This document shows, one piece after another, positions 1 to 64,000 of a DNA stretch of 64,000 nucleotides. Each line of letters starts with the position of its first letter. Within the stretch, counting starts at the first letter, position 1. The notes beneath the pieces were generated by a model. That model made no database searches, had not been told where the DNA came from, and was given only the letters and a program-made list of their open reading frames with translations. Origin of the DNA: Henricia sp. BOLD:AAB3569 (lineage: Eukaryota > Echinodermata > Asteroidea > Spinulosida > Echinasteridae); the NCBI GenBank assembly GCA_037783545.1, contig JBBELK010000058.1:2405700-2469699 (forward strand), read 5' to 3'. The position numbers and the translations under genes were made by a program.

Positions 1-88
1 ACAAGGTCTGAAGCCATAATCAACTTCTTAATTCTTTCCAACGTTTTTAAGTGTCATCGAGACCTGAAAATACCCAAAATAATATTAC

Positions 89-249
89 CTGCCGACAAAA
101 TTTTCAAGAACGGAGCTTTTTCCTGCACTCTGCCCGCCCACAACAGCGATTTGCGGCAAGTCGAGAGTGCTACCCAGTCCAATCGAAGCAAAAGCATCTT
201 GTAATTTATTAACGATGGGTATAAGGTCTTCCATTCCATGGTTACCCAT
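89..249 (-). CDS. DNM: Dynamin, first coding exon (gene continues beyond the left edge)
   Basis: Conventional dynamin, the large GTPase that assembles around the necks of endocytic pits and drives membrane scission. Read from the ATG at 249-247, this exon gives 53 codons plus two bases of an Arg codon and ends at a GT donor (intron begins at 88). The protein opens [20 protein letters not shown] and reaches the G1/P-loop GGQSAGKSS at residues 38-46, followed by VLENFVGR. This is the invariant start of the dynamin GTPase domain, and the family gene also breaks after this Arg. The frame is short and easy to overlook because a longer meaningless frame overlaps it. Later exons (rest of the GTPase domain, middle, PH, GED, proline-rich) must lie to the left. 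I cannot separate DNM1, DNM2 and DNM3; invertebrates usually have one gene. Confidence 0.95.
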
Positions 250-491
250 CTTAGCTCATTTGTAGCCTGTGGTAATTCAGGAAAAATCTGATTTTGTACG
301 CGTTTTTGCACTGCAAAATATTTTACGTTGACGTTCCCGTCGACCAGTGTTGACTGGAAAAATGGCCTCCCACTTCCCGAGTTTGCGCAGTGAGCCTACT
401 GCTCATACTAGTCGGTTGCTCAGAATGTTGGTTGCTTTGAATGCGCATTTACGAACAGGAGACTAGACTAGTCGTAAAGGACGTTATGCAA

Positions 492-499
492 TGACGTCA
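492..499. promoter_or_regulatory. Palindromic CRE (TGACGTCA) upstream of dynamin
   Basis: A perfect CREB/ATF site lies about 245 bp upstream of the dynamin start codon. It sits in a stretch without detected repeats, followed by G-rich DNA at 540-620. The position suits a proximal promoter, but the site alone does not show function. Confidence 0.3.
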
Positions 500-860
500 T
501 TTTTACACGGAACAATGATAAAGTCAACAAAAACAGGCACACGTAGGGGTGGGGCTTTAGCTAGGGCCGGGGAGACGGAGGAGGAGGGGAGGGTGTGGGG
601 TTAGGGGAGGGGACAGGCCATGGGGACACTTGCTGCAAAGGAGGGCTAAAAGTGGCACGAGAATAAACTTCTATTAATATCATTTTTCCTGGTTATACTT
701 ATCAGCAATCGTTGCTGTATGACTCGTCAGCATGGAAATAATCAATTATTGATTCAATCATGTCAATGTTCTGCTTCATAATTCAGTCTTTAGAAACAAA
801 AACCTATTATTTTAACGGATCCAGTCATGGTTAATGTCGCGAAAACATGCCTCATTTCAT

Positions 861-1104
861 AGGCGGATCCAGAACATTTTTTAGGGGGGGTTGGGGGGGG
901 GGGGGGGGGGGGGGGGTGTGCTGAGAGCCCAAAGTTTTTCAAAACTCCCGTCTCTGGACTACTACCATATGGAAAGGGGAGTGCCTTCTTCCCCCTTTCT
1001 TCCTTCTCTCTGCCTAAGCTTCCTTCTCTATGTTTTTTTAAAAACAATTTTAGGGGGAGGGGAGCTATAGCCCCCTCAGCCCCATCCCCTGGATCAGCCA
1101 ATGC
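861..1104. mobile_element. Degenerate 'GGCGGATCCAG' terminal-repeat element with a long G run
   Basis: The ends read GGCGGATCCAG (862-872) and, inverted, CTGGATCAGCC (1090-1100). The interior has about 30 nearly uninterrupted G from 884 and a pyrimidine-rich strand further on. The ends resemble those of the elements at 14375-15097 and 34189-34507, so this is probably a decayed non-autonomous DNA transposon. No coding capacity is visible. Confidence 0.45.
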
Positions 1105-1137
1105 AGTTGCGGCATGGAGCAAGTTGGAGCTGCGAAA

Positions 1138-1280
1138 ATAGACCGTATCGAATAGCCGCCATTTCGTGGGGCACCTTTTGTGACTTAAACCGTTCAACAA
1201 TGGAAGCACAATATGTGCAAACATGTCCTCAAGGAACAAAAAAACTGCCCTACGAAATGGCGACTCGATATACGGTCTAT
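1138..1280. mobile_element. 143-bp MITE with about 35-bp terminal inverted repeats
   Basis: The left end ATAGACCGTATCGAATAG and following bases (1138-1173) match the inverted right end, which finishes ATACGGTCTAT at 1280. Both arms contain CGCCATTTCGT-like sequence. The arms make up half of the element, as in a foldback MITE. Confidence 0.7.
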
Positions 1281-1575
1281 AGACAACTACAGTTCGACTA
1301 CTTTACTTCAAACTTTTTTGAGTGATTTCCCGGAGTAATTTAATCAGTCGAACTTGCTCAATGTTGCACCAAGTGCCCTTGCTTTGTTTGATGCTGGCCA
1401 TTAATTTTGTTTGCAAGCTTTCCATTTTGCCTAAATCGCCTAGGATTTTCTGTTAAGCGCACTTGTGACAAAGCGCCTAACTTACACAACATAAACATGA
1501 TGACCGTAGAAAACTTCCCCTGAAATGGTTTTGTCTAAAGTGCTATAGTCTTTGAGAAATGAGTAAAACAATTAG

Positions 1576-1795
1576 TTTTCGTCTCATGAGACGAAAATTC
1601 AATTCCCCCCAAAACCCTTTCGCCCAAGTGCCATTTCGCCCCCAAACCACTTCGCCCGAGTGCCATTTCGCCCCAAATCACTTCGTCCAAACACTACATC
1701 ACCCAAATGCTACTTCGTCCCTAAACCACTTCGTGCACAGGCCGTGGTTCAGGGCGAAATGGTTCAGGGCGAAGTGGTTTTGGGGCGAAATGACT
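1576..1795. repeat. Foldback repeat built from TTCGCCC blocks, with a perfect 22-bp palindrome at its edge
   Basis: From 1600 there is a run of degenerate blocks ending in TTCGCCC with CCAAA or CAAGTG spacers. From 1741 the same blocks occur inverted (GGGCGAA with ATGGTTCA or GTGGTTTT spacers). At 1576-1597 a perfect palindrome is centred on CTCATGAG. The region can fold on itself. It is probably a transposable-element remnant with sub-repeats; no gene is visible. Confidence 0.6.
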
Positions 1796-1804
1796 GCAAA
1801 CCAT

Positions 1805-1935
1805 TTTTTGACTGTTTTCTCAAAAGTTAGACGAAGTACGTAGCTGGTTTTTGCTCAGGTTGGTTTTAATCATGCATATCTTCAATCACACAGGGGAATA
1901 AAACTATTTGTAACAGTTTACCAATCATGTATAGG
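1805..1935 (+). repeat. Repeat family R1, fragment
   Basis: A diverged fragment of the family seen at 4690-5125, 6355-6625 and (inverted) 35560-35720. The shared landmarks are a TTTTCTC motif, then TGGTTTTT, then a CAATCACA block, then AACAGT. Confidence 0.5.
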
Positions 1936-1939
1936 CCTA

Positions 1940-3150
1940 CTATCTTTATTAAAGCGCCTCTATTTTTTATTTCTTTTTCAAAGCGCATTATGGTGCTTTT
2001 ACAGCTAATTAACAACTGTATTAAATTACTAGCAGCGCTCAAAAAAATTAAATGAATACCTTTTGCATAATAAAATTCATCTTTCACCCGGGAGATCGTG
2101 CGTGGCCAGCGCATTTTCTAGCCATCTCTAATGAAGTTTAAGATCCACGGAACCGTCTTGTCACTGAACGAATAAGGTTACAGTTATTTCCCGAAAGCCA
2201 CGGCATCGAAAGGATGTTTGTGAAATGTAGCTTTGGAACATGAAACTTGGAGAATCGTGTGCCAAACTGTAAAATGGGAATACGGAGCCGATAAAGCATC
2301 AACCCCGTGGCTTAAAGCCCTGCATTTCATCATTTGCAGTGATCACAAATTTTACTTTGACTTTGACTAAAAGTGTTGATAGCGATGGTAACAAACACCA
2401 CAGTATTCTTATCCCGTGAAAATGACACCTTTGTGGGAGAATTACTTTTGTCTATACTGAAGGTGCAAACGATTTTTTTACTATTCATTTAACACAAAAA
2501 CCATGGAGCGTGATCCAAAACTGGTAAACACCGGATAAAAATTTCACAATTTCTTAATGTAATCCATTTGAAAATAATACCTCGAACAGCAAAGAAATAT
2601 CCATATCTTACAATCATATTACAAAAATTAACAGAATAAATTTGGCTTGGAACACTGTGCCATCACATTTTCAAGAAATGGTTGAAATTGCATGTAAACA
2701 AATTATGTTTTATTTTTAAATTTTGTTAATTGCCCGTCCCTCACGCATAAAAACAACCTCTGCATAAAACCGTAAAGTCAATTTCAACGTGATAAGCAGG
2801 TAAACATACAGGTTCACTTTAGTTTTTATTGTTGTATCGACTAAAGAAAGGCATTTGTCTCTTAATTTCCGTCTCTTACGTGAGGGACGGAATTGGATTA
2901 CGCTCTGCATGGTTAAGGTTTTCTGAAGTGGCTGAAATTTCTACAAGGCAGTTTATCAACATTATTCTTTAGTTATGTAATGCTGTTGTCCTGTTTTTCA
3001 AAGTTTTCAAACCATGCATGTAATCTGGCTCTATATGCATTATCCATCGGGACAGTTCCAGGCGAGTTCGGTAGGCGTGGTTTAACTGATTGCACTCGCT
3101 GTGATTGGCAGCATAATTTCGCCTTGAGCTGAGCTAGCTTGAGATACCTG
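1940..3150. other. Intergenic DNA, no gene seen
   Basis: AT-rich DNA without a convincing frame or exon. A stretch near 2955-3010 (around GTAATGCTGTTGTCCTG) is similar to 26690-26750 in a SNAPC4 intron, so part of it is repetitive. Confidence 0.5.
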
Positions 3151-3159
3151 TGTACTACA

Positions 3160-3799
3160 ACAGAGCATCTCTTTTCTCATTTCTGCACGCGACGAAACAC
3201 GCGATGGATGTATTTTTACGGGATTTCGGCGCCGCGTTTCCATCCCACGCACTGCAATTTTACTCGAACTGATTACGGTTTATCTAGGGTTAAATAACGC
3301 CTCCATTTGCCACACCGATCCGATGAGATGCTCCATTATGATGATAAAAAAGGTAAGTCATTTGATTAAGCACACTTTTAATTGACTTGTATAACAGGCC
3401 ACATTAATTTATTAATTTGCAAACGAAAAAAAGTGCAACCAAGTCACAGAAATCACATTTCAGTGTACGTGCCACTTCAATAATTAAATTTCCAGTTCAA
3501 TTATTTCCTTTAAACTCCTTTTATATTTGTGCAAATGTATATACACCAATAATACAAACGTTTCAATTATTATTGTAATGAGTTTTATAATTTAATGTTG
3601 TATTGTATTCACCAACGAGTAGGCCTACCGTTTAAATACCCTATATGTAGTGCGCCTGCAAAATAATATAAAGTTTATAAAGTAGGCTAAACCAACTATA
3701 GAGCGTGCGATCGAATTTTAAATATATTTAACGTTCTGTCTTTCAGGCATGGTAGCTTGCGAGGAACATTTGAAAGCTAAAAAGTAAACATCAGAGGTG
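3160..3799 (+). other. Possible untranslated first exons on the plus strand
   Basis: A strong donor AAAAAAG/GTAAGTC ends a candidate exon at 3352. A candidate 53-bp second exon at 3747-3799 is bounded by TTTCAG/GC and GTG/GTAAGT. The second exon holds only a 12-codon frame that stops before the donor, so neither looks coding. DNA just upstream (3050-3150) is less AT-rich and has an inverted CCAAT box in TGTGATTGGC. They could be 5' exons of the gene starting at 9216, transcribed divergently from dynamin. This rests only on splice-site quality and position. Confidence 0.3.
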
Positions 3800-4333
3800 G
3801 TAAGTTTGTTTTGCTTACTTATTTAATTTACTTATAGTTTCTGTAAACTTTGAGCAATCTTCGAGGAGGGGATTCTATAAATTTTGGAATTCCCAAAGCC
3901 TAGCTTTCCCAGGTTATTCAATTACTCCAGGGGGCCTGTGCAAATAACAAGTCATTCCTGAAGAGATTTGAAAATATTTTCTTTTTTAAAAGCTTCTGTA
4001 AGCCAATCTTTAGATATTGACACGGTCACATTTCACAGTGCCACCGTGATTTTTTATGTTCGCTTAAAATTCAATGCACGACAAACGCCAACCAAGTATC
4101 TCGAGATTGTACTCTCACTGACCAACGCTGAGAGATAGCGAAAGTACACGTTCCTCGTTGCTCGGTCTCTCGGCTATGTTCTGTTGTTAAACTCAGGCCA
4201 ACGGCTACCACTGCACTTTAGTCAAGAGTTGAAGTCGGTCGGTTGAGCATTCCACGAAATTCCCCCACCAAGGACAACGAGATTATTTCGAAATTTTGAA
4301 GAGACAACGATTAATTGTAAGCACATCAAACCA

Positions 4334-4667
4334 TTAAAGGAGCGTGACCAGATCCCATTTTTGACGCCCCCATTTTCCCCATATCATGTGTCATATTTTT
4401 CTCATTACCATTCTGAAATTTCGCACCCCCCCCCCCCCCCCCCCCCTCCCCACCCCCACCCCCTCCCCCAATCCGTACTATTTCCGGGGATATCGTAAAA
4501 GATCTACCGAAGTTTAGTAAACTAATGTATCTGGTTCCATAAAGCAGTGCAATGATTACACCAACCTTTTTGCTTCCACATCCAAATTAGAGATAGTATT
4601 TCAGGGATGTATTTTATATGATTGTTAGGTTAGAAACGAGATCCAATTTTTGATCACGCTCCTTTAA
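4334..4667. mobile_element. TTAA-flanked MITE (family M1), copy 1
   Basis: The element is flanked by TTAA on both sides, with inverted ends AGGAGCGTGACCAGATC (from 4338) and GATCACGCTCCT (to 4663). A C run at 4427-4446 interrupts the left half. TTAA target duplications are the hallmark of piggyBac-type transposition; no transposase is present here. Confidence 0.75.
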
Positions 4668-4689
4668 CGTCCAGCTAGCAACATTCCTT

Positions 4690-5125
4690 TAAAGGCTGTA
4701 TACAGGATTTGCTGTGTTCCAAAATTTTATTCAACCATTTGACCGAAAATAGAAGTAGTTACAACTGTCCAACTCGAAGTAAAGTGGTTCTAACTGTCCA
4801 ATGTAATAATTCCGCCTGGGATGCTGTCTTTTTTTAGAAAACGGTGATTAAAGATAAATTTACATATATAAGTGTGTGTGCACACGCATGAATTTACAGC
4901 CCCCATGTGAACCAAACTAGGCCACTGACCACCTTGGTATTATGACCCCTCGTTCCGTATACAGTGGAACTAGCCTAAATGGGACGGTGGGTTCGCACAA
5001 TTTCTTGAAAGCATCGCTACAGGTTTTTTTTTTCTCGGAACGTGCAGGTACTGAGCTATCTTATACACAGGTTGGTTTTTATCATACCTCAATCACATGT
5101 GAAGATAATGTCGTTTTTAATACGT
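4690..5125 (+). repeat. Repeat family R1, longest copy
   Basis: Directly follows MITE M1 copy 1. It shares an ordered series of blocks with 6355-6625: TGTATACAGG, TTCAACC, a TTTCTTGAAAGCAT block, a TTCTC.GAACGT block, TGGTTTTT.TCATAC and ACATGAAGATAA. In both places M1 abuts R1 at the same point, so M1 may have inserted into R1 before the pair spread. Confidence 0.6.
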
Positions 5126-6015
5126 TGTAGTTTTCCAATTCTGCAATCTTTCTATAAGAATGCAATAACATCCACTTTAGTACTTTTAGGTTGTATGACT
5201 GAAAAAGCCATTTTTCGGAAACCGAAGTTGTTTTGTTTGCCCCAATTGCCACTAAAAGTATTTTCTTACACTGCGAGGTTAAAACCTAATTATTTGCTAT
5301 CTTGCAATACTGGAATCGACAAGACTGACTGCATGCTTCTAAAAAGAATGAAACAGAGGCACAAACAAGTTAAACTTACAAGTGGTCTAGACATTGTCAA
5401 CAAGTGAATACACTTGTTTTGTACTCGTAAGTGCTTTTCGAGGCTAATCGAGGGACGTTGCGAGGGAACCGTGTTTACTGCAGTAAGAATGGGGAGGGCT
5501 CGTTGAGGAGAGCAGGCTAGGCACGCACGTAATTCACGTTCAGTTTGAAGTGTGCGATGATGTGCACGATAGAGCATCCATGAGAACCTTTATTGAACCA
5601 GAGGATATCTCCATGGCAACCTAAAGCCTTCATTCACAGCAGACGGATGGGAAAAATCCGGGTCTTTTCCCCGAGATATACTTTAAATCACAGTACACCG
5701 GTCATAACGGACAGTGAGTCAGTGACTGCGGAAAACATCCGGTTCGGGCGATATTGTAATCTTTATGATTGATCACGAAGACTTCGTGGACATTTTACAG
5801 AAATTCAATTATTTATGGTCCCTGGAAGCAGTCGGGAATGTATTTTGTAGCAGTTTCTCATGTTCACAGTGGAATTTTATTTTTAAATATTTTTTCCCAG
5901 ACGACGATCTTTCTAATTGTCTTATTCTGTTGGGATACATTCGACAAAATGGACACATGCTTAAACACATGTCGTTATCGGCAAATCGGGAACTCAACAC
6001 TTCATTCAGCCCAGA
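5126..6015. other. Intergenic DNA, no gene seen
   Basis: Short overlapping frames occur in both directions here, but none has splice context or recognisable protein content. Confidence 0.5.
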
Positions 6016-6352
6016 TGAAGGAGCGTGACCAGATCAAAAACTGGATTTCGTTCCAACCTAACGATTACGTAAAAAAGATTCCCCAAAATACTATCCATGC
6101 AATCCCAAATTTGGATGTGAAAGCAAAAATGTTGGTGTAATCACTGCAGCACTGTTTTATGTAACCGGAAACATTAGTTTACTAAACTTCGGTGGCGTGG
6201 ATCTTTGACGATATCCTTGAAAATATACGGATTTAGGGCGCGAAATTTCAGAATGGTAATGAGAAAAATATGACAAATGATATCGTATCAAAAATCTCAA
6301 CACCCATATAAATGAGGGGGTAAAAAATGTGATCTGGTCACACTCCTTTATA
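6016..6352. mobile_element. MITE family M1, copy 2 (inverted relative to copy 1)
   Basis: Ends GGAGCGTGACCAGATC (from 6020) and GATCTGGTCACACTCCTTTA (to about 6350). The interior matches the reverse complement of copy 1, including the CAGAATGGTAATGAGAAAAA segment. Short frames inside it are accidental. Confidence 0.7.
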
Positions 6353-6354
6353 AA

Positions 6355-6625
6355 GTCTGTATACAGGTTTTGCAATGTCCCACAAATTTGTTCAACCGTT
6401 TGACTAGAAAACCGTACTCAAATGGAAGATAGAAGTGGTTTCAACTTCATGGATAGAACTGCGGCTTCGTACACTTTCTTGAAAGCATGGTCACATTTAA
6501 AAAAATTGTTTTCTCAGAACGTGGATGAGGTACTTGACTGAATTGTACATCTGGTTTTTTGTCATACACATCCCCAACCACACATGAAGATAACGCCATT
6601 TGCAACAGTATTGTTTTTTTCAAAC
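6355..6625 (+). repeat. Repeat family R1, copy beside M1 copy 2
   Basis: Aligns block by block with 4690-5125 and likewise starts immediately after an M1 element. It ends around a CACATGAAGATAACGCCATT block. Confidence 0.6.
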
Positions 6626-9140
6626 CTGTAAATAACCGAACACCTACCACCGACATGTATCAGTTCGAGTACCGAACTTGCAGATGGGTTTTTTTCTTTC
6701 TTTCAAACAAGTTTAAAATCGCGAACCTACCTTCTCACAAACGATGATCCCTATAACCAATACCTGATGGTAACGATCACAAATAGTGGCAAATATCCTC
6801 ACCATTATTAAAGGATATTTCCGAGGCAGTGCATGGAAGTAAGTACTCGTTTGGCATGATTTCCACTGGTATTAAATAAAAGCATATAGGTCGAGAAATA
6901 CACCCTTGTAGACATTTCAGCCACATACACTATGAACATCTAACAATGGAAATTGGGCACACACCATTGTTACTAACAATGGGGTTACAATGAACATGTA
7001 CATGTTTTTGCTCATAGTGATATGCAGTAATACTTCAGAAAACCTGAAAAATCCAAGTACGGTTTTTGTGCACGAATGAATGGCTCAAAAAATCACATAC
7101 AGGCGATCTTTGGAGATTCAAACAATGTTGTAATTTTTCTCATGAATGGGGGCAATTCATACTGCAGAGGAAATAATTTCACAGGATGATTACTACCATT
7201 ACCATCTTGATAACAAGTAAACTTAAAGATGATAATTCAGAATTAGGGTAATTACCAAACAAGTAGACTACCTTTAAATCGCTCCGTTTTATCATTTCCG
7301 TGTTGTAGGCCTATCATCTTTTATAGAAAAGAAATAGATCGTGTATCACTGCTCCTCCCGCCTCTAATTAGCCGCGACGAGGATAAGTCATACTTCACTA
7401 ACCCTGGACTTCGATCACGCATGTAGATGAATTAGTGCGCATAATGTATTAACCTAATTCACGGCAATACAAAAGTATAGGCCTATATACGGAAATCTCG
7501 GACACAAACTGCAATTATAGTAAAATATAAAGGGATATGGGAGGATAGAGATGGTCTGCTAGTATTCTCTCTTTGCACGGACGGTCATATCGAGGCTAGG
7601 CTCTGCGTGCAAGAACAATGACTCCCTCGCGTCGCCATTAATTTTCGTACTCGAATTATACTCTAAAGTAATGCTGGCGCATACTATTTGTATATTTAAA
7701 AAGAAATACCCGCTTTAGTTTTGTCCAAAGATAAATCCAACTGCACTATACGTGAGGGATTTCTCTTGTATAGGTCTAACGAGTGAAAATTTATTGACAT
7801 GACATAGTCAAGACAGACAATATGGCTTTAAAAGCATCACAAAAATACACGTACAGTATACGCAATAACGCGTGATAAATAAGGTTGTTGAAGTGAAATG
7901 AGTAAAGACGAGAAGTACAAGTAACAAATTTGTACCCACTCTTGACCGTGTTTAAGGTACACTCCTAGCCGGTCGCAAGGCACCGAACAGGTCCCTTTGG
8001 GACGCCGAGAGTTGCGCTGTCTCTGCACGGTGTGGTAACAGACACGGGTCGCTGAGACAACACGAGACACCGTACGATGTGCATCCAATTCCCATCTGAA
8101 TTTATTCGTTCACCTCCTGAAAAGATACTTTAAAGGATCAGACCTTATTCTCGACAATCCTTAGGTTGATTTTCTTTTGGCTCGGCACTGCAGAAAAAAA
8201 TTGACAACAGCGTCATCGCATGTACCGAGACGAATTACAAATAAAGTGCAATATACGCACGCACTGGGATTTTTTGAGACACATTTATTTAATGTTATTT
8301 ATTAGTATATATAATTATTTTTAGCTCAAATAATCTAACAATTTTTCGGTGTACGAGATGGTGAAAGGAAATAGAAACGGCGTCGGTTTGTCTATACTCT
8401 CTCCAAAACCCATTAATTCCATAAAACTTCCAATAATGGTTACAGAAACCGAATGATTTAATAAAGTATAGGCATTCCTTGTTGTAAAGTGGGACCTAGC
8501 ACGAAACCACTGGGGACATTCGATACGACTAGCCGGAAGATGGCAGTCAACGGCTGTGAAATGGACCACACGCAGCCGCAACCACTCGTTAGTTCCGAGG
8601 GTTCTTATAACCATGTTGCCAAGGAAATTGCAAGGCATGAGTTCAGACGTCGATGTTTCACAGACGGTTCGATGATACCGAACCTTTGCGGCGGTTTTTA
8701 AGGCCTGGCCGCAGGGGGAATTTCAAGGGAAAGATAATGCTTATCCGTCTTCGTGAATAATTTAGCGAGAATTTCTTGAGAGATTTAATCTAGTGCAACG
8801 AACTGGCACTGCTGATGAGGTTAAGCAACAGGGAACGAAGCTTTAAAAGTAATTTAACCGAGTGACAGTAACTAGTAGATAATGCTCAATAAATGTTACG
8901 TCGGACAAAGAGTGAATAATTTTCAGAAACAAATGCCATATGGATTCTTGAAACAATGCGTATAATATACAATTCGGCGAGCGGACTACTGGTAAACATG
9001 TGAAGCCATAATCATTTTTAACGACCCGATTAAAGGTTTTACGCCGGAAATGGTAGCCAATTAATGCGAAATGCCAATTAGTGCTGTTCCTTGTCTTCGC
9101 AGGGTTTCGCCTCTCAGTCTTCCTGCATTCAGTCACGTAG
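6626..9140. other. Intergenic DNA, no gene seen
   Basis: Nothing with coding character plus splice context was found. One segment (7157-7250) is repeated in inverted orientation at 30855-30935. The interval 8480-8720 is less AT-rich and carries a 70-codon frame, but lacks a donor site and shows no recognisable domain. Confidence 0.45.
7157..7250. repeat. Dispersed repeat shared with a SNAPC4 intron
   Basis: The segment around ACCATCTTGATAACAAGTAA and a neighbouring CAGGATGATTACTAC block occurs inverted at 30855-30935. Only these two copies are visible in the window. Confidence 0.5.
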
Positions 9141-9144
9141 GACA

Positions 9145-9150
9145 TATAAA
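9145..9150 (+). promoter_or_regulatory. Possible TATA box (TATAAA) for the gene at 9216
   Basis: TATAAA lies 66 bp before the start codon at 9216, which would place transcription start near 9175 with a 5' leader of about 40 nt. This is an alternative to the spliced upstream exons proposed at 3160-3799. Confidence 0.3.
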
Positions 9151-9215
9151 CTGGTTGCGGTGATCGTCTTTGCAACGACTGAACTGTGCTTACAGTGTCT
9201 AAATATCCAGTCGAC

Positions 9216-12200
9216 ATGGGAGCATCGACCAGCACTCGACCGCGACGGGCGAGCAGCGACGTGACGCAGGGTCGCCGACGCGCACAGTTACGGTCGGCCT
9301 CAGGTACCTTCCTGAAGAGTGGTAAGTGGTATTTTTGAAATAAAACACCAGTTGAATACTTTATTTTATCGGTCAGATGTTGTGGCGAAGCTTATTCTCT
9401 GTAAGAGCCGCTGATGTAGGGTGCGACACGTACACTGCCTGAAGTGTTCCCTAAGAGCATGCACTTCTAGAGCCGTTTTTGAGACTGGCGGCTTCAGAGG
9501 TCAGCTCATCCCACGCAGGTTTATTCAGGTCGAGCCCTAAACAGCAAGATGGGAATCACCAACAGGTATACTTGGATCTGGGCGAAATCACTGAACCAGA
9601 ACAGTATTGGAAGCGATTCCAAAGTGATTGGTCGATCAGTGCAGGCCTTGTTATGTACAAGTTTAATGTACATGTATTCAACAAACCTCTGTTCTTATCG
9701 AGAATTAATATATACTATAACTGAGGTATGTGCTGTAATGCCTATAAATTCTCTCATTGTTTTTCGTTGCATGCAGACAGTAATTTCTTGACACCATGGT
9801 ATCCTACGACTCCCGTACAAAGTAGGAGCAGCTCCCCTCGTTCAACGCGCTCATCATTCGGCAGAATTTCAGAGAATCTCCAAGGCATCGAGTGTACAAA
9901 CCAGGAAGAAGGGAGACAGCAACGCGCGAACAGTCGGTCGTTTCTTGGTAGGCTGATACGGAGGAAGAGAACTTGTACATCGTCTTCGTATGGCAGCAAT
10001 TCCACGATCGAAGGAACGGACGTAACATCTTCAGATGTAACTCAGGGTAGATCGACGTTAAAAATACAGGAAACGGGGAATGAACTGAGCACCTGTACTA
10101 TTAACGTGGAGCAGGCTCAGAACGATACAGATCACAGTGAGCAAGACGCCACCAAAGATGATGATGACGTCGACGATGTTTTCCTAGATTTTGATCCCAA
10201 ACCCAAGCTAGCCACTGTAGGGAGCAGCTGTAATGAAGAGGAGGCATCGTCTCCCAGGCACTGTAAGTTGACAAAGAAACGCAGGAGCGAGACACTCGTC
10301 TACAAACCGGCTGTAGCCGAGAAAGCAGTCCAAACGGACGAACTCGAATATTCACAGTTTTGGAGAGGTAACATGACATGTGATCACTGCAGACGCCGTT
10401 GTCGCTGTTACGTGTGTGATCCTTATGATTCGAATTCATCCACACAATCGCTGAAATACAGCACTAAGGAAATGAGTAAGCAGAGACGCAGGCGATGGTC
10501 GCCGCTTATCAGAAAGAGACATCCACCCAAGCAAGCAATGCACAATGTCCAACCTGGTCATGGTTTTGGTTTCTGTGACAGAGCGTTCCAATGGAACCAA
10601 GTACACTTACCGTCATGCGGATCGTTTACTCAGATGTTGGACAACCATCAACCTCATTCGCAGGCGCCAACGCCACCACCGACAAGCGGAGAGCACGCCT
10701 CGAATCGTCCAAACAGACGCTATCGCAGGACCTTCTCTGAGGACAAGCCTGACGAGATGAATTTGCCTTCCAGCTGCCAGTGCGTGTACACCAGCAGTGA
10801 CCCAAGTCTGTGCTCACACAGATCCTTCCCCCAAGAAGACACCAGATTCCCCGATCAACCCAGGCGTGCAAGACTTTACGCACTCTGTCTTCAAAAAGCT
10901 AAGATGCCTCTTGTGAAGAGTTCGTCTTACAGCCCGACTCCACCCTTGAGGAGACAGACATGGTCTGAAAAAAGTCGCCCAGTACCACCTCCCGCAGAGG
11001 GCCCAAAGAAAAACAAAGGTTTCCTGCATATCTTACGAAATTTGCGAAGTTCGTGTAGTGAAACCGACATTGTGATGCGACACATGCACAGACCGTCAGT
11101 TGACAGTCTAGGTTACGTAGATCCCTTATATATCACACGAAACCTCAGCCGCATGAATACAAGACGGCTTTCCTTATCGCATCCCAACCTGACGAGTGGC
11201 TTTAAAGGGAACACTACACCCCCAGGCGGCCTGAGGGAGAGAGTCTCTGCAGCCGTTGGGAGGCTCGAGAAGGCCTTAGCGAGCCGCACATCCATCAATC
11301 GAAGTTATTCTCTCGAATCCCAATCGACTAGTAACGGAGGTAACAGCGACCTTCCAGGAAGTCCAACTGACTCCGATGCCGCTTACTACACGTACAACAA
11401 AGGCAATTTCGGCCATGATACCGAGCACGGCTATATGGTTTTCGATCCGGACTTAAACCCGCCGATCCCCAGGCCAAGACGATTCTTGTCAAGTTCATGC
11501 TCCTCGGTTCCTTCAAGTCCAGGATTCCAAGAAGGCTTTAACGCAGGCTTTGACGAGGTATCTTGTGTCACCTCTCATGACGAGGAAGGACTTTACGAAA
11601 GCCTGGACAATTATTGCCCCAGACGAAGGGCGAGCACCGTCAAGAGTTTGAATTCGTCGGATGGTGAAGCACCTCCAGAGGTGAGGAATCATTGAGCAAC
11701 TTAAAGTAAACCTGTTCGGTCCCAAAACCCTACCAATGTTCCTGCAGTAGCCAAATACTTTAATGATGCTGGAGTCTTATATAACTCACAGATACTAGAA
11801 CAAGGTGTTCAGGGTGCTAATAACATTTATCATCATCCCTCATGGTCATTGGGCTCAATTATATTATTCCTTAAGCCTTTTCAGCTCCCTGGGGAGTATA
11901 CAGCCCCGGATGCCGGTTAGGCCGCGATCATGCACGCACATCACATTCACTACCTTCACAAGTACCCATTTACTCCTGGGTGGAGAAAGGTAATTTATGG
12001 CAAAGTGCCTTCAGAATTAACCAGTCTTGAGTACGAGCCACTAGACCGCTCGTCCGTGGCACTCCACGCCGCACGCGCATACATGCAACTTTTCGTGGCG
12101 TAATTAACAATCATAAGGTTGGTGTTTGACATGCATATAACCTCGCTATTATTAATAGACGGACAATCGGATGTCAAATGATTTATAGGATAGCTTTTAG

Positions 12201-12701
12201 ATTGAAGACTTTAGAATGACCAACATTTTATTGCTCCCCTTACAGGTACCCCCACGTCCTCCGTCACATCGAATAAGATATAAAGAACGCATGCTAAGAC
12301 GTCAAATGCCCCTCCCACCCATTCCAACTGGCTACGGTACAAGCAAGTTGGAGAACAGCTTCTCACCAATGGCTTCGCTCAGCTCAGTACCAAACGTGAA
12401 CACAAGCTGTTGCCATCACCAAATCAACGGCGGCGCGAGTTCATCATGTAAAAGCCTGCCCTTTTTGCAAATGTATTCGTCAGAAGAGGACTCCGTTTTT
12501 GAAGCCCATCCCGAGAATGTGCAGCCTGGCTCGAGCGTTAAAGATGACTTGTACACAGAGTTAAGAGACGGGGATAATATTGACCCAAACTGCAGTGATA
12601 AAATCACAGACATGGACAATCTCGAGAACGTGTCGGGAATGAATTTGAGCACCACGTTTTCTGAGGAATTACCGAAAGTCCTCGGAACAATAACTTTGTA
12701 A
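9216..12701 (+). CDS. Unrecognised 821-residue disordered protein with N-myristoylation signal
   Basis: Three exons: 9216-9321, 9777-11680 and 12246-12701 (stop included). Donors are GTAAGT and GTGAGG; acceptors are GCATGCAG and CCTTACAG. Phases fit exactly: one base carried from exon 1 completes Asp36, and the second junction is in phase 0. I do not recognise the family. The N-terminus MGASTS fits the myristoylation consensus (Gly2, Ser6) and is followed by Arg-rich sequence with RRAS, suggesting membrane anchoring and phospho-regulation. The rest is rich in Ser, Arg, Pro and acidic residues. It includes a compact Cys cluster CDHCRRRCRCYVC (237-249), a Ser/Pro-rich region, and at the start of exon 3 proline motifs VPPRPPSHR (671-679) and PLPPIP (692-697) suited to SH3 binding. 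A membrane-associated scaffold or adaptor is inference only. Extra 5' exons are possible. Confidence 0.8.
9479..9720 (+). repeat. Interspersed family R2, copy 1 (in intron 1 of the gene at 9216)
   Basis: Shares with 32390-32720, 39100-39470 and 44700-45080 the ordered blocks TCAGCTCATCCCA.GCAGG, GAAATCACTGA, GCGATTCCAA.GTGATTGG, TCGATC, CCTTGTTAT, ACAAGTTTA and ATTCAACAAA..TCTGTTCT. It contains no coding sequence. Confidence 0.65.
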
Positions 12702-13169
12702 AGCACCGAGTCGTGAATTTAAATTCGCTTCTTGCACGGGATGACCATATTGGCTGGACAGCGAGACTGAACATGTAACAAAGGCTCCCTCGGTTACTGT
12801 TTTTATGCTTGTAAAATATGACGTAAATGCACACAGAGCCTCGCTTTTGACACAACCGTGCAAGGGCTGCACACGGACGGAGAAACATTTTAAAATATGT
12901 GTAACTACAGTATTACATATACCGTCGTGAGCATGTATTTATAACACACTGAATTTTGATCAAGATTCAAAACATGATACTGCCAGGTATCGTGATTACT
13001 GTAATGTAAATTATTATTAGTAAGTTTATCCATGCTGCTTAATGCACACATTTTGAGATCAAACGCCACGGGCCCACCGAGATATACCAAAGATACCCCC
13101 TCCATACCGCACTGTGCTCAAACATCCAAATCACGCTGGGTACAAAAGTTACAAAAACTATACTACATG
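12702..13169 (+). other. Probable 3' untranslated region of the gene at 9216
   Basis: Non-coding, AT-rich DNA follows the TAA stop. The first AATAAA downstream is at 13320, so the 3' UTR is probably about 640 nt and may run into the small inverted-repeat element that follows. Confidence 0.4.
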
Positions 13170-13368
13170 TACTCACAATAAGTTAGGTATATTGATATAT
13201 GTTGTTACTTTTGGATTTGTTCTTCTTCAAATGACTGTTGTCACCTACTCCTGCAACAAGGTGTGTCTGTCATGCAGATACAATTGTCTAATTATACAAA
13301 ATCATTCAAGCATACACTCAATAAAATATCTGCGTACACCCCACGATATCCCTAACTTATTGTGAGTA
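13170..13368. mobile_element. About 200-bp MITE with about 22-bp terminal inverted repeats
   Basis: The left end TACTCACAATAAGTTAGG (13170-13187) is matched by the inverted right end CCTAACTTATTGTGAGTA (13351-13368). The two AT-rich bases inside each arm also match. The interior carries the only nearby AATAAA. Confidence 0.7.
13320..13325 (+). terminator. Candidate poly(A) signal AATAAA for the gene at 9216
   Basis: First canonical AATAAA after the stop codon at 12701. It sits inside the MITE at 13170-13368, so the element may supply the 3' end of the transcript. Confidence 0.35.
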
Positions 13369-13973
13369 GAGTATATGTACATGTACGTCTGACATCATTT
13401 TGTCGCAGTATAAATGTTCTAAATAGCTGGCTAAAACGTCCATATTATCGTTGCAAAAGGACAACCATCGCTTTGTAAACTGATCCAGTGTCGTTTGTCG
13501 AATACTGCAGCTCCCTGCATAATAGACAAAAGACATGACGTCACACTTTGTTACTTGTGCGCAATTCTACGAGTGTCTGAGGTACTTAGACGGTTCGTAA
13601 GGCCACATGTAAACAAGTCGTAACGTTATGTCGTGTCAATTAATTGTTTGAAGTTTCTTAATTCGTAGTTATTTGCTTTTTACTTCGTTTTGCCTGTAAG
13701 CAAAGATTGCTAACAAATAAATTGCTCCATCTTCTTGAAATGCCGGCAGCATACAATTTGAAACTCGTTATTGTTACCTATAATAAAACCACCCTGATTC
13801 ACTTACACGTACCCCATACTTTGCCGGATGAGATGGTCAAAAGGTCTTGTCTTTACGAAAAGTTTAAACAGTTTGTTCACTACATGGGCGAAAATAAGCT
13901 GCCTCCCAATTACACGGCTACGTTTTGAAATTACAAACGATTCAATAGCAGACGCCGCTTTCCCGCTCCCCTA

Positions 13974-14263
13974 TCCTTGTGGAGACATGGCTTTGTTCTC
14001 CCAACGCAAGGCTAGAATTTGCTAAACATTTTCGACAGGCGCCTCCCGTACGAAGCATAATTTTTTTTCGGAGCCCAAATTTCGTCCCTAATTGCCAAAA
14101 TTCATAATCTAGCGGCGGGCTCGACCAGAATAATTTAGAAAGCCCTCAATTTTCCCTAAAATCCACAAGACTAACCAGAGCCATCCTTGTGGAGACCTTT
14201 AGAATTACCCTGTGGAGACCTTTACAACCCTTTGTGCGCCATAGAACCCATGTCTCCACAAGG
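13974..14263. mobile_element. Small foldback element with TCCTTGTGGAGACATGG ends
   Basis: TCCTTGTGGAGACATGG at 13974-13990 is inverted as CCATGTCTCCACAAGG at 14248-14263. The internal motif TGTGGAGACCTTTA also occurs as a direct repeat (about 14190 and 14211). No coding content. Confidence 0.55.
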
Positions 14264-14374
14264 CACCAAATTTCAGTCGCTACATACACGGCTTTATCAT
14301 TTGCCATAGACTCGAGGGTAATTTCAAGACAAAGGACACTACTTTGTGTATCGTATCGGCCCCCTTGCTATAAA

Positions 14375-15097
14375 CAGTGGCGGATCTAGCCTCATTATTA
14401 AAATACAGGAATAGACCGTGTAAGTTGACCTCGAGAGCGTGCGAGACTCCGCGAGACTCGTCGAATTCCGGAGACCCCGTATACAAGTTTTAACACATGC
14501 AGCGACCGTTTTTGTTTTTCGGTACCATTTTCACACCACGTCAAAATTAGTAGTTTCACCTACCGATTTGGGGTCCACTGTAAAAAAAACAAAAAACCTT
14601 AAAATCCCATTCATCACCTGTGCGAAAGGTTAACGAGCAAAAAGTTCACAATTGTTTTAATCTGACCTTTTATTTCCGTCTCTGAGATAAACTGATAACC
14701 CTACACACCATAGGAAAACCACACAACCATGACAGCGCGTCGCTGGTAGTCTGCAAGGCGCGAATTCGTAAAGAAACTTGCAAACCGTAAACAAGATGTC
14801 AAATATTTGTATTTGTTTGTGACAAACTTGGACAACATTTTCTTCATTTTGTTTATTGAATCGATACATTTGAAGGTGCCTTTTCCATTTATTGGCGTCT
14901 GGGCTTTTACAAACGCGGTACGGTAAAGTGATAATTCAAAGAAGATCGTCACGTTAAAACCCCATTGCCATTCTCTGATGACTGGTCTACGGAAGTGTGA
15001 CCCGCCGCGAGACTTACACAACAAAGGAAAAGCGCCGGCTACAGCCCACTGAAATAAATTGTATTCCTGTATTTTAATGAGGCTGGATCCGCCACTG
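14375..15097. mobile_element. 723-bp non-autonomous DNA transposon with CAGTGGCGGATC ends
   Basis: Terminal inverted repeats of nearly 40 bp: CAGTGGCGGATCTAGCCTCA at 14375 and the inverted equivalent ending GGATCCGCCACTG at 15097, each continued inward by AAAATACAGGAATA. No transposase frame is present. I could not identify a clear target duplication. Related ends occur at 861-1104 and 34189-34507. Confidence 0.75.
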
Positions 15098-15993
15098 ATA
15101 CACATTTCTGCAACATAAAAAAATGGAACATTAGGAAAAGGAAATGCTGGTTCACCTTTAATACAAAGGGCATTTCATGTGTGGATTTCATACATATATC
15201 CAGACAATTGTTTCTTATTTCCGCTAAATTTTTCAGTTGCCAATTTAATTGGTAATAGAAAAAACGGTTAAAGAAATTAGGGTTCAAAAAGAAACTAAAA
15301 CACGAGAAGGCAGGAAAAGAAAGAAATAAAAAGTTCAAGAATTCAGTTCGAGAATGCCTGTGATACATTATTCAACAAATATGGCATTGCCTCATTTTTA
15401 CACAGATACCCACGTTGGGTAGTTACAAATGTGCTTCAAAAGATGTGTACAAAAACTGCAGTTAACAATATGCAGGACTGTCTATGTGGGATACACACCG
15501 TAGAACAGTCCTGTCAAAATGTCTATCAACTGCATTTCTGAAAGAGTGTGACTGAACTACATATCGGCAAAATAACAAATTCAAAAGCAAACTGCATAAA
15601 TAAATGGGAACACTGAACATTAACGCATGTCTTTAAGACTTAAGTATGTACATTTAAGTGTCTGTAAGCAACAATTGTTCTTGTTATAAAGCTTATAATG
15701 CTACCTCAAGATAACATTTTTGTTTCTTGCACTTTGCAGACCTCTTGAATGATCTAATAAAGGGTTATCTCGAGTAAAAATCAAACACAGGAGTTATAAT
15801 TTTATAAGTGACAAAAAGCCGCAAGTCTTTCCAGTTGTCTTTGCCTTGATGCCCTTTTAAATTAGTGAGGACCTTTTAAATTCTGTTGACCTGACATCTC
15901 TGTTAAGCCAACAGAAGATATACACAACGAGGATATTCCCATTGTGTAAGTTGTCTGATTCTGCCAAATGTACTAAAAATATGTTTCCTGGTT
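15098..15993. other. Intergenic DNA downstream of two convergent genes
   Basis: AT-rich, with no exon or recognisable repeat. It separates the 3' ends of the plus-strand gene at 9216 and the minus-strand SNAPC4. Confidence 0.5.
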
Positions 15994-15999
15994 TTTATT
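15994..15999 (-). terminator. Poly(A) signal AATAAA for SNAPC4
   Basis: On the minus strand AATAAA lies about 90 bases past the SNAPC4 stop codon (stop ends at 16088), the usual distance for a short 3' UTR. Confidence 0.5.
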
Positions 16000-16087
16000 T
16001 TCTTTAAATCTAGAGAATCATATAATTCATTAATATGTCAATATAATTTAACATTTTAAGATGGTGTGTTATCTGGGTTTGCTCCCT

Positions 16088-19000
16088 TTATGTGGAGGAC
16101 TGCTTTTCACTCTTCACTGCAGTAAAAGGCTCTTCGCTGTAGTAAGAGGCAGAACCCTTCTTGTCAACATTCCCTTTGATTCTAGTTGAGGAGAGAAGTC
16201 CAGGCCATAGAAACAGCGACAAGAAACGCTTCTGGAGGACTTGGTACATGTCTGTTTTTCTTAAAGAAGCCAAGAGGTCTTCAGGTGGCCCACGAGAAAC
16301 CACACTTTCTGCTGTGCGCTCTGAGGTTCCTCCATGGGAAGTTATCCCTGCCTGATCGGGTTCTCCATGCCCTCTGTTTTTGCTCGCCAAGTAACCACTG
16401 AAACCAACTTTCTGTACTTTTTCATTTTCCAGCCTGTTCCATTCCTTTTTGCGATGCGAGATGAATTTCTGTTGCTGACTTTCCAAATTTTTGCGGTCAA
16501 GCAAAAGAAACACCAGACCCTGAAGTGTTGCGACATTTGGTGGCAGAAGCGCGATGTCTCTGGTATGCAACTTTCTATTTTTGTCTTGTTTTTCCTGTTT
16601 CTTTTGTGACCACCACTGTCCTGTAATTGGAAGTCTAGTTTTTTGGGACGTTTTCGACAGCATCTTTGTCTTGTTGAGCTGGCTTGGTTCTCGTATGCGC
16701 TGGTTTGGTTCTTGCGTGACCTGGTTTGGTTCTTGCGTGAGCTGGTTTGGTTCTTGCGTGAGCTGGTTTGGTTCTTGCGTGAGCTGGTTTGGTTCTTGCG
16801 TGAGCTGGTTTGGTTCTTGCGTGAGCTGGTTCGGTTCTTGTGTAACCTGGGTACCTCTGGTGGGAATCCAGACACTGCAGGTGTTATTGCCAAGAAGACC
16901 ATCCTTGAGAGGTTGAAAGTTATCCTTTGTGAGGATGACATTTGATCCGTCTCTCAGTGACAGACGTGCTAACTGTGAGGGGTTAGCCCCTTGTGCAACT
17001 GCCTCTACTTGTGGAGCAGTGCGGATAAGAAATTGTGGTCGAATTCCTTGTTCAGGTACTGTCTTAGCAGGTGAAGGTGCGCGTGGAGCTTGTGGCTTAG
17101 GAAGTATGGGGGTAAGGTGATTGGGACTAGCACCACCCATTGCTATAGTGGCCAGTGGGATACCGGCTGGCTGCAAATTTGAAATTCCTTGAATTTGAGG
17201 AGTTGGATGTCCTGGCATGGTAGAGCCTGGTGTGAGCTGGAGTACGAGTTGCCCTGTTTGATGGTTTCGTAGCAGAATACACTGCGCCTGCACTGGAGGA
17301 GCGACATTAGTCAGATTTGGATATCGGCCAACATTAGGTAATAAAGGTGGTTGAAAAAGCATCGCATTGGATTGGCTCTGCAATACACTAGCTTGAGGCC
17401 TGGCTTGCAAGCCCAGTTGAACCTGGGGTACAACACAATTCCTTGATGCCATTGTGTTTGTTGTATTCGTCTCATATGGCTTGGATTTTATTCCACGGCG
17501 AAGTTGCAACAACTGTTGTCTAACGGTTAGAGTCGTTGGAGAGGAGCTCTGAATAGAAGGTGCAACAACCTTGCTGCCCGAGGCTTTTAGGTGATTAACC
17601 TCCTTATTTGGTGCTCTTTGTGGGGTACTGATCACTCTTTCAGCATCACCTGTACCACCAGAATGATGAGAAGCATTGGTCAGAATACGTAGTGGACTAC
17701 TAGCATTCTGTTGCCCTCCATGTGGCTGATTTACTGCTCTATGGGGATTTGCTTGTCCTGAACAAGCTTGTGGTCCAGCGGCTGGCGACTTGTTAACGCT
17801 GTTCAAATTTTGAAAGTCAGAAGTCCCATTATTAGTAGAGCGTGGTGGTGGTGGATTTGTTTCCTTGCTTTGCACAGTCTGCTGGGGGCTGGAAATGGAA
17901 CCGCTTGGAGTTGTAGTCATTTCAGTTACCTGACCATTTACCACTGGCTGTTCATTTCGGTTTGGGCCACTGGTCACTTTCTTGGTGCTGGTCAGTTGTT
18001 CTTTATTCTTCTTTGCTTCTACAGTTGTTTTCTTCTGGCCATTTAACTGTTGCTGACCACTCAACTGTTGCTGACCACTCAACTCTTGCTGACCACTCAA
18101 CTCTTGCTGACCACTCAACTCTTGCTGACCACTCAACTCTTGCTGACCACTCAACTCTTGCTGACCTTCTCCCTGTGTGTTGCCTTCCCTGCCTTCTCCC
18201 TGTGTGTTGGTAGTTATTTCTGGTTTCTTCGATTCCTTCTCTGACCCCCCTTCAGCACTGGGCTTTTCATCAGTTTTGCTCCACTTTGCAAGAGATTTTG
18301 TTGCCAGTGCAGTTGTGTACTTCACGTCAATGTCAAACACCTGAAAGGAAAGGTATAATTAACAGAATGCGCTATAAATAGAAGAATACCTTCTGAACAT
18401 GGGTGGCAAAACAATTCACAAAATGCACAAACCAAGCACTTTCCATTTTAAACAATATTTCTTGGTCAGTTCTTTATGAAAGGGATAAATTGTGATCATA
18501 AATCTACATTCTTTTTAATTGGGAATAGTTTCCCCTCTCCCGGTGCAATTTATAATTATGGTATGCCCGGTTCTTTCCTAAGGCACTTCATAGCATGGTT
18601 AGGTAAACTCTGCATTGTACAGCAGACGTCTTAGTCAAAAACCCCAGTGCCGAAATCCCCAGTGTTTTTTATTGCCAGTTTAATGTTACTCATACATGTA
18701 GACCTTTATCACGGTGCGTCCATCTTATGTGTCTTGTTCTCCATAGTACGTGTTGGGTACAAACAATCAGTGCGTCTACGCTACCACGCAAGCGCGATAG
18801 CACGTGTAATCTCCTATTGAGAATCACTGTCCACTGTGCGCACTCTCTTAATTGCGCATCGCCTCTGCCATTGTGATGCACACAATGAATAATTTCAAAA
18901 CAGGACCAAACTATTTTTTTCTGCAAGCTTCGCTTTGGTTACATTTATTCTAATAGGAGAAAAGGGAAGATGGCCGCACAATGATAAATGTCCATAAGAT

Positions 19001-22000
19001 GATGTAACTCGCATCTGTATGTATTACTATTGATTGCCATTTTACTACAAGATTTCCTTCCAATTTAGTACACCTCGCAAGTTACACTATCTCAGATCCC
19101 TTTTTTAATACAGGTAGGGTTTGAGAACAGTCACTCCTGTCTTCAACTTAGGCCCTATCGAGTTTTAAAATCACACAATGCACGCAAAACATTCAAGCAG
19201 TAAAATGCACCCTTTTTAACAAACGAAAATGACTTGATGTTATATTTTCTCACCTGTAGCAGTAAACGAAACATCGCTCTCTGATCAGGCCGGCTTAGCT
19301 TCCCTTGTCCTGTACGTTCTTGTGCTGTGTGACAAAGTAGGAGGAAAGTTAGCATGTGACAATCATCCACTGACATTGACAAGCAGTTTTTTACCTCATC
19401 AATTACACAATGTTTGATTTTTAAGTCAAATGAAAATATGGGGCAGATTTCTCCGGACTTGATTTTGTCTGAACAAAGGGCACTCAAGCCAACCTGAGGG
19501 GCACCATGGCCAAATTTAAATTTGTTCCAAATGTGAACAGGTATTGCAAACAAGCAACTTGAAATTTAGAGGATAGAGCATGTTGGTTTGTTGGCCTCAG
19601 AAAGTATACATCTTGAAAGGGCATCAGGGCCAACTCAGCAGGGCCCAATTTCATAGAGCTGCTTAAGCGCTAGCTGAAAACGTGTGCTTACTGTAGCAGA
19701 AAAGTTGTGCTAACGTTAAGGCTATTTCACGGCCGCGGCGTGCTTAAGCATGCACGCGCTTGGAAACTGCCATTGTTGTGTCACTATCTTAAGCAAAATT
19801 TGGTTCTGCGGTTAAGGCAGGTTTTCAGTTGCTTACCGTTAACGATGTCTATGAAATAGCCTGACGCTCGGTTAACGGAAAATGGGCTGTTAAACAGCTC
19901 TATGAAATTGGGCCCAGGGCACAAGGCCATTGGTATATGCCTCATTGGGATTTGATATTAAGACTTTGGACACACCAGGCAACTGCAGATGGTGTATGTA
20001 CAATGTATACTCAGGCTAAATTAGGTTCTGAAGAAAAACCTGAGAGAGTACATGTACACCACTTTGCCTTACAGCTCATCTAGTGGAACATCTGCACAGA
20101 GTGTCAGAGGTCTTTGTTCAAATCTCAACGAAGAGCAGATTCTCTGATCCAATGTTTGGTTTAAAGCAAAATGGGGTCTTTTTGTAAGAGCCACCGAATG
20201 ACAAAAAATGCAGGAAAGAGGTAAACAATCAGTCAGTGTGCATTTTCTAATCAGGGGCCAATTTCATAAAACATGTTACGCTTAATCAGGGAGCGCGTGT
20301 GGTCTAGTGGGTATGAAGCGGGTCTAGTGGGTATGTTGGGGGTTCGAGCCCCACTTCGACCAACGTGTCTGTGTCCCTGGGCAAGGCACTTAATCCAAGT
20401 TGCCTCGTCAACCCAAGCGATATATGGGAAGCTGTTAAGGGGAATGCCACAATCTAACTGCTGATAGGGTTGTGCGCCTGACCAGCAGCCACCTAGTTGA
20501 AGCGAAATGGTTCTGGTGATTCCCTGATGGCAGCGGTAATAATGGTAACCACGCCTTGAGCACCCTGCAGGGTAGATATGTGCGCTATACAAATCTAATC
20601 ATTATTACTATTATTATTATTATCAAAAATTTTGGATAAAGCATAGCACAAATGTTTACTTAAGCAACGGCCTATTTCATAAAGCTTGTTGTTCTAAGCG
20701 CGCGAAAAGAGCGCACGCAATGCTGTTGTCTGTTTTGTTTGAACGCGTTCTTCATCTACTTTACTTGCGTCAACGTCAAAATTTTCAAGTACAGTCATCG
20801 ATAATGTTTCCATTTTTGAATGATTATCACCACCATCTTGCCTGTCGCTGACTGAAATATTTCAACAACGACTAAAATATTTCAACAACAGCTGAAATTT
20901 GTGTATCTGTTGGAAAATGTGTCTCAAATTTTGCCGATAATAGCGAAGAAAAAAGTTAGCATGCAGTTTGGCTTTATGAAATGGAGAGAGGGCTGCTTAA
21001 TAAAAAATCGGGTGCTAACATGTTTACAGGTGTGAAAATAAAATTATGTATGCATTAGTCATTATTTTTAGGGATTATGACCCAGGGACCACCGGGCGAA
21101 TAAATTCAATACAAATGTGGACAAATGTCCATGGGTTTGGGAAACCCTGTCCACACTCATAGACAAGTCTACATTTGTATCAAAAATACAATTGAATTAA
21201 ACTAGACTTTACCTCTTATGCATTGTTTTGTGGTACGGCCATGGGTCTTGGCTCTATAGAGCCACTGGGGGTCCACAGCGTCGAATAGCTGAAGATCAAG
21301 TTTTGTTAACTTTGGACGCCCAGATCTTTTCTGATATCTGACTTCGAGGCTAGTGGACACATCAAACACTGAATCAAACTGCTCTTTTTGCTGCTCCGGC
21401 TCCTGCTGTTGCTGTTGTTTTTTGTATTTTTGCTGCTGCTGGCACTTTTCCTTGCGCTTTCTCTCCTGCAATTCCTCCATACTCAATCCATCATCCACAT
21501 GGAGCATTGTCGAATACGGTGCTGGTATAACAAGTAGGCCACTTGCTGCACTCGAGTCCGCACGATCCATTATTCCTTTTTTCAGTTTATTCATCCATCC
21601 TCTCATCTTGACATCTTGTGCACTCTTTGTTCTGCGAGATAATTGGTTCCTGCGACGCCTTGTAGGAGCTTTTGACAAATCTGGGTCTGAAATATCTACA
21701 TGTATATCGTCATCGACAATGTCTTCATTATTATCATCGCTTGATTCTTGTTGGTCCTCTTCATCAGACATTTCTTCATCTTCTGATTCTTCGATTTCCT
21801 TCTCCATCTCTTGCGTTGGCGACTTATAAGCTATTTCTTGAGTCTTCTTCCAGGCTAGAGCCCTCTGCCTAGGTGTCAGGTGCCGAGAAGCCACGGATTC
21901 CTCTTTTTCATTCTCTTCATCTGATGAACTATCGTCATTTGTGCTGGATGCTCTTGCCTTACGACCTTTCTTCTTCCCGGGGCCATGCTTTGCCGTCTTC

Positions 22001-24825
22001 TTCTGTGGGGCATACTTCTTTGCAATAGCTGTTGCTTTTTCAATTTTCTGTTAATATTTCCAAAAAAGAAAAACGAAAGTGACAATCTTAAGGCCAAAAT
22101 CCATACATCCGTCATACATCGTGCATAGTGTATAATACTGCATACATGCCTAAAAATGTATTGTGTAAAAACCAATTGATCACGTTCAAATGACGTCACT
22201 TCCTACAAATTGCCGTATTTCGAACAAATTTCGAGCAACACACGCGTGCTTAGAACCTTTTTTTTCTAGGGTGTGCATGCGCGTACATGATAGCGTTTAA
22301 TACGCAGTTAAGCGTTTTTCCTACGAAAATGGCGTCTGTGAGAGTGATCAATAGGGAAACCACCCTTTACACAGTACAGATAGTACTGTATACAGTGAGG
22401 ATAACACATTGTGCATTATGAATACATGGACATCTTTGGATATTTTATTGTTTACAACTCACAGTACGCACTACGCATGAGGGACAGGCGGATTTTCGGC
22501 CTACAATTGAAAACTCAAAATTAGATGGGTTTAATAATTTGTCTGTTTTTGTGTATGTTTTGGGTGTGATTTCTTCTGAACAGGCTTTGAGTTACGGAGA
22601 TCACTGAGAACAATTTATCTTTCTCTTGACAGGATAGTCGCAATCGTAGTTTGAGTTTGCTGGAGGTTTGAATATATGTTCATAAAACTTCTTATCTCCC
22701 ATTTTTGTTCGAAAAAAAATAATTCGAATATTTTATTTTCGATTGAATATTTGAATATTCGGCACAGGCTTACTTTTGGACACAAATTCTTCCAAAAACT
22801 GACTTTTGACAAGCAATTTTTCCAACTGTTGCGATGTGCACGTCTGCGTTTTTCCTGCCGTTTGTAGTCCACTATTCCATCTTGTAAGCGAGCCCTACTT
22901 TCCTAGTCATCCTGACCAATCAAAACTTCACTGAACTAAGCTGACAAGGTTTCATACAGCAGTGTGCATACATGTACGAGTTCGGGTGCTCAAACTAAAT
23001 TCTGCCTCAAGCAGGTCTGATAGCATTCGCATACCCTCCAGTGCGACGTGTAGTGTTATCCAGTCACTCCAGTGTCCTCCGGTAAATTCCGATATTTAAC
23101 CAGTGTATATCGCGATTGTCTTTCCACAATTAATTGCGATGGTCAAAATTGGCTATCGGCACAATTACAAAAAGATGGCTAATGGTACCGACCTCTTTTT
23201 TCTTCAGGAAAGCCACAAGATCTGGAAGGAACTTGCCACCGTACAGAGCCTCTTTGCTGGTAAGTAGCTGGAGGACCTTCTCCTTGCCGTTTTTCTTTCT
23301 TGAATACAGGGCCAGCCATTTACAGTATGCAGCAAACTTTAACAGGAATACAAACAAAACAGATTTATTTATTTATTTATTTATATACCACATCCAACAG
23401 CGGAGGGACCGCCAATTACAGGAATGGGAGCAAGTGTGGTTAAGTGCCTTGCTCAAGGGCACAGGTGCCACAACCCGTCACGGCCAGGAATCGAACCTAC
23501 ATTCTAGTACTAGCACAGGAACTTAAGTTCGACGCACTAGACCGCTCGGCCATAACACTAGACCGCTTGGCCATAACACCCCATATAAGTTTCAATAAGT
23601 GATTATGTTAAGGGACCTCCAGGGTGAATAAATTTGATACAAATGTGGATGGATGTCCATGAGTTGGGAAATCCACTGGGATTTGAACCGCGGACCTTCT
23701 GCTCAACGTGCAGACGCCCTACCAATTGAGCTATGAAGCCAACTGGTGGTCTCGAATCACGGTAGTGCAGTTGTTTCTCACTGATTGGGATTGGCTATCA
23801 CGTGAGCTTAGCAAGCCCTACAGAGGGATAAACCCTTCAATGAGATAACCACCCCTTCCAGAGATCACTTTAGATACGCCCCAAACCCCGCCCGGCTTGC
23901 CATATAAGTTTCAACAGTCTTACTATACAGACTATACTGAAGTGCGACATCAGTTTCCAGGGTAAATGGGTCTAAACATTGGCTGGTAATCTGAAACGTT
24001 CATTGGTAAAGTGTAGGGAAATACTTTAAGTAAAGACCCAGTAACCTTGGCAACACACAAAAGAATGAAGATTTCGATTGAGAATATTATAGCAGGTGAT
24101 TTTGTTTAAAATCTTTTGAAATTAAATTTGGCAGTCGCAAAATTTCACCCAAGTATTGATTCTTGGGTGATTTCTACAGTATCCGCAACTCAATCCGTCA
24201 CAATTCACAGATTTAAAATCAGATGACAATTTGCATGACCAATTTTCAGATGTCTTGTCTCGTAAATGTTACAAATACTGACTCAAAACATCAAAATAAT
24301 CTTACCACTTGCTTAAAGCGGCCGAGAGCACTAACTGGGGTACGTTTTTTCTGTCCCGGCTTCTTAAGAGCTTCTGAAATCTTCGACCAATTCCTTTATG
24401 CACAAATAAACAGACAAAACAAAATTAGCAACCAAACAAATTGATCAGAATACAGAATCCAGAATGCAGAATTGTGTTCACGGAAAATCTTACCAATTCC
24501 AAGTTGTTGCGTCCTCTTCAGGAATTCATACGTTTCTTCGTAAGTCCACGTGCCAAATTTGTTGCCTGGGTCTAATCTGTTAATCCACCTTGAAATGTAA
24601 CAAATATAGTTGTTGAAGGTATAAACATGACAGGATTGATAGTAGAAAGATGAATTTAGAAACACGAGAAAATTTCAGTGCCCCTACTGGGATTCGAACC
24701 CAGGTCCTTGGCATACATGGCCAATTGCTCTACCAACTGAGCTATTTGGGCATCCCGCCGGAGCACCACAACAATCTTGTGTTTGCCTCTCTTTTTCCAA
24801 CAATGGGGGGGGGGGGGGGGGGGGT

Positions 24826-24859
<34 letters not shown>

Positions 24860-27800
24860 GCGGACGAACAGGCAAATCCATGCCAACCCATTCACTATAA
24901 AGGTCATTATAATCAATCCTGTCATATATACCTTCAATATAATAATGACCTCTATAGTGAATGGGTTGGCATGGTTGGCATGGATTTGCCCCCCCCCCCG
25001 CCCCCCCCCCCCCCCCCCCTCCCCCACCTCCTATGGAGTTAAGACCTCTCTACACGATATGCCATCAGTGTAGCCAATTGGTTGGCATGGATTTGCCCCA
25101 CTGCATTATTGGAAAAAGAGAGGCAAACAAGACTGTTGTCCAGAAAGCTCAGTTTGTAAAGCAATTGGCCATGTAAGCCAAGGACATGGGCACTGCAATT
25201 TTCTCGTGTTTTTAAATTCTTCTTTAAATATAGTTATGGTGATTAAGTAGAAACTTTACACAAAGTTTGTAGTTTCATTCAAATGGAGATTAAACAAAAA
25301 CATTTGCCCATATCAATACGTGGAGAAGTTGGTAAGTTTTTTTTTTCCGAATTAATTCACTTTGTTTGGATACTGAACCATTTTTCAAGGGTAGTGTTCA
25401 TTGAGGAAGATAGCAGTTTTACACGAAACCTTACAATTTTCATAGGCTCCAAAAGATGGAATTTACAGACTTTGACAAAGCTAAGCAAAACTATAAAATA
25501 AACTGAACTGCCATGATTCTTAAGTTATCTGTATAACAGCTATGTAATATTGTAGACCACAACTCAATCCTTCGCAACTCTTGAGTTCCAGATGGAAAGG
25601 TCATTTATTTCTCTATTTATTTAGCTTCCATGACACAGGACAGTGTTCTTTTTAGGGATAGGCAGAGAAAGTGAGTGAAAAACATACTGGTCTCTGATTT
25701 GGAACTGTGTACGTCCAGGGAATGACTCAGCCAACCGGGACCAGTTTTTAGCCCCATGCTTTGCCACCAATAATATCAGTTTCTGAGGAAAATGAAGAAA
25801 AAAAGAAAAGAATGAGAGTAAGAATAAAAGATAGTTCTGTCAGAGAGGTGAAGAGACTGAATTAACTTTGATCATATCAACAGTAATGCTGTAACCAAGC
25901 AGACGAACCGAACAAAATATTGCCAAACATGGTCCGAACCAAAATTTCCTTCAGTTCGGCAGTGTTACATAATAGTTACCTTTATGTGCTCTGCACATTT
26001 TTCTGCAATTAATGTCAGCCTTTCTTCGCTGAGAAAGCAGGCACTTCAGTGTGATATTAGATTTTATCAATGAGTATATTGTGCAAGGTACAAAGTGGCA
26101 TCTATGGTTAGACCCACAGGCCCCAGAGTCAAATTTGCATATATGCAAATGTGTGGGGCCTATTGTCACATTTTTGGTCCATGTATTTCTTGAAGACATC
26201 TGGTTCTTTACATACAATGTACATGTAATACAAGACTATTGCACAGAGGACATGTGAAGACTATGGTGGGAGAGGGGAGGAGCTTCTGAGATTTATGCAA
26301 ATAATGACCATACGAGGGCAGTGCCTGAACATATGCATTTTTACCATTTTACTGTGGACTCAGGAGGATTTTTCTTTTAATTTGCAGTACAACCTCAGCG
26401 TAATACAGTCATAGTTCAATGCATTTTTTAGAGGTATGAAAGTAAAATGTCATGAGGAATGTAGCTGTGTTGAGATTTGGATAATATTGTCATAATTGAG
26501 CAGCACTTGTGGATGGAACCATGGCAGTAAACGTACATCTCTAACTACAATTGGAAAATTGGCATGTTTTTTTTTGCATGTTGGTCGTGTTTGCCGAATA
26601 AGAACTGGACCGAAGTACAGGGGGAAAAAGTACGAACTTTTGCCGAACCGAACCCGAAAACTTTGTTACAGCATTAATCAACAGTACTCTTATGTAATGC
26701 TGTTGTTCCTGTTTTTAAAATTTTCCAATCATGTCTTCCAACTTTGTAATGGTTTCCAAGTCCCATATTCCTTGTTAAAGACTCTGAATAAATCGTAAAT
26801 TAAAAATCAATTTCACATACACTTTACAATACCATTAGTCTTTACAAAGCACTCTATTAGCTATGAATTTCTTGCGGTGGCTAAAATACAGTATACATTA
26901 TGATTGTATTTTAGCCACCGCAATATACATGTACATGTACCTTGATCTCCTCTTCACTCCATTTTCCACTCTTATGGCTCTTATCCAATCTTTTTGTGTA
27001 CCGATAGGTAGCATGTACTGCCGTTTTTCCTTCCATGAAGTATACCACTAGGATCAATCACAAGAAAAAATTAGGGAAATATTAAATGCTTTTCCATCCA
27101 GTAATTATATTGCAAATGAAATTTTACATGCACAAAACTCTCTTCAAACTCTATTTATTTGTTTTTCGTTTTTGATTATTATTATTTTTTTTTAAAATGT
27201 GAAAACCTTTTATATGGTGTGAAAAATATGACATTTCTCAAATGACAGAAAATGAATTTCTATTTTTCAATTACGAAGTACTTTAGGTAAGACAAAACAC
27301 AACATGGTGCTCAAAAACAAAGCTCCAACAAACCTAGCCCGAATGCCTCTGGCCGTCACACATTTTTTGGTAGCGTATTTGCTACATACTTTGAGCGAGA
27401 TTTTCCTCTCACCCAGGACAGAGATTTCCAAAGTTAAGGTACTACACATTGAGGAACTCGTACCTTTTCCAAATACTGTTATCTTATCCAGAAATTGGGG
27501 TACCGTGGCCGAGTGGTTAGGGCCATTGACTCGCAATCATGGGTGAAAACTTGGGGTTGCGGTACCCGTGCCCTTGGGCAAGGAACTCAACCACACTTGC
27601 TCCATCCTTCGGAAGGGATGTAAAGCTGTTGGTCCAGTATGTTAGGTAATGGTAACTCACTCTAAAGATCCCAGAGCATTCTTTCGTGAAGAGCAAGGGG
27701 ATTCCCCGGTGTCTCTGGCCATTTCTAATTCTAATTCTTCATGGGTTTCCTTACGCTTACGAGTGACAGTGCAATGAGCACTATTGAGGAATCCTTGGTA

Positions 27801-30800
27801 TGAATACCAGAAAGAAATAATAATAATAATAATAATAAAAATCTGGCTAAGAAACATAGCGATGGCCTTCTGTGTGCGCGTGTGCTACAAACCTGGAACC
27901 GTTTGCAAGAACATTCAATCAAGTGTCAAATATACACTTTGTTATTTTATTACAATGTACATATTATTACAATGTACATAATTTACTTGGTATTGCATAG
28001 CAGTTTGCTATGCAATAATGGACTCTTTGCTATGCATTTTCTCAATGAATAGCACTAAAGTTAGAATAACTACTCCATTCATATTTATAGAGCACAGCAA
28101 AACTGCTACGCACAATTTCTGGTCCAAACTATGCCCTGCATATTTAACACCTACATGTAAAATACCTTTGTGAAAGGGAATGTATCTACTTCCAATTTGG
28201 AAGCGTTCAACAAGCCTTCGCAGTAGAGCATCATCTGCTTTGGTGAACTCCCTGCAAATTTAATTTATTAAATACAAAAGGCTAGAGTTACACATTACGC
28301 ATTAAGTGTGGTTTTTTTTTCGCCATTCCCTTTTTTTCAATAAAAGTACAACTTCATGCAAATTGTTGAGATAAAAGAGAAATGAAATGTACGTTATAAA
28401 AGTGTTATAATTAAGTTTACCACAATTTTCAATACCAAAGTACTTACGGTTTTAAGAATGTCTTGTCAAGCTGCTGGTGCTCGCGTAGACACTGAAGAGC
28501 TGTTCTATTTGTCTGTTGTTCATGAATAAAAAAAAAGCAAATTTATGGAAACTAAGAAATATATTCTGAAACAATCATGAATTTAAATCCTTTCATAAGA
28601 ACCAGGGCTCAAATTCCATGATTGCAATGACTGCATTTGCCTTCGGGCCTCTCTTGTAAAATTAAAGAAAAAAAAGTTGGTGCCCTTTAAAACTGCCCTA
28701 TACTTTCATCAGAGTCCTGTATCAAAAACAATCATTCGAGCCCTGAAAAACGGGAGTAAAAATGTGACATTTTGATGTATTATTCCGAGCAAAATCTCAA
28801 TAAATTTTTCAATAGAAGTTTTAAAATGTCACACTGTCATTTAGAATATGCACTAGTTTATAATAACACTATTCTTGTTTAGCTCCAAGTATTACACGTA
28901 GAGCTGTTGCTCGATTCACAAGGACGTACACTGTTTAAATGCTGTGGGTAATCTCTCTCTGACGTCACAAATCAACAATCACAAAAGTGGTATGATGTAA
29001 TCGAAAGAGCATGCCCCGTTTTCACGGAATGACGCCTTTTATTTTGTACATGACAACATTAGATGATGACATTTGTCTAAAAAATGAGACACAGGTGACA
29101 ATTGATCGACTTGCCCCAAGCTCTTCAGCAATAGCTTCCCAGTCCCTGAGTTCATGTCTTGTGGCAATTTCCATCAAGTGTTTGTCTTCCTGGGAAGTCC
29201 ACTCGTTATGATTGATGGATGGATGTTGCGAGTTCTGCCAATAACTCTGGCATTCTTCTGATGTACGTTCTCCTTCTATCTGTTGGGACAAACACCACAG
29301 GATGCAAATTAGGCTTGGGGTATTCAAAATGGTTTTAATCTTTTAAGATATGATTCCATTTTCAAAACAAACGTTAGCACTACGATTGGTAAAATATCCT
29401 GCAAACTTGATACAAATAACTGTCAAATTCCTTGAATATTGTAATTTCTGCATCCATCAATATTCAGAAATGCTGGGTACTTCCTGGAATCGTCAAGACA
29501 ATGGGATTCCTCTTATCAGAATGGTCCGCATGAGGGCGCTCGAACATGTTGATTTAGGCAAAAATGTCCATAGCTGAGAGTGGAAAATGAGGAGAATCAT
29601 TACACGTCCGTATGCGAGAAAAAAGACGCGCATGCGGAGCGCGAGCCCGTGGCACGTTTTGTGTTCAAACATAACGCGCGATGGGCGCGGGCCACTTGAC
29701 AGCGCCCTCACTCGTTCAGAAATACGACCTATTCCGACAGCTTAGAATCAATTTTAATAAACCTCAGAGGGGATTTACCCAATCCGCAAGCCATAAACAT
29801 GTCTGGATAGACAATCGAGTACATTCATACGCATACTTGCATTTCTAAATTTTCAAATTTAGCTTTATTTTTTGACCTGACAATTCTTTTGCCGCATGGT
29901 CACAAATTCTCCTTGCGTATTTAGCCTTCAAAAGAAGCCACTTTAGCAAGTAGCGAATGAGGCAGATTTCCACATGTGTAGAACAATACCCAAACAAACT
30001 TGTAGAAGTGGATCAAAGAATTGTTATCGGTCATGTAAAATGCTTACATTGACATTGGATATGAAGGCCCAGTCCACATTGCGAAACCGGTCGCCAAGCA
30101 GCTCTTTTGTTGGCAATTTTCTGCAAATAGACCATTTCAAATTTAAGTAAATCCACAAAAGTAAACATACTGTAACTAAACATTCCACTCATTAAAAAGT
30201 TTTACATTTTAGGTTTGTTGGGTTATTTGGGTTTCCCCAACAGGTCATTAGTTTCCATAGCATGGAGTGACTGGGAGCATTGCTACTCTCCCCGGATGAG
30301 ACACCAGTCCATCGCAGGTTTACCCCTGGTAGTTAGTTCGGTTTCTCCAACACTATTGCCGATACCCACTCTGAGTGGAGAGAGACAATGTGGAGTAAAG
30401 TATCTCGTCTAAGAACACAACACAGTTGCAGTTACCAGGTGTCGAACCAAGGACTTCTCAGCCGAAGGTCCGACACTCTATCCACTAGATCACCGTGCCT
30501 TCCAAGTGCTGCTTGTACTCACTCTATTCTGGCCATCTTCTTCTTAATCTCCTGCACCTCTTGGTACACATTTTCCAGTTGTTGGGGGAGGCTTATTCTG
30601 TCCATCTTGTCCTCCAAGACTTCTTGGCGACTTAGCAATGGCTGCATCATCATCCTCATTCCGTCCGTCTTTACGCCTTCTGTTAACTTATGATTGTGAA
30701 TGCTTCTCCCTTTAAAAGAAAAGGCAGATTTTTGTTATCTAAAATTAGGGGTCCAAAATGCTTGGTGCTCCAGTTTTGTCTGATACTTTTACAAAAATTA

Positions 30801-33800
30801 AATCATTACAACAATTTTAGGGAAACTTGGTTAAAGGTACCCTAGTCGAATTTCTAAATTATTATCTTTAAGCTTACTTGTTATCAAGATGGTAACAGTA
30901 GTAATCATCCTGTGAATTTATTTCATCCCATATTTAAGATCTGGTTTGTACTCCACCTCATGGAATGACCCACATGAGCTGGGACATAAAAAAGAAGCTT
31001 TATATCAGAAAGAGCTATTATATCAGCAGTGTTCTCCACTCCTAAATATTTGGTCCGGGCGTGCTTAGACTGGTTCCCGCTCCACATATTCCACATACAA
31101 CGACTGAATATGAGGACCGGCTACTGTCATGTTTAAAATAGCACTTTAAGCATTACGTCATGCATTTATTTTTAGGAGCACATAACCGTTAATTTTCAAA
31201 GCGCACTGCACGCTATATGGCATGAGTGTACAACAATTTGAAAGGGGTTATTCCATATTTGACCAATACGAATTTAATATATTAACCTTTAAATATGAAA
31301 TATGCCAATTTTAATGTAGGCTAGTATCAAAAAGAAAATTCAAACCTTGTCTGCATCACCCAGTGAGCACCATATTGTACATGTAGTTTTAATCTGTTGT
31401 TGCAATCCCGTAACTATAGCCATTTATTCTGTTACCGTAACTATAGCCACTGATAGCCACTGCGTAGTTTTAAATCCGTGGCATCACTATAAATACACAC
31501 GCAGCGGCACGCGTACGTGCACGCGACGTCAATTCAAATTCTCGAAACAATGACGAATTGTACCCGACGAAAAACGTGCATTCGGGTAACTTCGGGAACC
31601 TTCGGAAAAAGGAGGAATTCCTCCTGTTTCAAAATGGCGGAATTGGCGGCTGCCGGACCTTAAATTCAGTCTAGTCAAATAATTTTTGGTCCGGGTACCA
31701 GACTAGGGCGTGCTGAGCAGCGCCCTCACGCGGTGAATACTGATTTGCCGCGTGAGGGCGCTATTGAAAAAACAAATGCATGCAACTCCCATGACCGTTA
31801 TGGATCGAGGATTGGGTCGCCGATGCAATAAATGTGCGCGGTAAGTGAACGATAATGACACCAGTGCCTAGCGAATAATGTTTGGTGACTTTACACCTTA
31901 TTTTGGAATGACTTGGCTGTACTTTCAAAGTGTTTTAGAGGGTAAGGGGCCAAATTTTTTGTCCGGGCGGCAACGGTACCTCTGACGATTTTGTCCGGGT
32001 GGCACGCCTGGACAAAACCGGTAGTGGAAAACGCTGATCAGGTTGTTACATGAAGACATAATAGTATTCAATCCGATACAGTAGAAACTGTGCCTCTCAT
32101 TTTGTGTTTCCAAAAATTGAATTTTTTATGCAACATTTCTTACACTTCTTCAGAGGCATCTCGAATGGCGTTGGCATGCTTTCTGCTTTCCTCTTTCTCG
32201 TATCAACATTGTCAGGTGGTATCTGAATGAGAAATAAGAACAGAAAGACATTAAGAATAAGACTTAAGAATACTTGCCTACATACATTACAGTACTTTCT
32301 GACAACACTTAGGCTTGGAATTTGCAAATAAATTGAGCATCAAATATATAATCTTAAAAAAAGAAATGCATTGATCGATTGAACAATTTGGAATAGAGCT
32401 TTTCCAATACTGTACCGCTTCAGTGATTTTCTCCATGTCCAAGAGGACCTGTTGGACAAAATGAGTTCCACAGTAATGAGTTGTGAAATGTTCTATTTCC
32501 TGGAGAATCCTGGTGTTAAGAGCTCTAAAAAAACCTAATTCTATTCGTTGGGTTATCAACCTGATGGAACCTGCATGGGATGAGCTGACCACTGTATCTA
32601 TGCAAGTCTCATATGGTGCGGGAGCTTAGGGAGGCATTTCGGGCAGAGTGGCACACCCTGCCTCGGTGGCTCTTATGGAGGCTGGTACAGTCAAAATGAC
32701 AATATTCCAAGGAGAAGATTTCCAATGCTCCCAACCTCAGATTATGCTCCATGATTGAAAATGATGCAATTATCAATACATACTTTTTAATACTTACTTT
32801 TCCCATGGCATACAACAAGTATTTCTTGACGACACATCGAACACTCAGGTCCACATTCCTTGGCTCGGTGTCGTTTGGGTTAGCAGAGACTTTATCCTGA
32901 CAAAGAAAAGGGTACATTAAGCTATCACTATGGGTTTACAAGAGCCATATAAAGCAAATGGGAACTGCCATGTAGATGTTATTTAACGGAAAAAACAGCA
33001 AACGTTCAAGAATAAAAGGCATAACAGATTTCTCCACTGGTGGCCATCTTGTCTGGGTGTGATGGATGCACATGGTTATAGTGAAGGATAACGATGCCAG
33101 TGGCCGGTGGATGTTTGGTGACTTTACACCTAATTTTAGTGCTATGACTCAGCTTTATTTCTGAAGTGTTTCTAAAGGGAAAAATTGATGGTTTTTGTCT
33201 GGGCACTAATGGCACATTGAAGATTTTGTCCCGGTGACGTGCCCAAACAAGACAGCGATTAGTGGAAAACCCTGGCATTTTATCAAAATCATGCATAAAA
33301 ATAGGGCAGTATTGAGAATTTGCACACATGAGCAAGCACATTAATAAGCCTATTATGAAAACTATTCTGTCGGTCGCACATCCTGGCACTTTTATTACCC
33401 GGTGTCATATGCCTTTGTATACGGGCATAACACCGTGACTGGAGTGAAAACAAATTCGTTCATGCTTAGATACGTGTATGTGTTGTGCAGACAACGGCTT
33501 TGTTACTTCGCTTGTCAATGGGCACACCATTGTTTTCACTCCAGCCTTACCGGAAGTGACGTTGCGGCAACCGACAGAATTTAGTACTGGTACAACTACA
33601 AGTACAATGTACATGTATTAAAGCGACAGTCAAAGTGCAACAGACTGTTAATTTCGCCAAGGGGAAGAAAAATTATCATCATCAAAATACCATATTTTCT
33701 AAATTACCTGTTCGTCTCGGTTCCTCGCGAGTTCTTCCCGCACCTTGGCCAACAATCCATGGAGACTCTGCTGGTTCTCCTGATTTATCACCAGCAATTG

Positions 33801-35002
33801 CTCCATGGAGATGCCCCCGGAGGTTGCCTCAGTATCTCTTGGTTCTTCCTGTGGGCATTCTCCAACTGCCACCTCATCTGCCAAAACAAAAATTGCTATC
33901 ACAATTACAAAAAGTTTTTTTTAGTCATTAATTCTGCCTATTTCATTATCACCATTAACTATACAAATCGTTTCCTAAAGCACATTTGAGCATTGCTGGT
34001 AGGCCTACATGTAGGTTGATGTATTGTACATGTAGGGTTACCCCTGTATCGATCGTACATATGTGGGGTTCCCCACCACGACATTGAAACCAAAGTTACT
34101 CCGAGTACTGCTTACAAGCATGTGTTTGTTTTTTTGTGAGAATTATGCTAATAATGCACTAGGTGGGCGCTGTCTCTGTAGATCTGCAGGCGCGGATCTA
34201 GAGGGGGGTTTTGGGGGTCAAAACGCGCCCCTGCTCGGACTCAATTTTGTAATTTTTTTTATTTAATGGATTTTGTGCGTCCGCCTGTCCGCAATAAGCC
34301 GATATGACTGGCTACCCTCCCTCCAAATTGGAACCAAAATTGAATTTTTTGGGGGGTTGGGGGGTGGTGTTATAAAAGGCCCCCAGCCCCCAGCTCGAGC
34401 CCCGCCCCATCCACCCCCCTCCCCCTCCCCCTCCCCCTCCCCCTGCCCTCCACCCCCTGCCCCTGCACCCCACCCCGCCCCCCCCACTTCATCCTGGATC
34501 CGCCCCGGTTATGATTGGTCATAAATAATGTGATTCGGCTCGGAACTAGGCATTCTGAAATTGAGGGGTTTTGAGCTTTTCTGAGAAAATCTTCCCCACT
34601 CCTAAATTTAGGTTTCTCTATCACTTTCCTTTCTCCATTATCAAACAAATCTACACTTTTCACATTTATGACATTTACTTGATTGATTGACAGGTAACTT
34701 AAAGATAAATATTAAGGATAAACTTATCAATTCTTACTCGGAGTTTACATACCTTGCCCTTGGCTTACACTTAGTGACACCGGCAGTACCACTTCGCCTT
34801 TGTCAAGTTTAATATAATCCTTGGCTCCCAGATTGCATTCAACAATCTCAAGTCTGTGAACATTGCCAAGGTCGAACTCAGTACCGTCGTAATCATGGTC
34901 TTCGTCCTCATCGTCATCATCATCACCGTCATTGCCCAGAACTTGGTTGATCTGCAGAATGTCTTTTTGCAACTGTTCTTCTGTATCACTTTCGGTATCC
35001 AT
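16088..35002 (-). CDS. SNAPC4: snRNA-activating protein complex subunit 4 (SNAP190), 17 exons
   Basis: Largest subunit of SNAPc, which binds the proximal sequence element of snRNA promoters for RNA polymerases II and III. Exons in order: 35002-34753, 33877-33708, 32896-32798, 32222-32144, 30709-30523, 30120-30048, 29279-29115, 28512-28448, 28251-28166, 27047-26941, 25782-25688, 24588-24494, 24393-24306, 23336-23193, 22047-21213, 19324-19254, 18340-16088. Total about 1,620 residues (human 1,469). The N-terminus MDTESDTEEQ with an acidic run, then LLGDRF and EECQSYWQNSQHPSIN, match SNAP190. Myb repeats span about residues 270-530 (for example KNWSRLAESFPGRTQFQIRD, GTWTYEE, NWSKISEAL). The C-terminus (ATLQGLVFLLLDRKNLE, KRFLSLF) matches the conserved SNAPC4 tail. 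Phases agree at every junction except exons 12-13, which are one base short; exon 7 needs a GC donor. The start is the first in-frame ATG. Confidence 0.93.
16676..16845 (-). repeat. Coding minisatellite in SNAPC4, 21-bp unit (LTQEPNQ)
   Basis: About eight tandem 21-bp units encode LTQEPNQ with small variants (VTQEPNQ, RIREPSQ at the ends), about residues 1370-1425. The central units are identical in DNA, so copy number is probably unstable. The frame is kept because the unit is a multiple of three. It lies in the poorly conserved part of the protein between the Myb region and the C-terminal tail. Confidence 0.85.
18048..18165 (-). repeat. Coding minisatellite in SNAPC4, 18-bp unit (GQQELS)
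   Basis: Tandem 18-bp units encode GQQELS about five times, then GQQQLS and GQQQLN, about residues 930-968. Unit length differs from that of the other minisatellite in the same exon, so the two arose independently. Both are rich in Gln. Confidence 0.85.
18341..19253 (-). other. SNAPC4 intron 16
   Basis: Nothing beyond intron sequence is seen. It is bounded by donor CTACAG/GTGAGA at exon 16 and acceptor CCTTTCAG at exon 17. Confidence 0.6.
19641..19915. mobile_element. 275-bp MITE with perfect 21-bp terminal inverted repeats
   Basis: The ends begin GGGCCCAATTTCATAGAG and are perfect inverted copies over 21 bp (19641-19661 and 19895-19915). Internal GGCTATTTCA and TGAAATAGCC blocks give further self-complementarity. 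It lies in SNAPC4 intron 15. Related end motifs (CCAATTTCATAAA, CCTATTTCATAAAGC) occur nearby at 20257 and 20670. Confidence 0.85.
20288..20624 (+). mobile_element. tRNA-derived SINE (family S1), full copy
   Basis: The tRNA-like head has GTGTGGTCTAGTGGGTATG and B-box GGTTCGAGCCCC. The body contains CCCTGGGCAAGGCACTTAAT, typical of SINE2-type elements of marine invertebrates, and the tail is ATT-rich. It lies in SNAPC4 intron 15, just after a fragment with a CCAATTTCATAAA terminus at 20257. Confidence 0.8.
20670..20980. mobile_element. MITE with 'CCTATTTCATAAAGC' ends
   Basis: CCTATTTCATAAAGCTTG (from about 20671) is paired with GGCTTTATGAAATGG (to about 20984) in inverted orientation. The ends resemble those of the 19641 element, so these may be members of one broad family. 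Confidence 0.5.
21066..21195 (-). mobile_element. SINE family S3, headless fragment
   Basis: Body and 3' end only. The shared blocks, read on plus, are GACCCAGGGACC, GAATAAATT, ATACAAATGTGGACAAATG and TCCATG. The same blocks are in the full copy at 23602-23749 and the fragment at 37320-37405. It ends about 15 bp before SNAPC4 exon 15. Confidence 0.6.
22048..23192 (-). other. SNAPC4 intron 14
   Basis: No gene or clear repeat was identified; there is only AT-rich sequence with short accidental frames. Confidence 0.5.
23362..23584 (-). mobile_element. tRNA-derived SINE (family S2)
   Basis: On minus the head reads GGTGTTATGGCCAAGCGGTC, with the GGCC..GCGGTCTAGTG segment duplicated, then GGTTCGATTCCTGGCC (B box), then TTGAGCAAGGCACTTAACC. 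It ends in an AAAT-repeat tail (23362-23385). A tRNA-Leu or tRNA-Ser-like origin is suggested by GGCCGAGCGGTC. It lies 25 bp upstream of SNAPC4 exon 14. Confidence 0.8.
23602..23749 (-). mobile_element. tRNA-derived SINE (family S3), copy with head
   Basis: On minus it begins GGCTTCATAGCTCAATTGG (A box) and has the B box GCGGTTCAAATCC. The body is shared with 21066-21195 and 37320-37405, ending CCTGGAGGTCCC. The cloverleaf is imperfect (no U at position 33), so it is a SINE head and not a tRNA gene. Confidence 0.75.
24655..25216. mobile_element. Nested foldback element with tRNA-like arms and G/C homopolymers
   Basis: The outer arms (about 24655-24803 and 25105-25216) are inverted imperfect copies carrying a tRNA-like block. 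The inner arms (about 24875-24912 and 24943-24990) are also inverted copies, around CCATGCCAACCCATTCACTA. Between outer and inner arms lie a near-pure G run (24804-24858) and a C run (24990-25022). Long frames translating to Gly or Pro runs here are artefacts. It lies in SNAPC4 intron 11. Confidence 0.75.
24680..24751 (-). repeat. tRNA-like sequence (SINE head), not a functional tRNA
   Basis: GCCCAAATAGCTCAGTTGG, a GCTC/GAGC D stem and a perfect T arm around GGGTTCGAATCCC give a cloverleaf. The acceptor stem has only five pairs, the anticodon loop lacks U33 and the variable loop is short. An inverted, further decayed copy is at about 25135-25195. Confidence 0.6.
26872..26923. repeat. Perfect 19-bp hairpin in SNAPC4 intron 10
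   Basis: TTGCGGTGGCTAAAATACA (26872-26890) is perfectly inverted at 26905-26923 with a 14-base loop. It starts 17 bases past the exon 10 donor, so the nascent intron could fold close to the 5' splice site. The stem is too short for a typical animal pre-miRNA. Confidence 0.7.
27497..27840 (+). mobile_element. tRNA-derived SINE (family S4)
   Basis: The head contains CCGTGGCCGAGTGGTTAGGG (tRNA-Ser/Leu-like A box). The body contains CCCTTGGGCAAGGAACTCAA and the tail is AAT-repeats. It lies in SNAPC4 intron 9. Confidence 0.75.
30215..30505 (-). mobile_element. tRNA-derived SINE (family S5) abutting a SNAPC4 exon
   Basis: On minus the head reads GGCACGGTGATCTAGTGG with B box TTGGTTCGACACC, followed by a body ending near GGGTTATTTGGG-like sequence at 30215. 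Its head is about 20 bases from the exon 5 donor (exon 30523-30709), leaving very little original intron between them. Confidence 0.7.
30855..30935. repeat. Inverted copy of the repeat at 7157-7250
   Basis: Contains TTACTTGTTATCAAGATGGT and GTAATCATCCTGTGAA, the reverse complement of blocks at 7157-7250. It lies in SNAPC4 intron 4. Confidence 0.5.
31840..32040. repeat. Repeat family R3, copy 1
   Basis: Shares with 33080-33285 the blocks TTTGGTGACTTTACACCT.ATTTT, a ..AGTGTTT.TA.A.GG.. stretch, TTTTGTC..GG, GAAGATTTTGTC-like sequence and AG.GGAAAAC. Both copies are in SNAPC4 introns flanking different exons. Confidence 0.6.
32390..32720 (-). repeat. Interspersed family R2, copy 2
   Basis: On minus it carries GCCTCCATAAGAGCC, a CACTCTGCC..AAATGCCTCC block, TCAGCTCATCCCATGCAGG, GAGAAAATCACTGAAGCGG and CAGTATTGGAA. 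It sits between SNAPC4 exons 3 and 4 and partly mimics coding sequence. Confidence 0.65.
33080..33285. repeat. Repeat family R3, copy 2
   Basis: Diverged copy of 31840-32040 in the same orientation, in the intron between SNAPC4 exons 2 and 3. Confidence 0.6.
34189..34507. mobile_element. Degenerate 'GCGGATC' terminal-repeat element with C-rich interior
   Basis: The left end GCGCGGATCTAGAGGGGGG and inverted right end CCTGGATCCGCCCC bracket a G-rich, then C-rich tract. The ends resemble those of the elements at 861-1104 and 14375-15097. It lies in SNAPC4 intron 1. Confidence 0.5.
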
Positions 35003-35184
35003 ACTTTGAATGGTGGGAAAAGTGCTTTTACAGGACAATTTATCAAACGTTCCCGAAGCGTTTTACACCGAAAAACTGATGATGTGCACGGCCATGATGA
35101 TGTATGCAGTGCGCGCGCGCGCGCTTTGATCAACAGTAGTAGCGTCGCTAGGTGGCGCTATTTTTTGCTGCACCTGTTGCTTTC
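35003..35184 (-). promoter_or_regulatory. Probable SNAPC4 5' UTR and core promoter region
   Basis: Between the SNAPC4 start codon and the MITE fragment starting near 35185 are only about 180 bp. They include a CG-repeat (35109-35122) and a GCCATGG block at 35188. No TATA box is seen. Assignment is by position. Confidence 0.35.
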
Positions 35185-35460
35185 GGCCATGGGTGTTGAG
35201 ATTTTTGATACGATATCAATTGTCATATTTTTCTCATTACCATTCTGAAATTTCGCGTTCTCAATCCGTATATTTTCAAGGATATTGTCGGAAAACCATC
35301 GAAATTTTGTAACTTATTTGGTTCTATAGTCCAACAGTGCAATACAACAACCCTTTTGCTTTCACATGCAAATTTCCTGTTTTCTTCCCATGGATAGTAT
35401 TTTGGGGAGGTGTTTTTTTATGTGATTGTTGGGTTAAAAAGAAATACATTTTTCTGATAG
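35185..35460. mobile_element. MITE family M1, copy 3 (incomplete ends)
   Basis: The interior matches copy 1 in the same orientation, including CATATTTTTCTCATTACCAT and a later GATTGTTGGGTTA block. The GGAGCGTGACC termini are not recognisable. It lies directly upstream of SNAPC4. Confidence 0.65.
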
Positions 35461-35559
35461 GCCTATCTGGCTACAAATTACAAATTAGTCTATAGAAAAT
35501 CAGCCCGCCGTATACCTTGCGCCTATACATATTTAATTCGTGCATTTTAAAGATCGATT

Positions 35560-35720
35560 ACAGGATTGGAAAACTGTTACAACAGCATTATCTTCATATG
35601 TGAGTGAGGATGATAAAAAACCAACCTGAACTGTGGGTAACCTCATCTACGTTCCGAGAAAACAATGAAAACTGCCAATGTTTTCATGAAATCGTGCAAA
35701 ACCACCTTCCAATTTTCTTT
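35560..35720 (-). repeat. Repeat family R1, inverted copy
   Basis: Reverse complement of R1 blocks (CTTCATATGTGAG, AAAAAACCAACCTG, ACGTTCCGAGAAAACAA, TTTTCATGAAATCGTGC). M1 and R1 are adjacent here for the third time. Confidence 0.55.
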
Positions 35721-36077
35721 AGGATGGTCCCCCGGCTGTAGGCCTATTATAATTGTACAAAAATGGAGGGATGCATATACATCGCACTAAATAATAACAA
35801 CTAATCCCTTAACGTGTGCTAAACATTCCTTTTCAACCAAAAGTAACTTGAGAGCGTTTAGACTATTTTTAAGTTATTTTGAAGTTTAATCCCAATTTAT
35901 ACAGTCGTAAGATGTTTTCATCGACTGTTTGAAAACCAATTATCATAAACGCATTAGGCCCCCGTTTTTCCAAAGAAAGGATCTCTTTTTCGATGAGCTT
36001 TGAAAGTACGTAAACTAATTTCTGTTGGCATCAGTTTTACGAGATGCCCAATATGACTCGTTGGTGTATATAGCCGG

Positions 36078-36083
36078 TTTATT
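36078..36083 (-). terminator. Poly(A) signal overlapping the ODAD3 stop codon
   Basis: The last codons read AAG AAA TAA followed by A, so AATAAA (36083-36078) overlaps the stop codon (36081-36079). I saw no other canonical signal in the next several hundred bases downstream. The 3' UTR may therefore be only 15-30 nt. Confidence 0.45.
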
Positions 36084-39000
36084 TCTTGCGGCGCCCCCGT
36101 GTCCGTTTCTTGTTCTTCTGGTCCATCAGAGCTCGTCCCTGCCGCTTGATGTCCGCGTTCGTTAACATTTCTTCGTTGTCTTGACTGTCGTATCCAAAGT
36201 CGTCTGGTAAAAAAGTTACAAAAAATGCAGTCTGCTCAATCTATTTTCACCGATTTTCTCTGAACATTAACTTAGTTTTACCCTTCAAACACACACAAAC
36301 AAACTTTCGCCAATTAAGATGGTGAAACACCTTCCTGTGTATTACCAAGTGGAAATACCATTACTTTATATGACATTGAGATAAAAAAAAAAATCAAATT
36401 GGCCACGGTATACACTGGAACGTTTTCGGCCGACGCGACTCAACTCAACTCAACTCAATTCAACTTGTCGGCTAGAGTTGGTGTCAGTCGGTGACAGTCG
36501 GGCCTAGTTTTTCAACACTGCTGAAAAACTAGTTCAAACAACTTCAGACTATAGAAGCAACTGACTCCGATTTGAGTCGTGAAGTGGTATACACGCACTT
36601 ACCGACTTTCACCAACTAGTTCGCTCCAGTTTAGTCAAGTTGAGTCGCGTCGGCCGAAAAAAGTTCCAGTGTATCTACTGGGCTTTAAATATATGGTCGT
36701 CAAGCGTCTGAAAGAGTCAATTTCCATCACTAAAGACTTTAAAGGCCAGTCCCATTGTGTTATTTGAAGATAAAACATTGTTGAATTTCTGGAACAATGG
36801 CATTTACATTTTACAAATCTAAAGAATAATGTTATTAAACTAGCCTGCAGAAATTTCAACTCCACTTTAAAATCCATGCTTAAGCAGGCTTTTGTGTTAA
36901 GTGAATAAAAAAAAAATTTGCGCACACGCGCATTTCTTAAACCACCTTTAATCAATTTCATGTAAAGAAGTATCATTTTGACAGAAAAAATCCCAAAGTT
37001 GCATATTTGTTACCATTGCTGTCAACAATTTGAGACGGGCTATTTTCCTGTCAATTTATGAAGTAAATGTTTGTATATAGGCCTAATTGCAAATAAAGCA
37101 GGCGGCTTTTTAAAAAGTAATCTTTAGAAACCCGAATACCTGAGTTGTAGGAATCTGGTTCATCCAAACGAACCCGCAAATTCTCACTTCTCTGCCTGTT
37201 TTCCATAAAGTCATGAAACTGCATAAACAGACAAAAAATAACAAGCCTATTTGAACTATAATAATAATAATGGACATTTATAATGCGCCAGTGGAGCCAT
37301 GTTGCTTTTCACTGCATCCAGATTTCCCAAACTCATATGGACATTTGTCCACATTTGTATCGTTTTCATTCACCCCGGCGGTCCCTGGGTCATAATTCCT
37401 AAAAAATAATTACTTATTCATACTTGTATATTTGGACATTTCACCATAATTTATTTTAAAAACTGGCAACTCGGAAAAGTGAATTTTCACCGTTTTTCCG
37501 ATTGAAATTTGAGCCATGCCGGAATCCATATAGTTATACAGAACCAACGATCTCCACCCCTTACCTCTGGACTGTTCATGATCTTCTTGAACGAGGCGCT
37601 ATCACGAACGCTGGATTGCGCCATCAGTTTCTGGAGTTTATTTTCGCATATCTGAAGCTGTTCCAAGTTATCGTCTGGATTTGCATTGTTTCGCATGGGC
37701 TGCACGCAAAATATTCACACAAAAAAGTAAGCGAAAATATAGGCCTACTGTTAAAATTAAAGTTACTGTTGGAAATTATAATCCATACGTGACGCCATAA
37801 CATGAAGAATGTGTTACAAATTATATACTATGCTTTCTTCAAAATGGCTCAATGATTCAAACTCTATAATCGCAACAAATGATTTTGACAAGCAACAACC
37901 ACAAAATCATTAAAATGAAGCCCAGGAAAATATGACTTTGATCTTTTAAGTTACAAGGGAATATTCGGCTGCCATTACCGGTTTAAGCTTTATGTCCTTC
38001 AAAGTGTCATAAAGATGACGTATTCCATTCTTCACGTCAGTTATGATCACGTGATTTTTGTGTACGCTGTTGCAGAGTAACTCCTGCTTTTCTTCCGCTT
38101 TGGACACGTGCTCCTGCATCTTCTCCAGGAGTTGCTGACCTCTGAAATACGAGGGACGGAAGAATTCATACGATAAAGGAAAGGATGAGGCATGCTAAAA
38201 GCATCATATTTTCTTGCACGACAACTTTTCAGAAAATTCAATTACGGTCACTTCCCGTAACATTTTACGTAGGCCTACTTTTTACTCCAAAAGAGGGTTG
38301 TCTTTTTAAACAGCTCATTTTCTGCTAAAAAAGCATTCTGTGGTAACTCGGCGCCATCTTTATTTTAGTCGCCGTACTCAGAACAGTTGGATACGTTTTC
38401 CAAAAGAAACACACTCTATATGGCTGAGTTCGGGCGGTCTGTTATTGACAAGGATTAACTCGTTCACGCTCCCGAACGACGGGAACACAACCTGAGAACA
38501 CTTTCTACACTTTACGCAGGATCACACACCACCTATAAATCGAGAACAAGTTACCTCGGGGTCAAAATCAATATCAGCGGTGGGCAAAGTTTTTTGTTTG
38601 TGACAGCGACAACCAAACCAAAATAGATGCCTTACCCTGATGTTTTCTGAAAATGTTCACAGCGACTCGGTTGAGGCATCGCGCAATAGTGCAGCTGACG
38701 AAATATTGCACTCAATCGCGTGCTGTTAGATGAGGCCTGTTTACACGACAACAACCAGAAACATGTTTTTGTCGTAACTGCAAATTCAACCAATGATCAA
38801 CTCACTGAGACATCTTGCTTTCCCCGCTGTACTTCATGGCTTCGTACTGCTGAGTAAGCTGTCGCTTCTGTTCGCTCAGCCATTTCTGCTGTTTCTCCAC
38901 CGTCTGTTTCTGTGCTAAGAGATGGTCATAGGTTCCTCCTTGGTTTAGGAATCGAGACTCGATGTCCTGATCAGCGTATACAAAGAGAAATGAATCCAGA

Positions 39001-42000
39001 TTTGAGTTGAATTGTGATACAGTATTACCGCGAGAAAAATCTCAAACCAATTATTTCCTCTTCAACAGGAACAAAACGTTCTTAAAATATTGATGTTTAA
39101 TAAGAACAGAAGTTTGTGGAATACAGCGAACTTGTGGATAACAAGGCACTGATCGACCAATCACGTTGAAATCGCTTTAAAGATTGGTCCACATCCGCTT
39201 CTGCCAGTGATTTCCTCCAGATGCAAGAGGATCTGTTTGAACAAAGTATTAATGGAATGTGGCATTTTCTGTTTCTGCAAGAATCGTGCAGTTAAGGGCT
39301 GTCAGAAAACTAGTTTTGTTTGGTTTCAACCTGATTTAACCTGTATGCACGGGACGAGCTGAACTCTGGAGCGCTGCGTCTCCCAGACAGCTCTAGAAGG
39401 GAAGGAGCTTAGGGAGGCACTTCGGCAGAAAGGCGCACCCTTAGCGAGTCATCTTTGCCACAAGAGTTACTGACCGATAAAAATGTGTCAGAGTAGGCCT
39501 ATATTTTGCGTTTCTGCTTTCAACCGCATTTTCAAAGGATGGGTCTGTTGCAAACGAACCTCAATATTGGACACTCCAGTGGCATCCTGAATGCGTCTGT
39601 AAGCTTCTTCATACGTGGTGACCTTCACCCAGTTATCTTCATCCATTTGAGATTGACGCTTGCTTTCTGTCAAAGTGTGGAAAATCAAATACCAACACCA
39701 AAGTTGATTTATAATGCTTATAATTTTTTTAAATCACGTCAGGACTTCTTCCTATTAATCGAGTCGAGTCGGGCATGTGTTCGCTAGAGTTGAGTCCGAG
39801 TCGGGTGAGCTTTACTAATCACTAAATATTAAGAGTCTAAAAACTGACAAGGAGTACAGACGTTTCGTACGGAGGAGCTGGATTTTTAGTTGCCGAATTG
39901 ACAAATCTAGATATATATTTTACGTATTGGAGATTGTGTCGGTTGGCTTTTTTTTGGGAATTTTACGTTTATATTGTCACGTCGACTTGGTGGACTTAGG
40001 CGTGATGTTGACACTTTGTGCTTCAAGTCGTGTCTAACGGTCACTGTCCGACCGGAATCAAGAACGCGGCGACTATATGTTAGGCGTTTTCTGTGAAACC
40101 TGAGCACGACTTCATATTATAGGGAGGTTCGCGTAAAACGCAAACGTGAACGCCAAATGGCTCGAGCACTGGTCATATCTTTAGGAGGTCTCAAAATCCA
40201 GGTTCGAATTTTGGTCACGGCAAAAGAGTCATCTTGTCATGAAAGTCACATTTGTCTTTTCTAAGATTTCCTCAAAGTATAACGACCAAGATCTCAATGC
40301 ATTTCGCGTTCACGTATACGCGTTTTACGTGCATCTAAACCTCCCTAATATTTAACGTCCACTCTTGTTCTATAGATAGTATTCGAACACGTGCGAATAC
40401 GCCATTTTGTAAGTCAAATAATTGTGGAAGTGATGTGCGTGCGCGTTGCGTGTGTCTCTGGTGGGCGTAGCGCGGTTTAGTTCACCAATGGGAGCCTTCG
40501 TACAGAGCGTTACGCGTGCTATGGACACACGCGGCGCGCGCGCGCATTGCTTCCGCAGTGGCGCGGCGTTGTTTGACACACGACATGACGTCATGAGAAA
40601 GCTATCAATTTTTTTACCCGTAGGTACTCGATTCGAGCGGAGTCGCCAAAATCGTGACTTGGATTGGACTCGAGTTGACTCATTGACCCGAGTCATGGTA
40701 AGTAGCACCACACTCTTAGGTATACCTTGGGAGGGGTCATCGGTATGGAATGTTGCCCGAGCACGCTTCTCAATTTTCTCGGCCATTTCTTTCTGCTTCT
40801 CCGCCTGTTTCTTCATTCGTGTCAGAGTGCGATCACGCGTGCGTTTGGCTTCGATCATGGATTGCTCTAACAGACTGAGTTCTTCCTGTCAAGTAAAAAA
40901 CAAAATCAGTCGATATTGTTAAAACTGTTCATCTATACACTGGATTAGAGGATTCGGGATGGATTAGGAATTAGGATTAGTTAGTCTCGCCGTGATTAAG
41001 GAGAACAAGAAATGATTTGCCTTTGCTTGATCTCGTTTGGCGTGTGCGTCTTGACTGATTCCAATCAACTCTTTCAATTCGTGACGCTGATCTTGAAGAG
41101 AACTCTCCAGCGATTTCAACTTCCTCGGAAGGCCAAGTCGTTCCTTTGTGGAGAATATAAAAGTTCATATCGCTGTTATTGTGACGGTTATTGTTATCTT
41201 AAATGTAGACTGTTTAATTAAACATTCACTGCTCATAATAAGAAGACTGGCGGCCCGTCCCACAATAGGCCTAAGGGGCAAGGCAAGGAGCGCATTTAAG
41301 TTGTAGAAAACCAGACATTTACATATTTTGTTGGCGGACGATGCAGTCACCATTCTTGAAAACCAGCCATGTTACTGCACATTAAAAAGCTATAACCCCT
41401 CCTTATAATATAACAGGCTTCAAATTCTGCTCTGGTGAATAATGTGTTTCCGTGAGACCGTGAGTGATTATTTCAGGAGTGTGTATTCACTATAAGTTGG
41501 CGATATTGTGGGGGGTAAGCAGATATTGTATTGAGGGTATGCATTCCACTTGGATGATTCTGTATATGATTAGACAATTGTATCTGCGTGACTTATATGA
41601 CAGACACACCTTGTCACAAGAATAGGCGAAAACAGTCCTTTGAAAAACAATTTCCAAAATTGACATCATACTAATATTCCTAACATATTACGACAGTGAA
41701 TAATGTATAACATGAGGTGTATTACTGTAAAGAAAGTTTTGTTTAAGAGGTCTTAATTCTTTACAAATCTAAGACATGGTAGATTAGTTTGTTTTGCAAT
41801 AAAGCGTTTATGTCCTAACTTGTAATTTAAAAAGTTAAGACACACAAATTTAAGGCAAATTTAATTTAGTTATGACACAGGATGTGTCTCGGACTTACGA
41901 TCCACCTCTGGGACATAAACATGAGGACATAAACTTGGGACATAATCATTAACAAAACGAAACATCATCGAAAGATTGTGTACCCACTTCTTCCAGCGAG

Positions 42001-45000
42001 CGTACGATTTCTTGGTAGGTCCTCTGCAATTTTCTTGCTGTTTCGTATTTGATGCGTGCCTTGTCCAAATTGTTCTCAACCATTCGAATCGTCTGAAGAA
42101 GGAAAATTAAATAGTGTACATGTAATTAGTGGAGCGTGTCTGCCTGGTTTAGTGGAGCGTGTGTGGTCTAGTGCAGAATCTACTATTATTATTATTAAAA
42201 AGATGGATGCCTTTTTCAACAAATTAAGCATGAATCCAATTGATGTTTTGGAGGGAATGCGGGACGGCATAATTAAATTTTGCCGCGTCTTTCTGGAAAT
42301 ATGTAAGTACAGCCCTCACAATATGCTCAAGCCGTGTTGTTACTCAAGCTGCGAGCATGTTTCCACTGCGAGAATCAACATTAATTGCTTTTGCTGTTGG
42401 GCAACACCATCTTCGTATTTTGTGCGCAAGGCGCGGCAGTTGAAATTACCCAGCATGTTATACCAAAATCCTTCACCGAGCAATTTTTCGTATGTCGTTG
42501 CCCTCCTCGGCAAAACAGCGTTTGAGGCTGTTTCTACACTGCAAAAACTCGAGTGTTTAATTTGATTCTTTCCCCGGTATATATATAAGACAACACCCAT
42601 GGTGTAAATTAACACCAGCATTTGATGTACCTTTTACACCAGGAACCGGTGTTTTTTGTAATACAATTGGTGTCATCCGATCCTCCTCTGGTGTCAATAC
42701 TGAAGACAATTTCGCTTAAAAACAAGACGTTTCACTGTGAAAGGTTCGTTTAGCACAATAATTTTTATTCAATTTATCCGCACTAATTTATCCGTGGTAG
42801 AACGGCAGTATGATCGACAAAATGTCATTGTTCTCATCATGATTTGAGAAAACATCAATACAGACAAATGCATCCCCCTATTCATCCCCCTACTTGTTGT
42901 TGTTGTTGTTGTTGTTGTATATTTTTATGGCATCTTCGGCAACTAAGGCCCTTTATGCCATCAACTATACGGTTTTAGCTTTAACTATACTATATTATCA
43001 ACTTGAGATGACGAAGAAGGAGTTGCAGTTTTAGAAGTGGGAGGAAAACCCCCAGAGAAATGCCCCAGGGGAAAACCCACGCGGTCAAGTAGGGACTGCA
43101 AACCCAATCCACATACACGCCCCGGATTCGAACCCGGGACGCCAGAGGTGAAAGGCGAGGAAAAAACCCGTACGCCAACCCGACCGCCCTGATGTGTGTG
43201 CAAACGTGGGAAAAATTATCAGAAACGCCTGTAGACATTCAAATAGCTGGATTTCAACACCAGAAAAATTTACACCAAGATATTCAATAAGATTTAAATA
43301 ATTTGGTGTTACTTTAACACCAAAATAATCACGTCAAGTTTTACACCAGGCTGGTGTCAAAACGGTAATCGTGCTCAGTAGCAAAACGTCAAATTATTGC
43401 AATAATACTGTATTGTTCTACCTGTCGTAATTTTAAACACAAAAACCTGATTTCAATGGTACATTGTCTATATTATGTATTAGTATAAATAACATGCATG
43501 TATTTAGAAAAAAACGTCACTTGGTTTTGAATCATCTAACCTTGAGATCGTATTGGACGTAGTTGTTATTGCTATTCTCAGCCAGGAGATCAAGTCGAGC
43601 AAGGGCCGTCTGTAACTCATCGATATGAGCTTCTCGCTTCTCGCGTTGTTCCCTCAAGTAGTTCAGCCGTTTCTCTTTCTCGCATACTTTCTGGTCCATT
43701 TCAGCAATAGCATCCTGTAGTAAATTAGAAGAAGTAGTAACAGAAATCCAAAATATGGTTAACATTTCATCGGCTTGAAACATTAAAGGGCCCCTTATTT
43801 GGGATTTTTATAAATGACATCTATGCTATAAAACCAATATACTCAGTTACAATCATAAAAATCCTATTTGGAGCTTGTTTTTGGGGTTAAAACTAGGGTT
43901 TTTAGTTTTTATGCTGATGAAAATATGCATATTCATGACCAAGGTCACGATGTCACAAGAGGCAAACACAGGAAAATCACATTCAACTGTGCACAAAAGA
44001 TTCCACCTTTTTCTCAAACGTCCTGGAACTTTTGTAATCCATGACTGTTTGAGTTTGTTCTACATGTTTCCTGTTGTAAGCCATGATAAAACTGGGGGAG
44101 AAAACCACAGCAATTTGCCACAAGTCGAACTTAAATTCTTATGTTTTTTCTTAACTTTTCCCTTCTGTCTTCCTTGCGTGATGCACTCCAAACAGCGCCC
44201 TCTTTCTGTGGTTTATTGCAATGAAATCTCCAAAGTTGAAAAAGGCTACCTTTTATTGATTTTACATCCAAACGAACAATAGCATGTCTTGTTGAACAAG
44301 TAATCCATCATATGAAGCAAAGATTAGGCAAAAAGTTGTTTAGCATGTCAGAGGCCCTTTAAACCCAAATCCAAGACCTTTCTTGAAAGTAAGTAAAAAC
44401 CAAGAACTTGAGGGTTTAATCATTAAAATTTAATTCATCGTTTGGTAGTTCTGGTTTTACGGTAGGTTACTCTGGCAGTTCTGCTTACCTCGGCAGTTTT
44501 TCTGCGTAGAGCCAAATTTTCCTCTCTGCACGAAACGAGTGCTTCGTTGATAACTTGTTCGTCACCCTGCAAAAATGCACGCATAAATTCGGGGCATAAA
44601 TACTGGGCACGAATATACGTTAAAAAGTGAAAAAGAAACCAAATTATATTCTGACCGGAAGATCGATTAGGCTGAGAAATGTAATATATTTTATTGGTAT
44701 GAACACCTCTTGTGGCAAGGCTGACTGCAAGGGCCTCCATAAGAGCCGCTGAGGCAAAGTGCGCCACTCTGCCACTTGCCTGAAATGCCTCTCTGAGCTC
44801 TTGAATTTCTAAGGCTGTTTGGGAGAAGCTTACATTGGTCAGATCATCACACGCAGGAGGTTCAATCATGCAGGTTGAAAACCCAACAAATTGCTTTTCT
44901 GAGAGTCCAGGATTCTCCCAACAAAAATAATGTCAATTTTCGTTACTGTGTGAATCACTTTGTTCAATCACCGAAGCGGAACAGTCTTGAAAGCGATTCC

Positions 45001-45764
45001 AAGAAAGTGATTGGTCGATCCTGTGTCTTGTTATCCACAAGTTTACTGCTGTATTCAACAAATTTCTGTTCTAGTTAAGAATCGATATGAAAGGCAATTG
45101 CGTTTCAGTGTTTTTGTGACTGTGTAGAGCTTGTCTCGCATCGTGACAGTTTCCCGGAGTAAAGGCGATTATCAACCTTACATGGCATGTCTTCTTCGCT
45201 AAGGCCGCCCTGTTCCCTTTGTTATCCTGTCGCAGTTCAGCGATCTCATCTTCATTGCAGCGCTTCTCAACCTGGGAACTCTCGTAATACGCCCGGTGGT
45301 CTCTTTCTACATTTTGGTAGTTTAAAATTGTATGTTATTTATTATTTTATAGTATACAATATCTTTGTTTCGTGTAAATTTGTCGTCAATACGTAATTTG
45401 TTTAGTGATTTTGTGTTGTCCAGCGGGTAACGACAGTGATATGGGACTAAGCGGCCCGAGGGCAAGGGCATTGCATGATGGTAAGTTATTTATCTCCAAT
45501 TTAAACGTTAGTTTGGGGTTTAAAGGTAGTCTATTTGTTTGCTAATTACCCTCCAAAACATTTTCCGAATTACAATCTTGGTGGCCTGTTTATCAAGGTG
45601 GCCTTAATAGCAGGTTTCACTGTAATTAGTCGAAAAAAAGACAAAAAATGTGTACATTGAAAACGATGTTTACCTTTGAGAGAGACCTTCCCTCTGTATT
45701 CATCAATGTGATCAAACACAGTCCAAGCATTTACGGCGCTATCTTGTTTAGTGGTGGACGTCAT
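36079..45764 (-). CDS. ODAD3: Outer dynein arm docking complex subunit 3 (CCDC151), 13 exons
   Basis: Coiled-coil subunit of the complex that docks outer dynein arms on axonemal doublets; needed for motile cilia. Exons: 45764-45674, 45306-45182, 44566-44489, 43714-43541, 42092-41988, 41143-41021, 40885-40726, 39666-39560, 38966-38806, 38141-37979, 37699-37565, 37218-37140, 36203-36079. All phases agree, giving 541 residues (human 595). Matches along the human protein include AYYESSQ (early), GDEQVINEAL (73 on), YEEAYRRIQDATGVS (304-318), RFLNQGGTYD, AMKYSGES and a basic tail NKKRTRGRRKK. Heptad-like, charged sequence runs through the middle. The MTSTT start (45764) is preferred; an in-frame ATG 14 codons upstream (45806) is possible. 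The intron after exon 6 appears to use a GC donor. It lies upstream of SNAPC4 on the same strand, about 1 kb away, probably transcribed separately. Confidence 0.93.
36410..36674. mobile_element. 265-bp foldback MITE with about 37-bp ends, in ODAD3 3' intron
   Basis: Ends ATACACTGGAACGTTTTCGG (36410 on) and, inverted, CCGAAAAAAGTTCCAGTGTA (to 36674), each continued by CCGACGCGACTCAACT in inverted form. A second hairpin (CTAGTTTTTCA..TGAAAAACTAG) sits near the centre. It lies in the last ODAD3 intron. Confidence 0.85.
37320..37405 (+). mobile_element. SINE family S3, headless fragment
   Basis: CATATGGACATTTGTCCACA, TTTGTATC, ATTCACCCC and GGTCCCTGGGTCATAA match the S3 copies at 21066 and 23602. 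Confidence 0.6.
39100..39470 (-). repeat. Interspersed family R2, copy 3
   Basis: On minus it shows GTGCGCCTTTCTGCCGAAGTG, TCAGCTCGTCCCGTGCA, CAGGTTGAAACC, GCGATTTCAACGTGATTGG, TCGATCAG and CCTTGTTATCCACAAGTT. It is in the ODAD3 intron between exons 8 and 9. Confidence 0.65.
42144..42199 (+). mobile_element. Internally deleted SINE S1 (head joined to tail)
   Basis: GAGCGTGTGTGGTCTAGTG, the head of the S1 element at 20288, is followed directly by an ATT-repeat tail without B box or body. A partial duplicate of the head lies at 42132-42143. Confidence 0.5.
42586..43367. mobile_element. Element with scattered ACACC/GGTGT motifs, split by a SINE
   Basis: Left part (42586-42720) and right part (43254-43367) carry many copies of TTTACACC, TTAACACC and GGTGT in both orientations, such as ACACCATGGTGTAAATTAAC. 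The SINE at 42893-43205 lies between them. Probable transposable element with subterminal repeats, later invaded. Confidence 0.5.
42893..43205 (-). mobile_element. tRNA-derived SINE (family S6), full copy with CAA tail
   Basis: On minus it starts AGGGCGGTCGGGTTGGCGTA with B box GGGTTCGAATCCGGGG. The body includes TGACCGCGTGGG, and near the 3' end GGGCCTTAGTTGCCGAAGAT precedes a CAA-repeat tail. A second copy is at 47225-47692. Confidence 0.8.
43783..44362. mobile_element. TTAA-flanked 580-bp element (family M2)
   Basis: TTAA at 43783 is followed by AGGGCCCCT; the right end reads AGAGGCCCT followed by TTAA at 44359. Short inverted ends with TTAA duplication suggest a piggyBac-like non-autonomous element, different from M1. 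It lies in the ODAD3 intron between exons 3 and 4. Confidence 0.55.
44700..45080 (+). repeat. Interspersed family R2, copy 4 (longest 5' part)
   Basis: Carries GGCCTCCATAAGAGCCGC, TGCGCCACTCTGCC, AAATGCCTCTCTGAGCTC, GCAGGTTGAAAACCCAAC, GCGATTCCAAGAAAGTGATT and the shared 3' part ending TTCTGTTCTAGTTAAG. It is in the ODAD3 intron between exons 2 and 3. Confidence 0.65.
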
Positions 45765-45889
45765 CTTGCAGCTGCTATTAATTTTGGTGACAGAATTTGG
45801 AATCATGAATAAATGAATTTCAAATTGTCATCAAAAACGAAGGTCTCAGTGTTTTCTTTCGTGATTAAATTTGCAAATGAAAAGACGAG

Positions 45890-45897
45890 TGACGTAA
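45890..45897. promoter_or_regulatory. CRE-like site (TGACGTAA) upstream of ODAD3
   Basis: Lies about 125 bp upstream of the ODAD3 start codon. I looked for an RFX X-box, expected for a cilia gene, and found only a half site (GTTGCCAT) near 46273. Confidence 0.25.
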
Positions 45898-46599
45898 TGC
45901 GATGGCTTAACATCTGAAACGAGACATTTGTAAATGTTGTTGTTTTATGTAGGCCTATTTTTAAAATAATAAGTAGCCTTTAGGCCCTACCAAATAGGCA
46001 CTTCTTGTAAGCTTATCTGTCGAAGCGTCTGGTTGTAACGAAACTGCATCTTCTTTTTACAAAATTTAAACTTTGTACTTACCAAATTGACCTTTCCCTG
46101 TGCCTATCTTGCGTGTGGGCCAAACCTATATAGTTAAACAAGGAATACCAAGAGCGTAAGTTTGATTCATTTCAGCATTCCGCGATTTTGTTGTCTTGTT
46201 TACCTTCGTTTCGGGTACACGCGGGCTCTTTCCCCCTGTATTGCGTTCCATTGCGCGTCACAGTGCGTTCGAGGTTGCCATTTCGCTGCCATGCGGAGTA
46301 TGCGTGCGCATTGTACGCGGGTAACGAACGCAGAGTGTGGTATGTGTGACGCGCAGACTAATCCCCGATCGTTAAAAAAAAGTCTGTATAGGCAGACACG
46401 AGCTTACAACACCGATACATCTACGAACGTTTGTGTTTGACTATGGTTGACCGACCTCCGCCAATGTACGCCTTCCACGCTTCGCCACGCCCCAATACAT
46501 CACTTTCCTTTCAACTCTCGACCTCCATCTTTCGCTTTCCCACCCGAAAAGAAACCACAATCAACTCAAAATAGTTCTCACTCATGCCGTGTGCTGCTT

Positions 46600-46850
46600 C
46601 CAGGAATTTTACAACAGCAATAATTATAGGATACCCAGCACGATATGTGGCAAATGGATAAACGCGAATCTGACGTCAAACATTTCGCGGCGAACATTCG
46701 CGCAAGTTGAAACTAGTTTCGCGAATTCGCTGCACGAAACATTTGTTGTGACGTCAAATTCGCATTCGCGTTCGCTTTCGGATGAGGTATGAATCCGGCT
46801 TTTTGTACGTGATTTAGACGTGGAGTGCTGTGTGACCGGGCCTTAACGCC
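46600..46850. mobile_element. Probable MITE with TTCGCG-rich inverted arms and two CRE palindromes
   Basis: TGACGTCA occurs at 46671 and 46749, each followed by AAA and flanked by GCGAAT-type motifs in inverted arrangement (GCGAATCTGACGTCAAACAT versus GACGTCAAATTCGCATTCGC). The right side ends in GTGTGACCGGGCC, a terminus common in such elements. Boundaries are approximate. Confidence 0.4.
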
Positions 46851-47224
46851 CCTATTCCTCAACACACTCTTCTCTTTTGTTAACGCACCAACCGCAACTT
46901 TCCCCACTGTCAAATTTTTGATTTTACAAATAAGAAAGTAATTGGTCATTGGTTGACATTTATGTATATTTTTAAATTCAGTGCGGTCGAATACACTAAC
47001 GTTTACCCATGCATGTACCCCACGCTAGATTACCTTGTACACTCAGCAACGTTTTGTATTGATTTGCAGGTAAAAGGTTGGGAAAAGAAAGGCTGCACAA
47101 TTCATTAAAAAGGATGTAGGCCTACATTACTTCTTGACATCACAAGTCTATGAAGACCGTGAGTAAAGCCATGATGTATACTTATCACTATGTTGAGCTG
47201 CAGTCTCGGCTCCACCCAGGTGAA

Positions 47225-47692
47225 CCAGGGACGTTTCAGCTGGGGCGGTCGGTTTTGGCGTACGGGTTCTTTCCTCGCCTTTCACCTCTGGCGTCCCGAG
47301 TTCGAATCCGGGGCGTGTATGTGGATTGGGTTTGCAGTCCCTACTTGACCGCGTGCGATTTTTTTTACCGTACCACATATTCGCTATGGGGCTTCATCGA
47401 GGTGTCTGATTGGTGCATTGTAAATGAATATTCATATTCATATATTAATAAATACAATTTTTATTTCTAGTGGTTAAGACGTAGTACTATCAGTCGAGAG
47501 ATTGCAGGTTCGAATCTCCTTTGAGTCGTATTAATTTTGTTCACTATTAATTGAGGAAAGAGAGTGGTATGGTGTTGGGTTATGTTGAGGTAGTTATCGA
47601 CAAACCACAGTATGCAACATATGCATAGGGGTTAAAGCATAAAGGGCCTTAGTTGCCGAAGATGCCATACAATATACAACAACAACAACGTT
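47225..47692 (+). mobile_element. SINE family S6, copy interrupted by other insertions
   Basis: The head GGGGCGGTCGGTTTTGGCG with B box GAGTTCGAATCCGGGG runs to about 47360. The 3' end GGGCCTTAGTTGCCGAAGAT with CAA tail is at 47642-47692. Between them is unrelated DNA with a separate tRNA-like fragment (GTGGTTAAGACGTAG..AGGTTCGAATCTCC, 47470-47527). Confidence 0.65.
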
Positions 47693-47789
47693 TCAGCTTT
47701 TAAGAACAGTGAACATAAACATCTTTGAAATGTGGTCCCGCATTTTAAAGACAACTTCCATAGAATCATTTTTGTAATTTTACATATAG

Positions 47790-48267
47790 ACTCCTCAAAA
47801 TTTTTTCGGAAAGTCAAGTTTGACTGAGACGATTTATCTCTTGTTACTAAACTATTTCCCTTGAATTTGGTATCATTGGAAAGCCCTGTTATTCCTCTTT
47901 AATGTAATGTGTCATTTGATATGATTAATCAATTGGGGGATGTCGGAATACAGGGGTGGGTGGAAAGTGAAATGTCACAAAATTCACTGCTATTGTCATG
48001 CAGTGCATTCCCTTTTGCTCGGAGGATGGGAATATGTCAATGCACTTTTTGACAATAGCAATGCATTTTGTGACATTTCACTTTACACCCGCCCCCCGTA
48101 TTCAGCTGTGCTGCACATCCCCCAATTGCTTAATCATAACAAATGACACATCATCGTAAAGAGGAATAACAGGGCTTTTCAATGATATAAAATTCAAGGA
48201 AAATTATTTTGCAACAAGAGAGAAATCGTCAGTCAAACTTGACTTTCCGAACTTTTTTTGAGGAGTT
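47790..48267. mobile_element. 478-bp foldback element, nearly complete palindrome
   Basis: Begins ACTCCTCAAAA.TTTTTTCGG and ends, inverted, CCGAACTTTTTTTGAGGAGT. Matching arms continue to the centre near 48030: AAGTCAAGTTTGACTGA, CAGGGCTTTCC-like, GGAATAACAGGG, AATGACACAT, CCCCCAATTG, TGAAATGTCACAAAAT and TTGCTATTGTCA all occur in both orientations. There is no transposase. A transcript would form one long hairpin. Confidence 0.85.
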
Positions 48268-48834
48268 TTAGATGGCTATTGCAGCACGGAGACACCCACA
48301 TTTCGGAGTGGGGGACGGGACTGCAAAGACATTTAGCAAATATTATGCATAATGAAGTTCTAAATGTACACACGTACGTACACACTCAATCACTGTACAA
48401 TACTGTACCTGTAGCGCATGCGTGCTGGCGACTTGGCACGGAGACCTTCAGTTTCAAAGCGGAAGTGCTTGTCAACTCGTACCTTCAGCTTGACCATGAA
48501 TGTTACCAACTCGTGCTTAAAGTCAACTCGTACCTTGGCACATGTGCCGACATAGTTATATTCTATGCAGATTCCATGTTGTGGAATATTGTAATTAGTG
48601 TAAATAGGAAACATTTTAATGATAGAAGAAAGGTGTGGGTGGCTGGTCTTAAAGTGGACGTTTAAGGCCGGCTTGGGATCTGGACGCTAATATAAATAAT
48701 GACTTTAGATACGGCATGCGAAAATCGAACCATAGGCCTATTGTGGACAGCCTGGCATAGACTTGGTTCCAAGTCCGAGATTGTGGTTTGTTTTCCGTCG
48801 AGCCCTCTTTTGGTTTGTGAAATGTAGGGACAGG
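48268..48834. other. Intergenic DNA before the satellite, no gene seen
   Basis: A 135-codon frame (48258-48665) spans a small internal duplication around GTCAACTCGTACCTT and has no recognisable content or splice context. Confidence 0.4.
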
Positions 48835-48866
48835 GAACTAGTCTGTGAACCGAAATAGACTAGTTC
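48835..48866. repeat. Perfect 10-bp inverted repeat at the edge of the satellite
   Basis: GAACTAGTCT (48835-48844) and AGACTAGTTC (48857-48866) with a 12-base loop lie immediately before the first monomer (48868). The motif is not part of the monomer. Confidence 0.6.
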
Positions 48867-48867
48867 T

Positions 48868-51800
48868 AGGAATTTGGTCAAAGTGTGGTCCAAACGTCGG
48901 CAAATTTGGAAGTCAAGAAATTTTCCGACGAACTTCAAATTTTGCATGCTCCAAACAGTCTATATTCCGCACTTGTCCTGAAAAATTGACAGACTTTCGC
49001 AGGGAAATGGCCGAGAAATTTCAGAGTTTAGGGAAAACTGGGTTGGGGCTTCCTGACTGCTCCGCTAACCGTGGCTGTCTGTACACTCCTCTTTGGTGTA
49101 CTCCTGACTCGTGCGCATGATCAGTCCTTTGGACGGTCGTTGACACACCCCAGTTTGGGACAGGAATTTGGTCAAAGTGTGGTCCAAACGTCGGCAAATT
49201 TGGAAGTCAAGAAATTTTCCGACGAACTTCAAATTTTGCATGCTCCAAACAGTCTATATTCCGCACTTGTCCTGAAAAATTGACAGACTTTCGCCAGGAA
49301 ATGGCAGAGAAATTTCAGAGTTTAGGGAAAACTGGGTTGGGGCTTCCTGACTGCTCCCGCAACCCGTGGCTGTCTGTACACTCCTCTTTGGTGTACTCCT
49401 GACTCGTGCGCATGCTCAGTCCTTCGGACTGTCGTTGACACGGCCCAGTTTGGGACGGGAATTTGGTCAAAGTGTGGTCCAAACGTCGGCAAATTTGGAG
49501 GTCGAAAAATTTTCCGACGAACTTCAAATTTTGCATGCTCCAAGCACTCTATATTGCGCACTTGTCCTAAAAAATTGACAGACTTTCGCCGGGAAATGGC
49601 AGAGAAATTTCAGAGTTTAGGGAAAACTGGGTTGGGGCTTCCTGACTGCTCCCGCAACCCGTGGCTGTCTGTACACTCCTCTTTGGTGTACTCCTGACTC
49701 GTGCGCATGCTCAGTCCTTCGGACTGTCGTTGACACGGCCCAGTTTGGGACGGGAATTTGGTCAAAGTGTGGTCCAAACGTCGGCAAATTTGGAGGTCGA
49801 AACATTTTCCGACGAACTTCAAATTTTGCATGCTCCAAGCACTCTATATTGCGCACTTGTCCTAAAAAAATTGACAGACTTTCGCCGGGAAATGGCAGAG
49901 AAATTTCAGAGTTTAGGGAAAACTGGGTTGGGGCTTCCTGACTGCTCCCGCAACCCGTGGCTGTCTGTACACTCCTCTTTGGTGTACTCCTGACTCGTGC
50001 GCATGCTCAGTCCTTCGGACTGTCGTTGACACGGCCCAGTTTGGGACGGGAATTTGGTCAAAGTGTGGTCCAAACGTCGGCAAATTTGGAGGTCGAAAAA
50101 TTTTCCGACGAACTTCAAATTTTGCATGCTCCAAGCACTCTATATTGCGCACTTGTCCTAAAAAATTGACAGACTTTCGCCGGGAAATGGCAGAGAAATT
50201 TCAGAGTTTAGGGAAAACTGGGTTGGGGCTTCCTGACTGCTCCCGCAACCCGTGGCTGTCTGTACACTCCTCTTTGGTGTACTCCTGACTCGTGCGCATG
50301 CTCAGTCCTTCGGACTGTCGTTGACACGGCCCAGTTTGGGACGGGAATTTGGTCAAAGTGTGGTCCAAACGTCGGCAAATTTGGAGGTCGAAAAATTTTC
50401 CGACGAACTTCAAATTTTGCATGCTCCAAGCACTCTATATTGCGCACTTGTCCTAAAAAATTGACAGACTTTCGCCGGGAAATGGCAGAGAAATTTCAGA
50501 GTTTAGGGAAAACTGGGTTGGGGCTTCCTGACTGCTCCCGCAACCCGTGGCTGTCTGTACACTCCTCTTTGGTGTACTCCTGACTCGTGCGCATGCTCAG
50601 TCCTTCGGACTGTCGTTGACACGGCCCAGTTTGGGACGGGAATTTGGTCAAAGTGTGGTCCAAACGTCGGCAAATTTGGAGGTCGAAAAATTTTCCGACG
50701 AACTTCAAATTTTGCATGCTCCAAGCACTCTATATTGCGCACTTGTCCTAAAAAATTGACAGACTTTCGCCGGGAAATGGCAGAGAAATTTCAGAGTTTA
50801 GGGAAAACTGGGTTGGGGCTTCCTGACTGCTCCCGCAACCCGTGGCTGTCTGTACACTCCTCTTTGGTGTACTCCTGACTCGTGCGCATGCTCAGTCCTT
50901 CGGACTGTCGTTGACACGGCCCAGTTTGGGACGGGAATTTGGTCAAAGTGTGGTCCAAACGTCGGCAAATTTGGAGGTCGAAAAATTTTCCGACGAACTT
51001 CAAATTTTGCATGCTCCAAGCACTCTATATTGCGCACTTGTCCTAAAAAATTGACAGACTTTCGCCGGGAAATGGCAGAGAAATTTCAGAGTTTAGGGAA
51101 AACTGGGTTGGGGCTTCCTGACTGCTCCCGCAACCCGTGGCTGTCTGTACACTCCTCTTTGGTGTACTCCTGACTCGTGCGCATGCTCAGTCCTTCGGAC
51201 TGTCGTTGACACGGCCCAGTTTGGGACGGGAATTTGGTCAAAGTGTGGTCCAAACGTCGGCAAATTTGGAGGTCGAAAAATTTTCCGACGAACTTCAAAT
51301 TTTGCATGCTCCAAGCACTCTATATTGCGCACTTGTCCTAAAAAATTGACAGACTTTCGCCGGGAAATGGCAGAGAAATTTCAGAGTTTAGGGAAAACTG
51401 GGTTGGGGCTTCCTGACTGCTCCCGCAACCCGTGGCTGTCTGTACACTCCTCTTTGGTGTACTCCTGACTCGTGCGCATGCTCAGTCCTTCGGACTGTCG
51501 TTGACACGGCCCAGTTTGGGACGGGAATTTGGTCAAAGTGTGGTCCAAACGTCGGCAAATTTGGAGGTCGAAAAATTTTCCGACGAACTTCAAATTTTGC
51601 ATGCTCCAAGCACTCTATATTGCGCACTTGTCCTAAAAAATTGACAGACTTTCGCCGGGAAATGGCAGAGAAATTTCAGAGTTTAGGGAAAACTGGGTTG
51701 GGGCTTCCTGACTGCTCCCGCAACCCGTGGCTGTCTGTACACTCCTCTTTGGTGTACTCCTGACTCGTGCGCATGCTCAGTCCTTCGGACTGTCGTTGAC

Positions 51801-54800
51801 ACGGCCCAGTTTGGGACGGGAATTTGGTCAAAGTGTGGTCCAAACGTCGGCAAATTTGGAGGTCGAAAAATTTTCCGACGAACTTCAAATTTTGCATGCT
51901 CCAAGCACTCTATATTGCGCACTTGTCCTAAAAAATTGACAGACTTTCGCCGGGAAATGGCAGAGAAATTTCAGAGTTTAGGGAAAACTGGGTTGGGGCT
52001 TCCTGACTGCTCCCGCAACCCGTGGCTGTCTGTACACTCCTCTTTGGTGTACTCCTGACTCGTGCGCATGCTCAGTCCTTCGGACTGTCGTTGACACGGC
52101 CCAGTTTGGGACGGGAATTTGGTCAAAGTGTGGTCCAAACGTCGACAAATTTGGAGGTCGAAAAATTTTCCGACGAACTTCAAATTTTGCATGCTCCAAG
52201 CACTCTATATTGCGCACTTGTCCTAAAAAATTGACAGACTTTCGCCGGGAAATGGCAGAGAAATTTCAGAGTTTAGGGAAAACTGGGTTGGGGCTTCCTG
52301 ACTGCTCCCGCAACCCGTGGCTGTCTGTACACTCCTCTTTGGTGTACTCCTGACTCGTGCGCATGCTCAGTCCTTCGGACTGTCGTTGACACGGCCCAGT
52401 TTGGGACGGGAATTTGGTCAAAGTGTGGTCCAAACGTCGGCAAATTTGGAGGTCGAAAAATTTTCCGACGAACTTCAAATTTTGCATGCTCCAATCACTC
52501 TATATTGCGCACTTGTCCTAAAAAATTGACAGACTTTCGCCGGGAAATTTCAGAGTTTAGGGAAAACTGGGTTGGGGCTTCCTGACTGCTCCCGCAACCC
52601 GTGGCTGTCTGTACACTCCTCTTTGGTGTACTCCTGACTCGTGCGCATGCTCAGTCCTTCGGACTGTCGTTGACACGGCCCAGTTTGGGACGGGAATTTG
52701 GTCAAAGTGTGGTCCAAACGTCGGCAAATTTGGAGGTCGAAAAATTTTCCGACGAACTTCAAATTTTGCATGCTCCAAGCACTCTATATTGCGCACTTGT
52801 TCTAAAAAATTGACAGACTTTCGCCGGGAAATGGCAGAGAAATTTCAGAGTTTAGGGAAAACTGGGTTGGGGCTTCCTGACTGCTCCCGCAACCCGTGGC
52901 TGTCTGTACACTCCTCTTTGGTGTACTCCTGACTCGTGCGCATGCTCAGTCCTTCGGACTGTCGTTGACACGGCCCAGTTTGGGACGGGAATTTGGTCAA
53001 AGTGTGGTCCAAACGTCGGCAAATTTGGAGGTCGAAAAATTTTCCGACGAACTTCAAAATTTGCATGCTCCAAGCACTCTGTATTGCGCACTTGTCCTAA
53101 AAAATTGACAGACTTTCGCCGGGAAATGGCAGAGAAATTTCAGAGTTTAGGGAAAACTGGGTTGGGGCTTCCTGACTGCTCCCGCAACCCGTGGCTGTCT
53201 GTACACTCCTCTTTGGTGTACTCCTGACTCGTGCGCATGCTCAGTCCTTCGGACTGTCGTTGACACGGCCCAGTTTGGGACGGGAATTTGGTCAAAGTGT
53301 GGTCCAAACGTCGGCAAATTTGGAGGTCGAAAAATTTTCCGACGAACTTCAAATTTTGCATGCTCCAAGCACTCTATATTGCGCACTTGTCCTAAAAAAT
53401 TGACAGACTTTCGCCGGGAAATGGCAGAGAAATTTCAGAGTTTAGGGAAAACTGGGTTGGGGCTTCCTGACTGCTCCCGCAACCCGTGGCTGTCTGTACA
53501 CTCCTCTTTGGTGTACTCCTGACTCGTGCGCATGCTCAGTCCTTCGGACTGTCGTTGACACGGCCCAGTTTGGGACGGGAATTTGGTCAAAGTGTGGTCC
53601 AAACGTCGGCAAATTTGGAGGTCGAAAAATTTTCCGACGAACTTCAAATTTTGCATGCTCCAATCACTCTATATTGCGCACTTGTCCTAAAAAATTGACA
53701 GACTTTCGCCGGGAAATGGCAGAGAAATTTCAGAGTTTAGGGAAAACTGGGTTGGGGCTTCCTGACTGCTCCCGCAACCCGTGGCTGTCTGTACACTCCT
53801 CTTTGGTGTACTCCTGACTCGTGCGCATGCTCAGTCCTTCGGACTGTCGTTGACACGGCCCAGTTTGGGACGGGATTTTTGTCAAAGTGTGGTCCAAACG
53901 TCGGCAAATTTGGAGGTCGAAAAATGTTCCGACGAACTTCAAATTTTGCATGCTCCAAGCACTCTATATTGCGCACTTGTCCTAAAAAATTGACAGACTT
54001 TCGCCGGGAAATGGCAGAGAAATTTCAGAGTTTAGGAAAAAAGGGGTTGGAGCTTCCTGGATGCTCCCGCAACCTGTGGCTGTCTGTACACACCTCTTTG
54101 GTGTACTCCTGACTCGTGCGCATGCTCAGTCCTTCGGACTGTCGTTGACACGGCCCAGTTTGGGACGGGATTTTGGTCAAAGTGTGGTCCAAACGTCGGC
54201 AAATTTGGAGGTCGAAAAATGTTCCGACGAACTTCAAATTTTGCATGCTCCAAGCACTCTATATTGCGCACTTGTCCTAAAAAATTGACAGACTTTCGCC
54301 GGGAAATGGCAGAGAAATTTCAGAGTTTAGGAAAAAAGGGGTTGGAGCTTCCTGGATGCTCCCGCAACCTGTGGCTGTCTGTACACACCTCTTTGGTGTA
54401 CTCCTGACTCGTGCGCATGCTCAGTCCTTCGGACTGTCGTTGACACGGCCCAGTTTGGGACGGGATTTTGGTCAAAGTGTGGTCCAAACGTCGGCAAATT
54501 TGGAGGTCGAAAAATGTTCCGACGAACTTCAAATTTTGCATGCTCCAAGCACTCTATATTGCGCACTTGTCCTAAAAAATTGACAGACTTTCGCCGGGAA
54601 ATGGCAGAGAAATTTCAGAGTTTAGGAAAAAAGGGGTTGGAGCTTCCTGGATGCTCCCGCAACCTGTGGCTGTCTGTACACACCTCTTTGGTGTACTCCT
54701 GACTCGTGCGCATGCTCAGTCATTCGGACTGTCGTTGACACGGCCCAGTTTGGGACGGGATTTGGTCAAAGTGTGGTCCAAACGTCGGCAAATTTGGAGG

Positions 54801-57800
54801 TCGAAAAATGTTCCGACGAACTTCAAATTTTGCATGCTCCAAGCACTCTATATTGCGCACTTGTCCTAAAAAATTGACAGACTTTCGCCGGGAAATGGCA
54901 GAGAAATTTCAGAGTTTAGGAAAAAAGGGGTTGGAGCTTCCTGGATGCTCCCGCAACCTGTGGCTGTCTGTACACACCTCTTTGGTGTACTCCTGACTCG
55001 TGCGCATGCTCAGTCCTTCGGACTGTCGTTGACACGGCCCAGTTTGGGACGGGATTTTGGTCAAAGTGTGGTCCAAACGTCGGCAAGTTTGGAGGTCGAA
55101 AAATGTTCCGACGAACTTCAAATTTTGCATGCTCCAAGCACTCTATATTGCGCACTTGTCCTAAAAAAATGACAGACTTTCGCCGGGAAATGGCAGAGAA
55201 ATTTCAGAGTTTAGGAAAAAAGGGGTTGGAGCTTCCTGGATGCTCCCGCAACCTGTGGCTGTCTGTACACACCTCTTTGGTGTACTCCTGACTCGTGCGC
55301 ATGCTCAGTCCTTCGGACTGTCGTTGACACGGCCCAGTTTGGGACGGGATTTTGGTCAAAGTGTGGTCCAAACGTCGGCAAATTTGGAGGTCGAAAAATG
55401 TTCCGACGAACTTCAATTTTGCATGCTCCAAGCACTCTATATTGCGCACTTGTCCTAAAAAATTGACAGACTTTCGCCGGGAAATGGCAGAGAAATTTCA
55501 GAGTTTAGGAAAAAAGGGTTGGAGCTTCCTGGATGCTCCCGCAACCTGTGGCTGTCTGTACACACCTCTTTGGTGTACTCCTGACTCGTGCGCATGCTCA
55601 GTCCTTCGGACTGTCGTTGACACGGCCCAGTTTGGGACGGGATTTTGGTCAAAGTGTGGTCCAAACGTCGGCAAATTTGGAGGTCGAAAAATGTTCCGAC
55701 GAACTTCAAATTTTGCATGCTCCAAGCACTCTATATTGCGCACTTGTCCTAAAAAATTGACAGACTTTCGCCGGGAAATGGCAGAGAAATTTCAGAGTTT
55801 AGGAAAAAAGGGGTTGGAGCTTCCTGGATGCTCCCGCAACCTGTGGCTGTCTGTACACACCTCTTTGGTGTACTCCTGACTCGTGCGCATGCTCAGTCCT
55901 TCGGACTGTCGTTGACACGGCCCAGTTTGGGACGGGATTTTGGTCAAAGTGTGGTCCAAACGTCGGCAAATTTGGAGGTCGAAAAATGTTCCGACGAACT
56001 TCAAATTTTGCATGCTCCAAGCACTCTATATTGCGCACTTGTCCTAAAAAATTGACAGACTTTCGCCGGGAAATGGCAGAGAAATTTCAGAGTTTAGGAA
56101 AAAAGGGGTTGGAGCTTCCTGGATGCTCCCGCAACCTGTGGCTGTCTGTACACACCTCTTTGGTGTACTCCTGACTCGTGCGCATGCTCAGTCCTTCGGA
56201 CTGTCGTTGACACGGCCCAGTTTGGGACGGGATTTTGGTCAAAGTGTGGTCCAAACGTCGGCAAGTTTGGAGGTCGAAAAATGTTCCGACGAACTTCAAA
56301 TTTTGCATGCTCCAAGCACTCTATATTGCGCACTTGTCCTAAAAAAATGACAGACTTTCGCCGGGAAATGGCAGAGAAATTTCAGAGTTTAGGAAAAAAG
56401 GGGGTTGGAGCTTCCTGGATGCTCCCGCAACCTGTGGCTGTCTGTACACACCTCTTTGGTGTACTCCTGACTCGTGCGCATGCTCAGTCCTTCGGACTGT
56501 CGTTGACACGGCCCAGTTTGGGACGGGATTTTGGTCAAAGTGTGGTCCAAACGTCGGCAAATTTGGAGGTCGAAAATGTTCCGACGAACTTCAAATTTTG
56601 CATGCTCCAAGCACTCTATATTGCGCACTTGTCCTAAAAAATTGACAGACTTTCGCCGGGAAATGGCAGAGAAATTTCAGAGTTTAGGAAAAAAGGGGTT
56701 GGAGCTTCCTGGATGCTCCCGCAACCTGTGGCTGTCTGTACACACCTCTTTGGTGTACTCCTGACTCGTGCGCATGCTCAGTCCTTCGGACTGTCGTTGA
56801 CACGGCCCAGTTTGGGACGGGATTTTGGTCAAAGTGTGGTCCAAACGTCGGCAAATTTGGAGGTCGAAAAATGTTCCGACGAACTTCAAATTTTGCATGC
56901 TCCAAGCACTCTATATTGCGCACTTGTCCTAAAAAATTGACAGACTTTCGCCGGGAAATGGCAGAGAAATTTCAGAGTTTAGGAAAAAAGGGGTTGGAGC
57001 TTCCTGGATGCTCCCGCAACCTGTGGCTGTCTGTACACACCTCTTTGGTGTACTCCTGACTCGTGCGCATGCTCAGTCATTCGGACTGTCGTTGACACGG
57101 CCCAGTTTGGGACGGAATTTTGGTCAAAGTGTGGTCCAAACGTCGGCAAATTTGGAGGTCGAAAAATGTTCCGACGAACTTCAAATTTTGCATGCTCCAA
57201 GCACTCTATATTGCGCACTTGTCCTAAAAAATTGACAGACTTTCGCCGGGAAATGGCAGAGAAATTTCAGAGTTTAGGAAAAAAGGGGTTGGAGCTTCCT
57301 GGATGCTCCCGCAACCTGTGGCTGTCTGTACACACCTCTTTGGTGTACTCCTGACTCGTGCGCATGCTCAGTCCTTCGGACTGTCGTTGACACGGCCCAG
57401 TTTGGGACGGGATTTTGGTCAAAGTGTGGTCCAAACGTCGGCAAATTTGGAGGTCGAAAAATGTTCCGACGAACTTCAAATTTTGCATGCTCCAAGCACT
57501 CTATATTGCGCACTTGTCCTAAAAAATTGACAGACTTTCGCCGGGAAATGGCAGAGAAATTTCAGAGTTTAGGAAAAAAGGGGTTGGAGCTTCCTGGATG
57601 CTCCCGCAACCTGTGGCTGTCTGTACACACCTCTTTGGTGTACTCCTGACTCGTGCGCATGCTCAGTCCTTCGGACTGTCGTTGACACGGCCCAGTTTGG
57701 GACGGGATTTTGGTCAAAGTGTGGTCCAAACGTCGGCAAGTTTGGAGGTCGAAAAATGTTCCGACGAACTTCAAATTTTGCATGCTCCAAGCACTCTATA

Positions 57801-60800
57801 TTGCGCACTTGTCCTAAAAAAATGACAGACTTTCGCCGGGAAATGGCAGAGAAATTTCAGAGTTTAGGAAAAAAGGGGTTGGAGCTTCCTGGATGCTCCC
57901 GCAACCTGTGGCTGTCTGTACACACCTCTTTGGTGTACTCCTGACTCGTGCGCATGCTCAGTCCTTCGGACTGTCGTTGACACGGCCCAGTTTGGGACGG
58001 GATTTTGGTCAAAGTGTGGTCCAAACGTCGGCAAATTTGGAGGTCGAAAAATGTTCCGACGAACTTCAAATTTTGCATGCTCCAAGCACTCTATATTGCG
58101 CACTTGTCCTAAAAAATTGACAGACTTTCGCCGGGAAATGGCAGAGAAATTTCAGAGTTTAGGAAAAAAGGGGGTTGGAGCTTCCTGGATGCTCCCGCAA
58201 CCTGTGGCTGTCTGTACACACCTCTTTGGTGTACTCCTGACTCGTGCGCATGCTCAGTCCTTCGGACTGTCGTTGACACGGCCCAGTTTGGGACGGGATT
58301 TTGGTCAAAGTGTGGTCCAAACGTCGGCAAATTTGGAGGTCGAAAAATGTTCCGACGAACTTCAAATTTTGCATGCTCCAAGCACTCTATATTGCGCACT
58401 TGTCCTAAAAAATTGACAGACTTTCGCCGGGAAATGGCAGAGAAATTTCAGAGTTTAGGAAAAAAGGGGTTGGAGCTTCCTGGATGCTCCCGCAACCTGT
58501 GGCTGTCTGTACACACCTCTTTGGTGTACTCCTGACTCGTGCGCATGCTCAGTCATTCGGACTGTCGTTGACACGGCCCAGTTTGGGACGGATTTTGGTC
58601 AAAGTGTGGTCCAAACGTCGGCAAATTTGGAGGTCGAAAAATGTTCCGACGAACTTCAAATTTTGCATGCTCCAAGCACTCTATATTGCGCACTTGTCCT
58701 AAAAAATTGACAGACTTTCGCCGGGAAATGGCAGAGAAATTTCAGAGTTTAGGAAAAAAGGGGTTGGAGCTTCCTGGATGCTCCCGCAACCTGTGGCTGT
58801 CTGTACACACCTCTTTGGTGTACTCCTGACTCGTGCGCATGCTCAGTCCTTCGGACTGTCGTTGACACGGCCCAGTTTGGGACGGGATTTTGGTCAAAGT
58901 GTGGTCCAAACGTCGGCAAGTTTGGAGGTCGAAAAATGTTCCGACGAACTTCAAATTTTGCATGCTCCAAGCACTCTATATTGCGCACTTGTCCTAAAAA
59001 AATGACAGACTTTCGCCGGGAAATGGCAGAGAAATTTCAGAGTTTAGGAAAAAAGGGGTTGGAGCTTCCTGGATGCTCCCGCAACCTGTGGCTGTCTGTA
59101 CACACCTCTTTGGTGTACTCCTGACTCGTGCGCATGCTCAGTCCTTCGGACTGTCGTTGACACGGCCCAGTTTGGGACGGGATTTTGGTCAAAGTGTGGT
59201 CCAAACGTCGGCAAATTTGGAGGTCGAAAAATGTTCCGACGAACTTCAAATTTTGCATGCTCCAAGCACTCTATATTGCGCACTTGTCCTAAAAAATTGA
59301 CAGACTTTCGCCGGGAAATGGCAGAGAAATTTCAGAGTTTAGGAAAAAAGGGGTTGGAGCTTCCTGGATGCTCCCGCAACCTGTGGCTGTCTGTACACAC
59401 CTCTTTGGTGTACTCCTGACTCGTGCGCATGCTCAGTCCTTCGGACTGTCGTTGACACGGCCCAGTTTGGGACGGGATTTTGGTCAAAGTGTGGTCCAAA
59501 CGTCGGCAAATTTGGAGGTCGAAAAATGTTCCGACGAACTTCAAATTTTGCATGCTCCAAGCACTCTGTATTGCGCACTTGTCCTAAAAAATTGACAGAC
59601 TTTCGCCGGGAAATGGCAGAGAAATTTCAGAGTTTAGGAAAAAAGGGGTTGGAGCTTCCTGGATGCTCCCGCAACCTGTGGCTGTCTGTACACACCTCTT
59701 TGGTGTACTCCTGACTCGTGCGCATGCTCAGTCCTTCGGACTGTCGTTGACACGGCCCAGTTTGGGACGGGATTTTGGTCAAAGTGTGGTCCAAACGTCG
59801 GCAAATTTGGAGGTCGAAAAATGTTCCGACGAACTTCAAATTTTGCATGCTCCAAGCACTCTATATTGCGCACTTGTCCTAAAAAATTGACAGACTTTCG
59901 CCGGGAAATGGCAGAGAAATTTCAGAGTTTAGGAAAAAAGGGGTTGGAGCTTCCTGGATGCTCCCGCAACCTGTGGCTGTCTGTACACACCTCTTTGGTG
60001 TACTCCTGACTCGTGCGCATGCTCAGTCCTTCGGACTGTCGTTGACACGGCCCAGTTTGGGACGGGATTTTGGTCAAAGTGTGGTCCAAACGTCGGCAAA
60101 TTTGGAGGTCGAAAAATGTTCCGACGAACTTCAAATTTTGCATGCTCCAAGCACTCTATATTGCGCACTTGTCCTAAAAAATTGACAGACTTTCGCCGGG
60201 AAATGGCAGAGAAATTTCAGAGTTTAGGAAAAAAGGGGTTGGAGCTTCCTGGATGCTCCCGCAACCTGTGGCTGTCTGTACACACCTCTTTGGTGTACTC
60301 CTGACTCGTGCGCATGCTCAGTCCTTCGGACTGTCGTTGACACGGCCCAGTTTGGGACGGGATTTTGGTCAAAGTGTGGTCCAAACGTCGGCAAATTTGG
60401 AGGTCGAAAAATGTTCCGACGAACTTCAAATTTTGCATGCTCCAAGCACTCTATATTGCGCACTTGTCCTAAAAAAATGACAGACTTTCGCCGGGAAATG
60501 GCAGAGAAATTTCAGAGTTTAGGAAAAAAGGGGTTGGAGCTTCCTGGATGCTCCCGCAACCTGTGGCTGTCTGTACACACCTCTTTGGTGTACTCCTGAC
60601 TCGTGCGCATGCTCAGTCCTTCGGACTGTCGTTGACACGGCCCAGTTTGGGACGGGATTTTGGTCAAAGTGTGGTCCAAACGTCGGCAAATTTGGAGGTC
60701 GAAAAATGTTCCGACGAACTTCAAATTTTGCATGCTCCAAGCACTCTATATTGCGCACTTGTCCTAAAAAAATGACAGACTTTCGCCGGGAAATGGCAGA

Positions 60801-63800
60801 GAAATTTCAGAGTTTAGGAAAAAAGGGGTTGGAGCTTCCTGGATGCTCCCGCAACCTGTGGCTGTCTGTACACACCTCTTTGGTGTACTCCTGACTCGTG
60901 CGCATGCTCAGTCCTTCGGACTGTCGTTGACACGGCCCAGTTTGGGACGGGATTTTGGTCAAAGTGTGGTCCAAACGTCGGCAAATTTGGAGGTCGAAAA
61001 ATGTTCCGACGAACTTCAAATTTTGCATGCTCCAAGCACTCTATATTGCGCACTTGTCCTAAAATATTGACAGACTTTCGCCGGGAAATGGCAGAGAAAT
61101 TTCAGAGTTTAGGAAAAAAGGGGTTGGAGCTTCCTGGATGCTCCCGCAACCTGTGGCTGTCTGTACACACCTCTTTGGTGTACTCCTGACTCGTGCGCAT
61201 GCTCAGTCCTTCGGACTGTCGTTGACACGGCCCAGTTTGGGACGGGATTTTGGTCAAAGTGTGGTCCAAACGTCGGCAAATTTGGAGGTCGAAAAATGTC
61301 CGACGAACTTCAAATTTTGCATGCTCCAAGCACTCTATATTGCGCACTTGTCCTAAAAAATTGACAGACTTTCGCCGGGAAATGGCAGAGAAATTTCAGA
61401 GTTAGGAAAAAAGGGGTTGGAGCTTCCTGGATGCTCCCGCAACCTGTGGCTGTCTGTACACACCTCTTTGGTGTACTCCTGACTCGTGCGCATGCTCAGT
61501 CCTTCGGACTGTCGTTGACACGGCCAGTTTGGGACGGGATTTTGGTCAAAGTGTGGTCCAAACGTCGGCAAATTTGGAGGTCGAAAAATGTTCCGACGAA
61601 CTTCAAATTTTGCATGCTCCAAGCACTCTATATTGCGCACTTGTCCTAAAAAATTGACAGACTTTCGCCGGGAAATGGCAGAGAAATTTCAGAGTTTAGG
61701 AAAAAAGGGGTTGGAGCTTCCTGGATGCTCCCGCAACCTGTGGCTGTCTGTACACACCTCTTTGGTGTACTCCTGACTCGTGCGCATGCTCAGTCCTTCG
61801 GACTGTCGTTGACACGGCCCAGTTTGGGACGGGATTTTGGTCAAAGTGTGGTCCAAACGTCGGCAAATTTGGAGGTCGAAAAATGTTCCGACGAACTTCA
61901 AATTTTGCATGCTCCAAGCACTCTATATTGCGCACTTGTCCTAAAAAATTGACAGACTTTCGCCGGGAAATGGCAGAGAAATTTCAGAGTTTAGGAAAAA
62001 AGGGTTGGAGCTTCCTGGATGCTCCCGCAACCTGTGGCTGTCTGTACACACCTCTTTGGTGTACTCCTGACTCGTGCGCATGCTCAGTCCTTCGGACTGT
62101 CGTTGACACGGCCCAGTTTGGGACGGGATTTTGGTCAAAGTGTGGTCCAAACGTCGGCAAATTTGGAGGTCGAAAAATGTTCCGACGAACTTCAAATTTT
62201 GCATGCTCCAAGCACTCTATATTGCGCACTTGTCCTAAAAAATTGACAGACTTTCGCCGGGAAATGGCAGAGAAATTTCAGAGTTTAGGAAAAAAGGGGT
62301 TGGAGCTTCCTGGATGCTCCCGCAACCTGTGGCTGTCTGTACACACCTCTTTGGTGTACTCCTGACTCGTGCGCATGCTCAGTCCTTCGGACTGTCGTTG
62401 ACACGGCCCAGTTTGGGACGGGATTTTGGTCAAAGTGTGGTCCAAACGTCGGCAAATTTGGAGGTCGAAAAATGTTCCGACGAACTTCAAATTTTGCATG
62501 CTCCAAGCACTCTATATTGCGCACTTGTCCTAAAAAATTGACAGACTTTCGCCGGGAAATGGCAGAGAAATTTCAGAGTTTAGGAAAAAAGGGGTTGGAG
62601 CTTCCTGGATGCTCCCGCAACCTGTGGCTGTCTGTACACACCTCTTTGGTGTACTCCTGACTCGTGCGCATGCTCAGTCCTTCGGACTGTCGTTGACACG
62701 GCCCAGTTTGGGACGGGATTTTGGTCAAAGTGTGGTCCAAACGTCGGCAAATTTGGAGGTCGAAAAATGTTCCGACGAACTTCAAATTTTGCATGCTCCA
62801 AGCACTCTATATTGCGCACTTGTCCTAAAAAATTGACAGACTTTCGCCGGGAAATGGCAGAGAAATTTCAGAGTTTAGGAAAAAAGGGGTTGGAGCTTTC
62901 TGGATGCTCCCGCAACCTGTGGCTGTCTGTACACACCTCTTTGGTGTACTCCTGACTCGTGCGCATGCTCAGTCCTTCGGACTGTCGTTGACACGGCCCA
63001 GTTTGGGACGGGATTTTGGTCAAAGTGTGGTCCAAACGTCGGCAAATTTGGAGGTCGAAAAATGTTCCGACGAACTTCAAATTTTGCATGCTCCAAGCAC
63101 TCTATATTGCGCACTTGTCCTAAAAAATTGACAGACTTTCGCCGGGAAATGGCAGAGAAATTTCAGAGTTTAGGAAAAAAGGGGTTGGAGCTTCCTGGAT
63201 GCTCCCGCAACCTGTGGCTGTCTGTACACACCTCTTTGGTGTACTCCTGACTCGTGCGCATGCTCAGTCCTTCGGACTGTCGTTGACACGGCCCAGTTTG
63301 GGACGGGATTTTGGTCAAAGTGTGGTCCAAACGTCGGCAAATTTGGAGGTCGAAAAATGTTCCGACGAACTTCAAATTTTGCATGCTCCAAGCACTCTAT
63401 ATTGCGCACTTGTCCTAAAAAATTGACAGACTTTCGCCGGGAAATGGCAGAGAAATTTCAGAGTTTAGGAAAAAAGGGGTTGGAGCTTCCTGGATGCTCC
63501 CGCAACCTGTGGCTGTCTGTACACACCTCTTTGGTGTACTCCTGACTCGTGCGAATGCTCAGTCCTTCGGACTGTCGTTGACACGGCCCAGTTTGGGACG
63601 GGATTTTGGTCAAAGTGTGGTCCAAACGTCGGCAAATTTGGAGGTCGAAAAATGTTCCGACGAACTTCAAATTTTGCATGCTCCAAGCACTCTATATTGC
63701 GCACTTGTCCTAAAAAATTTGACAGACTTTCGCCGGGAAATGGCAGAGAAATTTCAAGTTTAGGAAAAAAGGGGTTGGAGCTTCCTGGATGCTCCCGCAA

Positions 63801-64000
63801 CCTGTGGCTGTCTGTACACACCTCTTTGGTGTACTCCTGACTCGTTGCGAATGCTCAGTCCTTCGGACTGTCGTTGACACGGCCCAGTTTGGGACGGGAT
63901 TTTGGTCAAAGTGTGGTCCAAACGTCGGCAAATTTGGAGGTCGAAAAATGATTCCGACGAACTTCAAATTTTGCATGCTCCAAGCACTCTATATTGCGCA
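48868..64000. repeat. Satellite array, 295-bp monomer, about 51 copies, open at the right edge
   Basis: Head-to-tail monomers with a 295-bp period (anchor GGTCAAAGTGTGGTCC). Two diverged monomers open the array (48868-49455), then 15 near-identical monomers of subfamily A (49456-53872), then about 34 of subfamily B (53873 on). One A monomer is 284 bp because of an 11-bp deletion near 52545. Each monomer contains CTATATTGCGCAC, two GCATGC sites and a 6-bp hairpin CAGTCC..GGACTG. No monomer matches a 5S, snRNA or tRNA gene that I know. Overlapping frames of 62-81 codons recur on both strands only because the DNA is homogeneous. Confidence 0.97.
53873..64000. repeat. Satellite subfamily B segment
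   Basis: Differs from subfamily A at about ten fixed positions per monomer, including GGGATTTTGG for GGGAATTTGG, AAAATGTTCC for AAAATTTTCC, an AGGAAAAAAGGGGTTGGAG block for AGGGAAAACTGGGTTGGGG, GGATGCTCC for GACTGCTCC, and ACACACCTC for ACACTCCTC. Within the segment most monomers are identical or differ by one or two bases. Confidence 0.9.

What the first reader, a model, noticed from the sequence alone, without database searches (positions are those of the whole stretch)
48868..64000. Large homogeneous 295-bp satellite not matching any repeat class known to me
About 51 head-to-tail monomers fill the last quarter of the window and run past its edge, so the true array is larger. Near-identity within subfamilies implies recent amplification or strong homogenisation. 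It begins about 3 kb upstream of ODAD3, so it is not buried in gene-poor sequence. It could be centromeric or pericentromeric, an interstitial expansion, or a variable-number locus.
Basis: partly seen in the sequence, partly recalled or inferred. Interest (0 to 1): 0.75.

Follow-up and report, generated by a model that had tools for sequence, protein, structure and literature searches.

The report
Sea star's dominant satellite DNA superfamily
The repeat is real: it is one array of a family of tandem repeats that makes up about a fifth of a sea star's assembled genome, in several unit lengths that share a common core, and it matters as a candidate for the heterochromatin or centromere DNA of starfish.

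Summary
Confirmed: 51 complete head-to-tail ~295-bp units and a 100-bp partial fill 48,869-64,000. The window's right edge is the contig's last base. The host is a sea star by mitochondrial gene order and code. This is no local oddity: probes count 312,290 copies of the 295-297-bp family, 157,449 of a related 273-bp family and 45,350 of a related 205-bp family, about 145 Mb or 19.5% of the 740.7-Mb assembly. A shared-core probe gives 475,125, within 1.2% of the first two summed. Of 24 sampled contigs under 200 kb, 20 are satellite at the sampled point; of six larger, one. The families share a ~160-bp core and differ in their tails. The array is layered E-B-A from the edge inwards, B being intermediate: newer core, mostly older tail. 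The array shows no Rfam match, RNA-fold signal, CENP-B box or higher-order repeat, and no carrier transposon was found. Ordinary in kind, exceptional in amount; (peri)centromeric placement is inferred, not shown.

The parts
48869..64000 (+). satellite array: 51 complete ~295-bp units and a 100-bp partial unit, cut by the contig end
   Evidence: TRF; unit cutting and alignment; contig end
48873..49461 (+). edge units u01-u02 (variant E), the most diverged of the array by substitutions (28 and 18 differences from the majority)
   Evidence: an exact 30-mer of E occurs 7,636 + 7,111 times genome-wide
49462..53876 (+). units u03-u17, subfamily B: A-like core with E-like tail
   Evidence: a B tail probe (<=1 mismatch) counts 4,613 genome-wide
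53877..63900 (+). units u18-u51, subfamily A, 0-4 differences from consensus
   Evidence: an A tail probe (<=1 mismatch) counts 89,388 genome-wide
63901..64000 (+). partial unit u52, cut by the contig end
54172..54330 (+). core (positions 1-159) of a consensus A unit, the part shared with the 273- and 205-bp satellites
   Evidence: alignments
54331..54466 (+). tail (positions 160-295) of the same unit, different in length and sequence between families

Best explanation
This is one array of the main satellite DNA superfamily of a sea star. Monomers consist of a shared core of about 160 bp and a tail of about 45, 115 or 136-139 bp, giving related satellites of 205, 273 and 295-297 bp. Shown by calls: copy number, many sites, a layered array with diverged edge units, an intermediate subfamily, and small interstitial arrays. 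Inferred: arrays grow and are homogenised by unequal exchange and gene conversion, so that interiors become uniform while edges can keep old variants, and fragments captured in rearrangements seed new sites. Inferred with less certainty: the long arrays form constitutive, probably pericentromeric or centromeric, heterochromatin, where the unit acts as a non-coding packaging sequence.
For: Counts with reversed-pattern controls of 0: 312,290, 157,449, 475,125 for the shared core, 45,350 for the 205-bp relative. 21 of 30 contigs sampled by number are satellite at the sampled point: 6 type A, 7 of the 297-bp type C, 8 of the 273-bp type. C-type slices of six other contigs match the C405 consensus at 99.3-100%. 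E-B-A layering: B equals A at 8 of 9 variable sites in positions 39-130 and E at 9 of 9 in 161-295 (Fisher p = 0.0004), and with the 273-bp type as outgroup the shared A/B core state is the newer one at 7 of those 8 core sites. Of ten array edges read, five have clearly diverged end units (window, C3 left, both ends of the small C3 array, C30). 3 of 20 ends of ten large contigs are satellite, as are the right ends of C2 and C58.
Against: Nothing here places the arrays on chromosomes or shows heterochromatin. The edge gradient is absent at three of ten edges (C3 right, C7, C16), slight at C2 and uninformative at C46. CpG is not depleted relative to the rest of the window (observed/expected 0.87 in the array, 0.83 outside). 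No CENP-B box beyond shuffles and no higher-order repeat. Short arrays lie in ordinary sequence, so the family is not confined to one compartment.
Confidence: 0.8

Rival explanations
1. The repeats are carried and spread by a transposon (a Helentron-like element with central repeats, or a LINE with repeats in its 3' UTR).
For: At two loci about 2.5 E-like units begin 17 bp after the stop of an ORF that looks to me (by recall) like the C-terminal end of a LINE reverse transcriptase. Four flanks (window, C30, both C3 arrays) share a dispersed repeat, and a 126-bp segment is shared by the C2 flank and a place just inside the small C3 array; how common these are elsewhere was not measured. Such carriage is known in oyster (PMC7492417, abstract and outline).
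Against: The ORF-satellite junction occurs only twice in the genome, and the two loci share 1,153 of 1,155 bases, so they are one event copied or two haplotypes. The ORF has no significant Pfam hit. The shared flank segments lie at different distances from the edges, about 40 bp to 1.5 kb, and one of these repeats also occurs in the window 5.7 kb before the array. Arrays start and stop at different unit positions. A start near position 222 seen at two loci gave only 8 exact hits genome-wide.
Confidence: 0.08
2. Subtelomeric satellite, lying next to chromosome ends.
For: Five contig ends examined lie in satellite (C58, C2, C7, C30, C50), as would be expected near any hard-to-assemble region.
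Against: At the one telomere examined, C70, slices from 8 to 40 kb hold TTAGGG-type repeat and then other sequence: 0 of 8 slices are satellite. C1905 shows TTAGGG or N in the 7 slices, as far as printed. One end cannot speak for others.
Confidence: 0.1
3. A tandem non-coding RNA gene cluster.
For: Unit size and homogeneity resemble RNA gene repeats.
Against: No Rfam hit in the array at gathering score, and one chance-level hit, E 7.5, in a 1,001-base part of it searched at E up to 10. RNA fold z-scores of -0.66 and -0.90 for one unit. No box A, box B, TATA or Sm consensus among those scanned in one unit (motifs recalled). Hundreds of thousands of copies.
Confidence: 0.02
4. Assembly artefact or contamination.
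For: The extreme end of C2 has units full of small indels, and C46 and C412 may be two haplotypes of one place.
Against: Arrays join non-satellite sequence at ten edges read (at C16 the neighbour is the 205-bp satellite), and the families are found on 21 of 30 sampled contigs.
Confidence: 0.02

Closest known systems
Tribolium madens major and minor satellites (PMC13081366; abstract and outline seen)
   Same: A very large genome share from one ancestral element that gave rise to distinct related satellites.
   Different: T. madens: ~110-bp element, 38% of the genome, likely (peri)centromeric on all chromosomes, macro-dyad symmetries. Here: 205-297 bp, about 19.5% of the assembly, at least three related lengths, chromosomal place unknown, large inverted symmetry not tested.
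Meloidogyne satDNA library with conserved motifs (PMC3694981; abstract and outline seen)
   Same: Divergent satellites that share conserved segments and rearrange.
   Different: There the shared parts are two motifs, one CENP-B box-like; here it is one ~160-bp core and no CENP-B box above chance.
Crassostrea gigas Helentron (HINE) central repeats (PMC7492417; abstract and outline seen)
   Same: Short satellite-like arrays dispersed in the genome of a marine invertebrate.
   Different: There arrays sit in definable mobile elements; here no recurring element ends were found on the loci read.
Satellites in a published sea star genome (Asterias amurensis, PMC11090083; passages seen)
   Same: Same animal class; a satellite class is annotated, given as 1.80%.
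   Different: The share here is about ten times larger, though methods differ and the passage leaves the denominator open. No sequence of that satellite was compared.

Membership tests
Satellite DNA | long head-to-tail tandem arrays | tested here: met
   15.1 kb here; hits at unit spacing over about 27 kb on C2 and C14 and 30 kb on C25 (capped lists, some gaps)
Satellite DNA | high copy number at many sites | tested here: met
Satellite DNA | concerted evolution: uniform arrays, local subfamilies | tested here: met
Satellite DNA | non-coding | tested here: inconclusive
   295 is not a multiple of 3 and the longest stop-to-stop frame in the array is 221 codons; no transcript data
Satellite DNA | heterochromatic location | not testable with these tools
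   needs FISH or chromatin data
Centromeric satellite | CENP-A association | not testable with these tools
   needs ChIP or CUT&RUN
Centromeric satellite | CENP-B box (a feature of some; consensus recalled) | tested here: not met
   best 7 of 9 fixed bases in A, B and C and 6 of 9 in the 273-bp family; 118-199 of 200 shuffles do as well
Centromeric satellite | higher-order repeats (a feature of some) | tested here: not met
   180 of 1000 permutations reach the best lag score in subfamily A; tested on the window's 34 A units only
Helentron/HINE central repeats | constant flanking element ends | tested here: not met
   on few loci; some flanks share dispersed repeats at varying distance
Subtelomeric satellite | adjacent to TTAGGG arrays | tested here: inconclusive
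   0 of 8 slices at the single C70 telomere
Rfam RNA gene repeat | covariance model match | tested here: not met

The most novel reading that the evidence does not exclude
The ~160-bp, nucleosome-sized core is a functional module of the echinoderm centromere or its heterochromatin, kept across satellites of 205, 273 and 295-297 bp while tails are replaced block-wise at its border. The genome would thus hold a library of satellites with one recognised core and exchangeable tails.
Probability: 0.2. Interest if true: 0.72.

Novelty: new member of a known kind. Interest (0 to 1): 0.5.

Why it matters
About a fifth of this assembly is one satellite superfamily, against 1.80% satellite given for another sea star (PMC11090083; methods and perhaps denominators differ). 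It would explain why contigs such as C58 and C2 break where they do (inference). It gives a concrete candidate for sea star (peri)centromeric DNA; I saw no paper on that in the capped listings of my searches. It also offers a natural case of one core carried by satellites of several lengths, with an intermediate subfamily lying between older and newer units at an array edge.

Tried and rejected
RNA gene: rejected. CENP-B box and higher-order repeats: no support. Transposon carriage: a LINE-like junction looked promising but is limited to two near-identical loci; a possible preferred start near position 222 gave 8 hits. I planned a control search at another position and left it out because 8 is negligible beside 312,290. 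A first DNA search with the monomer returned nothing because the tool skips very common words; this is not evidence of rarity.

B as a recombinant of A and E: my first reading, and still written so in the notebook. Dropped as the only reading: with the 273-bp type as outgroup, A and B share the newer state at 7 of 8 core sites, and at the 9 tail sites B and E carry the outgroup's state at 5, A does at 2, and 2 are unclear. A lineage E to B to A therefore suffices. The clustering of changes (p = 0.0004) still suggests block-wise change by conversion, or recombination. B is also not confined to such borders: the capped list shows a run of B hits on C148 over 31 kb and two on C7 amid A-type hits.

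Constraint on the core. For: between-subfamily differences lean to the tail (core:tail A/B 1:9, A/C 6:22, B/C 7:18, E/273 18:27, C/273 25:32) against 53:32 polymorphic columns within twelve unit sets; A/273 is 25:27 and not significant, p = 0.11. Against: E and B differ 8:0 in the core (p = 0.047 in the opposite sense). The pairs are not independent. So constraint is unproven. Units of L005 (many indels), L105-L109, L111-L113 and L115 were not in the polymorphism count.

Literature: eight paper searches were made. The capped listings (titles and starts of abstracts) showed me no echinoderm satellite of this kind; one search searched six k-mers and found none; one search supplied the nematode paper. 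Passages were read in PMC10153287, PMC10394057, PMC11090083 and PMC7947835; term searches in the main text of PMC4053949 and PMC11480709 found nothing; abstracts and outlines were read of PMC3694981, PMC13081366 and PMC7492417.

Full report
Observation. TRF reports one array at 48,869-64,000, period 295, 51.3 copies, 99% matches. Cutting at an anchor and aligning gives 51 complete units and a 100-bp partial; 37 of 50 anchor spacings are exactly 295. The array is richer in G+C (about 49%) than the rest of the window (41%), with unremarkable CpG. The 51 core motifs found with up to 3 mismatches all lie on the + strand.

Context. The window is G000:C58:2405700-2469699 in an assembly of 740,731,340 bases and 2,104 contigs; C58 has 2,469,699 bases, so the array ends the contig. 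The first 10 kb of C58 hold no match. Contig C2104 (16,221 bases, first 8,000 read) is a mitochondrial genome: with table 9 it gives long COX1, ND1 and ND2 frames (named by recall), and the order is tRNA-Phe, small rRNA (+), large rRNA (-), ND2 (-), ND1 (-), a tRNA block, COX1 (+). Compared with echinoids, asteroids have ND1 and 16S interchanged (PMC7947835, passages read), so the host is a sea star. The species was not identified.

Abundance. A 28-base probe with up to 3 mismatches finds 151,676 + 160,614 = 312,290 copies, with 0 for the reversed control. At 295.5 bp this is 92.3 Mb or 12.5%. Sampling 20 contigs by number at bases 10,001-10,300 showed satellite in 14, and a second sample of 10 in 7. 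Together: 20 of 24 contigs under 200 kb and 1 of 6 larger ones. The 21 fall into three types: A (6), a 297-bp type C (7) and a 273-bp type (8). A probe for the 273-bp type with up to 2 mismatches counts 157,449 (43.0 Mb, 5.8%). A probe in the shared core counts 475,125, within 1.2% of the two summed. A 205-bp relative found beside an A array on C16 counts 45,350, about 9.3 Mb. The total is about 145 Mb, 19.5% of the assembly. Tail probes with up to 1 mismatch give A 89,388, C 149,068, B 4,613, together 78% of the 312,290. These are assembly counts; collapsed or haplotype-duplicated arrays would bias them.

Anatomy. The 295-297-bp and 273-bp consensus units are 70-75% identical overall. In the multiple alignment, substitutions between A and the 273-bp type are 25 of 158 in the core and 38 of 114 in the tail, with 23 of 24 gapped columns in the tail; a pairwise alignment gives 25 of 158 and 27 of 112. 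The 205-bp unit aligns to about positions 1-165 and not to the tail: local scores of 50, 47 and 46 against E, the 273-bp type and A, with shuffle maxima of 23, 21 and 26 in 300 shuffles each. So the three families share a core of about 160 bp and differ in their tails.

Array history. From the edge inwards the units are E (2), B (15), A (34). Of 18 sites that vary among the three, B equals A at 8 of 9 in positions 39-130 and equals E at 9 of 9 in positions 161-295 (Fisher p = 0.0004). With the 273-bp type as outgroup, A and B share the newer state at 7 of the 8 core sites, and at the 9 tail sites B and E carry the outgroup's state at 5, A does at 2 and 2 are unclear. B is thus intermediate: a newer core with a mostly older tail. 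The order on the DNA matches a succession E, B, A with older units at the edge; that each step changed one block points to conversion of segments, or B may be a recombinant. Ten array edges were read, taken from the first places listed, not at random. End units are clearly diverged at five (window; C3 left, 82.6 and 86.5% to A before 94%; both ends of the small C3 array, about 85% to E; C30, about 91% to E, followed 15-16 kb further in by C-type units). They are not at C3 right, C7 and C16; the drop at C2 is slight (94% against 98%), and C46 has E-type units at the edge and inside. Within subfamily A no higher-order repeat is supported.

Dispersal. C3 carries an array of about 5.3 kb and a second of about 3 kb on the opposite strand, some 624 kb apart, with none in the sampled slices between. 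C58 has further B-type hits near 885-887 kb. A 143-bp fragment on C2 sits between two copies of a 131-bp flank at 98.5% identity, which suggests repair of a staggered break (inference). Array edges fall at different unit positions, against a fixed mobile unit; but four flanks share a dispersed repeat at varying distances, and a 126-bp segment is common to the C2 flank and a place just inside the small C3 array, with unmeasured background. Two near-identical loci join E-like units to a LINE-like ORF end, but that junction occurs nowhere else with up to 3 mismatches.

Placement. At the one telomere sampled (C70), none of 8 slices between 8 and 40 kb is satellite. Of 20 ends of ten large contigs, 3 are satellite. 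Together with the size of the family this is most easily read as blocks of (peri)centromeric or other constitutive heterochromatin plus small interstitial arrays; the first half is inference.

Selection on the core. Most subfamily pairs put differences in the tail while within-array polymorphism does not, but E against B goes the other way. I therefore hold the constrained-core reading at 0.20.

Known or new. The kind, satellite DNA, is well known. The nearest published parallels I met are T. madens and Meloidogyne, of which I read abstracts and outlines only. Six k-mers of the monomer were found in no held paper. Dfam, Repbase and other sea star genomes were not available, so a prior description elsewhere cannot be excluded.

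Noticed in passing
window 47790-48266: A 477-bp foldback element with inverted arms of 116 nt (87%), 57 nt (88%) and 38 nt (89%), about 0.6 kb before the array.
   Followed up: partly
window 48835-48866: A perfect 10-bp inverted repeat (seen by eye) ends 2 bases before the array's first base; not listed by the repeat finder and not tested against chance.
   Followed up: no
window 43072-43189 and 47243-47361: Two copies (95%, opposite strands) of a dispersed repeat, with relatives in the C3 and C30 array flanks; its background frequency was not measured.
   Followed up: partly
L003:802-1198: A 143-bp satellite fragment between two copies of a 131-bp flank (98.5% identical): looks like break repair with captured satellite.
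   Followed up: partly
L112 and L113: An ORF end resembling a LINE reverse transcriptase C-terminus (by recall), followed after 17 bp by about 2.5 satellite units; only two genomic copies, nearly identical.
   Followed up: yes
L110:1-1331: A 205-bp satellite sharing only the core, abutting an A-type array abruptly; 45,350 probe hits genome-wide.
   Followed up: yes
C3:2820489-2822259: Two unit spacings of about 430 instead of 294 in the small C3 array suggest insertions of about 136 bp; one place shares 126 bp at 98% with the C2 array flank.
   Followed up: no
L096 (C355:10001-10300): An unrelated short-period tandem repeat in a 189-kb contig.
   Followed up: no
window 16088-18358: A 756-codon frame on the - strand with in-frame tandem repeats of 7 and 6 codons.
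   Followed up: no
L005: Units at the extreme end of contig C2 carry many small indels, as in poorly polished contig ends.
   Followed up: no
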